In this document: positions 1 to 64,000 of the stretch, piece after piece
How the letters are laid out: each line of letters starts with the position of its first letter
Numbering within the stretch: position 1 is the stretch's first letter
Assembly (NCBI GenBank): GCA_021234155.1
Contig: JAJEKV010000003.1
Coordinates: 32,657,166-32,721,165 of the forward strand
Length of the DNA: 64,000 bases
Reading direction: 5' to 3'
Source of the DNA: Isoetes taiwanensis
Taxonomy: Eukaryota > Streptophyta > Lycopodiopsida > Isoetales > Isoetaceae
The notes under the pieces: model-generated
Databases searched by the model: none
Seen by the model: the letters and a program-made list of their open reading frames with translations, nothing else
What the model was told of the DNA's origin: nothing
Position numbers and translations under genes: made by a program

Positions 1-970
1 GTTATAGATTATGGTCCTCAAGATATCATTTATTTGAGTAATTTGTTGATTGAAATATATGGAAGTGTGGAGATCTTAAGAAAACCAAGGATGTTTTTGC
101 TAAAATAAGAAGAAAAATGTCTATAACAGCATGTGTACATCAAGACCTTCATGAAAAAAACCCTTCACTTGTTTCGTCAAATGTGTCATGCGTTGAGCCA
201 GATGCTGTCATCCTCTGATGTCACTAAGATGGCCCTGCTTTGGGAACGCATCTGGCCTTGAATATATAGCGAGTGTTTCTGATTCCAAGTCCATTCCCAT
301 GTCCCGTACAATATGGATGGAAAACAAACTTCAAAAAACATGGTTAAAGGAACAACATAGTTTACCTTAAATGCTCCTTTCGAGGTATGATAGAGCCCGA
401 GTACGGGGTATGCCAATGCTCTTGAGCAAATCAATGGTGTGGCCTGCTTGAGTAAATCAATTTGACCTTCTACAAAATTTTGGCAAAGACTACCAGTATC
501 GTAATAAGACTCTGAATGGAATGCAGCAAAAGCGTAACAGATTTAATACCTTTGCCGGTTACTGGTCTGCACCAAATGCATCAAATGGGTCTGTGCCTAC
601 ATAAAACAAAACAAAATGAGATAGCATGATTTGAGAAGGATGCGCTATACGAAGAAAAGAACTACTCAAACTATTTACATATGTTTTACCTTAAACCTTA
701 GGCACCTTCAATTTTGTAGAAACTGAGGCCTATTTTGCTGTACCTGAACCTTTTTGCGAGAGATCTATTTTCCAGCACATTTAGCCTTGAAAACAAACTA
801 TTTGCATCTGTTTTACTAACAAATATAAGAGAATTTGCAAACAACTATTTTTAGCCTCTCGTCTTACCCGGCTTCATAAGTTTTCCAATTATACTATACA
901 GTTAGTTGCTTTGAGCACCTAAGAGAACATGATTTCCAGTTAGGTCTTTTACAAAACTATTATAAGAATG
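1..970. other. AT-rich DNA, no gene recognised
   Basis: I see no supported gene here. The short open frames on either strand lack recognisable domains or a consistent composition. The tract also shows no LTR ends, poly-A tail or terminal inverted repeats that I can recognise. Confidence 0.5.
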
Positions 971-1100
971 CATATGTTGGCATGCAAAAACATGGACATT
1001 AGAAGAGTTACCTCATATGTTGGCATGCAAAAAACATGGACATTAGAAGAGTTACCTCATATGTTGGCATGCAAAAACATGGACATTAGAAGAGTTACCT
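971..1100. repeat. 43-bp tandem repeat, three copies
   Basis: Three head-to-tail copies (971-1013, 1014-1057, 1058-1100) of a unit beginning CATATGTTGGCATGC and ending AGAAGAGTTACCT. Copies one and three are identical; copy two has one extra A in an A-run. Such near-identity implies a recent local duplication. No coding role is visible. Confidence 0.95.
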
Positions 1101-1344
1101 AAAAATGAAGCAAAGAACTACTGCTAGATCCGTACCTTGAGGATTTGAATATTGTCCATTCTGAAGACCCCAAAACACATGGCTGTTCATATACAATAAA
1201 CACCTACAAATGGGCAGATCCACAATATAAGAATGGCATGAAAAAACTAAGTATATTCATAAAATAGAGTCCAATAACCTTTCCTAGCTACTGGTGTTTT
1301 GCTATATGTACAGTGGCAATGGCAGGATCAAACCAAAGAAATAC
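1101..1344. other. spacer, nothing recognised
   Basis: Short AT-rich spacer between two tandem repeat blocks. No open frame or structural motif stands out. Confidence 0.4.
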
Positions 1345-1960
1345 AAATCTGAAGCCTGATGCCTCAGGTTACAGCACTCCAGGTGCTTCAAAGCTGCCAA
1401 ACATGAAACATAAAATGGTTATGTGACAACTTGATAACACTATACAATTGTCTGAAATAAGTAAATACTAACTTCAATCGAATGATGCATATGCAACAGA
1501 AGAGTGACGAAAAAATGCACTGATAAGTAGGTCCTTGCGGCTATGGCAGCTTCAGCTCGTAAAACTTTTATGGCGGCTTCAGTTCGTGAATTTCCCCAGC
1601 TTTGGGGCCATATAGAATGCTGCTTAGCCATAGCCAAGACCAGACACACAAATCCGAAGCCTGATGCCTCAGGTTATAGCACTCCAGGTGCTTCAAAGCT
1701 GCCAAAAAAGATGAAACATAAAATGGTTATGCGACAACTTGAAAACACTATGCAGTTGTCTGAAATAAGTAAATACCAACTTCAATCGAAGGATGCATAT
1801 AAACAGAAGAGTGACAAAAAAAATGCATTGGTATTATTTAAGCAGGTCGTTGCAGCTATGGCCGCTTCAGCTCGTAAAACTTGTACAACGGCTTCAGTTC
1901 GTGAATTTCCCCAGCTTTGGGACCGTATAGAATGCTGCTTAGCCATAGCCACGACCTTCA
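1345..1960. repeat. ~305-bp direct duplication, two copies
   Basis: The segment starting AAATCTGAAGCCTGATGCC near 1345 recurs from about 1650 with scattered substitutions and a few small indels. Both copies hold an internal near-duplicate pair of phrases (GCTTCAGCTCGTAAAACTT followed by GCTTCAGTTCGTGAATTTCC). A 149-codon plus-strand frame (1543-1992) runs across both copies. It is a repeat-derived frame with no domain I recognise, so I do not call it a gene. Confidence 0.85.
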
Positions 1961-2015
1961 CCTGGTTTGGGACCGTATGGAATGCTGCTTAGCCATAGCC
2001 ACGACCTTCACCTGG
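1916..2015. repeat. 50-bp tandem duplication
   Basis: A unit starting TTTGGGACCGTAT and ending CTTCACCTGG occurs at 1916-1965 and 1966-2015 with a single difference. It lies at the right end of the second 305-bp copy, so duplication has happened here at two scales. Confidence 0.9.
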
Positions 2016-2079
2016 TCTGAAGTACGAAATTCAAAATGCATTCAATAGTGGAGGTGAACAGTCCCCGCAAGGGGGAAGG

Positions 2080-2113
2080 GGAACGCCGCATGCGGCGTTA
2101 CATGCGACGTTCC
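2080..2113. repeat. nested palindrome / potential cruciform
   Basis: The 18-mer AACGCCGCATGCGGCGTT (2082-2099) is a perfect palindrome. The outer arms GGAACGCCGCATG and CATGCGACGTTCC pair at 12 of 13 positions, so two alternative stems share the left arm. It is GC-rich within AT-rich surroundings. It could be a transposon end or a structural remnant; I cannot assign it. Confidence 0.85.
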
Positions 2114-2394
2114 TTGGCACAAATACCAACACCATCTTAAAATAAAAAAGAAGATGAGGGAATATTATTATGCCAAAGCTTGCAATTCGTCTTGGCGTAA
2201 GGAATGGCAATGTTCCCATTATAGCCATATAGGAACGCTTCCTAATATGTCCATATGGTCATTTCCATGCTAGAATGCATCTAAGCCCAACCCATTGCAT
2301 GACCCCTGTCAGATCTAGCACTCGACTGCTTACCATTGGATAGCATAGTGGATGGTTCGACCCTGACATTATCGCATGAAGTCTGGGTAAGCCT

Positions 2395-2535
2395 TATCGA
2401 GATCCTACTTAAGGACTCAAGTAGCATCCTCCATTGGCAAGTGTTTTCACTTAATCAAATACCTCAATATCTGGGTTCTTCTCATTTGTTTATACGATCT
2501 ATCGAGAAGAGCTTCTGGAACGATCTCTAATTGTT
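2395..2535 (-). pseudogene. chromodomain, C-terminus of chromovirus pol
   Basis: The minus strand encodes a chromodomain-like stretch: LLDRSYKQMRRTQILRYLIK, a stop, KHLPMEDAT, a stop, then DLDKAYPDF after a further stop. In chromodomains of retrotransposon integrases the first two stop positions are tryptophans (the IKWKG and ATWE motifs). Both are TGA here, a single G-to-A change from TGG. In live elements this module tethers the integrase complex to modified histones and biases insertion to heterochromatin. Alignment to the family is by eye, but motif order and spacing fit well. Confidence 0.75.
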
Positions 2536-2719
2536 CGTCTGTCATTTTAGAAGTGTCGATGTATCAAGAATCTCATGAGGATCTAGGATATGCTTCTTTA
2601 AAAGGCTTACATGAAAAACTTTATGGACTTTGAGATTTGAGGTCAAATTCAACTTATAAGTTTGAGAATCTAATCATTGAATTATCTCGAAGAGCCCCCC
2701 CCATCGTGGTGCCAGTTTC

Positions 2720-3640
2720 TTGCAATTGCCAATCTTGAGCTTGGTCTGCTTAACCTTAATCTTCAACCATACCGAATCACCAACTCTTCGTGCTGCCAAT
2801 AGAAACCCACGGACTTCCTCTACCAAGGCTTGCATATCCATAAGCAATTGCTATGAGACTGCCACTTTGGAGATCGGATTATGCCACGTGTCTGGAGTGA
2901 GGCATTGGTAGCCATAGGTAAATGGAGACATTCTTGAAGACATGCTTAGTACTGTTATAGGCAAATTCCACCAAATGAATATAGTCTCCCCACTATGATT
3001 GCTTATTCCAGATAAATTTCGTAGCATATCCCCAATAATACGGTTGGTACGCTCCGTCTGACCATCTGTCTGAGGCTGATATGCGGTACTCATGGAGAGC
3101 TTGGTTTGTATAGTGCTAAAAAACTCCTTCCTAAAGGCATAATAAACTTAGGATTACGATCCGAAAGAATGGTACGTGGCATACCATGCAGTTGAAAAAT
3201 CTCTTTAGAGAATAAGAGTGCCATTTCCAAAGCGGTGTCTGTGGCGCGACATGGCAAGAAATGTGCCATTTTGAAAAGCTTGCGACCACCACTATCAAGG
3301 CATTAAACCCCCAAGGGTCCGTGGAAGACCCAAAATAAAGTCCATGGTAATGATTTTCCACTTAGCATTGGGAACCTCCAAAGCTTCGAGCTCACCTGGA
3401 GTCCGTAACTGCTCTGCTTTTGTTTGCTGACAAAGCTGGCACTGCTTAATGTAATTGGCAATATGCTTCTTAATGCCAGACCAGAAGTACCTGGATTTTA
3501 TTTTGAAATATGTCTTCACGAACCCGACATGGCTAGCTATTGGACTATTATGTGTGTCATGTAGAGTGAGTCTCCGAACTCCTGACGATTCGGGCACACA
3601 TAACTTGTCTCGGTAATACAGAAGAGTACCGTCCTTATAA
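2720..3640 (-). pseudogene. chromovirus integrase
   Basis: An N-terminal zinc-binding part is visible at 3597-3400 (HNSPIASHVGFVKTYFKI, then CQLCQQTKAEQ), with the CxxC half intact. The core starts at KWKIITMDFILGLPR, giving the first catalytic Asp. The downstream part has STAYQPQTDGQTERTNRI, giving the catalytic Glu. After another frameshift comes a basic stretch with VGDSVWLKI, which corresponds to the C-terminal GPY/F-type module. At least two frameshifts break it. In the family, integrase inserts the cDNA copy into chromosomal DNA. Confidence 0.85.
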
Positions 3641-3759
3641 TGATGAAAAGTGTCCTAGCTTCCTCCACACTTCGCTAGACTCAGGATCATCTGGAAGAGA
3701 TTGTTAATGGTCTTTCCAAACTCACTTGTGAGAGTGGAAATAGCATTACAATGTGTGCG

Positions 3760-4166
3760 TGTCGCCAACGAATGTCAAGAAAGGGCATCGGCAATGATAT
3801 TATGCTTACCTGGTTTATTAACAACCTTAAAGTCATACTCTTCCAAAAAATTCTATCCATCTTGGTTGCTGGAGATTAAGATTGATTGTGTGAGAACATA
3901 CTGAAGACTTTGATGATATGTATCTAGTTGGAAACGCCATCCAAGAAGATAATGTCTCTATATACGCAAAGCACGTCAACTCCTGGTCATGCGTGGGGTA
4001 TTGCTGCTCCGCATCATTCATCTTCTTAGAGTCATAGGCGATGAGCCATCCTTCTTACATCAAAACACCCCCCAGTAGCTATCTTATTGGCGTCGGTTGC
4101 AACTGACTTGTTCTTATGAGGATCTGGTAGTGTGAGAATTGGCGCGGTGGTCAAAGCTTCCTGTAA
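3760..4166 (-). pseudogene. chromovirus RNase H
   Basis: Between RT and integrase the minus strand shows degraded RNase H sequence: a VATDANKIATGG start resembling the family's first catalytic Asp region, a YPTHDQEL segment, and VVNKPGKHNIIADALS near 3800, the usual C-terminal signature. Several stops and shifts separate these pieces. Confidence 0.75.
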
Positions 4167-5122
4167 CTATTGGAATCCTGCTTGAACTTTGTTTTTCCAG
4201 TGGGTTGCCCAATCGTTGAGCTTCTCATGCTTTGTGAGGTCGGTGAGGGGTGCTGCTATCTTGGCTAAATCATTAACGAACTTGCAATAATATCCCATCA
4301 AGCTTAAGAAACTCCTGACTTCAGAAACATTTGTAGGAGCTGGCCATTCTTTGACTGCCTCACTCTTAGCCAGATCAGTAGCAATGCCATCAACAGAAAC
4401 AATATGATCCAGTACATCGACCCTGGTGGTTGCAAATTTACATTTGGAGAACTTGGCAAAGAGTTGATGGTGCCGCAACTTCTATAGAGCCAGTCGAAGG
4501 TGGCGTTCATGGTCCTCTAAAGTCTTACTGTACATAAGGATGTCATCGAAGAAAATAATGATAAATTCGTCTAGATACTCACGAAAGACATCATTCATCA
4601 GGCGCATGAACGTGGCTAGAGCATTTGTTAGCCCAAAGGCATAACAGTCAATTCATAATGCCCATAGCGAGTCCAAAAGCTGATTTTTGGATGCCCTCCT
4701 CCTTGATTCTTATCTGGTGATATCCGTATTGGAAATCTATCTTGGAGAAGTACTTAGCTCCTTGCAACTAGTCCTTAAGATCGTTGGCTCGTGGTAATGC
4801 ATACTGGTTCTTAATAGTATGCTTGTTCAATTGCCGGGAATCAATACACATGCGCAATATGCCTTCTTAACAAACAAAATTGGTACTCCAAGGTGGGAAA
4901 CACTCGGCCGAATGAACCCCAGCTCTTAAGAAGTTTCTACAATTGCTTCTTAAGCTCTGCTAGTTCTGATGTGCTCATACGATACGGCGCCTTACTGGTA
5001 GACTTTGTATTGGGTTGAAGTGCAATCTCGCACTCTAGCATCCTGAAGGGTGGAAACTTCCGAATCTTATCACGAAAAAGATCCTGAAACTCGTGAATGA
5101 GGCTGGCAATAGCTAGAGGCAA
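4167..5122 (-). pseudogene. chromovirus reverse transcriptase
   Basis: The N-terminal part (5122-4937) has FQDLFRDKI and APYRMSTSELAELKKQL, typical of the start of Ty3/gypsy RT. The palm follows with DSRQLNK-like sequence and the catalytic [19 protein letters not shown] near 4500-4560, so the two active-site aspartates survive. The connection region SEVRSFLSLMGYYCKFV ends at 4167. Frameshifts occur around 4930, 4650 and 4480. The role in the family is cDNA synthesis from the element RNA. Confidence 0.88.
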
Positions 5123-5145
5123 GCTCTGATAATAGTCTCCTCTTG

Positions 5146-5640
5146 CTAAGCATTAGTTTCTACTGATGTAAGCCTAACAATGTAAGCAACCTGGCTACGT
5201 CGGATAACTTTTTCCAATTGTCTTAATGACATACACTGTCTGATGGGGTTAATTGGGTTACCTACTACGGTGACACGGGTCCCGTTTGCTGCATTAAATG
5301 TAACCTCACATTTTTCACAATCAATATTGGCCTTTGCAGCTACTAGAAACTCCATACCCACGATCAAGTCATATTTGCCAATATTCATGATTTTCGCTCT
5401 CAGAGCAACAGGTGCTCTCGGTAACTAGATATTCAAGTTAACACGATGGCCTGGGTATGGTGCACAGCCCCACTAGCCAACATAACTAGTCGAGGCTTGA
5501 ATTTTAAGAGTGTCAACTGCAAGGTTTCTGCCAACCTAGGTGATGCAAAGTTATGCATACTACCGGTATCCATTAAATAATAAAGGATTGACTATCAATT
5601 TGATCGATAGTGGATATAATAGTAGGTTGACTGTTGACAT
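5146..5640 (-). pseudogene. chromovirus aspartic protease
   Basis: The catalytic motif MDTGSMHNFASPRLAETL is readable on the minus strand near 5573-5520. The conserved YDLIVGMEFLVAAKANIDC follows at about 5375-5315 and corresponds to the YDVILGMDWL region between the flap and RT in Ty3/gypsy elements. The two parts are in different frames. In the family this enzyme processes the Gag-Pol polyprotein. Confidence 0.82.
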
Positions 5641-5769
5641 TACCTGTCTCAATGGCAGCAAAAATATGGGGCTCACCTTGTATATAATCAGTCACCTCTT
5701 CGCCGCCAGGGGTGGCAGGTCATACAAAGGTGTCAGCTCCTTCCATTCTACCTCAGCGAGGGCTGTCTG

Positions 5770-6575
5770 TGCTGCTTGGGTAACATATGGGCAGTCTTGC
5801 ATTCGGTGCCCCAGTCAAAAGCATCAAAAACATGCCTTGTCTTATCTTAGTTGATCATGAGCCTCCCTTGTGATAGATTGGAGGATCGGCTGCATTGTTC
5901 CATTAGTGATGCCGTATTTGTCTGGGATGGTGAAACTTACTTTTTTCTGATTAGGAGGCTATTGGAGAGGTCCCGGACTTGGAGTTTGTATTTGTTTACA
6001 TTTGTGGCCCCTGGGAACATAATGCGACTTGAAGGCCTTGGCAAAGATTTTAAATTTACATCTGCCCCCGTTCAAACCATGGGATCTAACATATCCCTTC
6101 CACCATATCGGGGTGAATTTAGTGAGATTTGTGGTAGCCACTTTACCAATATCTCTTTCAGTCATCCTATAGGACTTACAAACTCGCGCATCTCATCTAA
6201 CCAGGACTCTGCACTCACACCTGAGTGGAAAGTGCCTGAAAACTGGGCGAGTTTACGGTTTTTCTAGATGCTGGTTATGGCAAAGCAAAATCCACCATTT
6301 TCTGATAATTTTTTTTTTCGGGATTTAGCATAGTCTTGTTTCAAGGCTGTGGAATCTGAAGAGTCAGAAGAGTCTGAGGTATCCAAACTATTATCTGGGG
6401 ATGAAGAACTGCGGGCACGTTTAGAACGTGTCGGCGTAATTGGACCATTGCCCAGTGCTGGTGATGGTGATGCTTGCGGGCCTCAACTGCGGGCACTTCT
6501 AGTCCGTCTTCTTGCATCACAGGGTTTGTTGGTCCTTGCAAACCATATTGTTAAAGTTGAGCCATCTGACATTTG
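5770..6575 (-). pseudogene. chromovirus Gag with zinc knuckle
   Basis: A plausible start is MSDGSTLTIW at about 6575. A Ser/Asp-rich low-complexity stretch follows, then a capsid-like segment (QFSGTFHSGVSAESWLDEMR). The zinc knuckle at 5832-5791 reads CF-stop-CF-stop-LGHRMQDC, a CX2CX4HX4C pattern with two in-frame TGA codons. Plus-strand frames over this region are antisense shadows. Capsid assignment is by resemblance only; the knuckle is clear. Confidence 0.72.
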
Positions 6576-6580
6576 ATAAT

Positions 6581-6879
6581 GAGAAGCCCTTGTTCAGGTA
6601 TCAAATGTCCAGGGTCTATTGGAGTACCCCAAGGTGGATTTCGTATACTATCGATAGCATAGATAAAACAAAGGAGCTATAGATGAGAGCTGGGCTTGAA
6701 TCACTTCAAAAAGAAATTGATTACACATACGCAAAGATCATCCATACCACAACAGTATGATAGCCAATATAGTTTATAAAAGTTATAGGATATATTATTC
6801 AAAGTCCTCATGCATGATGTTTACAATCGAATTAGATGCCCCAAGGATTACACAATGAGACACGAAAACATATAAAACT
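6581..6879. other. spacer between gag start and next ORF
   Basis: AT-rich DNA with no recognisable LTR end or primer site. It separates the chromovirus gag start from the unidentified minus-strand ORF to its right. Confidence 0.4.
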
Positions 6880-7663
6880 AAGGACTCGGGCCAGCGTCTT
6901 CTTGCATCGGAGTAGGAGGCTCTGGTGGTCGCCGATCTCGAAGTAGCGTGATGCCTGGGCTAAAGAATATGGCAGCTGCTGATGCTATCTCTATTGTGAA
7001 TGCGGTGGCTAGTGATGCGGCCAAGAGCAACTTCATACTCATAACATGCCGCAATGTCCTGGCCCAGGGTAGCAAGGGCAAGATCGTGGTGTACCAACAC
7101 AAGGGTAACCGTGCCATAATTGACCTTTTTATGATCTGCCAAGGTGGATAAGGCACGAAGTGCCCACTAGGATGCTTCTGCCTCAAGGGCGAGGACCTTA
7201 GCAATAAAGAGGACCTGTCCTTGCCTAAAGGCTGAGAGGAAGAACTGTGTGAGGTGATTCCCCAAGGCCTTCATTACCGAGGTCCCTATATCCTTCTCAA
7301 GATTTGTTGTAACCTGTTCTTGCTTGGCCTCTTGCATCTCTTCTTTGAGGTGTTCCTTGTTATCAAAGAGGTCTTCCCCTTCCTCGTCAGTCTCCATAGG
7401 AATAGGAACATCATTAATGTTGGGGACCTGAGGTCCCATTGCGGCAAACACTGCATTAGAATGTTGGGAAGGGGCATCTCGTAACATAAGATGTTGGAGG
7501 CTCAGAAGCGTATCAACAGATTCAATATCTTCCTGATGAAATCTTAGCTGGACTTGTGGTGGATACACAGTAGGGGAGAAATCGAGGAAGTCGTCTTGGC
7601 AATACTCAACCAATTCATAAAGGAGCTACATCTTTGTTTTGTGGTGGAGATGACAATCAGATG
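6880..7663 (-). pseudogene. unidentified retroelement-like ORF, distal part
   Basis: The minus strand reads through 148 codons (7613-7167): an aromatic/acidic N-terminal part (YCQDDFLDFSP), then an acidic, probably helical stretch (DEEGEDLFDNKEHLKEEMQE). It goes on in shifted frames to about 6900. I recognise no family. Its N-terminal part is the fragment at 11006-11411, separated by the LINE insertion: removing the LINE and one copy of its target duplication makes the two flanks contiguous, although a frame correction is still needed. It could be a non-canonical Gag or a captured gene. Confidence 0.5.
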
Positions 7664-7678
7664 ATATGCCCACATGAT
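7664..7678 (-). repeat. target site duplication of LINE 1 (left copy)
   Basis: ATATGCCCACATGAT directly abuts the LINE poly-T tract. The identical 15-mer is found at the other end of the element. Confidence 0.92.
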
Positions 7679-7823
7679 TTTTTTTTTGAAGGACGAAAGC
7701 CAAAAAGTTTATTAATCAGAGAAAAAGTACAAAATTTACATGTCTCATCTAACTGTGTAAGCACACAAAGATGCCACAGGAGCACGAGCCTGGAGCACCA
7801 TGTACTTACTCCAGAATAGGAGA

Positions 7824-8480
7824 CTAATGATAAGAATCAATTCGAAGGTATTGAATCCAGATACGTTCCACCAGTTCTGAGTCAAGGGTGGAACACTCGT
7901 AGGCTGTCAATATCTTTTTCTCGGGCTTTATGTAATAACACCGCGGTGCGGATGAATAAATGCCCCCGAAGATGTGGAACCCGCGACGCTCCCATATCGA
8001 CCATAGGAGCCAACCGGAGCCAAGATGAAATGCCATGCATTGGGACGCCAAAAGGATGCATCGGCAGTCCAATGTACTGTTAAACAAACCTTGTAGCCAG
8101 GACCACGCTGGTTGCACCTCAGGACAATCAAAGAGACAATGCTCAAGAGTCTCAACGTCCAAAAGACAGAGCGGGCATACTGCAGATATGCGAGGATCAT
8201 AGCGATGTCGAAAGGCATTAACCCGCAGGCACCTGTGGATAACCTGCCACTATAGTACAGAGACTTTAGGGTGGAGCAACCTATCCCAAAGCCATCGCCA
8301 TATACGATACAAAGTGGGCTGTGGAACATGTAGGTGCCACCCATCTGGCAACTGGAGGGGTTATGGTGCTAAAAGAAGGCGATATACTGATCTGACAAAT
8401 TGCTTGCCTAATATTTTCATGACAGTCCCATAGCACCCTTTCAGCAACACCAACTTGCACTATAAGAGACAAATTTTCTG
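7824..8480 (-). pseudogene. LINE 1 C-terminal zinc-binding region
   Basis: The minus strand shows VETLEHCLFDCPEVQPAWSW, matching the zf-RVT pattern (exxeHlxxxCpxxxxxW) of plant non-LTR retrotransposons, and ends WIQYLRIDSYH before a stop. The homologous end in LINE 2 reads FEEYLDVHSYA. In this family the region follows RT and is thought to bind the element RNA. One further shift lies upstream. Confidence 0.8.
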
Positions 8481-8689
8481 CGACCTTCTCCCATAGAGAT
8501 ACATCTCAACGAGAGCAGGAACTTTGCCTGAAATTCAGGCCAAGGCAAGTGGGGCACCGATCCTCATACCATGCTTGAATAGAGACAACACCGCAAGAAC
8601 CCATCGTCTCGTGTGAGGGGATGAACCGAGGTCGCCAATGGAGGTGCCGAGGGGTCCGGAGGCAGATGGTGCCCACCACCACGGAGTCT

Positions 8690-10060
8690 CAATAGGGTGT
8701 GGATAGAGGGGCATGGCCGGAAAAAGATGTCATTTGCCTCCCCACGCTGCCAATAAGCCACGCAAAAAATGGAGAAGCACTTGGAAAAGGGTGCAGAGTC
8801 TCGAAATAAAGCCCAAGGTAGGACTGGTTTTGACCTTCTTGCCTAGAGGGATACAAATGACCAAGAGCTTGTCTAAGAAGGCGTGAACCTGGGAGAGTCA
8901 TCGTCACCATTCGGGGAGTCTCCAAATGAACTTTGAAATAAGCACTTTGCTCTACAGTAAGAAGTCCATCATACCCAGACCACCGCCCATTTTGGAAGGA
9001 TGCACTTGACCAAGCCACCTTAACCACAACACCTTCTTCAGTACCTGCCCAAATAAAGTTTCGAACTATTGCAATGAGCTCACGCACTTTGATCTGTGGA
9101 GCTAGCAGTAAGGATGCCATATAAACATGGACTGACTTGGCCCTTTGTAATGTCGCCCCAAGAGACAACTTAGCGGTGGACCACCGAACAAGTGCTTCTC
9201 CAAACCCCTAATGATCTCCTCCCATGCGGCTCCCATAGTAACATGGATGCCAACTGGAATCCCCAACAACTTGATGGCTTTGTCCATGCGCCAAGTAATT
9301 TTATGGATAATCGTGAACATATGCGGGGCCGGATTATCCAATGTCCACAAAGGCGTACATACGCCACCCCCACAAGAACAGGAAGCGGTGAAAAAGTATC
9401 TAAAAGCATTTTGGCAGCAGCAAGATTCTCATCATTAGCGACTAGAAAGAGGGCGTGTCGTCATGCATATTGATTGCAAACCTCTTGTGTGCCGTCCTCC
9501 ATTGCAAGACCATGGAGAAGTCCCTCTGTCGTTGCAATGGTGAATAACTGTGACAAAGCCTCTGCAACAATTGTGAAAAGCAATGGTGCTAAAGGGCACC
9601 CCTGGCGAATACCGGCCGAAAGTGAAAAGGCATGTGACGGCTCACCATGGAAGAGGACCTCCATCCTGCGGCGGGAGATATGCGACTTCATAATATCGAT
9701 GTGAATTGTTCCCCAAATCCCGGTCTCGATACATCTGGCCGACGGCGCATGAATTCCCAAGCCCGACACCTTTGTCATACGCTTTTGCAAAATCAAGCTT
9801 AAGGTATACAACTGGAAGGTTTTGCCTATGTGCCCAATAAATTCCCTCGTAAGCAGCAGCAACATTATTCAAAATGCACCGTTTTGGAAGAAAACCTGAC
9901 TGGGTTGTTGAGATGGACTCTGCCAAGATGTCCTTTACCCGCTCTGCAAAAGCCTTGGCGAAGATCTTATATACGAACGACAATAAGATAATGGGCCGTC
10001 AATCTGAAATAGTCTGAGGATCCTTGACCTTGGGGATGAGTGAGATGGCACCTGTGTTTA
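8690..10060 (-). pseudogene. LINE 1 reverse transcriptase
   Basis: Signature blocks run in order on the minus strand: YKIFAKAFAERVKDILAES, QSGFLPKRCILNNVAAAYEG, VVYLKLDFAKAYDK, then GIRQGCPLAPLLFTIVAEAL. A Y-A-D-D motif near 9475-9462 is broken by a one-base shift. After that come TKPS-type and LLGIPVGIH segments and the thumb. Blocks are spread over all three frames, so there are several indels. LINE 2 has the same blocks with an intact YADD. Family role: RT that copies RNA at a nicked target. Confidence 0.9.
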
Positions 10061-10776
10061 GAATTCTATTCAAAGCAGTGGACCGCCAAAAGTCACAGAA
10101 AGCATTATACACATCTGGCTCCAGCCATTCCCAATACTCCTGGAAGAACTCAATTGGCAAACCATCCAAACCTGGGCATTTGCTTCTTTTCAGTTAAAAG
10201 ACTGCCGAACCTAAATCTTCAGCTGTTATAGCCGCCTCTATTGACTCGCGTTGCTCACCAGAGATGATGGGGGAAATCCTAGATAAAACAGCATCTTGCA
10301 TTTCTGATTGAAAGGGAAGATGTTTTCAAAAAAAATGTGCGGAAGTGGTTATGCAGAATCTTGCACGAGTTGATCGGCTCTGTTAGCATCGAACCATTCG
10401 GCAAAAGCAATGAGGACATGGTTGATGTCATGCAACGCCTTAGCTGCCACGAAAAAAAGAAGCCCGCATAGCGGTCTCCATCCGCGAAACCACTCGCCGG
10501 ACCTGCCTTCATCTTTGCTTGCTGAATTTGCTCCTCCTCCGGTGCCCGGATGCGTGCCAAAATATCACGATCATGAACACACGGAAGGCGCCCCTGTCGA
10601 GAATGGAGTAGGTCCCGATACAAAGTGTCAAGTAAAAAGCGACGACCTGCTGCTGCGGACTCGACCCACTCTTTGGCGGAACCCTTGGCTGGCGCGCAAT
10701 TGCATCCACTATGCCAGTCATACCTCGACGTCGGTTGAAGGCAGTTGTCCAAGTATTCTTGCAACCTTCTTGAAAG

Positions 10777-10990
10777 TCAGCATCCTTTAAGAACTTCACG
10801 TTCAAGCGAAAACACGTCCTTCCAGGCCGCCGCTGCTACAGTGTCTCGTCTGAAATGAATTGCGGATGGTGGTCTGAAACTCGTTATATCTGAGACAGAA
10901 TCGAAAGAGACCTGGAAGTGCCGCAACTGTATCTGCATTCCAATAAGCTCTATCCAACCGAGAGCTTGTGCGACCCCCACCAACTTGACC
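10777..10990 (-). pseudogene. LINE 1 endonuclease, C-terminal remnant
   Basis: YGQVGGGRTSSRLDRAYWN at the extreme 5' end matches the SRLDR block near the C-terminus of apurinic-type endonucleases in plant LINEs. The rest of the domain is missing because the insertion is 5'-truncated exactly here, next to the target duplication. Confidence 0.72.
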
Positions 10991-11005
10991 ATATGCCCAC
11001 ATGAT
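10991..11005 (-). repeat. target site duplication of LINE 1 (right copy)
   Basis: Second copy of ATATGCCCACATGAT, identical to the left copy at all 15 positions. It marks the 5' truncation point of the LINE. Confidence 0.92.
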
Positions 11006-11411
11006 GTCATCAAGCAGGGGGTATTTCTGGCCATTCCTCATCTTCAACGTAACGGTCCATGAGGATTGCTAGAGCGAAGCGGGCTTCAAAATAGGTTTGC
11101 TTGCTGAAGCTGAGAATGGGGGCATTCTTCGTCCACCATTGGATGCCACGGAAGACATTATCTACGTGTTCATCGTCTCCCAGCACCATAAAATATCTCG
11201 ATCCAAGTACAATTGGGGAGGGTCCCTGCGTTGGATACATTTCAGAACTATTTCTTGAGTGTAAAACTCAAGAAAAAGAGCATAATCCGGGTGAACTTCC
11301 ATGTTGCTAATGAGGTCTACTTCTTGGAGCAAGCGTGAAGAGACTCAAATGGGACTTGGGGATCCCAGTGCTCACCATCCATGTACCATTATTGGCGGGT
11401 GGAAAACTTCA
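11006..11411 (-). pseudogene. unidentified retroelement-like ORF, proximal part
   Basis: Minus-strand start at MKFSTRQ (11411), then HWDPQVPFES, and in a shifted frame MEVHPDYALFLEFYTQEIV and LYLDRDILWCWETM. Another shift leads to QTYFEARFALAILMDRYVED, ending at the LINE target site. The aromatic, acidic composition continues in the fragment beyond the LINE. No domain I recognise. A TAA stop lies just after the start, so the copy is decayed. Possible identities are a divergent Gag or an accessory ORF. Confidence 0.5.
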
Positions 11412-11680
11412 TGGTAGAAAGAAAGAGAGGAGGAGGAGAGAAAACACTCGAAAGAGATAAGGAAAATACGAAACTTTGAGTTAAAGTTATCTTTAAAAAA
11501 GTGCTGATGTCAACGTCAGTAATTATGATAATAATAATTTTTTTTATATAATATTTGTAAAACACATTATATAATTATAGAGGACCTCAAACATGTAGAA
11601 GAAAACTCTACATGATTATATTCATACAAAAAGACAAAATTACAATAATTACATATACAAGTATACAAATTTGTTTGAAA
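11412..11680. other. AT-rich spacer
   Basis: Separates the end of the H3-like frame from the start of the next minus-strand ORF. It contains a TATA-like AT run (11530-11560) but nothing I can call a promoter with confidence. Confidence 0.4.
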
Positions 11681-12089
11681 CTACATGGGATCTTCTCGGA
11701 TCCTTCGAGTCCACGCCAAGTCCTTTGGCATTATGGTAACGCGCTTGGCGTGAATGGCGCAGAGGTTCGCATCCCTAAGAGGGCTACAAGGTAATCCTCT
11801 ACTGCCTTTTGTAGCACAAGTATGGCGTGAGTCTGGAATCTCAAATCAGTCTTATACACTTGGGCAATCTCCCGCACTAAGCCTTGAAGTGGCAACATGC
11901 GTATCAGGAGTTCCGTGGACTTTTAGTACTTCCGAATTTCCCGCAAGCAACTATACTAGCATTGAAGCGATAAGGCTTCTTTTGGCGCTCCGGTGGCGAT
12001 GGTAGGGAAAGAGACTTACCCTTACTGGTCGGATGGTTGGCTTTTCGAACTACTGCTTTGCGGCGTTTCGAACTCTTGGTCTTCCCCAT
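11681..12089 (-). pseudogene. histone H3-like fold, full-length, degenerate
   Basis: On the minus strand a Lys/Arg-rich tail starting MGKTKSSKRRKAV leads into KKPYRF, then (after a one-base shift) LREIRKY, a stop where H3 has Gln (CAA to TAA), and KSTELLIR. It goes on through [16 protein letters not shown], a helix ending EDYLV, and (after a second shift) [18 protein letters not shown] and RRIRE, to a TAG. These are the alpha-N, alpha-1, loop 1, alpha-2 and alpha-3 blocks of histone H3. The length matches H3 (about 136 codons). Loop 1 has no insertion, unlike many plant CENH3 proteins, and the tail lacks the ARTKQTARKS start. It is therefore a divergent H3 variant. The upstream coiled-coil frame reads into its N-terminus without a stop for about 56 codons, suggesting a fusion. 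Confidence 0.85.
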
Positions 12090-12857
12090 CCCTCTCGCTG
12101 CTTGGAATTGCTTCTTATATTGAGCTCCCAAACTTTGAGGGGTCTTCTTGCGCTTCCTCTGTATGATGCGGCCTTGAAGTTGGTCAGTAGCTTGCACTTG
12201 GGCTTCAACCTCACATATGCGTTTGGCTATCTTCTGAGCATGCCCCTCTAACCTCAAACAAACCTCAATTCTTCTGTATATCTCAACTCGGTATCAGTCT
12301 AGCATGGCTGCCATTTCAAGTTCAATATGCTGCTGAAGCTGGGGGGTAAGGTAGCCAGGGAGTTCATCCCAGTTGAATGTTTGGGTCTCTTCATCATAAT
12401 AATATTGAAGCAAGACGAAGAAATATGCATTCTCGATGCACTCTCCATTTCCCAGATTGATATACTCCCGCTTGGGCTTGTGGATCTCCTCCTCTTGCTA
12501 TTTTTCGCGCATCCGCTTCTAGGGCCATGTCCATGACCCTCTTTGCTTCGACTTGTGCAGCTTTGATATCATCATCCATTGCAGACTTTAGGGGATAAAA
12601 CTTGGTGATGGTTAGGACCCGGTCCGACTGCTCCAACAGAGTATACATCTCCCCCAGGGCATTAAGCTTTGGAAGGAAACGCTCGGTCAAGTGGAAGATG
12701 GGAAAGGGGATCCTTCCTCCTATTGTGAAATGCAAAACAAGTTGGTCTAGGAGGAGCTCAACTTTTTCAGGGTCTATGGCGAGGTTATATCCGAGCTGGC
12801 GAAGATCTGTATGATAGTTAGTGTTTCATAAGTTTGACCTTGATCAACACGTGCCAT
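12090..12857 (-). pseudogene. coiled-coil ORF upstream of and joined to the H3 fold
   Basis: Starts MARVDQGQTYETL at 12857 on the minus strand. After a shift it continues with DLRQLGYNLAIDPEKVELLL and FHLTERFLPKLNALGEMYTL, then an Ala/Glu/Lys-rich helix (KAAQVEAKRVMDMALEADA). In another frame come a segment with YYYDEETQTFNWDELPGYL and a Lys-rich helical stretch (HAQKIAKRICEVEAQVQ). That last frame is the same one in which the histone tail begins, with no stop between. No family recognised. The first shift near 12790, another near 12510 and a TGA near 12310 show decay. It may be a retroelement accessory protein that acquired an H3 domain. Confidence 0.55.
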
Positions 12858-13130
12858 GGCGGTGAAAGAGAGTTAGGTACTAAAGCAAGGCCCTTAGGTG
12901 AAGGCACTAGCTGAGGCAGTCGATGGCGACAGGTGAGGGAGGTCGGCTATGGCAAAGCGAGCTTGGTTCCCGCGGCTATGGCAGACGAGGATGGAGGAAA
13001 GAAAACAAAAAATGCAATACCTAAAAAAAATGGCCACTAAAAAATATGGCGGACGCGTATTTGAGGTGGCGGGGTGGTTTTGACGTCTCAGAATTCAATT
13101 TAAAATTGATGTTTCCCTATCGGCACCAAT
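12858..13130. other. leader-like DNA between LTR-like repeat and ORF
   Basis: A-rich DNA with no ORF. On the minus strand the sequence TTGGTGCCGATAGGG lies at about 13125-13111, just inside the LTR-like block. It resembles a tRNA primer site but I cannot name the tRNA. If correct, the ORFs to the left are the internal part of a minus-strand LTR element. Confidence 0.35.
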
Positions 13131-13781
13131 TTCGATCCTGAGGCCGGCTGATGATGCCAATGATATGTCCAAAGGATGCGCTAGTCTAAATAAAGTGTCT
13201 CTGACGTAAAGAAACAAAAATCACCTCAATCCGAGTCTCCTACAGAAAGTTATGGTCTCTGGAAACAAGGGACCTCATTCGGATGAAAACTCAACATAAC
13301 TTCACCTTAATATCTTAAAAGTTTTTCTTCTTAACCAACTCATTCTCACCAAATTGGTCAATTATCATATAAATACGGGAAATTTCCCTCCCATGGCGAC
13401 TACATCACCACAGAAAGGCCCTCTGTCTGCCTCGGACCGCTTGTGATGGCCAAGTGTTCGGGTGAAGGACACAGAGGTGTCATTCGTCCCACGCCTTCTA
13501 TGGGAATCCTATATAACGGAAGCGTGTATAAAGGTTAGCACCTAGCTCACAATATATAAAATAATATGCCACCTTGAAGGGTGGCCCATCCATCAAAAGC
13601 ACAACACGTCATAATAGTAGGAAACATAACGAATGCATAAAAAATGAAGGGCCTAATCCCAGGCTCAGATTCAATGGTGTTAGCTGACAGGCAGAGCCTC
13701 CAAATATCAACAGACATAATAGTGGCAATGGCGTTGGCTGGCATAGAATAGTTTTTGCTTGATAGACCGGCCATGACAAGA
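13131..13781 (-). repeat. LTR-like repeat R, copy 1
   Basis: The reverse complement of about 13380-13760 is similar over some 400 bp to 34740-35165. Shared blocks are GGATGGRCCACCCTTCRWGG, a TATA-like CGYTATATAGGAT, and GGGAAATTTCCCGTATTTAT, with roughly three-quarters identity by eye. A TATA element followed by a repeated leader fits an LTR, here read leftward. The exact ends are not determined; a different repeat begins at 13782. Confidence 0.6.
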
Positions 13782-14298
13782 TGTGACATACGTCTTTATA
13801 TGTTATACATATTAATGTATGACACATCACCATGAATACTTGCTATGTTAGAATAAATATTAATTTAAAATTCAAGTATGCCAAATTATTAATAATTAGT
13901 CATTAACTATGTTAATTAATTATTATTAATTTAGTTTAAGGGGTGCTACCTGGCCCAAAGGTAGAGATACTAACTTTGGGTCACCCAAATTGGGGTTGAG
14001 GATAACATAATTTCTAAGGAGGGGAGAATATAGTGTTCCACGTATTTATATTCTATATATACAAATACATGACACATCACTATGAATACTTAACGGTGTA
14101 TTAATTATTCATGTTATTAATTAACAAGGTAAGGTTAGCTATGTTAGAATCAAATATTAAAAAGCCAAGTATGCAAAATTATCAATAATTAGTCATTAAC
14201 TATGTTAATTAATTGTTAATAATTTAGTTTAAGGGATGCCGCCTGGCCCAAATCGATAAGGTAGAGCTAACTTTTGGTCACCAAAATTGGGGCTTCCA
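13782..14298 (+). repeat. imperfect tandem duplication with polypurine tract between
   Basis: Copy A (from 13782, TGTGACATACG) and copy B (from 14034, TGTTCCACG) share GACACATCACYATGAATACT, a run around AATTAGTCATTAACTATG and a tail around AATTGGGG. Copy B has insertions. Immediately before copy B is AAGGAGGGGAGAATATAG (14016-14033), which looks like a polypurine tract preceding an LTR that starts TGTT. This may be the 3' end of an LTR element; no coding part is left. Confidence 0.6.
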
Positions 14299-15005
14299 CC
14301 CCAATTTGCTTCAATTCGAATTGGAGAGGGAGGAGGAGCTTATTCAACCAGCAGAGCATGGAGGACCTGAGAGATGGGAGATCTAGCTCAGATATTGGTT
14401 AGTAGGCTTAATTAGCTTGAGATTCTAGGTAGAGATTAACCCTTGGTTGTTTAGATGGATGATTAATCTCTTCTTGATGTTCTATTTGAAGTTATGAATG
14501 GATTTATGAATTATGATAGTTCTTCTGCTATACCTCTTGTGCTTGTGGGATTACGGGGGGTAGAGACCTAAAGGCTATGTAGAAGTAGAGATGCTTCTAG
14601 CTAGAATCTCTTAAATCCCATTAAATATGGCCTGTGTACAAGAGCCCACCTGGCTGTGGAGGTTATGCTGTAATTGAGCACCAGATAACAAACACCATGG
14701 TGAGGTGGAGGTGGAGCCTTCAATCATGGCTATTGGGGCTCCTATAGTGTTCTAGGCTTATAGTCGATCACCACCTATGTGCCGGGTATGGGTCTGACAC
14801 TCCCTGGGTCGCAGACACCGTCCGAGGGGACGTCCTGGGCTCGCTAGGTGCATTGAGTCGATCTATAGATTTAGGGGGCTAAGTCAGGTACAGATGCATG
14901 GGTGCCAGTGATGCCATGATCCTCTAGCCACCATGGAACCATGGTGCTCCAGGAAGGGACTTGTCCCATTCCCACATTGGACAAAGGAGATGCAACCTGA
15001 AGTAG
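14299..15005. other. no gene recognised
   Basis: Flanking DNA of the large gypsy insertion. It is moderately GC-richer than the DNA to its left, with no open frame or domain that I recognise. Confidence 0.4.
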
Positions 15006-15010
15006 TCTCA
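15006..15010 (+). repeat. TSD TCTCA, left copy
   Basis: Five-base direct repeat adjoining the TGTTAG start of the 5' LTR. The same five bases follow the 3' LTR at 34644-34648. Confidence 0.9.
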
Positions 15011-15598
15011 TGTTAGTCCTGTGCCCCCTGGTACAGGACTATTCATGCATTCGACGGACCAAGTCAAGGCCAAGAATCCACAACCAGGCGCGGGTTAGTC
15101 GTCAAAGGCCCAGCAGAAGACCAAGCAGCAGACCACGCAGTCAAAGCCTGGGTCTGCTACCAAGAAGCGCCGCTTAGACAAGTGACGGCCCATCACCATC
15201 CGCGTCAGCATCAGCGAGATTTCAGGCTTTTCAAGAGGCACCGCCAGCATTCCTGCAAATCAGGCCTCCTTCCAGGAGTCGGCACCGAGATCAGTCAGAG
15301 TGTCTATATTGGGCCAAAGGCCATTGTACTATATATATGAGTAGAGCTAGCACATGAGTTTTAGATGAGTTTTGAGTCTTGTCTCACTTCAGTTTTCTCT
15401 CTTTTGCGAGAGCTCATGTATTGCCATCATTGATATCAAGGAAGCTTATCATTGTTGTCTCATTGTTTGTTGTTTCCTTTTCCCCTTCATTGTTTTCTTG
15501 CAAATCCCGCGTGACATAGTCCCCGGATTCTCCTGTTAGATCCACGGGTCCTCACAGGGGGCTGTCTTGCAGGAGTTCCCGAACCCAGACCCCAAACA
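15011..15598 (+). repeat. 5' LTR of the gypsy element
   Basis: 588 bp, starting TGTTAGTCCTGTGCC and ending CAGACCCCAAACA. A TATA box (ACTATATATATGAG) lies near 15328-15342. Transcription would start downstream, in the part that is nearly identical in both LTRs. It differs from the 3' LTR mostly in the first half. Confidence 0.95.
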
Positions 15599-15599
15599 C

Positions 15600-15617
15600 T
15601 GTCGCCGCTGCCGGGTC
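15600..15617 (+). promoter_or_regulatory. primer binding site, tRNA-Asp-like
   Basis: TGTCGCCGCTGCCGGGTC starts one base after the 5' LTR. It resembles the tRNA-Asp primer site of plant gypsy elements (TGGCGCCGTTGCCGGGGA), matching about 14 of 18 positions. Confidence 0.7.
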
Positions 15618-15645
15618 TGATTCGACTTTTCTCTAGTCTGTCGCC

Positions 15646-17903
15646 ATGTCTGCCCGAAACTTCACGCCAGAAGAACTTCTTTCCCAAACGGCGTCTCGCT
15701 TGGAGTGTCATCAGCGAAGGGAAGTTGTTCGCAATATGTAGGCATGTTCTAGGGTATGAAAATAAGGTTGAGAAGGTTGAGCCTGATAGGGCTCCTGATA
15801 GTGATGAGGTGACTGAGGCTGTGAGCAATGTTTGCACGCTTGAGCCGGGGAATTTGGACGAGACATGACACGAGGGGTGGGTGGCGCCGACTGAGCCCTT
15901 GACCGAATGTGGCCTCCCTCAATGTCATAAGCAGATCCATACTCGTAGTCAATTGGCCTAGGAGGTGGCTGCTGAATACTGCAATGTAGGGCGTAAGTGT
16001 TTCTTTCTTTTGCAAAACTGACCGTGTAACTTGGTCCCTAGGGTAATTTTGGCATTCCGGACGATGTGGCGAAGTCGAATCGCCATTTCGGAGCCTCCGC
16101 AATGTCCGAACAACAAAACACTTTGGTTTATACACTGTCGCCCGCAGGACGCTTCACGGTTTGATATGTTCTCCCGGACGGATGTTGGATTTTTTTGGAC
16201 CTTCTCGGACCAGGTTCTTTGAACAAAGAATTCAACGGTCGGATACGGGAACCGAGATCCGGGAGTGTGGTCTTTAGCGTACGCCCCCCCGGCGGAGCGC
16301 TGCCAGGAAAGGCTGCCTCGGGAAGCTTTTTGGGGCTCGCCTTTTTGGGGTTCGGACTCTCCCCTCTAATGAGGAGGCCTTGTAAGGTCCTGGCCTTGTT
16401 TGACTTGGGCAAGTGTGCCAGTGAGCATGCACAACCTCAACTGAAATTCCACATCTTTTCCACCACCTTGCGTGGCTCTCCTCATCAATGGCTCATGTCA
16501 AACAAAAGCCACTGGAAACAAGATTGGTCTGAAATAAGAACTGCTTTTCTTTCTCACTATGGGACCACGGATGATGATCAACTTCATCTCAAGCAACTCA
16601 ATGACCTTCAACAAGAGCCCACGGAGTCCTCTCGGGATTTTGCAGATCGACTTCACATTCTGCTCAGCAAACTCAAGGAGTACCCAACACAGAGCCAGAT
16701 CTTGGTCTGGTTTCTCCAAGGACTTCCTCCAGCTATCCGACTCATGACTGAATACCTGCGCCCGAAGACTTTGGAGCAGGCTATTGACCTTGTCAATCAC
16801 TCAGCCCAATATTTCCTCCCGTGGCGTGGCCCTTCAGGAGCTCCCTTTCACCCGTCATGGTTCCACAGACTGCTGTCCAACCTCAACACGCCAATCCGCA
16901 GCGCAGTCAGATCTGGTGCCATATCTGCAAATATCAAGGCCACTTGGCGAATGAGTGCAACTCCACCAATGGCCCGCCTCATTGTAAACGATGCAACATG
17001 TGCAATCACGTCACGGAAGAGTGCACTCGCACTCATCCTACGCCTTTCCGCAACAAACTGGTTTATCAAGTTCAAACCACACCTCAGCAACAATCGCAAT
17101 ATCAGCAGCCACCAATGCAAGCGCAACCCAATCAACTCTATCAGCAACAGGAGCAACAATGGGGACCCAACACACGTCCTCCTTTTGATCCTTCTAAAGC
17201 TCAGTGTTATCACTGTCACGAATGGGGTCATACCACCACGGCATGTCCTCAACTTCCACAAGTTCAGGTACAGCTTCCTGGCACAAATCAGACCACCTCG
17301 GTCCGCCTCACGGCTTACCAACTCTGGATTGCCAATGGCAAACAATGCCCACGTCCTGTTCTTCGGAAGCCACCACGTGCGCCTCAGCAATCACGCTATC
17401 AACCAGCTCCTGCCAATCAACCTCAGATGGATCAACAAGCACAAGAAGAAATTTTTCAGGCTCTTAATCCTCCAGTCCAGCCGTCAAATTGGGTTGGTTT
17501 GGTTTCACGCCAGACCAGGGCGTCACGTCCCTTAACCATCATTCCTAATGGCACGCAACCTGCCTTTGCAGTTGACACCATTCCTCATGAAGAGGAAAAA
17601 AAGGTTCACTTTGCACCTGACTTGGGGAAACTCATGCCGCATGTCATGCCTAAAGTTCGCCAAAGCATTTTGAACCTCATGCAAGCTGCTGAAGGCCGCA
17701 CGTTGGCAAATGTTCATGCCACCACCAGAGCTCAACAACGCCAAGATACACCTTCCACATCTCAACCTCCACGCTCTCAGACATATCCAAATATTGCTGC
17801 AGAGGTTGACCTACTCAAAGAAGTTGCTGCTTCATTACCACGCACTCCCGCACCTGTGGATCCAGCAGATCCTTTTTCTCATGTGCCTCTGTTACTCCAA
17901 TAG
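15646..17903 (+). pseudogene. Gag with three CCHC zinc knuckles
   Basis: A start codon in good context opens MSARNFTPEELLSQTASRLE. The frame soon breaks. The capsid-type domain is readable from about 16390 to 16820 (WSEIRTAFLSHYGTTDDDQ, SRDFADRLHILLSKLKEYP). A shift near 16815 leads into a 360-codon frame with three knuckles: CHICKYQGHLANEC, CKRCNMCNHVTEEC and CYHCHEWGHTTTAC, all CX2CX4HX4C. Between the last two is a Gln-rich linker. Three knuckles in one Gag is more than the usual one or two. Gag packages the element RNA. Plus-strand residues of the long 16195-17535 frame after 16820 are out-of-frame shadow. Confidence 0.87.
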
Positions 17904-17933
17904 GAGCTGGCAAAAATCAAAATTCCTTTAAGT

Positions 17934-18548
17934 TTGGCAACAATTTTGAAACTATGTCCTGCTCTCAAGGACCAGTTACCACTCCCGATTGTTTTAGTTG
18001 GGGCTGTTGCTACCTCTACACCCACGGTACATGCCACGGTGGGCAATCAACAAGTCAATCATGTTCAAATTGACGGAGGTAGCGCGGTCAATCTCATCAC
18101 GGATAAACTCCGCAAACAAATGGGCATCAAACAACTCTATCGTGCCCCATATGACATCAAATTGGCTAATGGCCATATCACGAGACCTCAAGGCGTCACG
18201 CCTCTTCTACACATCAACATTGATGATCTCCGATTCCCCTTGGAATTTGGTGTTTGGAAGGCTGGAGAAGATCCAGGTGATTATGAAATGTTGGTCGGCC
18301 GACCTTTTCTCCGCCAGGCCAAGAGCATCCATTACTGGGCCACGGATCAGTTAGTCATCACAGATGGTCACCTTAATGCCACTATGGACTTGGAAACCGG
18401 TAAGATCATTTCGGTCGACAATGCTGAACCCTCTCTCTCTCTGACACTGATTCTGAGGAACCCCAGAATATCTATCAAGTTTAGGCTCCACCTACGAGTC
18501 TACCTCTGTCATCCTACCCCGAATATGCTGATCCTTGGGGAGAAATGA
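17934..18548 (+). pseudogene. aspartic protease region of Pol
   Basis: A clean 204-codon frame with the catalytic motif QIDGGSAVNLITDKL, then ANGHITRPQG, and the second conserved block YEMLVGRPFLRQAKS. The DGGS form of the D-T/S-G motif occurs in Tat-type elements. The frame ends shortly after in an acidic linker. Gag-to-protease spacing is about 30 bp with a frame change. Role in the family: polyprotein cleavage. Confidence 0.85.
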
Positions 18549-19740
18549 CTCTTGATCAGGACCAGGCTGTGGCGGCTTTGCTTGACCCCTACCTGGCTCC
18601 TTGCAATCGAATTCAACGGGTTGATCACTTTTCAGATGCTGAACCTCCTGCAGCTCCTTTAGATGTACACGCTGTCATGAAGCAACCGCTGCTTGATGAA
18701 ACTCAGCAACCTCTCTTCTTCACCACACAGAGTGCCACACATCCGGTCATGCTCCAACCTCCTGCTCATATTGTCCAGGACACGGAAGTTATCCCCCATA
18801 TTCAGACTCCAGAAGTCGAGATTGTGGACGTGGGCAACAATCACCTGTCGCATTCTTTGTAAATCTTCCGACACCCTATAAATGCGTGGCCGTCACGCTC
18901 TTCAAAAGTTCAAACACATTTTCGCCTGGAGCTACCGAGATCTTCGGGAGATCAACAAAACCTTGGGGGAACTCACCATTCCTACCAAACCTGATGCACG
19001 TCCAGTTTAGCAACGACAGTACCGGCTCAACCCCAATTACCGTGATCGCGTCAAGGCGTAAATTGACAAACTCCTTCTTTGCGCAGTTTGATCTATAAGG
19101 TCAAACATTACGAATGGGTGAGCCCCATAGTCATTGCACTCAAACACAATGGGAAGATCCGTGTTTGCGTGGACTCTAGGAAACTAAATCAGGCCACGGG
19201 CGTGACCATTTTCCACTTCCATTCACAGACACGGAGTTACGGAAGAGGTTCTTTGGACATGAGATGTACTCCTTCATGGATGGTTTTTTACGGCTACAAT
19301 CAGATCTCAATCAAAGAATCGATCAACTCAAGGCGACTTTCACCACCGGGGTGGGGTACTTTTTGCCTACAAGGTGGTTCCTTTTGGATTATCAAACTCT
19401 CCATCAACGTTTCAACGCATCATGCTCTTTTTTTCATGATTTTATGAAGGAAAATCCCTTCTTGCAAATTTTTCAAGATGACTTCTCGCCTCTGAGTTCC
19501 ATGGCTGACCATTTGGATAAATTGGAACTTCGTCTTTGAGAAATGTGATGAGTCCGGCATTAGTCTCAATCGAGAAATGCACCTTTTGTGTCGCCAGGTG
19601 TTACGTTAGGACACGTTGTCGTAAAAGCGGTATCACCACGGATCCCGCCAAAATCGGTTGTGTGCTCAAGGCTCAAGCACCAGCCAATATCAAAGAGACA
19701 CGCTCTTTCACAGGTAAGGTCAATTATTACTCCACCTTCA
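18545..19740 (+). pseudogene. reverse transcriptase, many frameshifts
   Basis: A linker frame (18545-18862) precedes RT. Recognisable blocks are LQKFKHIFAWSYRDL, YEWVSPIVIALKHNGKIRVC with VDSRKLNQAT, MYSFMDGF-YNQI, FTTGVGYF, and the catalytic LQIFQDDFSPLSSMADHLDK at about 19455-19515. Next come EKCTFCVARCYV and SFTGKVNYYSTFIHGLA. Both active-site aspartates are present. At least six shifts are needed to connect the blocks, so this copy cannot make an active enzyme as written. Confidence 0.87.
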
Positions 19741-19971
19741 TTCACGGACTTGCGACCATTGCAGATCCTATTTATAAACTCACGGGTGATGAATCCACCT
19801 GGGCTTGGAATTCCCAGGCGGATGCTGCTTTCCAACAGTTGAAGCTTTTACTTACTCAGGCCCTGGTTCTTGTTCCTCCTCAATGGGACAAGCCCTTTCA
19901 CGTCCATGTCGATGTCTCGGCGTTTGCTATTGGAGCTGTTCTTTCTCAAGAATATGATGCCCACACTGACA
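19741..19971 (+). pseudogene. RNase H, N-terminal part, cut by nested array
   Basis: The frame runs from the RT connection into FHVHVDVSAFAIGAVLSQEY, which carries the first catalytic Asp of Ty3/gypsy RNase H, and stops at HTDKP where the array is inserted. The domain resumes after the array at RYASQKLNSAERNYSATERE, exactly as expected for an uninterrupted ancestor. Confidence 0.88.
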
Positions 19972-19976
19972 AACCC
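19972..19976 (+). repeat. TSD AACCC, left copy
   Basis: Five bases before the first LTR (TGTTAG) of the nested array. The same five follow the last LTR at 28526-28530. Confidence 0.9.
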
Positions 19977-20330
19977 TGTTAGTTTGAGTTCTTGGCGTGC
20001 ACCTTGCAGCAGCAGTCTATGACTGCCGGATGCTACAAGGCTGCCATGCTCATGATCACAAAACAAGAACAAGACAAACAAATATGAACAAAGAATGAGG
20101 GAAACGTAGCCAAGTGAGGCTCTCCAAATTTGAGATAAACCTGAGTACATCTGAAGAGGCTCCGATCTAATATAGTGTAGACCGCAAATCTGAGCCGTAC
20201 ACTAACTAAATCTAATCCCTACACTTATGTTAACCTAATCATGCCAAGTGTCAGTCTGCCACCACTGACACCTAACATGTGCATGCACCTAACATGTGCA
20301 TGCACAATGTTAACCACTAGGTGGTTAACA
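19977..20330 (-). repeat. array LTR 1
   Basis: 354 bp. On the plus strand it starts TGTTAGTTTGAG and ends GTGGTTAACA. The end nearest the internal region is an almost perfect palindrome (GTTAACCAC...GTGGTTAAC). A 17-bp unit ending GTGCATGCAC is doubled inside. Confidence 0.95.
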
Positions 20331-20347
20331 CTGCCTCCCCCTAAAAG
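20331..20347 (-). promoter_or_regulatory. polypurine tract of array unit 1
   Basis: On the minus strand CTTTTAGGGGGAGGCAG directly precedes the LTR start TGTTAACC, as expected for the plus-strand priming site. Equivalent tracts follow LTR 2 (from 23070) and, slightly altered, LTR 3 (from 25792). Confidence 0.8.
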
Positions 20348-20689
20348 TTTTTAGCACGAAAACATGTACAGACTTTTATAAGACAAGTCTGACAATTACA
20401 ACATGATGCCAAAAATTAGGGGTAAAAATGATGGTAATGGTTGGGTTGTGTCGCCGTAAAAGATCTTCACAAAGGCATGGATAACGAAGAGGATCCGAAG
20501 GAATGTCGATGCAGAACATGGATCATAGGAACTTTGGGCCAAAAAAACATGAAGACTATCCCCTTATATTATGGAGAAGTCCATTGTAACAAAAAATAGC
20601 CCAAATTTTCACTTAAAAACAAGTAGAGGGGGCTTGAAAAATGTAAACACCATAAAAGCAGGCCCCGTTATCAGCCACAAAGGAGTATA

Positions 20690-21080
20690 AGGATAGCGTG
20701 GATGTGCCGTGCAAAAATGGTAAACGTGGGCACAAAAAGGATGAGCGTGGCCACAAAAAGTGGAGCGTGGCCATAGTTGCGTAACCCGTGACCCATGATA
20801 GAAAAAGGGGCGTGAAGCACAGCAAGGCGTGGCCATGGGCGGACGTGCACTTTAAGAGCGTCAACGTGGGCCGAGCGTGGGGTTGACCACGGCGTGACCC
20901 GTGATCAGCCAACTTTTTAGCGTGGGCCGTGAGCGTGGAAAACCAACGTTTTAGCGTGGGCCATGAGCGTGGCGTGGGCCTTGAGCCATGGAAAGAAACG
21001 TGAGCGTGGACAAAAAAACTCGCGTGACCCGTTATCAACCTGGAATATTTGGTAAAACAGAGCGTGGGGCCAAAAGAAGC
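20690..21080 (-). repeat. GCGTGG-rich low-complexity block
   Basis: About fifteen occurrences of GCGTGG or ACGTGG, usually followed by GCC or CC, at irregular 10-40-bp spacing. The block recurs in unit 2 (about 23430-23810) and unit 3 (about 26150-26530). Conserved position in all units shows it belongs to the element. Confidence 0.85.
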
Positions 21081-22694
21081 ATAAACTTACAGAGCACGGA
21101 TGGCCGGCTCAATACTGCACGGATGGCCTTCAATCCGGATCTGGAGAGAACTTGCAAACCGGCGGCCTGCTGTTTCTGGTTTGATAAAGAAGCGGTGGTG
21201 AAGAAAGTGTAGATCCAGAATAGGTTATGGCGGCGTGATTTCGGCAGTCTAAACTGAGGAAAAGATGCTTGGGTGCTTGCAAATCGGCTTCAAGGTGGCT
21301 TTGAAGACTAAATATGAAGATTTGGGCCAGAATCTGCTCAGACTGCGGCAAAAATGTGCTCTTTCTGTGATAACCTTCCTTGTATTTGCAGATGCTTCGG
21401 ACAGCGAGAATATCTTGGAAATGGCGTGGTGTTGAGGCTTAGCAAAGGATGGGGTGGGCCAAAAGGGCTGGCCCTCTTGAAGCGATATATACGAGAATGT
21501 AGCCGATAAAATGTTCGCTTTTTAGCATGACTAGATAAAGCGGAATGCTACCGAGATAAAGATATGTCTTGGTTTTTTGCAGAGAATCTTTGTTGCTTCT
21601 ATTTCCAAAGGATATGATAGCGAATGGGCTGAAGATGTGCCTTAAAATCGCATGCTAAAGATAGATTTGCGAGAAAAGGGATCGATATGGTGCGAAATGG
21701 AAGCGTTGAGGAATAGGAACTGGCCGGGATATCGCGGTAGCTGGTTGAGCCATTTGTGTGTGGGAATCGGTGCCATAAACGCCTCAAAAGATTGTAGGAA
21801 AGAAATCTTTGAGCCTGGTCCGATGTGAATATGTGCTTGTTTTGCGGATGATACCAGCCGAGAGAGCACTGGAGTAATCCGGAAAGTGAAGGCTTCGAAT
21901 TTGTATAGAGATGCTTGCTTGAATAGTGCTCTGCGGTTGTGATATACGTGAGGAGATGGATGGGGGCTAGCGGGGATCTTGGCCCTCTTAAAAAAAATTG
22001 AACAAAGGGAGACAAATTTGAGCCCGAATACTTGAAGAAAGCCTTTTGCATCACAAATTTCTTTGTTGTAAAAAAGCGAGCTTTGTCCACCATGAGTAAC
22101 AGAACTCGGCCAAAACTAATTTTGCCACTGGAATGGAGAATATACCGATGAAGAACACATAACTTATCTGTCCAAGAGATGCAGGTTGGGAAAGAACTCT
22201 GAGAAAACAGAGCTCAAACACACCCAAAAATGTTGCAAAAAGTCAAGAAGAGCCGTTGGGCCTCTTCCTTTCTTGCTGATATGCAGAAAAACATGAAGAA
22301 TAAGAGTGCTTTTTGCTGTGCCGAAACAGAGGGCACAATTTTGCCATAATAGAAGAGAATAAAACGAATCAATAGGTTTTTCTGATAAGCTTTTTGCAAA
22401 AAGAGGAGTGCTGTCACCACTCCAGAAATCTTGAAACTGCAAACTGTACTTGCTGCACTTGGAAAACAGAGTCTTGAGAACAGATTTACGAAATTAAATT
22501 TGATCAGCTGGCAGAATCATCAGCTATTTGGAAAAACAAAAGCCTCCAAGCGGATACACAAATCGACTTGGTTGGGCAAACTAAGGATACCTAACAGGGG
22601 AAGAATAGTATACAAGAAGTCGTCAAAACGAGGAAGAATGGGAGCAGCAAGACAACAGCAAACAGCAAGGATGAAGAAAGTGATCACGAGCGAA

Positions 22695-22712
22695 CCCGGC
22701 ATAACGGCGCCA
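22695..22712 (-). promoter_or_regulatory. primer binding site, tRNA-Asp-like (array unit 1)
   Basis: On the minus strand TGGCGCCGTTATGCCGGG follows the LTR end after one base. It matches the tRNA-Asp primer site of plant gypsy elements apart from an AT insertion-like difference. The same site is at 25419-25436, and with one base missing at 28151-28167. Confidence 0.8.
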
Positions 22713-22713
22713 G

Positions 22714-23069
22714 TGTTAGTTTGAGTTCTTGGCGTGCACCTTGCAGCAGCAGTCTATGACTGCCGGATGCTACAAGGCTGCCATGCTCATGATCACAAAA
22801 CAAGAACAAGACAAACAAATATGAACAAAGAATGAGGGAAACGTAGCCAAGTGAGGCTCTCCAAATTTGAGATAAACCTGAGTACATCTGAAGAGGCTCC
22901 GGTCTAATATAGTGTAGACCTTAAAATCGAAAGCCGTACACTAACTAAATCTAATCCCTACACTTATGTTAACCTAATCATGCCAAGTGTCAGTCTGCCA
23001 CCACTGACACCTAACATGTGCATGCACCTAACATGTGCATGCACAATGTTAACCACTAGGTGGTTAACA
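22714..23069 (-). repeat. array LTR 2
   Basis: 356 bp, nearly identical to LTR 1. The clearest difference is around a CTG (AATCTGAGCCG in LTR 1, AAAATCGAAAGCCG here). Confidence 0.95.
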
Positions 23070-25437
23070 CTGCCTCCCCCTAAAAGTTTTTAGCACGAAA
23101 ACATGTACAGACTTTTATAAGACAAGTCTGACAATTACAACATGATGCCAAAAATTAGGGGTAAAAATGATGGTAATGGTTGGGTTGTGTCGCCGTAAAA
23201 GATCTTCATAAAGGCATGGATAACGAAGAGGATCCGAAGGAATGTCGATGCAGAACATGGATCATAGGAACTTTGGGCCAAAAAAACATGAAGACTATCC
23301 CCTTATATTATGGAGAAGTCCATTGTAACAAAAAATAGCCCAAATTTTCACTTAAAAACAAGTAGAGGGGGCTTGAAAAATGTAAACACCATAAAAGCAG
23401 GCCCCGTTATCAGCCACAAAGGAGTATAAGGATAGCGTGGATGTGCCGTGCAAAAATGGTAAACGTGGGCACAAAAAGGATGAGCGTGGCCACAAAAAGT
23501 GGAGCGTGGCCATAGTTGCGTAACCCGTGACCCATGATAGAAAAAGGGGCGTGAAGCACAGAAGGCGTGGCCATGGGCGGACGTGCACTTTAAGAGCGTC
23601 AACGTGGGCCGAGCGTGGGGTTGACCACGGCGTGACCCGTGATCAGCCAACTTTTTAGCGTGGGCCGTGAGCGTGGAAAACCAACGTTTTAGCGTGGGCC
23701 ATGAGCGTGGCGTGGGCCTTGAGCCATGGAAAGAAACGTGAGCGTGGACAAAAAAACTCGCGTGACCCGTTATCAACTGGAATATTTGGTAAAAGCAGGC
23801 GTGGGGCCAAAGAAGCATAAACTTACGAGAGCACGGATGGCGGCTCAATGCCGCGGATGGCCTTCAATCCGGATCACGGAGAGAACTTGCAAACCGTGGC
23901 CTCTTGTTTACGGTTTGATAAAGAAGCGGTGGTGAAGAAAGTGTAGATCCAGAATAGGTTATGGCGGCGTGATTTCGGCAGTCTAAACTGAGGAAAAGAT
24001 GCTTGGGTGCTTGCAAATCGGCTTCAAGGTGGCTTTGAAGACTAAATATGAAGATTTGGGCCAGAATCTGCTCAGACTGCGGCAAAAATGTGCTCTTTCT
24101 GTGATAACCTTCCTTGTATTTGCAGATGCTTCCGGACAGCAGATAATACTGGAAATGGCGTGGCTGTTGAGGCTTAGCAAAGGATGGGGGTGGGCCAAAA
24201 AGGGCTGGCCCTCTTGAAGCGATATAACAGAATGTAGCCGATAAAATGTTTCTGTTTTAGCATGACTAGATAAAGCCGGAATGCTACACAGATAAAGATA
24301 TGTACTGGTTTTGCAGAGAATGCTGTTGCTTCTATTTCCAAAGGATATGATAGCGAATGGGCTGAAGATGTGCCTTAAAATGCGCATGCTAAAGATAGAT
24401 TTGCAGAAAGGGGATCCTGATATGGTGCCGAAATGGAAGCGTTGAGGAATAGGAACTGGCCGGATATGCGGTAGCTGAGCCATTTGTGTACAGGAATCGG
24501 TGCCATAAACGCCTCAAAAAGATTGTAGGAAAGAAATCTTTGAGCCTGGTCTGATGTGAATATGTGCTTGTTTTGCAGATGATACCAGCCAGAGAGCCTG
24601 GAGTAATCCGAGTGAAGGCTTCCAGAATTTGTATAGAGATGCTTGCTTGAATAGTGCTCTGCAGCTGTGATATACGTGAGGCAGATGGATGGGGGCTAGC
24701 AGGGATGCTGGCCCTCTTAAAAAATTGAACAAGGGAGACAAATTTGAGCCCGAATACTTGAAGAAAGCCTTTTGCATCACAGCTGCTGTTGTAAAAAAAC
24801 AGAGCTTTGTCCACCATGAGTAACAGAACTCGGCCAAAACTAATTTTGCCACTGGAATGGAGAATATACCGATGAAGAACACATAACTTATCTGTCCAAG
24901 AGATGCAGGTTGGGAAAGAACTCTGAGAAAACAGAGCTCAAACACACCCAAAAATGTTGCAAAAAGTCAAGAAGAGCCGTTGGGCCTCTTCCTTTCTTGC
25001 TGATATGCAGAAAAACATGAAGAATAAGAGTGCTTTTTGCTGTGCCGAAACAGAGGGCACAATTTTGCCATAATAGAAGAGAATAAAACGAATCAATAGG
25101 TTTTTCTGATAAGCTTTTTGCAAAAAGAGGAGTGCTGTCACCACTCCAGAAATCTTGAAACTGCAAACTGTACTTGCTGCACTTGGAAAACAGAGTCTTG
25201 AGAACAGATTTACGAAATTAAATTTGATCAGCTGGCAGAATCATCAGCTATTTGGAAAAACAAAAGCCTCCAAGCGGATACACAAATCGACTTGGTTGGG
25301 CAAACTAAGGATACCTAACAGGGGAAGAATAGTATACAAGAAGTCGTCAAAATGAGGAAGAATGGGAGCAGCAAGACAACAGCAAACAGCAAGGATGAAG
25401 AAAGTGATCACGAGCGAACCCGGCATAACGGCGCCAG
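23070..25437 (-). mobile_element. array internal region 2, non-coding
   Basis: 2368 bp, collinear with internal region 1 from end to end, including the GCGTGG block, the primer site and the polypurine tract. No gag/pol. It agrees with region 3 more than with region 1 in the right half, for example at the run of CAG/CTG words near 24780. Confidence 0.9.
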
Positions 25438-25791
25438 TGTTAGTTTGAGTTCTTGGCGTGCACCTTGCAGCAGCAGTCTATGACTGCCGGATGCTACAAG
25501 GCTGCCATGCTCATGATCACAAAACAAGAACAAGACAAACAAATATGAACAAAGAATGAGGGAAACGTAGCCAAGTGAGGCTCTCCAAATTTGAGATAAA
25601 CCTGAGTACATCTGAAGAGGCTCCGGTCTAATATAGTGTAGACCGCAAATCTGAGCCGTACACTAACTAAATCTAATCCCTACACTTATGTTAACCTAAT
25701 CATGCCAAGTGTCAGTCTGCCACCACTGACACCTAACATGTGCATGCACCTAACATGTGCATGCACAATGTTAACCACTAGGTGGTTAACA
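25438..25791 (-). repeat. array LTR 3
   Basis: 354 bp with the same ends as the other LTRs. Just beyond its right edge several CTG/CAG words of units 1 and 2 are altered. Confidence 0.95.
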
Positions 25792-28169
25792 TCGCCTCCC
25801 CTAAAAGTTTTTAAGCGAAAACATGTGAGACTTTTATAAGACAAGTCCGACAATTACAACATGATGCCAAAAATTAGGGGTAAAAATGATGGTAATGGTT
25901 GGGTTGTGTCGCCGTAAAAGATCTTCATAAAGGCATGGATAACGAAGAGGATCCGAAGGAATGTCGATGCAGAACATGGATCATAGGAACTTTGGGCCAA
26001 AAAAACATGAAGACTATCCCCTTATATTATGGAGAAGTCCATTGTAACAAAAAATAGCCCAAATTTTCACTTAAAAACAAGTAGAGGGGGCTTGAAAAAT
26101 GTAAACACCATAAAAGCAGGCCCCGTTATCAGCCACAAAGGAGTATAAGGATAGCGTGGATGTGCTTGGGCAAAAATAGTAAGCGTGGGCACAAAAGGAT
26201 GAGCGTGGCCACAAAAAGTGGGAGCGTGGCCATAGTTGCGTAACCGTGACCCATGATAGAAAAAAGGGGCGTGAAGCACAAAGAAGGCGTGGCCATGGGC
26301 GGATGTGCACTTTAAGAGCGCCAACGTGGGCGAAGGGGGTTGACCACGGCGTGACCCGTGATCAGCCAACTTTTTAGCGTGGTCGTGAGCGTGGAAAACC
26401 AACGTTTTAAGCGTGGGCCATGAGCGTGGCGTGGGCCTTGAGCCATGGAAAGAAACGCGTGGCGTGGACAAAACTTCGCGTGACCCGTTATCAACACGGA
26501 ATATTTGGTAAAAGCAGAGCGTGGGGCAAAAAAGAAGCATAAACTTACAGAGACCACGGATGGCCGGCTCAATATCGCACGGATGGCCTTCAATCCGGAT
26601 CTGGAGAGAACTTGCAAACCGGCGGCCTGCTGTTTCTGGTTTGATAAAGAAGCGGTGGTGAAGAAAGTGTAGATCCGTAATAGGTTATGGCGGCGTAATT
26701 TCGCAGTCAAAATCTAAACCGAGGAAAAGATGCTTGGGTGCTTGCAAATCGGCTTCAAGGTGGCTTTGAAGACTAAATATGAAGATTTGGGCCGAATCCG
26801 CTTTCGGGCAAGCGGTAAAAAATGTGCTCTTTCTATGATAACCTTCCTTGTATTTGCAGATGCTTCCGGACAGCAGATAATACTCGAAATGGCGTGGCTG
26901 TTGAGGCTTAGCAAAGGATGGGGGTGGGCCAAAAAGGGCTGGCCCTCTTGAAGCGATATAACAGAATGTAGCCGATAAAATGTTTACATTTTAGCATGAC
27001 TAGATAAAGCGGAATGCTACGGATAAAAGATATGTACTGGTTTTGCAGAGAATGCTGTTGCTTCTATTTCCAAAGGATATGATAGCGAATGGGCTGAAGA
27101 TGTGCCTTAAAATGCGCATGCTAAAGATAGATTTGCAGAAAGGGGATCCTGATATGGTGCCGAAATGGAAGCGTTGAGGAATAGGAACTGGCCGGATATA
27201 CGGTAGCTGAGCCATTTGTGTACAGGAATCGGTGCCATAAACGCCTCAAAAAGATTGTAGGAAAGAAATCTTTGAGCCTGGTCTGATGTGAATATGTGCT
27301 TGTTTTGCAGATGATACCAGCCAGAGAGCCTGGAGTAATCCGAGTGAAGGCTTCCAGAATTTGTATAGAGATGCTTGCTTGAATAGTGCTCTGCAGCTGT
27401 GATATACGTGAGGCAGATGGATGGGGGCTAGCAGGGATGCTGGCCCTCTTAAAAAATTGAACAAGGGAGACAAATTTGAGCCCGAATACTTGAAGAAAGC
27501 CTTTTGCATCACAGCTGCTGTTGTAAAAAAACAGAGCTTTGTCCATCATGAGTAACAGAACTCGGCCAAAACTAATTTTGCCACTGGAATGGAGAATATA
27601 CCGATGAAGAACACATAACTTATCTGTCCAAGAGATGCAGGTTGGGAAAGAACTCTGAGAAAACAGAGCTCAAACACACCCAAAAATGTTGCAAAAAGTC
27701 AAGAAGAGCCGTTGGGCCTCTTCCTTTCTTGCTGATATGCAGAAAAACATGAAGAATAAGAGTGCTTTTTGCTGTGCCGAAACAGAGGGCACAATTTTGC
27801 CATAATAGAAGAGAATAAAACGAATCAATAGGTTTTTCTGATAAGCTTTTTGCAAAAAGAGGAGTGCTGTCACCACTCCAGAAATCTTGAAACTGCAAAC
27901 TGTACTTGCTGCACTTGGAAAACAGAGTCTTGAGAACAGATTTATTTAAATTAAATTTGATCGGTGGCGTAATCATCAGCTATTTGAAAAACAAAAGCCT
28001 CCAAGCGGATACACAAATCGACTTGGTTGGGCAAACTAAGGATACCTAACAGGGAAGAATAGTATACAAGAAGTCGTCAAAACGAGGAAGAATGGGAGCA
28101 AAGAAGACAACAAAGAAACGGCAAGGATGAAGAAAGTGATCATGAGCGAACCCGCATAACGGCGCCAAG
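25792..28169 (-). mobile_element. array internal region 3, non-coding
   Basis: 2378 bp, collinear with regions 1 and 2. Its GCGTGG block carries more small changes than that of unit 2. No recognisable coding domain. Confidence 0.9.
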
Positions 28170-28525
28170 TGTTAGTTTGAGTTCTTGGCGTGCACCTTGC
28201 AAAGCGGCGAGCCTATGATCACGGATGCTACAAGGCTGCCATGCTCATGATCACAAAACAAGAACAAGACAGACAAATATGAACAAAGAATGAGGGAAAC
28301 GTAGCCAAGTGAGGCTCTCCAAATTTGAGATAAACCTGAGTACATCTGAAGAGGCTCCGGTCTAATATAGTGTAGACCGCAAATCTGAGCCGTACACTAA
28401 CTAAATCTAATCCCTACACTTATGTTAACCTAATCATGCCAAGTGTCAGTCTGCCACCACTGACACCTAACATGTGCATGCACCTAACATGTGCATGCAC
28501 AATGTTAACCACTAGGTGGTTAACA
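28170..28525 (-). repeat. array LTR 4
   Basis: 356 bp. Identical in most positions to the other LTRs, but its CAGCAGCAG and ACTGCC words read AAAGCGGCGAG and ATCAC. Its right end TTAACA abuts the AACCC duplication and the resumed RNase H frame. Confidence 0.95.
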
Positions 28526-28800
28526 AACCCAACAGATACGCCAGCCAAAAACTCAATTCTGCTGAGCGCAACTACTCTGCCACCGAGCGTGAAGCCTTGG
28601 GTCTAATTTTCTGTGTCCAACGCTTCCGTCACTATCTTTTGGGCAGTCAGATCAAATTCTTTGTTGACCACCAGGCACTTCTTTATTTGATCAACAAATC
28701 CACGCCCACGGGCCGCATTGCTCGTTGGGTCCTCCTTCTGCAAGAATTTGCACCTTTTGAAATTGTTTACAAGGCAGGCAAATCTCATGTTGTCCCAGAT
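28526..28800 (+). pseudogene. RNase H, C-terminal part
   Basis: Resumes the gypsy RNase H at RYASQKLNSAERNYSATERE (catalytic Glu), then FFVDHQALLYLINK (Asp), and ends near VPDYLSR (Asp). Key acidic positions are present, so the enzyme was inactivated by the array insertion rather than by point changes here. Confidence 0.9.
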
Positions 28801-28989
28801 TATCTTTCACGATCCACACGGATGATCCCTCCACCGGAGTCTCGGGGCGCCTTTCCCCGACGCTCAACTCTTTCTGGTCACGGCAACACCACATTGGTTC
28901 CACGACTTTCAGCAGTATCTCCTCACAGGTGCTCTTCCACCAGCGGATGCCACGCTCTCTCCCGCCAAACAACAATCCCGTCGACACCA

Positions 28990-30206
28990 GTTTCTCCGCG
29001 AGGTCCGTGACTACACCATGGTTGCAGGCCATCTTTACAAAAAGGGTAAGGATACCGTCCTTCGACGCTGTGTTCTCCCTCATGAGGTCCCAGATATTGC
29101 CCGAGAAGCCCATGAAAGGCTCGGTGGTGGTCATTTTCATGGTGACACCACGGCACGCAAAATCCTTCTTGCTGGTTATTTTTGGCCCACGCTCTTCAAA
29201 GACGCTCACGCCCACGCCCGCACGTGTGATGCTTGCCAGCGTGTGGAACGCTCTTCCCTTGACGCCGGTCGCCACGCCACTTCCCTTCAGCAAATGGGGG
29301 ATGGATTTTGTGGGACCCATCGATCCTCCCCGGCACACCCGTGCCCGCTACATTTCTGGTTCTCACCGACCACGCTTACCAAATGGGCGGAAGCTTGCGC
29401 ACTTCGGACAAAAGCTGCGGCAAGCACAGCCAAGGTCATCTATCAACAAATCATCACGCGATTTGGCTGCCCCACGGAGCTGGTCAGTGATCGTGGTGTC
29501 CATTTTATCAATCATACCATCAAGGAGCTAACGGATTATCTTCTGATTCATCATCACAAGAGCACACCTTACTATCCTCAAGGGAATGATTTGGCAGAAA
29601 GCACCAACAAAACTCTGGTCACAATTCTCAAGAAAATTTGTGACGCTTTCAAGACCGACCGGCAAACCAAGCTTCCCTACCGTTCTTTGGGCTTACAATA
29701 CTTGTTTCAAAATAGCTACAGGTCACACTCCTTTCAAATTGGTTTATGGTCAAGAAGCTCTCATGCCGTTTGAATACATCCTTCCAACTCTCCGTTTTCA
29801 ACTGGCTACCGCCCATAATCCGCCTGCTGTACTCAAAGAACGGGTTTATCAATTGGAACAGTTGGATGAACTTAGGCGTGATGCTTACATTCGTGTTCTT
29901 CATGGACAACGGTTGCAGAAATCATTGCATGACAAAAGTAAGACAAAAACATTCGAAGAAGGCGATTTGGTTCTTCTTTATGATTCTCGTTACAAAAACT
30001 TTCCGGGCAAGTTAAAGTTTCGATGGCTTGGCCCTTATCAAATTGTTCAAGTGGTGCAACCCAGCGTTTTCAAGCTGGCTGAATTAGATGGAACTCCATT
30101 ACCTACACTGGTTAATGGCTTTCGCCTCAAACAATTTCATACACCAGAAAGTGACAAACATACCACAGATGCTGTTCCAGACACAAACACAACAGATAGT
30201 GACTAA
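28990..30206 (+). pseudogene. integrase with GPY/F module
   Basis: Zinc-binding N-terminus: AREAHERLGGGHFHGDTTAR with two His and CDACQRVERS with two Cys. Core: WGMDFVGPIDPP (first Asp, in a shifted frame near 29300), ELVSDRGVHFINHT (second Asp) and NDLAESTNKTL (Glu). After a shift near 29650 the C-terminus reads EEGDLVLLYDSRYKNFPG and FRWLGPYQIVQVV, a GPY/F motif. Three frames are used. No chromodomain follows, unlike the chromovirus at 2.3 kb. In the family it inserts cDNA into the genome. Confidence 0.9.
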
Positions 30207-31111
30207 ACCAGCGGCATATTTATATTATAGGTGGAATTTTTTTACAAAATGTGGGCACGCCCAAACTATTTCCGCATATGGGCACTGCCCTATATACAAA
30301 AAGCAGGCTCGAGCCCTATCTACTAAGTCTAAGAAACCCTCTACTCCGGGTTAGGAGCAGAGGTGATACGCAGGATGTGGTAGAGATTATGCTCGAGTCC
30401 CAGCCGAAGATGAGAATCACCTCCATCCCGTTGGTCCGGATCGGGATGCTCGGACATCCCAAGCACACCACCCGGGTCCATCGCCCGAGGCCCGCGGTTG
30501 GCAACGCCAGAGGTCCGGACAATCCATCTTGCGGGTAATCCACTCCAAAGCGGTTTGAAGGCATAGTGCGTTGATCATGCAAACCGGCCGGCCAGACATG
30601 CCGGCGCCATCAGATGTCTTCGCTTCACTCCCGGTTCGTCTTATATAGCCAACCGAGAAACTCCTTGTCGACGTGGACCAATCAGAAAATTTGCCAACGT
30701 GTTTGCAATGCAAGGCTGTTTCTAAAAAGAGAATCTTTTCTCCGCGCCGCATATCTAGCCATGGTACCGCCGACACCTTTGGTTTTAATGATATCCCCCG
30801 AGTTGCCGCATTAAATGACATTCCTTCTTTTCACAACCGTCGAACATTAATGTGCGTCCTTTCGCCAGCTGTCACATCCGATCATTCTCTCACGTCTCAT
30901 CTCTACCGTTCCTTGCTTCTCCCTTTACTGTTTGGGGACTTAGCACCTCCTTAGCATCTATCGCCATCTGGCATCATCAACGGTTGCCGGTTCGCCCTCA
31001 TCATGCCCCTTCGCCTACACTTGCGCGCCCTAAAAACTTTTCGTCTATCTGCGCCTTCGTCTTCTCCGCTCTCCGCCTTTGCATCAATGTTCTTCTTCGA
31101 AGCTCTTTGCC
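30207..31111. other. inter-ORF spacer of the gypsy element
   Basis: About 900 bp without a supported ORF between integrase and the extra ORFs. It contains TATATAGCC near 30645 and a pyrimidine-rich tract before the ATG at 31112, so an internal promoter and leader are possible but unproven. Confidence 0.45.
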
Positions 31112-32618
31112 ATGGCTGCCCCCAAATTTCCTACACTTCAAGCTACTGCTCCAAGGGAACCGGCTCTTTACGAGTCAGTATCTTTCTTGACACCCACTTT
31201 TCGTGAGGCCCTTGTTGGCCCCAGTCGTGAAGTCGCGGAACGCCAGAAACTTTATGCATTCTCACAAATGGAACTCCCAGCTCCAAATCCAGACCAATTG
31301 AAGCAATGGCTACGCTACTATGGTCGATGGCACCACAATTTCGCTGACCCAGCACCTGATTTCTGAGGTATTCCATATTCCTTTGCAAACCCCTTGTTTA
31401 TCTTGGGCTGCCTTACAGGATCTCGATGTCACTGAATTTGATGCTCCTGCTTATCAAGCGAACATGCATCGCCTGACAAATATTGCCAAGTCCCATGACC
31501 CTTTTGTTAAGTTTCTGTGGCGAAAGTTCCTTGGGTATTCTATCAAGAACACCCATATCAATAAGCTTTTCTATAATTTGGTGATGACTGCTATCCGCTC
31601 CAACCATCACGTTGATTGGCCCCAGCTTTTGTTCTACCGCCTTCTTCAAGAAGTCGACCATATTAGGGCTACCCCCTCCTCCACTTCTGAAGTTTCCGTG
31701 GGTGGCCATTTTCAAGCCATCATCTGTCATTACTTTCCTCCATCACCTTCTACTTCTCATGATTCCACTCAGCAGTCCCTTCCTCAAAATCAACCAGTTG
31801 GCCCTTCACGCCCTTCTTCTTCTGGTCATGTCCAACACAACACCATACCTGTCACTGTCTCCTCCTCTACTGCAAACACGCCCTCCAGTTCTCATCATGT
31901 CTCACAAACATCACAAACCCAGCAACAGCAGGCTCCACCACCTCCGCACCCTCGCCAGCTTTTGTATCAATATCAGCAGGATGTTCAAGCTGCTGCTCTC
32001 AAGTTACAAGAAACCCAGGAAGCTCTCATGAATGGGGTTCAAACGGCCCTGGAGGCCTCAGACGCGGTTCACCGCGACCTTCAAGCTGCTACCACACAAG
32101 TTCATACTCTGGAAACCCAGCTTCAAGCAAAGCACGAGGTTTTTTTACAAGCCCGTGAGGATCTAAAAGCTGCCCACGATCAGAATAGTCTGCTTGTCGA
32201 TCAGCAAGCTCAATTGCAGACCACCATTCAGGAATTATTGGAGCAGGTCAAGGCACGAGAGACTCTTTTGGTTGACAAGGACAAAGACATTGCCAAGCTG
32301 GACCGCCGTGTATCTGAGCTCTCTCGGCATTACAACACTCAAGCCCAAGACCTTACGGGCGTGGCGGCTCAAATTGCTTCCTTGGGCTTCGGCTCTCACG
32401 CCGGACCTCTCGGCTCACCTCTCTCCAAGATCAAACTACGGAGGCTCGAAACGAAAATTATTGATGGCGGAGATTGCCAGCGCCGACTCCAAACTCGGGG
32501 CAATCCTCTTCACCGCATACGACTTCGAAGCGGGCGATCCGCGGCTTCGTTAGAAAAAGGAGAACATGATCACGTGACCTCGAACAACAACTCTGACAAG
32601 CTATTGGTCTGGCGATGA
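31112..32618 (+). pseudogene. extra ORF A (coiled-coil), 3' of integrase
   Basis: ATG at 31112 in a strong context (TTTGCCATGGCTGCC). The N-terminal half is globular, with one shift near 31350 (QLKQWLRYYGRWHHNF, then HLISEVFHIPLQTPC and FLWRKFLGYSIKN). A Ser/Pro/Gln-rich linker with QTQQQQAPPPPHP follows. A long Gln/Ala/Glu/Lys heptad-like stretch from about residue 220 (LKLQETQEALMNGVQTALEA to DIAKLDRRVSELSRHYN) should form a coiled coil. No catalytic motif. The N-terminal half faintly recalls the plant transposon-protein domain seen in Athila/Tat-associated ORFs; this is inference. It could be an envelope-like or accessory protein, but I see no clear membrane segment. Confidence 0.6.
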
Positions 32619-34040
32619 GGCTCAGACCAAACTTGACGGCTATGTTACCATCGCTCTCAACCTGCCTGTTGACTTCCCTATTCCTTCCAGTTATTTGGAT
32701 TATGTGGCTGCCCGCCGCCACCTCTTTCTTCTGAAGTGGCATGCTACCGAGGTCCAGTTGATGTTTCCCCTCGCACCCGCAGATTTTCTTCGGATCCGCC
32801 CGACCTCTCTGTTGAAGACAAAGGTTTATTCGTGCCCTCTTAGTCTTTGATCTTATTCACTGTGCCGATCCGGATATGATCACTTTCAGAGTTGTTCAGC
32901 CAATGGCATACATTTTCCATGATTTCTATCTGGCTGATACACAGGACAAATTTCGGGATGGGCCACATCAGAACTTTCAGGATGATTCCACACCGGTAGT
33001 TGCTTTTGGATAACAACCCTATCTGTCTCGATCATGATCGACACACGCTCTTCATCAAGAGTACATGCCTCGAGCTTGCTCATCATTTACCTCTCGGCAA
33101 GTAAAACAACGCAATGATAAGGAAGTATCTTGGACATCCCAGGATCTTCCCTTTGTCCAAGTTTATATGCAAGACTTGGCGGGTACAATCAAGCAAGCGT
33201 GCTCTTCCGGATAGCAAGACAGTTCCCACTGGGTTGGGATAGCCCTCCTGTATCCCTCGACTCCACCTTGTTTGGGACCATTGGTGCAAAGCTCTTGATC
33301 CGCACCTTGTCAAGGAATTGGTAGCGGGCTCAAGATCCACACGCCCGGGCATGGCTCCCTCTCCATATGCTTCCCCTGGGTGTCCCTCCACGCCCTGTGT
33401 TCCTCACCCTCGATTGGCGTCTTCCCTTTTGGACAAAGGTCCTGGATGGCCACGCTGGGTCGACTCCGCCTCAGATCTCGACAGATCTCCGGTGGGATCC
33501 CCGATTTGTCAGACGCTCCAATTGGGAGGATAATGCCACCTTGGACACTACTGAGAATTGGATTTACATCGGTAATGAGCGTGGTTGGCAACGGCCTGCT
33601 GATGCTTTGCATGGTCTTGATACCTTCTTGCAGAATGCCGCCACCTCACCCGACCCTTCACCAATGCCCATCAAGCTGGTTTTACGTTTGCTCTCAAATG
33701 CATCCCTGCTCAGCTCTTTAAATCGGCAGCGTCCAATCTTTCATTGCAATCCGAATGCCAGCGTCAGTGCCTTCGGACTCCAGACCTGCCTACTCATGGA
33801 GTGCCAGTTTGTTTCTTCTGACGCCCATGCTGCCCTTGAAGACATGGTGCGCTCTCACTTCCTCATTGATGCCGATTTTGCACTTGGGCTAAACACTCGG
33901 CGCTCGCCGCTGCGCCGGGACCTCATTGCTTTCGATTACCATAATGGTGCCCGTCCTCATTCCCGAGAAGATCACTTTCAGACTGCTGGTTTCCCGCCCT
34001 CGGAAGCTCTTCCTCCTTTTCTTCACCCTGAGTGTCGTTT
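32573..34040 (+). pseudogene. extra ORF B, 3' of ORF A
   Basis: Coding-like sequence continues in several frames up to the polypurine tract: TSYWSGDEAQTKLDGYVTIA, YVAARRHLFLLKWHATEVQL, then DKGLFVRALLVFDLIHCADP and a long clean frame from 33367 with LGVPPRPVFLTLDWRLPFW and NWIYIGNERGWQRPADALHG. Codon-like composition and collinearity argue for one protein of some 480 residues with at least three breaks. It may be the C-terminal part of ORF A or a separate protein. No family recognised. Confidence 0.5.
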
Positions 34041-34052
34041 GGTGGGGGGGAG
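34039..34052 (+). promoter_or_regulatory. polypurine tract of the gypsy element
   Basis: TTGGTGGGGGGGAG immediately precedes the 3' LTR start TGTTAG, the expected site for plus-strand priming. Confidence 0.85.
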
Positions 34053-34643
34053 TGTTAGTCCTGTGCCTCTTGGTACAGGACTATTCATGCATTCGACGGA
34101 CCAAGTCAAGGCCAAGAATCCATAACCGGTAGCTGGTCGCCGGTCGTCAAAGGCCCAATGAAGACCAAAAGCAAAGACCACGCTTGATCAAAGCACGGGT
34201 CACGCTACCAAGAAGCCGCTTAGACAAGTGGACGGTCCGTCACCGCCAGCGTCAACATCGAGATTCCGGGCTTTTCAAGAGGCACCGCCCAAGATTCCTG
34301 CAAATCGGGCCTCCTTCCGTGAGTCGGCACCGAGATCAGTCAGAGTGTCTATATTGGGCCAAAGGCCATTGTACTATATATATGAGTAGAGCTAGCACAT
34401 GAGTTTTAGATGAGTTTTGAGTCTTGTCTCACTTCAGTTTTCTCTCTTTTGCGAGAGCTCATGTATTGCCATCATTGATATCAAGGAAGCTTATCATTGT
34501 TGTCTCATTGTTTGTTGTTTCCTTTTCCCCTTCATTGTTTTCTTGCAAATCCCGCGTGACATAGTCCCCGGATTCTCCTGTTAGATCCACGGGTCCTCAC
34601 AGAGGGCTGTCTTGCAGGAGTTCCCGAACCCAGACCCCAAACA
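34053..34643 (+). repeat. 3' LTR of the gypsy element
   Basis: 591 bp with the same ends as the 5' LTR. The last ~310 bp are almost identical in both; the first ~300 bp differ mainly where the 5' LTR has CAG or CTG. Confidence 0.95.
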
Positions 34644-34648
34644 TCTCA
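34644..34648 (+). repeat. TSD TCTCA, right copy
   Basis: Matches the five bases before the 5' LTR exactly, which confirms both element ends. Confidence 0.9.
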
Positions 34649-34739
34649 TTGGGTGATTCCATGGGATTACGTCTCCAGAAGGCTACAATCACGCCATAGC
34701 ATGTTTCAACCTATCCGCAAAGTGTGCACAGGAGGGTCG

Positions 34740-35165
34740 AATGGAGTGGACTAACCTAGCCATTGTTCTATTCCAGACAACGCCATTGTCATGATTCTGT
34801 TTGTTGTTATTCGGAGGCCCTGACTCTCAGTTGACCATCTTGGAGTCTGAGCCTGGGGTAGAACCTTCATTCTTGATGCATTTTGTACGTGTATTGTTAT
34901 TATGTGATGTTGTCTTGATGATGGATGGACCACCCTTCGTGGTGGTATATTATTTAATTGTATTAGTGCCAAGTGCCAAGTGCCAACATGTATATATGCT
35001 TCCGCTATATAGGATATTCTCATAGAAGGCATGGGACAAACGACACCTTCGTCCTTCATCCAGACACTTGCCCATCACAAGTGGTCCTAGTCAGATGGAG
35101 GGCCTTTCCGTGGTGATGGAGTGACCATGGGAGGGGAATTTCCCGTATTTATACGATGGGAGCAT
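34740..35165 (+). repeat. LTR-like repeat R, copy 2 (inverted relative to copy 1)
   Basis: Homologous to the reverse complement of 13380-13760, ending near GAATTTCCCGTATTTATACG. No internal element part follows, so it is a fragment or solo LTR. The spacer 34649-34739 shows nothing recognisable. Confidence 0.65.
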
Positions 35166-35199
35166 CGTATTGTTTCGGGGAGCATCCCACAACGACCAC

Positions 35200-35320
35200 C
35201 TTCATACCATGCTTCCATAGAGATGACACCTGCTAGGGCCATCATCTTTGTGTAAGGGGTGAACAGATGCAGCAAGTCTGAGGGATCTGGCAGCAATGAC
35301 ACCTACCAGAACCTTTTTTT
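35200..35320 (-). mobile_element. short LINE fragment
   Basis: Shares CTCATACCATGCTT-like sequence, an ATAGAGA-ACACC stretch and following blocks with 8565-8690 in LINE 1, in the same orientation. About 120 bp; too short to code for anything. It joins repeat R copy 2 almost directly. Confidence 0.65.
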
Positions 35321-36151
35321 AACATCCATGTATGGGGTTCAAACTTCCACAAATCCTTCAACACACAAGCTTTCAACTCAACATGAACTTCCTTATAATT
35401 TAGTGATGCTTGGCCATTTGTCACGTTTAATCCATTTAGCATACCATTTTTTCACATTGCAATACCAGCCTTTATCTTTGGATTCTCAAGGGCTAGCGAG
35501 AAAATCTTTCTTCTTCTAATATAGGAATCCCGTCATAAGTTATTGTTCTGCATAATGCTTCAACTTTCAATGGCATCAAGCCTGTCGCACTAGCAGCATG
35601 CAATATGGAGTTTGTGGCTTTGCACTAAGCTCATTTAGCAAGCAACGCTTCTGTACATTCTCAAGCACAATTAGACTCTATAAAGACACTCTTCGAAATG
35701 CTGCCATTCGAAGTGTGCTCTTTCTTGCTTATAAGACATCAGTTATTCTTTGCATCTTTTGTGCTTGCATTGTCTCTCTACTAACATTCACAATCATGTT
35801 TTTCATAACATCACATTGGGATTTGATACACCCGCTTGCATATGCAAAAGTTTGTCCTTCTTAAAAGACTTTGAAGATTTCTCCCTTTTTCTAACTCCGT
35901 AGCAACATTCCTCATAATGTGTGAGAGAACCACCTAGCTCCTTGAAAGTCCATGCAATCTTCTTTCACTATGCCATTGTTTTCTCCTGCTTCAATGGTTG
36001 AATGTTTTCCTTCTCCTTCTCTTCAATTCTTCTTCTCGATTTTCTTTTTCTCTGGATCTCCACCAACTCCAATTAATACTCCTACAATCATCAGGGATTG
36101 CTAGACTCGTCATATGAAGAATTGAAATTTGCAATGGAACTAAGAATTGCA
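35321..36151. other. no gene recognised
   Basis: AT-rich DNA. The minus strand has scattered open stretches (for example VHVELKACVLKDLWKFEPHT at 35440-35300) that suggest a decayed coding sequence of unknown kind. It forms the left flank of the copia insertion. Confidence 0.4.
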
Positions 36152-36915
36152 TGTTCAAATTATAAGTCAACTAGATATTTCAACTTGAGCAAACACTGCA
36201 ATCAACAACCTTGAGCTCACTTGAGAAATGAAGTCAAATAATGTCTTTGATTGATCTATGATCTATGCAACAAGCACATAGTTGAAATAAAGCACAAATT
36301 TCCTAAGGAAATCTATGAATGCAAGGGAGCCACAATATGGTCCCTAATCCCTTGCAATATGTCAAGAATTTCAACCTTTAACACAAAATCATAGTCATTA
36401 ATGCTTAAAGTTTACTCTAGCTACGAGATTGCCTTAAACACTGTAGCAATCTTCTTTCTGAACCAAACACGAACTTCTCGGCATAAACTCTCTTCAATGC
36501 ATTCGATCTACAGTCTGGTTGCTTCTTAAGCATCGAATCATTCATATTTATGCTGTACTCCGTCGGTTTAGCTCAGATAGAAGTTCTATGTTTAGATCTC
36601 GATGGCCTCAAGATATCCCACAGGCGTTATGTGTTAAATCTGACACTTTCGAATTATCCCACAGGCGTGCATAGATAAACTCGGCTTACAACCATTGAAC
36701 CTTTAAACCTTTGTAAAAAATATAAAACTCCCTTTCAATCTTTCGTGCATCATGTTTTGGTATCACCATAACATTCAACCTTGTATCCTTCAATTCTCTT
36801 TAATCAAATTAACCTAACAAGTTCTTACCCTGACTTTAGCTTAACCATATGCTTCTGTCTGCCATCTCTGAGTTCAACTATAAGAAGAAAGATTTACATG
36901 ACCATATTTCTAACA
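36152..36915 (-). repeat. copia 3' LTR (left)
   Basis: 764 bp. On the minus strand it starts TGTTAGAAATATGG and ends TTATAATTTGAACA. It is complete, as shown by the polypurine tract next to its start. Confidence 0.93.
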
Positions 36916-37119
36916 TTCCCCCTTCATGTAATCTTTCCTATGATTATACTGTACTGCATCTCTTAGAATCTTAAATCTTCCAAGTGGCAAAGCTTTTGTT
37001 AGAAGATCTGCCATTTGCTTGACTGTACTGACATATGCAAGGTGTACTAGTTTTCTTTCAACCATATCTCGAATAAAATGAACTTCCATTTCTATACGCT
37101 TGCATCTTTCATGCAACAC
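36910..37119 (-). pseudogene. copia RNase H C-terminus in a shifted frame
   Basis: LHERCKRIEMEVHFIRDMVE and QMADLLTKALPLGRFKILRD form the usual C-terminus of copia RNase H. It is out of frame with the main ORF, which runs off after AMSRNLCC. One indel near 37112 accounts for it. The frame ends within the start of the 3' LTR. Confidence 0.85.
36916..36927 (-). promoter_or_regulatory. copia polypurine tract
   Basis: ATGAAGGGGGAA on the minus strand, abutting the LTR start TGTTAG. Confidence 0.85.
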
Positions 37120-40100
37120 AGATTTCTGGACATGGCTATGCAGCTTGTGCTATCACAAAAAATTATTGTAGGTTCTGTTTGTTCTAACCCTAGCTCAGCA
37201 AGCAGTCTTCTTTCCCATACCACCTCTTTAGTCAGTAAAGTTGCAGCATTATATTCTGCTTCTGCACTAGACAGGGCTATACTTCCTTGCTTTTTGCATT
37301 TCCAAGCTACAGGGGCACCTCCTAGTAAAACCACATAACCTGATGTTGATTTCCTTTGGTCTAAGTCACCTGCCCAGTCAGAGTCACAATAGGCCTTTAA
37401 TTTAAGCTCATCTGAGTTATACCTAATGCCAATATCTAAGGTACCCTTCAGATATCTCAGAATTCTTTTAGCAGCTGTCCAATGTTCTAAACCAGGGTTA
37501 TTGTTGTACCTGCTCAACAAGTTTACTCCAAAAGCTATATCTGGTCTTGTGCAATTTGCTACATAAGACAAACAGCCAATCAGTGATCTATAAGGAACAT
37601 TCTCCATTTGCTTTTTCTCTTTCTCTGATTTTGGAGACATATTAGCTGAGATCTTCTGCCCTAGTACTAAAGGAGTTTGTGCTATGTTGCAATCACTCAT
37701 ATTAAATTTCTTCAACATATTTAGGATATGATTTTGCTGGCTCAATGTCAGCAGCTTATTTTCTCTGTCCCTGTATACTTCAATGCCAAGAAACCTCTTA
37801 AGTTCACCTAAATCTGTCATTTGGAAACGTTTATTGAGCAGATGTTTGCATTGAGCCAAGATATATTTGTCATTTGCAACCATGATATTGCCATCAACAT
37901 AAAGAGCTATAATACACCACTGCTTCCCATCATTATATCTGTATAAATTCCCATCACATTTTAACTTTTCAAAGCCTTGCTCTAGAAGATAATTATCCAT
38001 ACATTTGTACCACTCCCTTGGTGCTTGTTTCAATCCATAAACTGCCCTGTTCAATTTCCACACTTTCCCTTTTTCTTCCTCAAATCCTGGAGCAGGTTTC
38101 AAATAGATTTCTTCTTCAAGTTTTGCATTAAGAAATGCTGTGCTTACATCCATATGATGAATTTCCATGCCACACGAGTTTGCAATAGCTAATAGCATTC
38201 TCAAACTATTAATTTTGACCAATGGTGAGAATGTTTCATCAAAATCTAATCCTTTCTTCTGAGTGAAACCTTGTGCCACAAGCCTTGCCTTAAATTTCTT
38301 TGATTTTCCATCAATACCTGGCTTTATTCTGAAGATCCATTTATTGCCAACAACATTTTTACCTGGTGGCTTGTCAACTACAGTATAGGTCTCTGTTCTT
38401 TTAAAAGATTGCATCTCATTCTCCATAGCTTTCCTCCAATTTTCTGAATCATTACTTTCAATAGCCTCTTCAAAATTACTTGGCAACTTATCAGTTTCTA
38501 AGACAAGAATATCAAATATAGAATGGATTTCACCTTTGCTGCTCTGATGCCTTTTATTTCTACCTTCTTCAGTTCTCCCATGCAACTCTAGTTGAAGTTT
38601 GCTTTCATCAGCCAAGATTTGTGCTTCAGTTCTCCTGGCTTTCCTTTTTGGTCTTGTCATGGGTATAGCAGGTTCAGGTTCTGCCATAGTTACAGTAGGT
38701 TCAGCAGGTTCTGCTATCTCAGCCTCAGGCAATGCAGATTCAACTACAGGTTCAAACTCTGAAAGACTCTCAGTATCTTGTGGTTCACTTGTACCTTCAT
38801 CTCCATCTTCATTATCACTGTCAAGAATTCCTCTTGTATCCTGCATTCCAACCTCAGTCTGAGCAGTATGCTCAATTGTTTCTTTCACATCAGTATTTGT
38901 TTGACTAGCCTTCAAATTATTATCGTTATTAATATTGGGAATTGGTCGATAGAATTTGCTTTCATTGAACACTACATCTCTACTAATCAGGATTTTTCTA
39001 TGAGCAGGGTCATATAACCTGTAAGCTTTTGAATGCAAATCATAGCCCACCATATATGCAATACATGCTCGATCATCAAGTTTTTTTCTAGTTTCTTCAG
39101 AGGTATGAACAAAGCCTAAACAACCAAATGATCTTAAATGTTCATAAACAGGAATTTTACCTGACCACATCATTTCAGGTACTGTGCCTTTTGTACTTAC
39201 AGAGGGCAATATGTTTTGAATAAGTACTGCTGCTTTCAAAGCTTCACTCCATAAGAAATTTGGTAAGCCTGAGTATTTTAACATTGAACGAACAACATTG
39301 AGTAAAGTCCTGTTTTTTCTCTCAGCTACTCCATTTTGTTGTGGAGAATATCTGCAAGTCAACTGTCTTTTAATACCACGGTTAGCACAATACCACTTAA
39401 ATTCCTTTGATAAATATTCTCCCCCTCTGTCTGATCTTATACATTTAACTTTCCTTTCAGTTTCTAGCTTTACTTCAGCTATAAACAATTTCAAGGCTTC
39501 AAAAGCTTGACTTTTTTTCTTCAGCAGATAACATCTTGTCCTTCTGCTGAAATCATCTATGAAAGTCATAAAATACCTATGTCCTTCTATTCCTGTGGTA
39601 TTGATAGGTCCACATAGATCTGTGTGTATCAGATCTAAAATTCTTTTAGCTCTTTTACCATTTGCTTTAAATGCAAGCCTTGATTGCTTACCAAGTTGGC
39701 AGCCAGCACATAGCAATTTTCCATCATCCTTTGCTGTTATAAAGTTGTTTTTAATAAGCAAATCAATATTGGTATAATGGGTATGGCATAATCTATTGTG
39801 CCAAGTTGTCTTTGATGGACACTCAACAAGATTGATAGACAAGATATGGTCTTTGTCAAAGCCAAACAAATTTCCTACTCTTCTTCCAATGAACTTCAAA
39901 ATGTTATGAAGAAATATTTTGCATTCAAGCTTTTCAAAAACAACTTTATACCCAAGATCCACAAGTTGGCAAACTGAGATTAAATTTCTCACAAGAGTTG
40001 GAACACACAAAACTTCTTTAAGTATCACACTTTTTCCATTTAAATCAAACAACTGTAATATCCCAGAGTCTCTAATATTCTGCACCCCACCATCTCCAAG

Positions 40101-40991
40101 CTGAACTTGACCATTCTCTTTCTTACATTCTTTTAATATCTTCACATGATGTACTACTGATCTTTCTGCTCCTGAATCTATAATGAGAAACTTGTTATCA
40201 TTTTTGTTAAACTCTTGAGAAACATTAAGTGCATGTATTACCTCAATGTCATCAGGATTTTCTTCATTTGCCTCTTCCATGATATTCACACTAGTGTTTC
40301 TTCTAAATCTCCCCCTTCCCCTTTTAGAGTCCATTTGAGTTCTTCCTCGACCTCTCCCTTTTCCCCCAATACCCTTGTGACTTGGACAATTTGCAGACAT
40401 GTGACCTTTACCATCACAATTAAAGCATTTAAATTGCTTACCTTCACTTGGACATTCATTTTTAAGGTGTCCATATTGGTTGCAAGTGTAGCAGGGCCCC
40501 AATCTATCTTTTGCAAAACTGGAACTGCCTCCTCTTTTCTGCTTCCTTGCAAACAGCACCTCTGGAGATTGATCATCATCTTGAATACCTCTGGACTGCT
40601 CAAATTCAGTATGAATAATCCTCAAGGCATGCTCCTTTGAAGTGGCTATATTTCTCACTAATGTTGCAAGCTGAGTGTTGTGAGAAACAGCCCTATACAA
40701 TGCCAATATTTGGTATTGCTCACTTAAAACATTTCCAGCTCCTTCAAGATCTGCCACAATTGAATCAAACTTCTCCAAAAAATATGTTAGATCATCCTTA
40801 TCAAATAATTTTAGTTTCCTTAGTTGCTTTTCCAACAAGTCTATTTGGGATGAACTCTTTACCTCATATTGACTTATAAGATACTGCCACATTTCATGTG
40901 GCTTTAACCCTCTTAATCTCAACTTAAGAGCAGTTCCTACCTTACTCAGGATTATCTGCTGAGCTTCCATAACTTTAGTGTCATCTGCCAC
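37092..40991 (-). CDS. copia Gag-Pol polyprotein, 1299 codons open
   Basis: Domains in order: Gag capsid (residues 1-150); knuckles CYTCNQYGHLKNEC and CFNCDGKGHMSANC (about 160-205); protease IIDSGAERSVVHH (about 275); integrase with WHNRLCHTHYTNID and CAGCQLGKQ, D in HTDLCGP, D in IRSDRGGEYLS, E in QNGVAERKN (about 400-570). An acidic/Pro linker precedes RT (KWIFRIKPGIDGKSKKFKAR, FDETFSPLVKINSLRMLLA) and RNase H (YCDSDWAGDLDQRKSTSGYV). The RT active site reads ALYVDGNIMVAND: the second Asp of YVDD is Gly (codon 37890-37892), which should abolish polymerisation. The true start is upstream at 41251 in another frame; the M at 40991 is only where the open frame begins. Confidence 0.93.
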   Translation of the reverse strand: MADDTKVMEAQQIILSKVGTALKLRLRGLKPHEMWQYLISQYEVKSSSQIDLLEKQLRKLKLFDKDDLTYFLEKFDSIVADLEGAGNVLSEQYQILALYRAVSHNTQLATLVRNIATSKEHALRIIHTEFEQSRGIQDDDQSPEVLFARKQKRGGSSSFAKDRLGPCYTCNQYGHLKNECPSEGKQFKCFNCDGKGHMSANCPSHKGIGGKGRGRGRTQMDSKRGRGRFRRNTSVNIMEEANEENPDDIEVIHALNVSQEFNKNDNKFLIIDSGAERSVVHHVKILKECKKENGQVQLGDGGVQNIRDSGILQLFDLNGKSVILKEVLCVPTLVRNLISVCQLVDLGYKVVFEKLECKIFLHNILKFIGRRVGNLFGFDKDHILSINLVECPSKTTWHNRLCHTHYTNIDLLIKNNFITAKDDGKLLCAGCQLGKQSRLAFKANGKRAKRILDLIHTDLCGPINTTGIEGHRYFMTFIDDFSRRTRCYLLKKKSQAFEALKLFIAEVKLETERKVKCIRSDRGGEYLSKEFKWYCANRGIKRQLTCRYSPQQNGVAERKNRTLLNVVRSMLKYSGLPNFLWSEALKAAVLIQNILPSVSTKGTVPEMMWSGKIPVYEHLRSFGCLGFVHTSEETRKKLDDRACIAYMVGYDLHSKAYRLYDPAHRKILISRDVVFNESKFYRPIPNINNDNNLKASQTNTDVKETIEHTAQTEVGMQDTRGILDSDNEDGDEGTSEPQDTESLSEFEPVVESALPEAEIAEPAEPTVTMAEPEPAIPMTRPKRKARRTEAQILADESKLQLELHGRTEEGRNKRHQSSKGEIHSIFDILVLETDKLPSNFEEAIESNDSENWRKAMENEMQSFKRTETYTVVDKPPGKNVVGNKWIFRIKPGIDGKSKKFKARLVAQGFTQKKGLDFDETFSPLVKINSLRMLLAIANSCGMEIHHMDVSTAFLNAKLEEEIYLKPAPGFEEEKGKVWKLNRAVYGLKQAPREWYKCMDNYLLEQGFEKLKCDGNLYRYNDGKQWCIIALYVDGNIMVANDKYILAQCKHLLNKRFQMTDLGELKRFLGIEVYRDRENKLLTLSQQNHILNMLKKFNMSDCNIAQTPLVLGQKISANMSPKSEKEKKQMENVPYRSLIGCLSYVANCTRPDIAFGVNLLSRYNNNPGLEHWTAAKRILRYLKGTLDIGIRYNSDELKLKAYCDSDWAGDLDQRKSTSGYVVLLGGAPVAWKCKKQGSIALSSAEAEYNAATLLTKEVVWERRLLAELGLEQTEPTIIFCDSTSCIAMSRNLCCMKDASV

Positions 40992-41251
40992 AACAACAAT
41001 AGGAGTTGAAGATGCTCCAGGACCTTCTGGAGTTCCACTCCCCCCCCTGGATTATTTGAGCTGGCACCTGGACTTGCAGAACTAGCAGAACTAGCAGATC
41101 TAGTAACTCCATCTTGACCACCATCTATAAGATGCCACAAATGTTCAAATTCCAAGACAGATTTAATAGACTCCTTCCAGACTTGAAATCCAGTGTCTCC
41201 CTTAAAGACTTCAATTTGATTTAACAAATTGACTGCAAATCTAGTAGACAT
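40952..41251 (-). pseudogene. copia Gag N-terminus, frameshifted
   Basis: Starts MSTRFAVNLLNQIEVFKGDT just inside the primer site and continues FQVWKESIKSVLEFEHLWHL, typical of copia Gag. A Ser/Ala-rich stretch follows, then a run of eight or nine C at about 41039-41047 where the frame must change to join the long ORF. A one-base homopolymer length error or mutation explains it. Confidence 0.88.
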
Positions 41252-41269
41252 TATGCCTTAAGTCAACCT

Positions 41270-41282
41270 GGCTCTGATACCA
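41270..41282 (-). promoter_or_regulatory. copia primer binding site, tRNA-iMet
   Basis: TGGTATCAGAGCC on the minus strand one base inside the 5' LTR. This is the standard initiator-tRNA-Met primer sequence of plant copia elements. Confidence 0.93.
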
Positions 41283-41283
41283 A

Positions 41284-42001
41284 TGTTCAAATTATAAGTC
41301 AACTAGATATTTCAACTTGAGCAAACACTGCAATCAACAACCTTGAGCTCACTTGAGAAATGAAGTCAAATAATGTCTTTGATTGATCTATGATCTATGC
41401 AACAAGCACTTAGTTGAAATAAAGCACAAATTTCCTAAGGAAATCTATGAATGCAAGGGAGCCACAATATGGTCCCTAATCCCTTGCAATATGTCAAGAA
41501 TTTCAACCTTTAACACAAAATCATAGTCATTAATGCTTAAGGTTTACTGTAGCTACGAGATTGCCTTAAACACTGTAGCAATCTTCTTTCTGAACCAAAC
41601 ACGAACTTCTCGGCATAAACTCTCTTCAATGCATTCGATCTACAGTCTGGTTGCTTCTTAAGCATCGAATCATTCATATTTATGCTGTACTCCGTCGGTT
41701 TAGCTCGGATAGAAGTTCTATGTTTAGATCTCGGTGGCCTCAAGATATCCCACAGGCGTTATGTGTTAAATCCGACACTTTCGAATTATCCCACAGGCGT
41801 GCATAGATAAACTCGGCTTACAACCATTGAACCTTTAAACCTTTGTAAAAATATAAAACTCCCTTTCAATCTTTCGTGCATCATGTTTTGGTATCACCAT
41901 AACATTCAACCTTGTATCCTTCAATTCTCTTTAATCAAATTAATCTAACAAGTTCTTACCCTGACTTTAGCTTAACCATATGCTTCTGTCTGCCATCTCT
42001 G
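41284..42001 (-). repeat. copia 5' LTR (right), outer end missing
   Basis: Aligns with the left LTR from GAACA inward up to GCCATCTCTGA. After that the left LTR has about 45 more bases to its TGTTAG start, while here unrelated sequence (AGATTGAGCG) begins. So the promoter-proximal tip is lost. TATA-type sequences further in are shared by both. Confidence 0.9.
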
Positions 42002-42789
42002 AAGATTGAGCGTGAAAGCAATGCATGCAAGAATCAAGTTCAGTGATAGCAAGAACCCTGAAGAATGACAATCTGAGAAAGAAAAATTTGTCCTCCATAA
42101 TCTCTCCTGCCATGCAGGATATCCTGCCAAACATGAGAATTGATGTCTTAATTCAGGCATTCCCCTAGCAACGATCTATGTCATTGATCCCTGCACCAAC
42201 AAAATGTATATACTATTTTTAAAAATGATGAGAATTGATCTCACAATGTGCTCCTCTAGCAGAGGTCCATGTCATTGATCTCTGCCAAGGAGATGTATAT
42301 ACTATTTCGGAGCAATAACCCCCACCCTCCCCAAAGGTCTTTTATCACAACTTTATCCCCCAAGGCAGTTCGACATGGGCTACCTAATTTTATCTTATTA
42401 TCTAGTATCATCATCAGCCAGGCATTTCTTCATTGCAATTACATTGTCATTAGTCTGTGGTTTACAAAGTTCACTTAAAGGGGGCAATTCAACCGGCCCC
42501 AAGCTCGGTTTCCTGACCTTTACGTTGTAATCATGTTCGTAAAACCAGATGCCTATACCCCGCAAGGTCACGACATCCATACCTTGGAAAAGGACAATTC
42601 CGATGTCTATGTGATACACGACAAGGACACTACTAATGCTTTTGGCCGGAACGACATCCACGACGTCTGATAAACATAAACCTGCACAATAAATTTGTTT
42701 GTAAACATGTGTCAACGAAAGAAATGAAAAGATAAGGAGATCACACGACGCGAAACTGTTTCTACGCACTTAATGTTCCAAATGTACTT
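42002..42789. other. unassigned DNA between two copia elements
   Basis: Contains a degenerate direct duplication at its left part and a 123-codon minus-strand frame (42769-42398). That frame has a splice-acceptor-like TTATTGTGCAG before LCLSDVVDVVPAKSISSVLV. It might be an exon remnant of a host gene, but I recognise no family. Confidence 0.4.
42133..42308. repeat. ~85-bp imperfect tandem duplication
   Basis: Both copies start ATGAGAATTGAT and share CATGTCATTGATCYCTGC-like sequence, ending AATGTATATACTATTT or GATGTATATACTATTT. Copies at about 42133-42216 and 42229-42308, with roughly three-quarters identity. Confidence 0.75.
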
Positions 42790-43160
42790 TAGGAAGAAGC
42801 ATTAAAAACAGTTGTGTTTATTCAAAACAAACTACCATCTACCAACACACATGGCAAATTGCCTGTGGGCTGGAGAACATAACAGTCCTGATTACAGTAA
42901 ATTAAAGGCATTCGGTTGTCTTGTATATATCCATATTCCAGAGGAATTAAGGAGCAAAGTTGAGGACATAGCAAATATTGGATACGTGGTGGGTTATGCT
43001 GAAGAATCAAAGGCATATAGGTTGTACGATCCCAAAAATAAAACAATTACATTAATTAGAGATGGTGTGTTTAGTGAAACGGAGTTGGAAAAAAATGGAA
43101 AATTATTGACCGATGCTCATGACAAGTCTAAGCATCCTGAGGTAAAAGTGAAAAAATGAT
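42790..43160 (+). pseudogene. copia 2 integrase C-terminus and linker
   Basis: VVFIQNKLPSTNTHGKLPVG continues, with a stop, into DYSKLKAFGCLVYIHIPEEL and NIGYVVGYAEESKAYRLYDP. These blocks correspond to the region following the integrase core in the 37-41 kb copia (FGCLGFVHTSEETRKKLDD, YMVGYDLHSKAYRLYDPAH). The linker region up to 43446 is acidic/Lys-rich and interrupted by stops. Confidence 0.85.
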
Positions 43161-43446
43161 ATTGAAATCATACAAGATGATGATAATGTCGAAGATCATA
43201 ACAAAAGAGAGGATGTTGCAGAAGAAATTTGTGCAGCGAGTGACATGGATGTACGTCATGAAGAACTAGAGCATCAAGTTGCTGAGCATGAAATAAGACC
43301 AAAGAAAAGAAAGACAAAAGATGAGAAACTGAAGATGGAATTAGAAGAGAAAGGCATAGATAGATATTGACAAGCTTGGCCCAAAAGAAATAGGAAAAAG
43401 CAAAAGATTAGAAGAAAATCAAGCAGAAGAGATCATACTAACGCTT

Positions 43447-44053
43447 ATGATTGTCATAGAGAAGGACATTCCATGCAATTATAAAGAAGCAATAGAAAGT
43501 ATTGACAATATTAGCTGGCAGCATGCAATGGATGAGGAAATGCATGTGTTTAAGAGAATTGGTACCTATGAAGAGGTGGCTAGACCAGAGAACAAAAACA
43601 TAGTTGGAAACAAGTGGATATACAAGATTAAGACATTGCCAGATGGAAAGAAAAAGTTTAAAGCTAGGCTGGTAGCATAGGGATTTTCACAATGAAAAGG
43701 TATCGATACAATATACAATGACACATTGTCTCCAATAGTGAAAATTTCAAGCATTAGAATGCTATTGGATTTGTCAAGCTCTCATAATTTCGAAATACAT
43801 CACATCGAAATATATAATTTCTTGGTTCCTGGCCATAAACTGAGCTCAGAGATGTCCCCAAGCACAGAAGAAGAAAGACAATGTATGGAAAGGGTTCCAT
43901 ATAGAGCACTTATAGGTTGTCTGTTATATATATCAAACTCTATATGCCCTGACATAGCCTTTGCAATAAACATGTTAACAAGTAATAACAATTGTCCAGG
44001 AAAGCAGCACTAAATAGTAGCCAAACGAGTGGTCACATATCTCAAAGGTATTA
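43447..44053 (+). pseudogene. copia 2 RT with internal deletion
   Basis: EKDIPCNYKEAIESIDNISW and NIVGNKWIYKIKTLPDGKKK start RT; a TAG follows LVA. Then DTLSPIVKISSIRMLLDLSS and FEIHHIEIYNFLVPGHKLSS. Here the sequence jumps from the start of palm motif A to the region before RNase H, skipping about 160 codons with the YVDD site. It continues MERVPYRALIGCLLYISNSI up to the transposon insertion. Confidence 0.88.
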
Positions 44054-44057
44054 TTAA
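44054..44057. repeat. TSD TTAA, left copy
   Basis: TTAA occurs once in the inferred uninterrupted copia sequence (GGTATTATTAATGATGG) and is present on both sides of the insertion. Confidence 0.8.
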
Positions 44058-46650
44058 CACTAGACCTGTCCTTGGGACCATTCCTGATCCATGGACCGAC
44101 ATGTAACTCACGAAAGAAATTTCAATTTTATAATATACCATCGTCATTTGAGTCTTCACATTTTTCTTAATGATCTCTAAGAATTTCAAGACCAATGGGA
44201 TCACCTATACCTTGTGGTGATTGCTCAAACATTGGAGAATTTGGCAGTTTCTGCACCAGTCCAGAACTGCCTTCTTCGATATTTCTACCATAAAGTGACC
44301 TAGACCTTGCTAAAGTTGGAGGTATTTGCCTGTTTATCATAGAATACATTGAGTTTTATGTTCCCATATTTTCTTGCTATTATTTGAAATCGGTGGAAGC
44401 CGCCAAACCCTATTTTGGTCAAAAAAGTTGTTTGATGTTTAAGAATTGTTACTCTCTCATTATAACAAGTTTTGATTTAATTCTTGTGGCCATGAGTTGC
44501 TAACTATACGAGCTATAGTTTCATGATTTTTTGGAGTTTAAATAAGTTATGTTAGCCTTAATATTTACTAAAAGAATCTACTATACAGACTTTTGGACAC
44601 AAGTATATGTTAAAATGCTCCAATAACAACCATCCATAATGCCATGTGGGCAATAAATGATGCGTTCTATTTATATCTACATAGAATATAACTTTTATCA
44701 ACTTACATATAGTATAATAACTAGGGTGTAACCATGCAATTTTTGGAATTCAAACATGATGTACAACAGCCGGATTAACACATTAGAGCATAAAAAGTTG
44801 GGTCAACTCCATAATTATAGGTCCAAAACTCCCAATGATTAAGCTAGTGATGTTTATTGATGAATTCAAGTGGATGTTGTGAAGTTTAGCCATGACAATA
44901 TATAAATAGACCACATAACATTTCATATCTGCTTCTTTGGTTCATAGAAAGAGACACTACTTTTCCCCAAATATGTCTTTAAGATGGTTCAAAATGTGAG
45001 AAATGACATATATAGAGATCTCTTATATAGATTGTATGGTCTTATTGAAAAAAATACCATGAAATCTGCTTATTTCTTATTAGCATAAACTTCATATCTG
45101 TGTTACTGCTATAAAGCATTGTCATCCAAGTAGAATAACATTACATGTAAGTTATCTGTCATGTATATTATATTTTTTATGGATGCAAACCTTTCTCGGC
45201 AATAGAAATCTCTAGTTGCATATTAAAATAACATGTTATTTCTAAGATTTTAATTTATATAAGCACGCATCACCATTTATGGTCCACGAGACCAATTGTA
45301 TAGAGCATATATCTCTCACTAGCCTTATTCATTTTTCTCCATAGAATGATACTATGGCTTTTTAGCTTGATCACATGATTTTTGGAAGGTGTAAGTGAAA
45401 GTCCTTGTAGGTTCAATTGGTCATAAATACCCTATAAATTCTCAATTGTTTGTGCTTCAACCTTACCCTTAAATTATACAAGCTAACCTAATCAATTAAT
45501 TTTGTCCTATAGAGAATTATACAAGTAAACTATATATGAAAGTTGAGATCAAAATTGAATAAGATGGCACCATTAATAATTTTTAAACTTTCAGTCATCT
45601 GGACCAATGATGGTCTGCAACTGGACTGCAGATAATAGTCTATCTTGATTTTTTATAGTAAATTTTTTTTATATTTTTCTTTGGTTCTTTTTGTATTGGT
45701 TTCTTGACATGAGATATTTTGAGGATATGATTTTGTAAAGTCACACCTTAGGGCACAAATCTAGAACAAACATGGAAGATATAATATAATTGATGCTATC
45801 TATTCTAGTACAATCCTTAAGATAATGAACAACAAATATTTTTTGTGAACAAAGTGGTCCAAGAGCTACTCGTGTCCCAAAACTCAACTTGAAATGGACT
45901 AACATATTGAATGAACTATGGACCAGTAATGGGCAGGTACAAATATTATTTTTGATTTTTTTTTACCATGTCCTTTTTTGTTTTTGCATTGGTTTCATAT
46001 CCTTATAAACTTTCATAATGTGATTTTTTGGAGGACAACCTAGAATCATATGTAGCAATACTATCCATTTGTATAAATTCCCTAAAATTGAAAATAGAAA
46101 TAAAAGTCAAAACATCAAATTCAAACTCAACAAATATTTTTTTAGGATGGAGGACCTCGTGAATTACTTATATGCCAAATTTGGACTCAAAATTGATCTC
46201 CTTCTGAAAGTTGTTGTTTTTATATCACAACTGCTTTCTGGGAACCAGTATTGGTTCCCTGAAGGCAGAGGACGGTTTTGACCCTGTCATGTTTAAATTG
46301 CTCTATTTTCCTTCACAGAGTTCGAATTGAGATGTGGTTTTTTGTGCCTTGCTCTACATCTCGTGTAGAAAAATAACATTATAACCAAAAAAATCAAAAA
46401 AATCTTTTCATCAAGACAGTTTTACTTTGTGTGAACATGAAGCTTTTGGTACTTGACCCCGGGTTTGCTAGAGCATAACTCACAAGAATGGGAGCTGATA
46501 CATTTTTATGTATTTTTCATGTGAAGCATAACTGCCATATATGAATTCCTAGAAAGGGTTTGGCTAGTTTTTGTGTTCTTGATTTTATATGATTTTTTTT
46601 GTGAACCTTCAAAATGCCCTTTAATAGTCCATCATGGGACAGGTCTAGTG
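44058..46650. mobile_element. 2.6-kb non-autonomous DNA transposon, TTAA target
   Basis: The ends are perfect 14-bp inverted repeats, CACTAGACCTGTCC and its complement, flanked by TTAA on each side. Removing the insert and one TTAA restores the copia RNase H reading (YLKGIIN then DGICYNTKDFES), which proves the boundaries. The interior is AT-rich with no transposase-like frame. TTAA duplications are known for piggyBac, Sola3 and Kolobok-type elements. The CACTA start is reminiscent of En/Spm, but that family makes 3-bp duplications. Superfamily therefore unresolved. Confidence 0.87.
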
Positions 46651-46654
46651 TTAA
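46651..46654. repeat. TSD TTAA, right copy
   Basis: Follows CTAGTG at the right end of the transposon and continues directly into the copia RNase H sequence. Confidence 0.8.
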
Positions 46655-47183
46655 TGATGGAATTTGTTATAACACAAAGGACTTTGAGTCGAAAGCCTAT
46701 TCAGATTCAACTTGAGGTGGGGATTTGAATGACAGATGTTCAACATCCGGCTTTCTCTTAATGTTATCAGGAGGGCCTATACCCTGGAAATACAAAAATA
46801 GTCTTCAGTTGCTTTATCTAGTTGAAGCAGAGTACATGATAACATGCTTAACTGCAAAAGAGGTTGTGTGAATGCAAAGATTATTGAATGAAGTTGGAAT
46901 TTACTGTGATAGTACTAACCATATTGCAATGCCAAAAAATCCTGCATTGCATGAAAGATCTAGCCACATTGAGTTGAAGCTGCGTTTTATAAGAGATTTG
47001 GTAGATAGAGGTATCATATCTGTAAAATATATTCAAACATCAGATCAACTTGCAGATATTCTAACCAAAGCTATGAGGGAGCCAAGATTTAATTTATTGA
47101 GAAACAGACTTGGATTACTGCTCGAATCAGGAATCAAGATAGAAAAACAAAGATGGGATGGATATTCTATGATGGGGGAGTGA
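46655..47183 (+). pseudogene. copia 2 RNase H, C-terminal part
   Basis: After the transposon, DGICYNTKDFESKAYSDS corresponds to the RNase H start; shifts follow. A clean frame from 46872 reads GIYCDSTNHIAMPKNPALHE and HIELKLRFIRDLVDRGIISV and QLADILTKAMREPRFNLLRN, the standard C-terminus. It ends at TGA 47181-47183, inside the polypurine tract. Confidence 0.88.
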
Positions 47184-48760
47184 TGAAATGTTATAAGGTT
47201 AAATGGGTCATAGAATATCTCATATTGAAGCAGCCGACCATTGTTTTAATAGTCATATCTTATAAAAGAAAAATAAAGTGTCGATGAATACTAGCATCAA
47301 ACAAGTGTGCCCAAAACTAGGTTGATCGAAAACTGCTAATTGAAGATATATCTGATTTGAGTAGTTAGATTAATCACGGTGTATGTCTGACACATAGCTA
47401 TGAGCAGAATCGCTGACCAAAGTTGATGCCAGGGTTTGTAGGACTCTCTCAAAAATGGCGTGAACTCCATTGTCGTATAAATTCATTGTATGCATAATTT
47501 CCTACTGCTAGTTTGAATATTCGATGTTGATATCTTTGAATTTGTGTTGAAGAACAAATACCTTTGAGTCTCTAATAGGAAAGACAGTCCTTTACAAAAG
47601 GAATTTCACTACTCTAGTTTTTCCTACATTAGCATAATGCTTGTTTAATGAAATCGCGCCACGCCAATTTCCTTATTCGGACACCATCTTATTTTACTAC
47701 TCTAATCTCTCTTGCATTATAATGCTTGCTTAATAAAATTATACCAGGCACGATTCCTTATTTAGACACCATGTTACTCACACATCATATCTGATTAAGC
47801 AAATCGCCCCTCTAATTTTGATAATGCTTGCAATATAATTTTGTCTTGATTTTTATCTTTTCATAATGCTCACATATAAAATTGCGTCTAGCAACAATTT
47901 TTTTAATCGTTAAAGTCATTGTTAGAAGTAGTAAGTAAAAATCATTAATAGAAGTAGTAGATTGAAGAATATAATTGTTTTATGGACATTACATCTTGCC
48001 AGGGAAGCCAAGGACATCTTCTTTAAGATCTTTCAAAAACCCTTAACATGAAATGGCAAATATGCACCTCATATGTGGGACCTAATATATTAATAGAAAT
48101 AGTGTAGATATTCCATAAAGAGATTTTTGGATGCTTAACTGCCCGAATAATTATTTTCAGAAATAGATATACAAAACAATAGAAGAATTTTTGCTGATAG
48201 AATGTTTGTACAATAGAATGAGGGTACAGATTCAAATGATGATGGTTTTGTCAATATCAAAAGATTACCTAGCTAGAGTTATGATGAATTTGGTACTAGG
48301 CCAACTGAACCATAGTCACTCAAGCCCCACTCTGCCATTTCACAAGCTCGGCTATATATGATGAAGCATGAACTTTTTGGTTCGGAACAAATACAGAAAT
48401 GTACAATGGACATTTACCTATTGAAGAAATTCAAGAGATGGAAGGCCATTTAGTGCAAATAGGCTTTCCTATGTTTTCCAGCACAATTTGGGAATACAAC
48501 ATGTCAAGAGTGATATCCTTGGTAGGTTCTAAAACTCTTACACCAATGGAACCTTGGTCAAGAAATCAAGTAATTAAGAAGATAAAATATTAAGTTCTTA
48601 GGGTAAAACCAAAATTTCAGAGGTTAATAAGAAAATTGCGTCAGGCATGATTTCGTATTTTTCTTTTGTGCACATCATATATGCTTTCTATTGAAATCAC
48701 ATCTAGCACGATTTTATTTAGGATATAAATCTAACATCTTCTATTCTGTAGTCCTTATAT
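47184..48760. other. probable 3' LTR of copia 2, then AT-rich DNA
   Basis: TGAAATGTTATAAGG after the polypurine tract is the expected LTR start, but without a second copy its end cannot be set. At about 47630-47800 a roughly 100-bp unit (ATGCTTGYTTAATRAAAT, then CACCAT) is repeated imperfectly at least twice. No gene seen. Confidence 0.4.
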
Positions 48761-48930
48761 GGAGCAGTTGCGGCACGCTTCTGGGCATGTTTCGGCTAAC
48801 AGGGCCTGCATGTAAGCTGGCTGAGCTTCCCATTGTCTCGGAGCTATGGTTATGATGTTTTGATATTTTGGCTATTGGTCTTCATGGACGATAAAACTCT
48901 ATTCTATTCTATTCTTTGCTTCTGATACTC
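48761..48930 (+). mobile_element. possible retroposon 3' tail with (TATTC)n
   Basis: A GC-richer segment ends in GATAAAACTCTATTCTATTC followed by further TATTC copies, a pattern seen at 3' ends of some plant LINE/SINE copies. No coding sequence is left. A complementary (GAATA)n run lies at 54798-54821. Confidence 0.3.
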
Positions 48931-49799
48931 ATGTGTTATATTTCATTTGATCATGTTGTCATTGTTTAGTACTGTACTCACATAGGATATTCCTCTGTGT
49001 TTGTGCTTACGTTCTTATTATCCAAGATTTTCAAGATGTTTCCATGCATGCAGTGGGCCAGGGATCCCCACTTAGTCACGAGGACTAACTCCATTGAGTG
49101 CATGTGCATTTAATCCACAAGGCAGTGTTCAAGTTGATGGCAGCAATGTAGTCAGGATCCTGATTGAGATCTAGAGCTGGAAGTTCTGTTTGATTTGCTC
49201 AGTTTGATATTGTATATATCGAAATTATTGTAGATTGTATAATTTCTCTGGATTTATGTTGTTCATAATGGATAATGGAAATATAAGAATGGTTCAAATG
49301 TCAAGCAAAGGAAGATTCAATTCTTCACCAATATTATGAATTATGAATTTAGAATTACATGAGTTTGACAAGATCCCGAGTTGCTAGGAGGATCAACTCA
49401 GCAGGCTCGTCACACCATGTGAAAAGATTGCAGTGCCTCATATCGTTTATGACAGAAACTTCTGCAATAAATGCAATTGTTCTCCTTTTGTTTCTTGAAA
49501 GAGCACTTTCACAATTGCTATATTACCATCCCTTGTCAAGCATCTCTTCTGTGCTAAAAGTTCTTGTTACTGCATGTGAATCTGGTGATAGGCAGCCAAA
49601 TTTGTTCCGGAGTCTTCTATTTTCGTCCTTTTGTAGCATATTTGTCCTACAGCTAGCAATGAAATGCAAATGAGTACTTCGTTGACAGTTTATATTTCAT
49701 CAACGAGATTACAAAAGTTTAGATTGATTCTGCATGTTGCTCTACAAGTCAAGTATAAATCTTTGAGAAAACTTTCAGAAGTGATCTCTGGAATTGTTT
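48931..49799. other. no gene recognised
   Basis: AT-rich DNA. A 104-codon plus frame (49359-49673) has no recognisable domain; I leave it out as a gene. Confidence 0.4.
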
Positions 49800-50050
49800 T
49801 TCATTCCTTCTATTCTAAAGAAAAACTCATTAGTCTCTATTTATTACAATGCATAGCTTTGTAACATACTTTCCAAATGGCTAATGTGGTTTTTGTTTGT
49901 TGTCATGTCAGATCATACTACATACATATATGTCCATCTATTTTAAAGTGAAATTCATGAGTTTCTAATTATTATAATGCATAGCTTTGTAACATACTTT
50001 CCAAATGGCTAATGTAATTTCTGTTTTTTATCATGTCAGATCACAATTGA
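49800..50050. repeat. ~125-bp direct duplication
   Basis: Two adjacent copies share AATGCATAGCTTTGTAACAT and ACTTTCCAAATGGCTAATGT at an offset of 128 bases, and a TCATGTCAGATCA end. Identity is high in the core and lower at the edges. Confidence 0.88.
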
Positions 50051-50990
50051 AGGTCTCACTTTATGTACGACCATATATTATCAAGTAATCTACCATTGAA
50101 TATTAATGCACTTTGATAGGAACTATTATCATAGTATAATACTCAACATAGCTTTGTTTACTCAATTTCTGTCCAGGGTTATTTTCATATCAATAAGTGT
50201 TCAAAGGTGGATCATGAGCTGTGAAAAATGCTAAAATAGCTACAGCAAAATGTAGTTGTATCCAATTTTATGAAAGCTTACAGATGAGATATAATGTTGT
50301 TGTGAATACAATGCTGCAGTCAAAGCATATCCTACAACAACAAAGGTTTGATGATCAAACAAATGGCGCCTTTCAAAAACTCATGTTGGATATCTAAATT
50401 TTTATGGACATATAGATGTGCAGCAGTGAAAAATCACATGTTAGAATGTTCATATGACCTTATAGATGTGTAGTTACCATTTTAATAATTGATAATTACC
50501 TGAGGTAGCTAGAGCAATGCATGCAGCAAAGCATTAAAAATTTGCTCCTCTCAGAATTGATGCACCTCAATGCTGGCTTTTGATGCATCATGATGGCTCT
50601 ACGGAATATCATGTTTTTCTTGTTGTTTGGTTTTATCCTGCTAAGGGAACATAAGAAGAGGTGTCCTGTTTAAATGTCACAGTTTAAAGGGTGTAGGTGC
50701 AAGAAAGGGTGTATTGTATACATGTCACAATTCTTCTTATTTCCTATGCTTAAGATTATCTAACCTCAGGATTTCTAATTGCCCTTTGTCATTACTTAAT
50801 GATTAATGTTTCTGTTGATAGGAATTGATTAGAATATAACACTCTTTGTTGTAACGCTCTGTACTTCCAAGTTGTATTACTTCTTCATAAAGTACACTGT
50901 ATTATGCAATTGTGGTCTATTATACATGAAGGCATGTCAGAAAACATGATTTATATCTCCTAAAACCAAGCTTCTGTCGCATGAGGCAAA
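50051..50990. other. no gene recognised
   Basis: AT-rich DNA; I see neither a gene nor a recognisable element end. Confidence 0.4.
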
Positions 50991-52600
50991 GATTTAAATT
51001 TTGTTTCTGTTAACAATGAAAAACCCTGCCCTTTCGGGTTTTCGAGGAAAACCCTAATGAGAAATGGTCGCCAACAACCTTGGATGGTTGCCTGAAGAAT
51101 CGAAGGAAGTGTAGCGATGGCATACGCAAGATGGAGTGGATCTGGAGACGACATAATACCTGCAAAAGAAATGGAACACATAGAAGGCATCCATTAACAG
51201 TTAAGGAGAACAACATGACAAGCTGCACAACAAGAAGCACCCAAAAAACTGACGTGAGGGATTAGTAATGAGGAGAAAATCAACAATACATGGCAGAAGA
51301 GAAGATAGCATCACCCGGAGGGTGGAGAGAAAAAACATCACCTAGCGGGTGGAAGAAAGAACATGATAAAAAGGAAATTTGCGTCACCTTTAGGGTGGAA
51401 ATAAACAGCATCACCACAGGTGGAGAATAAGGCATCACCATGTAGGTGTAAAAACCTGATTATAGTAACACCCGGGGGGTGGACAACAATAAGGTATGCA
51501 TGAACAGAAGCACATGTGGAAATCAATAAACAAGCGCCCAAGCAATCAGGGCGGGAAGGGAGGAAAGCAAGGGGCAATGAGAGAAGTACTGCTGTGAGAA
51601 GACGCCGATAACCGGCCTGTGAGACGGTATAATACCTGCAAAAGAAATGGAACACATAGAAGGCACCCATTAACAGTTAAGGAGAACAACAACGTGCATG
51701 GTATAATAGAAGATAGCATCACCCGGAGGGTGAAGAAGAATAAGAATAAGAATAGATTTTTAGCGTCCACGGAGACCAATTGGCCTATTGGACTCAAACA
51801 AAAAAGAGAGCCGCAAGCGTATTACCGATGTGATTAGAAACCCCCTGAAGGGTTTTCGTGGGAAAAACCTTAGCAGTAATAAGTATGCTGGCACGCTACA
51901 ACAATTGTATATGACAGTTCAATACCGTCCCGTGGGACACAGCTGAGTCCGTGCATCCATAACCTCCTGGAGGTATGACCCCAACAAACCCACTGACGCC
52001 ATAGTCAATAACTGATGCAACGGCTGGCCAGGCACTAGTAATCGAACATATCGCTCTCGGATATGGGCAAATGCTGGGCAGATCTGGAGGGCATGACATT
52101 CATCCTCAATGGCGCCCTGGTCGTGCTTCCCGAGCCCAATGCCCTGTTTCAATGCGGAGGCGATGTGCACCCGTGCGAATGGAACCTATAAGTCTGCGCT
52201 TCTTCATGGGCAGCTGGGTGGACAAGTACTAGTGTGGGCCTCTCGTGAGCCTAGGATTGACTTGTTGCTGATAGTGTGCCAGCTTAACGTGCGTCAGAGC
52301 ATCTGCATCCCATCACCCAGCAGGTGGAAGAAATAACATGATAAAAAAGAAATTTGCGTCACCCTTAGGGTGGAAATAAACAGCATCACCCACAGATGGA
52401 GAACAACGCAGCACCATGCAAGTGTAAAAACCTGATTATAGCAACATCCGGGGGGTGGACAACAATAAGGTATGCATGAACAGAAATATATGTGGAAATC
52501 AATAAACAACAGCAATCAGGGCGGGAAGGGAGGGAAGCGAGGGGCAATGAGAGAAGTGCTGCTGTGAGAAGACGCTGGTAACCGGCCTCGAATATGGAGT
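50991..52600. repeat. complex repeat block with CACC/GGTG mini-hairpins
   Basis: About 280 bp at 51336-51616 recur at 52319-52589 with ~85-90% identity. A second pair (51148-51215 and 51621-51690) shares ACCTGCAAAAGAAATGGAAC and CCATTAACAGTTAAGGAGAA. Inside, words of the form CACC-N3to5-GGTG recur every 20-45 bp (from 51309 to 51483). AAAACCCT/GGGTTTTC inverted pairs near 51020-51060 and 51840-51870 recall LTRs of plant copia elements. The overall identity is unknown. Confidence 0.7.
51919..52200 (-). pseudogene. LINE-like C-terminal fragment (EDE-H-C motif)
   Basis: The minus strand reads RTGAHRLRIETGHWAR and, after a shift, GAIEDECHALQICPAFAHIR. This resembles the tail of certain LINE-type proteins, where a TG-H-R-ETG-W block is followed by a Cys/His motif (EDExHxxxxCP). 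No RT sequence is nearby, so it is a displaced fragment located between the two copies of the repeat block. Confidence 0.5.
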
Positions 52601-54685
52601 GTACTTATATAATGGCTCGTCCCTGCCCAGAATGGCGATCCGAGGGCTCGGATCGATGCTATTTATCATGGATAGAGAGGGGGTTACGTAAAGGAGGAGA
52701 ATGCCCCTTTGTTGACTAGTTACTAAGTAGTAAGTTTTTTGGTTACATGAATGTTAACTTTGTTCATGATGTGGTTCCAAAACCTTCCATTCAATAAACC
52801 TAATAATAAGCTCTTCACATATGTTCAACAGAACACATTCCTTTGTATTGATATGTTGTTAGTAAGCCTAATAATCTCTTTTGCATCCTTCATATATATA
52901 CATTGTTCTCTACATAATATGTTGCACCTAAGGCCCGGCAACAACGGGCACCGTCAGGTTGTCATTTCTTTCCAAAGATCAGTTTGGACTATGGGAATGC
53001 TTCATTCTTAAATTCTGTGCAACCATCAGAATTCTTAGCTATCATATTTTGAGATGCTCATTACATTACTAAAACGGAGAGTTGAAAGTCATTAGATTTC
53101 CTTTTCTTATAAAATATCTTTTGAGTTATTGTATGATTTTTCAAGTGGGACAATCTTATATTATTAGTCTTTTTCTAATGTGCATGTCCTCCAATACTAC
53201 ATGTAGATAATAGGGATAACACCTTGGAGCACGAGTTTTATTCTCTATTATAACAATCAAGGGCTAAAGACCTAAGATTGTTAGAGTGCATAACACCCAG
53301 GTTCTGGGGTGTTATCCACTCTAACAAACTGGGCCCGAGAATTTTATGGTTTCTATAACAAGCTAGATGTTTATGGCAATTTGACGTAACAAATTAGGTG
53401 TTTATGCGTGCTCACTGTGTTACTGGTGTGTAACAACATTGCAATCAACGACTGAGATTTGACCTCAGCTACAAAACTTTAGGGCCATGTTATTAAGGAC
53501 ACTAAAACATATTGCCAACACGTGATTCTATATCTCTGCTACACTAAAATCATCTTAGAGATGTATTAAAACATTGGTCCTCATTACTCAAATGAACAAA
53601 GTACTTATGACAAGCAATAGTTTTTCTCCATGTTAGCAAGAAAATGAGAATGGTTTCTGATGTTGTATTGCATAATCTAAAGAACAATGGGAATGGTTTG
53701 TGATATGTACTTATGTTCCTTCTAAATTGATCAAATAAATAAGACTACTATAAGCCTCACCCTCAAGCTATTCCTAGATAATAATAATAATAATAATCTA
53801 GCACATCTCTACAAATTTGCTGCATTGAAAAATCGAGTGCATCAAATACAAAGAGCAATGTGAATTGAGAGCATATATGTATAGAAACTAATAAACTCAT
53901 AATTGATGTTTCCAATTCACAATGTATAGAAGAACATCGTTCCTTGTTGTTAAAATAATGGATTTGTGCATGTAGTCAAGGCCCCAATCAAGAGATGGAG
54001 TATGCTAGAAGTGTCTCCTTGACATTTTTATCTATTTTATATATTTCACTATGTCGCTAGAGTGTCTTCATTGGCTTTTGTATTATATAGCAAGTCAATA
54101 CAAAACTTGCAGTAATGCCCCTAACACCCATACTCAGGGGGAATTTTTTTTAGGTTTTTTTGAAACATGTTTTTTGAGTTTTTATGGAATATTCTTAATA
54201 TTCCAAGAATCAACAGGATACAATGTTTGCCTGCAAAAGGGACAACACCTTGCACCGTAGACTTAAACAACCTAATCATAGAACAACGTTGGTATCTAGA
54301 TAACAACAACATTTAATAATATAAACAAGAAGAATTGGAGAATTACACCTAGAAAGTAGATAGATCGATTACAGTATTAGAAATAGCATAGTAATTTATG
54401 CCACTGCAATAATTGTAGAGACTACACAGAGATATTTTATGTTAGATAATAATAATATTTTATGTCACTGTATAGATGACAGAGATATTTTATATTTTCA
54501 AATCAAGTATCTTCTTGTGCCTCGCCATCGATGTAAAGACATCGTTTGCGTTTCTTTACTTTTTGCTCAATACTTGACTTGGTGAGGATGTGGCCTAATG
54601 GAGGAGATAATAGAACCTACCCGTATCTCATAATGCACTGAGGTGTTGCTTAGCCCCTTATTTTAAGGAGCTTGTCTTCTAGATA
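52601..54685. other. no gene recognised; contains a strong hairpin and an (AAT)n run
   Basis: AT-rich. A hairpin lies at 53278-53327 (separate entry) and an (AAT)n microsatellite near 53779-53797. The short frames look random. Confidence 0.45.
53278..53327. repeat. 21-bp-arm hairpin with 8-base loop
   Basis: The arms TTGTTAGAGTGCATAACACCC and its near-complement (53307-53327) pair at 20 of 21 positions around the loop AGGTTCTG. It could be a miniature foldback element or a hairpin RNA precursor. No target duplication is obvious. Confidence 0.85.
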
Positions 54686-55330
54686 TCATTCTCTTCCACA
54701 TAATTTTGCCCCATGATGATAAGAAGGTACGTGCTTGGATTCATCCAATTTCTCTTTAAAGGGGGTTGCTTCGATAATATTTGTGGACCATGCTTTCAGA
54801 AAGAATAGAATAGAATAGAAGCCGGAGATGGTTATTTCATTGGATAATTCTGCAAGGATACTATTTGCAGCTTGAATAAGTTCAGCTTTTACTTTTTGGT
54901 CAGTGATGGAAAAAATCATGGGGGATTTAGGCCGTCCCATGGTTATGTGTTACACCTCTGTTCTTTTAGGTAGGCCCATGTCTTTCCCATCACTTGTTTT
55001 AGGTATACCCAAGAATCCTACACCGAAGTGTCAGATAGCGAGGTTTAGCATGCCTTCTCTCAATTCTTCTATATCGGTTTCCATTTGTTAAGAATTAATG
55101 TCTTGCTTGCTTTTCTAATTGCTTCTTTATAAACAAATCCAAAGCTCATGGGGGCATGTCCTAAGGTAGAAAAGAGGAGGACATGGTTGTTAGTGGGTGG
55201 TTGAGGTTGTACATAACAATTGCCAAATCTCTTATCGAGGGAGCCCCCATCATTTAATCCATCACACTTTGTTTGTGGAGAACAAGTATAATATTGAGAA
55301 TCTAGCCATTTTAGTAGCATTATTAGCTCT
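54686..55330 (-). pseudogene. unidentified decayed coding-like region
   Basis: The minus strand has two open pieces, 55320-55069 and 54940-54686 (QKVKAELIQAANSILAELSN), with coding-like sequence between them in another frame (FGVGFLGIPKTSDGKDMGLP). Collinearity suggests one broken ORF of about 210 codons. No domain recognised. A (GAATA)n run inside the left piece argues for caution. Confidence 0.3.
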
Positions 55331-56780
55331 TACGTTGGGCGAATCTAGAAACAAAGTTGTATCATGATTCTCAAAATGCAATTGATTTTTCATGCATATA
55401 TTCAAAGAACCGAACAACTTCGAAAAAAGTAAGAAAATAACAAATCGACGACATGTATAAGATTATTGTGGTGATCGTGGAGAGCATTTGCGATCAAGGC
55501 AAAGTTCGATTAAGTTACGGTTACATGTGTATTGTTTGGTTGTACTTCACGTAAATTTTCGCAGCCGCGTTCATCCCGGATGGGGGTTCTTGTTGGCGTA
55601 ATGTACGTCATGCAAAAGCGATCCAATGCCCGGTCAAGGGCAGGAGGACATTGTAATGATGACTTCAGCAGTGTGGAATTTTAAATATGAATTGTCCCTC
55701 AAACAGAAAAGCCTATCACCGAGCTGCAGGACCCGTTCGGAGGTATAACTCTCTAATTTATTAACTAAGGAGAAGTTTGTGTAATAATCATCTTTAATGA
55801 CTTTTGAATTGCCAACATGCGTATGAATGAGAAGTAGTTACGGCATACATTAACAAAAACGGGAGTAGACGACCATGCATGTGTGCTGCGGCAGGTAAAC
55901 TTGTTGCTTTAACACAGGAGAAAAAGACATTCTAACATAGGAGAAAAAGTTCAAGATAATCTACCCCAATCTGTAGATTAAGCCTAGATTTTGGCTTCAA
56001 GTTTTTTTTATCTACTATTGCAAATTCATTCTGTATGCTATCTTTACGATCTTTTGTTATCAGAAGGATGGTGAATATCTAAGTGGACATGATATGTTCA
56101 TGAAGCGCGTCTCAACATTGTTTCATATGTTTGTAGAATCTACGGAATGAGCTTGTCAAGAAAAGTAAGAATTGCTTTTGAATATTAGTTGGCAGTTTTG
56201 TTATATCTTCTCCCAAATTAGGAAGAGCCAAATATATGTTGTTTGAAGTTGAAAGAATAATATCCAGCTCTTCCAGACATAGCTAAGCTACTCATGTTCT
56301 TGTGATAAGCCAAGGTTTCTAGCGTTTTGAGTAAAATTGGTTTCCTGTGATTAAAAAACCGTTGACCAGGCCATCCTTCTCAGTGTAGTATGATAATGGG
56401 AATTTTTACAATTTTGTAGGTGGACCCTTCCTTATCAAGAATTGTCATTGTGTCAACGAAACTAGTTGTCTAGTTATCTATTGTCTCTAGTGCATCTGCA
56501 GTAGATTCAGATGACATGGCCAAACTTTGATGTGTCTGACTACCTCTTGGCTTTCTTTTAGGAGTGACGAGTCTAGTAGGCTGCAAATCTGGTTGACTGT
56601 TCCTTGTTTCTACCATAACTAGTGACAAGGGACAAAATTTCTGTTTAACATTCTATGTTTTAGAACAGAAGATGACAAAAGTTCTTTTTAATATCAAATG
56701 TTCTGGAAAAGAATAGGACAATCTCGACCACAGCAAAACAAGACAATGTGTTCTTGAAGTGCCGTCTCCTAAGAATGAAA
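55331..56780. other. no gene recognised
   Basis: AT-rich DNA with no ORF or repeat that I can support. Confidence 0.4.
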
Positions 56781-57430
56781 GACATAAAAATAAGGCAACG
56801 GTGCCTTGTTTTGTCAGCATTCAATATGTTCTGGATTCAATATGAACATTCAATATCCAAAAATGAATATTCAATATGTTCTGAATATGAACATTCAATA
56901 TGGAACGGTGCCATCCCCTTGTATTGGATGGCAGTACCGAAATGTGCAGATCTTGAATCAAATGTGCTGTCATTTCCATCCAATATGCGAGTCATCAAAT
57001 GTGCTGTCATTCTACCCAATATGCCTGTCATTTCCATCGGATTTAAAAATAGATAAATTATTAAGCAACGGTGCCGCCCTTTGCATTGGCTGGCAAAATG
57101 TTCTAGAAGAATGGCATTGGGCTGGAAGAATGTTCTAGAAAAATCTGATAAAAAAATGGCAACGGTGCCGTCCCCTTGCATTGGCTGGCAAAATGTTCTA
57201 GAAGAATGGCATCGGCTGGAAGAATGTGATAAAAAAATCTGATAAAGAATCTATCTGATAAAGAATCCAGTGAATGAAACTAATAAAGAATGTGGAAGAA
57301 TCTGATAAAAACATGGCAACGGTGCCGTCCCCTTGGTGTCTTCCTGAGAGGTGTATTCCTGAGAAGTCTAGTTTGTTGTTCCTGAGAGTTCTTGAGAGTT
57401 TCTAAGGGCAACGGTGCCGTCCCCTATTAA
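56781..57430. repeat. satellite-like block with GGCAACGGTGCCGTCCCC words
   Basis: The word GGCAACGGTGCC, four times followed by GYCC-type sequence (GTCCCC in three), occurs at about 56794, 56903, 57064, 57158, 57315 and 57407. Between copies are duplicated phrases: GCATTGGCTGGCAAAATG and TGTTCTAGAAGAATGGCAT twice each, GATAAAGAATC twice, and ATTCAATATG six times near 56815-56905. Unit length is irregular (about 90-160 bp), so this is not a simple satellite. Confidence 0.85.
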
Positions 57431-57629
57431 TCAGGAGGACCCTAGCTGGCTTGTGAACACCCCAACCAAAGAATTTCTTTATTGCAGTGTTCACTTGTCT
57501 TGGAGTTTTGATGGCTGTCCTGAAGACTGCATGACAATGTAGGTGGTCATTTGTCACGATAATAATAATATAATAGTATATTGTATTTTGCATGACAAAA
57601 ACCTTGGCAAACAAGGTTTATCTGTACTA
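57431..57629. other. no gene recognised
   Basis: Short spacer between the repeat block and the WD40-like fragment. Nothing else seen. Confidence 0.35.
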
Positions 57630-57682
57630 GTGAACAGCAAGGCAAGAATGCACATTGTGAGCATTTCTCTTCCATATTCGGG
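57630..57682 (-). pseudogene. short fragment of the WD40 gene
   Basis: About 50 bp (AACAGCAAGGCAAGAATGCA through TTTCTCTTCC) match the WD40 coding sequence at 63537-63587 with only a few mismatches, in the same orientation. In the gene this encodes the end of the fourth WD repeat (WKRNSHNVHSCLAVL) on the minus strand. Similarity fades on both sides. It is either the last relic of a paralogue or a captured gene piece. Confidence 0.75.
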
Positions 57683-59843
57683 TAGTCAAATTAGAGGATA
57701 TCATCTGCTTTTCAATCATTATTCCTTTGTTTTAGAAGGCTTATAGTCTGAGGATAAGTAATCTCAAACTTGAATCTGCATAAACTCTACTATAATCTTT
57801 CCGTAGATCATCTAAATATTTATTTTTGGAAGTTTGTTGATTATATAAGCAATTGCATAAATTCAGTAACTTGGTAGGTAAGTAGAAAAGATGAATTCCA
57901 AATTGGCTGGCAATAAGTGCTGCGTATGCTTTTTGGTTTGATGGTTCTACAGTTGCATAAAACTCTCTTTTGCAGGTGACTTCTCACGGGCTTTATAATC
58001 TCCTTGGTCTTCAATATACTATAGAAATGGCAGTTATTTGAGGAACTCATTTTTTTTTGTAGGAAGCCATTGTTTCTAAGATGCCAAGTTATAAGGCTTT
58101 CTTAATGCTGGTAAGGTTGCCGCAAATGCTTTTTTTTTTCTTTAATGTTTCTACAGTTGCATAATAAGTTCTTTCACATGTGGTTTCTACCGTTGGCCTT
58201 GTTCGGAAGAATATATATCACAAGCTTTTGGTCTGGCTAGGCAAGCTCAAGCTCTTGTGAAAATTCCAATCTCTACACAAACAAGCTGTTGGCAAATACC
58301 CCTAGCTATAAGGATGAGTGTATGCATTCTTTTCATATCATGTTCTTGTTTTTGCATAGCATGCTGCTATTTTTGTGCAAGAAGACATGCTTTGAATATC
58401 ACATAACCTAAATCGACAATTTGCCTCAAGACAAGCCATCCTAGAAAGTTGTGTTATAATTATGGATATTTGTATGAAACAAAAATGTAATATATGATAT
58501 GATTCATCATGATATTCTTCTTGAATGCATCGTTTCTTCTTTGCAATAATGTTCATCATTTAACCATGCATAGATCCCTTTGGCAGAAGCAACCACGTGC
58601 TTTCTTATGTATAGGCTTGTTGATAATTGTCATTGATAATTGTAGAGAAATGTGTACACATAACACCCCTAGGCCGCAAAGGGGCAAAAAAAAAACTTTG
58701 GACCATATACACTATATTATTTAAAAGAACATTGAATTAAAGCCCCCCCCCAGACACACCCCAATTATTTTTGTTGATATTTGTACAGGACGTCCAACTA
58801 TAGGCTCGGACCGTTAGATGTCGATTTTGGGTGATTTTGGCCATTGTTAATAGCAACTTATTTTATAGCAAGTTTTAGTTAACTGCCAGTTTCCAATATA
58901 GAATGAAACCAAAGGTTGTGCAAGCACATTGTACACATGCATGGAGTATGGGGTGTATAATGATGCATGAATGATGCCAAGCAGGATCATCCTTGCATAA
59001 GGAATCCATTACAGCTTGAAGCCACCGAGCTATAGGTCTACTTTGTAAGAATTGGTTAAGATATAAGTCTTATGGCAAACCATTACAATAGTCAAGCTAG
59101 AACTTACAAACATAAATATACAGAATGGATGTACAATTCTCATAAACCTTAACTATTGAAGAAGAAGCATACCTCTTGTCATTGGCTTTGAAAGTAGAAT
59201 CCATGCAAATCCCATGCTTACCAGGGTCCACAACCGTACCTGCTAACACGTGCCCATGAATAAAATAGATTTTTTAACATCCACAAAAACCAAAAGACCA
59301 TGGGACCTAATGGGCTAATATAACCATTATTACTAGAATTAAAAACCCATGCCTTTGAAATTTTTCCATGCAAAAAAACCTTTTTAATAATGATGATACT
59401 AGACTGTCCGTAATAAATAAATTTGTATAGAGAAGCGAAGAACGATTACATCTCTTCACGCAGGTACCTCAAATTAAAATAAGCAGATAAGCGCGGAGAG
59501 ATCGAGAAAATAGGTATGCCAATGTTGACTTTAGAATTTCCCATTGTTTGCGCCTATCCAGGCGCGATATGTTGGGTTGGTTACACCTAAGCAACTGCAC
59601 GTGATGTTGCAGATGCCAATGCTAATTATATTAACAGTAATGAAACAACAAATCAAAAATGTCAGTGAGTGGTACTTTGTAGGATATGACATTAATCATC
59701 CTTGCCAAGGCATTCTGACCCCATTCCATGTTAGGTTGTTTCAACATTAGTACAACCCCAATGCTTCCAAAGTGAGTCTTTTTTCACATGTTCGTTTGCC
59801 TTTGCTTTCCTAGATTTTGTCTCTAGAGACGACAATAGACAAA
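57683..59843. other. no gene recognised
   Basis: AT-rich DNA with homopolymer runs (for example C9 near 58743 and T9 near 58131). No supported ORF, RNA gene or element end. Confidence 0.4.
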
Positions 59844-59857
59844 CTTTCAGCTTTCTA

Positions 59858-60836
59858 CAGTGTATAACATTTTTGCGAAAGCTCTGGTAGAGAAGTTGTG
59901 TGTTGTTCTTGCTGAGTCAATTTTGTCCACCCAAACCGGGTTCTTGCCTGGAAGGTGTATTCTTGATAATGTTGCAGCGGCCTATGAAGGTATGTATTGG
60001 GCAAGGCTAAAGGCCCATCGTATTGTGTATCTCAAACTTGACTTTGCCAAGGCATATGACAGTGTGGATTGGGGTTTTTTAGAGAAGTGTTTATTGGCTT
60101 TAGGGTTTGGTATCCCATTCACAAGAGATGTCATGAAGTTGCATACTTCAACCAAGATCTACAAGACTCTTCGAGGAGAGCCCCTCCGTTGTCTTTCCCT
60201 GTTGGTAGAGGAGTTCGTCAAGGTTGCCCCTTGGCTCCATTGCTTTTTACAATAGTGGCAGAGGTGCTTTCACAATTATTTTCTAGTGCTGCTGAGGATG
60301 ATGTGATCAGGGGTCTTCCTATGGAAAATGGCTCTCAAGAAATTATTAATCGTTATGCGGATGATACCTTTCTATTTTTGAAAGCATATGCCGATAATCT
60401 CCAAAATGCAAAGCTTCTGCTTGACACATTTTCCTTAGCCTCTGGAGTTTTGGTCGGTTGGCAAAAGTGTTCTGCTTTGTGGACTCTAGATGATGAAGTC
60501 CCACCATGTGTTCTTGCTTACCCCTGGAAGGTGTTGCCTCATGGGAAGGCAACCAAGCTTCTTGGTATCCCAGTGGGTATTCATGTTTCAACTTCTGATG
60601 CTTGGGATGTTATAATCGAGGGGTTGCAGAGGCACCTTTTTTGGTGGGATACGGCTAAGCTATCTATGCCTGGAAGGGTAACAGTTGCTAAGCATGTCTT
60701 AAGCAACACACATGTCTATATGGCTTCTGCCATTCTTGCTTCCCACTCAAAGTTTCAGGAGATTGTGGGTGTTGTTAGAAACTTTATCTGGGGTGGAAAT
60801 GAAGCGTGGGCAAATGGTGAAGGTTGCATGGTCTAA
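59858..60836 (+). pseudogene. LINE 2 reverse transcriptase
   Basis: STQTGFLPGRCILDNVAAAY, VYLKLDFAKAYDSVDWGFLE (catalytic Asp) and, after a one-base shift near 60190, VRQGCPLAPLLFTIVAEVLS and INRYADDTFLFLKAYADNLQ (catalytic YADD intact). Then KATKLLGIPVGIHVSTSDAW and the thumb MPGRVTVAKHVLSNTHVYMA. The frame ends soon after FIWGGNEAW. Domain order and motifs are those of plant L1-like elements. Confidence 0.92.
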
Positions 60837-62043
60837 GTGTATAAAACCTAAGTCTGCTTTGGAGGTTTGGGCATGATGATTTCCATTTGCGAGTAAGGTT
60901 ATGACCTCAAAATTCATTTGGCGGCTTCTCATAGGTAAGGATGATTCTCCGGGTTACGGTTTATTGCACGTGCTCTTACCCATCAGTATCCCTTTTGGTA
61001 AAGTCACACTCAAACCTCGTTTCTTCCATGGAGTTTATTTTATGAGTTGCGGCCTTATCATAATGCTTCTCCATTCTTAAAGGGATTGTTAGATTCACGG
61101 CACACATCAAAACTTTATTTCACATCAGTCCAACTGCTTGTGTACGGTTGATCGCACCTTGTTGGTGGATCCCTCACGGTAGACAATCAACCACTTTGCT
61201 TTCAAAGGCACCCATTGACTCAAAGACGTTGGAAAAGTTTGGAATCTTAACTATTGCAAAGAAGATGGTATGACTCAGGCCGATTTGGCGACATGGGAGG
61301 CTTTTCGGTTAAAGTTTCTATTGGGGGCGATGGGATAGAGTTCTTTGGCAAAAAGTTGCTGATTTTCTACTGACCTATTACGCCACACCAAGAAGATATT
61401 TTGGTATGGGTTTGTCATGAAGAAATTAAGGAGTGCAAACTTGTAGAACTCTATGTATCGCTTGTTGCTTGTTAATCTTGATATTCTTCCTCCGTCTAAT
61501 AAGTGGTCTCTTCAACTTCCTCCTCTTCAATGGCGAAGGTGTGGTCTTGGGCATGGGACAAGCTACTTCATCCTAAAGTGGGCGTTCTTTGGTGGCGATT
61601 CTTCATAGGTGTCTGCGGGTTAATGTGCTTGTCCATAAGTTTAACCCTAGAATATCAAATCAATGTCCAAGATGCAAGCGTGGATCCGAGACCATTGAGC
61701 ATTGCTTTTTCATGTGTGAACACCTTAGACGGTATGGGACCGGTTGTTTTGTTTTCCCTTTTCGAGGTTTCACTAACAAGTCAACAACCGCTTTTGGCAA
61801 TTTACCCAAGTACACGGGACAGAGTTACAAGGCCGGGCTTTTCATCTAGCAGCAGGATGGTTGCTTTGGACTATCTGGAAAAGACGAAGATTGGTAATCT
61901 TCAAAGGTCTGGATGTGGCAGATAATCGTGTTCTCCAAGAAGCTCAAGGTTACATTGTAAAGTCGTATCATTGTTCTTCACTTGCCCCTCGCAAGAGGCG
62001 ATTGATTTTTGAGGAGTATTTGGATGTGCACTCTTATGCTTAG
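60837..62043 (+). pseudogene. LINE 2 C-terminal region with zinc-binding motif
   Basis: After several breaks, KVWSWAWDKLLHPKVGVLWW and, in another frame, CPRCKRGSETIEHCFFMCEH form the zf-RVT region. The protein end KRRLIFEEYLDVHSYA is followed by a TAG and a short 3' UTR. The corresponding end of LINE 1 is similar. Confidence 0.82.
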
Positions 62044-62179
62044 GCAGGTTGCTTCACTCGGTGGGTCTCCGCTTATCCGTTGAGATTTTATTCCTGTCTC
62101 TGCATTTATACTTGTATTTGACTCTTTGATTGAATAAAGTCTGACGTCCTTCAACAAAAAAAAAACCTTCAACTCTCTA

Positions 62180-63268
62180 GGATTGACCCAAAAAACATAT
62201 ACCTAGGAGATACTAGAGCTGTGAGCTCCATTTTGTCCCTCATTATTAGACTGATATGTACATATAGGCAGTTTATTAGCGGACTTGTAACTTGTTATTG
62301 TTAAGTTTTCCCCCCGAAAACCCTCTGTGGCAAGGTTTTTTTAATCTGGATAGTAATAGGCCTGTTGTGTTCGTTGTGTGGTTCCCATAGGCTTTTTGAT
62401 CCCTGTGACTTATAAAAGTCACTCCAAGTTAATTCAATTTAATTCAACTCTGCTATGAATAGATAGAAAATATGAAGGAATATGATGTATACACTTGCTT
62501 CAATTCTATCTCCACAAAGGTGCCACACAACAACTCCATCTCCAAGGACTGGACAAAACTGCTACATAAAATTGGTGAGAACAAAGTGCAAGATAAGAAA
62601 CTCATAAAATGCGAAAGGTTATGTGAAAGCATTTTAGAAATGTAAGGGTCACTCACACAGGTTTAATACTAGCCAGACTTTGATCGCATATATCAGCTTC
62701 CTCAAGCTGCCATATAATGCATGATAGGGAATATGCATTGAAGAGATCTATCGTTATCTTAAATTATGCGGATCTAGAAGTGGAATTTCTTTTTTAGACC
62801 CAAAGAGTAGTTGTTTAAGTCCATTCTAAGACATTCATAGTCTATTTGTTGCTGCTACTAAATTATTATTCTAAACACAATGTTAGGAGTTTGCAGCTTG
62901 GTTTAATTGCAGATTAGAATTTGATGAATGAGCATCTTGAGAATGATGATTAACCAATAATCCACAAAATTAACATGACTCGAACCATGGAATATTAAAT
63001 AAGGTGTCAACATCCCTTGTACTGGAACCAAAGCCATCACGTGTTCATTACTCTAAAATGCTATTCGAACCATGCAAGAACCAAAACATTTTGAAACAAA
63101 CAAGATCATGAATTCTATAGCTGGACCATGAAAACAGCTCCATCATAAAAAGAAGAAGATTAGATATGAACAACTGAAAAAATGAAAGAGTGCATTATGG
63201 TGCATTAAATTTAAGATTGCATATGCACACCTGATGGTGAAGAGAGATGGGAATGAAAGCTTGAAGAT
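62180..63268. other. no gene; possible copia-LTR-like piece at 62200-62450
   Basis: TTTTCCCCCCGAAAACCCTC followed by CAAGGTTTTTTTAAT recalls the inverted AAAACC/GGTTTT phrases of plant copia LTRs, but there is no second copy and no boundary. The remainder is AT-rich and probably contains the 3' flank of the WD40 gene. Confidence 0.35.
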
Positions 63269-63392
63269 GGCAAATTTTCTAAAAGGAATGCTTCTATTCA
63301 TATGTAGTGGCAAACTCAACAGGGCTCTTTGGCAAAATTTCTAAGAAGGAATGCCTCTATTCATATGTAGTGGCAAGGGAAAAGGGCTCAAC
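63269..63392. repeat. 62-bp tandem duplication across the WD40 stop codon
   Basis: Two copies (about 63269-63328 and 63331-63392) share GGAATGCYTCTATTCATATG and TAGTGGCAA and a GGGCTC end. The right copy encodes the last residues (ATTYE-stop) of the WD40 protein on the minus strand; the left copy lies in its 3' UTR. Confidence 0.88.
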
Positions 63393-64000
63393 TTCCTCTT
63401 CATCATCATCATCATCAGTAGAAACAATCCAGCTTCTGATTTCTGAGTCCAAACCACCACTGTAAACATGGCAAGAAGAACACTTGAGATCAAGAGAAAC
63501 AGAGAGGGATTTAACAGGGGCTCTGTGGCCGTCAAGAACAGCAAGGCAAGAATGCACATTGTGAGAGTTTCTCTTCCAGATTCGGACAGTTTTATCGGCA
63601 GAGCCACTGCAGAGGATATGAGAGGCAGAAGCCAAGCACAAAACAGCATGTCTGTGGCCTCTGAGAGGACCCAGCAGGCTCATATGCCCAGCAGACTCCT
63701 CCCTCTCCCAGACTAAGATATGTCTATCTCTAGAAGCAGAGTAGAGAATATTTCCATCTGGGCTCAGCTCCAGAGCATTAACAGCAGACTTATGCCCTTC
63801 CAGCGTGGCCAGAAGAGAGTGTTTTTTCTGAGGGGATCTCTCCCAGACCTTGATTTTCGAGTCTGCACAAGCAGTGTACACATAACCTTGTTTTGAAACT
63901 ACCAAGGAGTTTATGGCGTCGTCGTGCGCTTGGACGGATTCTACACACTGCAGGTCGGAAACGCGCCAGAGCTTGAAGGATTTATCCCAAGACGCAGAGT
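63357..64000 (-). CDS. WD40-repeat protein, JINGUBANG-like, partial
   Basis: An uninterrupted minus-strand frame of 213 codons runs from the window end to TAG at 63359-63357; its start lies outside. Five WD blades are visible: SASWDKSFKLWRV, TACADSKIKVWER, SASRDRHILVWER, SGSADKTVRIWKR and SGGLDSEIRSWIV, each preceded by a GH-type turn (AHDDAIN, GHKSAVN, GHRHAVL, GHRAPVK). AHDDAINSLVV and HSCLAVLDGH are typical of plant JINGUBANG proteins, which regulate pollen germination in Arabidopsis. The tail is acidic (STDDDDDEEEVE, coded by a CAT/ATC-type run). No intron is seen. It is the only apparently intact host gene in the window. The specific family member is inferred. Confidence 0.92.
   Translation of the reverse strand, partial: SASWDKSFKLWRVSDLQCVESVQAHDDAINSLVVSKQGYVYTACADSKIKVWERSPQKKHSLLATLEGHKSAVNALELSPDGNILYSASRDRHILVWEREESAGHMSLLGPLRGHRHAVLCLASASHILCSGSADKTVRIWKRNSHNVHSCLAVLDGHRAPVKSLSVSLDLKCSSCHVYSGGLDSEIRSWIVSTDDDDDEEEVEPFSLATTYE

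Follow-up and report, generated by a model that had tools for sequence, protein, structure and literature searches.

A histone H3 core fused in frame to an accessory protein of a chromovirus family in the quillwort Isoetes taiwanensis

A decayed element and its surroundings

The window analysed here, a 64,000-nucleotide stretch of the Isoetes taiwanensis genome (contig JAJEKV010000003.1), carries on its minus strand the broken remains of an LTR retrotransposon in which a histone H3 core forms the end of the first open reading frame, ORF_A. The parts of this element, together with an insertion nested in it and a second LTR nearby, are listed below in window coordinates; L020, L011 and L029 denote related copies retrieved from the genome.

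11681-12857, minus strand: ORF_A in decayed form, made up of N-terminal domain, linker, basic tail and the H3 core, placed by its reading frames and by tblastn with intact ORF_A copies, which covers 12795-11690
11681-12021, minus strand: portion of ORF_A that encodes the tail end and the H3 core, interrupted by one nonsense codon and by two deletions of 1 nt each
12394-12825, minus strand: piece of the ORF_A N-terminal domain, a 143-aa stop-to-stop frame found by tblastn, without a Pfam match
11028-11430, minus strand: 5' part of ORF_B, from tblastn with intact ORF_B
7679-10990, minus strand: LINE nested in ORF_B and foreign to the element, with its poly(A) end at 7679
6975-7649, minus strand: 3' part of ORF_B, from tblastn with intact ORF_B and alignment
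4317-6676, minus strand: gag, protease and reverse transcriptase, broken, from tblastn with the gag-PR-RT of L020
2545-4313, minus strand: RNase H and integrase, broken, from tblastn with the RH-INT of L020; an open piece at 3295-3654 matches Integrase_H2C2
2339-2514, minus strand: chromodomain region at the integrase C-terminus, 76% by blastn to positions 1-176 of L029, the translation of which matches PF00385 (2.9e-8)
13368-13748, minus strand: 5' LTR fragment of the element, from blastn against the LTRs of L020, L011 and L029
14035-14958, plus strand: left part of another LTR of this family, in opposite orientation; 13790-13995 also resembles the LTR start
34651-35189, plus strand: right part of this second LTR; the gypsy element nested at 15011-34643 lies between it and the left part

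In this copy, ORF_A runs from an ATG at 12857 to a stop codon at 11683-11681. The H3 part is spread over three frames, with the nonsense codon at the position of Q55 and the two 1-nt deletions, and further breaks and frame changes occur upstream of it; the literal frame from 12857 to 11681 contains many stops and is stop-free only at 12293-11904. With the frames joined by hand, the H3 matches the Pfam Histone family at E=7.7e-31 and H3.3 in the PDB at E=9.5e-40. A first-pass annotation of the locus had described a full-length, tailed H3 on the minus strand, running on without a stop from the frames upstream. The core and its place are borne out, but the H3 frame is not open, the tail is not that of H3, and continuity holds only for the stop-free segment, the rest being broken. 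The Lys/Arg-rich helical frame and the longer ORF that had been placed upstream of the H3 are indeed present there.

The window H3 carries the changes S86T, S87H, V89I, G102A, T107A and I124L, which are typical of a family of related elements, and it is therefore a dead member of that family. Since intact members also align along the window's ORF_A by tblastn, the finding of an H3 at this site goes beyond chance. A Met at 12089 was considered as the H3's own start, as it would give a canonical tail length. This candidate was rejected because intact copies have Ile, Val or Phe at that position, and 19 of 20 have no Met ahead of the core; the Met is a change within the element-specific tail.

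Downstream of ORF_A, the order gag, protease, reverse transcriptase, RNase H and integrase established by tblastn is the same as in L020. The retroelement ORFs noted earlier in the vicinity do exist, but they prove to be ORF_B and gag-pol of the element itself, together with the LINE nested in ORF_B. This LINE is bounded by a target-site duplication of 15 bp (7664-7678 and 10991-11005), and as a nested insertion with a duplication of its own it rules out the H3 as a LINE component. No 3' LTR of the window element was found within the window by blastn with family LTRs, which for this element recovered only the 5' fragment.

Several other repeats share the window. The nested LINE (minus strand) has a related copy at about 59839-62037 (plus strand). 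The gypsy element at 15011-34643 (plus strand), which lies inside the LTR of the histone family, is nearly 20 kb long with LTRs about 92% identical; it has a Retrotrans_gag match, a late ORF at 31302-32618 of coiled-coil appearance, and a 2.7-kb unit present in about three repeats at 19977-28471. Finally, an element that is copia-like by eye occupies 36151-42002 (minus strand), with LTR pieces 96-99% identical and a polyprotein frame open over 1319 codons.

A family of retrotransposons with in-frame H3 fusions

The genome (1,658,258,908 bases in 1110 contigs) was searched with the Histone family, giving 8705 first-look candidates, 150 of which were scored. Fifteen scored places cover the profile from position 2; the eight of these that were fetched (L001-L008) all have the host core, and seven are shown as canonical MARTKQTARK... 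proteins. The remaining 135 begin further inside the profile, many of them within frames that stay open over 400 to 494 aa, and five have an internal stop. Twenty of the 135, picked for their long open frames, were fetched with 10 kb each. In every one, a stop-to-stop frame of 442 to 494 codons is uninterrupted and has a full H3 core at its end. A Met within 80 residues ahead of the core is present in just one of these 20 intact copies, and therefore the H3 is generally made only as a fusion.

A second search used the ORF_A of L020 as query. All 91 scored places (from 11841 first-look candidates) match ORF_A, 75 as a single piece and 16 as two, and 83 of the matches run at least as far as residue 440 of the 468. 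Among the one-piece places, 39 are free of stops and 36 have at least one, so many copies are dead. The first-pass annotation had named a single genomic copy, or the lack of a coiled-coil fusion in other copies, as findings that would speak against its reading; the 91 matching places and the 20 in-frame fusions dispose of both, with the reservation that the linker is clearly coiled-coil-like in one subfamily only. The in-frame H3 fusion is a large repeat family in I. taiwanensis. Three subfamilies can be distinguished among the 20 copies, namely I (n=7), II (n=11) and III (n=2). The ORF_A of L020, a member of group II, is 41-43% identical to group I and 46% identical to group III, and the H3 core is nearly constant throughout.

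The order of parts in the family is LTR, ORF_A, ORF_B, ORF_C and gag. Within the twenty 10-kb loci, an upstream LTR was found in 18, ORF_B (about 480 aa) in 19, ORF_C (about 170 aa) in 16 and gag in 17, with ORF_B and ORF_C downstream of ORF_A on the same strand. In L020, Pfam identifies gag, protease, reverse transcriptase, RNase H, integrase (Integrase_H2C2 above the cut-off and rve just below it) and a Tf2-1-type SH3 domain. A CX2CX4HX4C knuckle is visible in the Gag sequence, its Pfam match lying under the cut-off. A chromodomain follows the integrase in L029, the continuation of L020 (PF00385, E=2.9e-8), and similar DNA is present in the window at 2514-2339.

Two copies, L020/L029 and L011/L030, were traced to both ends. 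In both, the LTRs are about 1.6-1.7 kb long, start with TGTGACG and finish with CGTCACA, and the primer site TGGTATCAGAGC and a polypurine tract are present. The LTRs of L020/L029 are 90.0% identical and flanked by the 5-bp target-site duplication CAATC; those of L011/L030 are 96.5% identical and flanked by GTGGC, also 5 bp. The element is a Ty3/gypsy LTR retrotransposon of the chromovirus type. With its LTRs, reverse transcriptase and integrase, it is not a hAT transposon, a type marked by terminal inverted repeats and a hAT transposase.

Among known chromoviruses, plant elements with Galadriel-like chromodomains, which are described as lacking Y24 and Y48 (PMC3350952), share with the quillwort element the gag-pol order and a C-terminal chromodomain. 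The YLVKWK box of the latter and its apparent loss of Y24 and Y48 resemble that description by eye. In the quillwort element, these are two of the three cage aromatics, and with both apparently gone no link between the chromodomain and the element's H3 is claimed. The quillwort element differs in having three extra ORFs ahead of gag, one of which ends in H3.

The N-terminal domain of ORF_A has no known relatives among the databases compared. No Pfam family scores above the cut-off for the N-terminal domain, ORF_B or ORF_C. The PDB holds no match to ORF_B, and the N-terminal domain of L020 has five matches there at E 0.2-0.99 only. A search of 5.8 billion proteins with the window's degenerate ORF_A minus its H3 core, as opposed to an intact copy, gave no match, and viral contigs gave none. 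The notion that ORF_A and ORF_B are duplicates of one another was dropped after a negative profile comparison.

Variant arrangements occur as well. In L022 (1589-7372, when oriented with ORF_A on the plus strand), an LTR, ORF_A, ORF_B, a polypurine tract and an LTR follow one another with gag-pol missing between, and more element sequence lies beyond the second LTR; this is possibly a non-autonomous form that retains the histone ORF. In L020 (3777-10000), ORF_B and ORF_C are undetectable, and ORF_A with its H3 stands directly ahead of gag. Between groups II and III (L028 versus L011, L020 and L026), pS is 0.50-0.58 for gag-PR and 0.74-0.87 for the H3 of ORF_A. This closer relation in gag-PR than in H3 hints at an exchange of ORF_A and gag-pol modules among lineages.

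Origin, conservation and tail of the element H3

In three intact copies, the H3 core matches the Pfam Histone family at E 1.9e-43 to 5e-42. Across the 20 copies, 80-84 of 94 core residues equal those of canonical host H3 (L001-L008), an identity of 85-89%, and the length of loop 1 is common to both. Sixty-five of the 94 positions equal host H3 in every copy, including one stretch of 11 residues, in which two of five further places (L033 and L035) show a one-residue difference. The element H3s are set apart from host H3 by their fused N-terminus, by the lack of a canonical tail and by E105G/S, T107A, S86T/A and S87H/F in 20/20 copies, to which I124L (19/20) and V89I (18/20) may be added.

CENH3 proteins are marked by a longer loop 1 and a diverged core. 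The element core has the length of host H3 and a canonical loop 1, and it is therefore not CENH3-like by that measure, as the first-pass annotation had held from the missing loop 1 insertion; the tree described next contains no CENH3 row. That tree was built from 28 element rows (25 places, three of them fetched twice), eight host rows and 11 rows of other organisms, with P0163 dropped because it fell off the cut-out pattern. All 28 element rows form one branch apart from the host H3 genes, with support of 100/97 in a bootstrap not fully settled and with P0128 and P0185 aligning only in part. A single element clade implies that the capture probably occurred once, and the simplest reading of the sequences is that a canonical H3 was taken up a single time. 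As a separate observation, P0177, a 145-aa H3-like protein of the lycophyte Diphasiastrum complanatum, has an odd tail that by eye is unlike the element tail; it is possibly a host H3 variant.

Selection was estimated by the NG86 method for pairs within subfamilies. For the H3 core, dN/dS is 0.012 in I (21 pairs), 0.036 in II (55 pairs) and 0.028 in III (one pair), values to be read with the knowledge that a sample drawn by histone score and open frame is biased towards conserved H3s and has a lowered H3 dN. Less open to this bias is a comparison with the N-terminal domain of the same ORFs, where dN/dS is 0.124 in I and 0.127 in II, the latter being a rough ratio since 23 of 55 pairs with saturated dS were left out of the mean dS, and the III pair is saturated. 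Values for the middle part of ORF_A are 0.13 to 0.19, and those for gag-PR(-RT) are 0.06 to 0.22 (four copies, six pairs). Synonymous saturation is likewise less exposed to the sampling: between groups, synonymous sites of the H3 are saturated in 77/77, 14/14 and 20/22 pairs. Between element and host H3, pN is 0.10 and pS 0.93 (160 pairs), synonymous sites being saturated here too, so recent copying of host sequence is not what has preserved the core. These ratios indicate extreme purifying selection on the H3 cores within three subfamilies.

Taken alone, the window copy, with its three frames and nonsense codon, would fit an ordinary H3 pseudogene or retrocopy lying beside transposon debris by chance. 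Against this stand the family of multi-copy intact fusions in an element context, the H3 clade separate from host genes, the purifying selection and the lack of a canonical start and tail, and the idea is refuted to the point that hardly any credence is left for it. The locus is almost certainly a decayed chromovirus copy in which a captured host H3 forms the C-terminal part of an accessory protein encoded upstream of gag. The tree and the dN/dS comparison, both suggested with the first-pass annotation, agree with its view that an element acquired an H3, as do the LTRs, the target-site duplications and the surrounding gag-pol.

The part of the fusion ahead of the core is of a different character. 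Canonical H3 residues 1-38 are replaced in all 20 copies, and no ARTK occurs in the 80 residues ahead of the core in any of them, leaving no canonical tail with K4, K9 and K27. The linker is charged and helical in subfamily I and Gln-rich or short in II and III (one copy of each, by composition); the coiled coil of the first-pass annotation thus suits subfamily I by composition. The replaced tail is basic, with a net charge of +13 to +20 over 80 residues, and has the motif [HY]P.[TI].GK[ST] in 19/20 copies. If this motif is a remnant of the TGGK of H3, then Pro would occupy the place of K9 and the K27 block would be absent, on what is a weak tail alignment. An RKS triplet is found in five of 20 copies (L016, L017, L018, L019 and L028), in the contexts PRKSG, ARKSG or KRKST some 40-60 residues ahead of the core, and a K9-like site may thus exist at another place.

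Such a tail invites the suggestion of an anti-silencing histone, which would be deposited on element DNA and form nucleosomes that offer no K4, K9 or K27 methylation sites and escape heterochromatin marks. The replaced residues, the missing ARTK and the Pro that would stand for K9 all point that way. However, the weak alignment of the tail, the RKS triplets that resemble the surroundings of K9 and K27, and the want of a known route for deposition in cis on element DNA make this suggestion unlikely. The very basic tail, joined to a DNA-binding fold in the first ORF of an element whose gag follows in the same direction, could also belong to a nucleocapsid-like accessory that compacts the element's RNA or cDNA in the particle. 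Yet Gag already has its own knuckle, and the surfaces facing H4 and a second H3 are kept, though packaging alone would not need them, and a packaging role appears quite unlikely.

Proposed function and relation to known systems

H3 is part of the spool on which DNA winds. Its folds bind H4 and wrap DNA, and they pair with one another via the C-terminal helices; residues 86-90 steer chaperones. The alteration of these chaperone-discriminating residues (86 and 87 in all 20 copies, 89 in 18) would be in keeping with a decoy that ties up host H4, histone chaperones or enzymes that modify H3. Decoys, however, rarely need DNA-facing residues, and these are mostly kept, which leaves the decoy a poor candidate.

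The best explanation as a whole, a chromovirus with a captured H3 fusion together with a proposed use of that fusion in chromatin tethering, is given a probability of roughly 0.6. The histone fold of the element would still pair with host H4 and bind DNA, and the fusion would be incorporated into a nucleosome half or dock like one. The N-terminal domain and linker would then hold element complexes, be it Gag, genomic RNA or the integration complex, on chromatin, and the replaced tail and the changed positions 86, 87, 89 and 102-107 would set the fusion apart from normal H3 deposition and modification. That the fusion itself enters or mimics nucleosomes, and in this way tethers element complexes to chromatin, is put at slightly under an even chance; with its length of over 400 aa and its altered residues 102-107, the fusion may form H3-H4-like dimers only. 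It is tempting, if more speculative, to suggest that the element's histone variant and host H4 could give rise to element-made nucleosomes, which would write or anchor the chromatin state of the element's own copies or targets.

Capture of an H3 by a mobile element has precedents in fungi. In Pyrenophora tritici-repentis, hAT transposons with a captured H3 (H3L) account for 26 very similar, recently expanded genes (PMC3538342). In Pseudocercospora fijiensis and relatives, hAT-captured H3 copies have also been found, and in P. fijiensis all are inactivated by RIP (PMC6710886). As in the quillwort, a mobile element of these Dothideomycetes captured and multiplied an H3 coding sequence. The fungal hAT, a DNA transposon, has inverted repeats and carries its H3-like sequence as an ORF of its own, whereas the quillwort element is an LTR retrotransposon with an in-frame fusion, three deeply diverged subfamilies and a long history of purifying selection.

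Domain capture by plant gypsy elements is also on record. For example, 25-kb Ty3/gypsy elements of Phalaenopsis carry an ORF for an AlkB-type RNA demethylase (PMC9289625). These resemble the quillwort element as plant gypsy elements in which an extra ORF with a captured functional domain was kept through subfamily radiation, and differ in the domain and its function (AlkB). The extra domains named in the consulted passages are CHROMO, PMD, AIR1, AlkB, G-patch, KOW, ArgoL2 and B3, with no histone among them (PMC9289625).

Words starting with "histone" are absent from the text of an opinion article about accessory domains (PMC6338049) and from the genome papers of Isoetes sinensis and I. taiwanensis. 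No retroelement-encoded histone is described among the matches listed from the open literature, a scope outside which most subscription papers fall. Domain capture by gypsy elements and H3 capture by fungal DNA transposons were already known; what the sequences add is the unusual case of a captured and selected histone H3 inside a retrotransposon protein, for which a mechanism is proposed. The family may have been overlooked since such ORFs get repeat-masked or counted as histone genes.

Transposons read histones through chromodomains and are silenced through histones; a retroelement that supplies a histone would reverse this usual relation. That the H3 core is nearly frozen across deeply diverged subfamilies indicates that the element benefits from the fold itself, and this usefulness makes it directly testable whether, and where, a selfish element builds nucleosomes. 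Finally, the family would offer a chromatin tool, in the form of a naturally occurring H3 that lacks the canonical tail, bears a large N-terminal fusion and is altered at residues that face chaperones.
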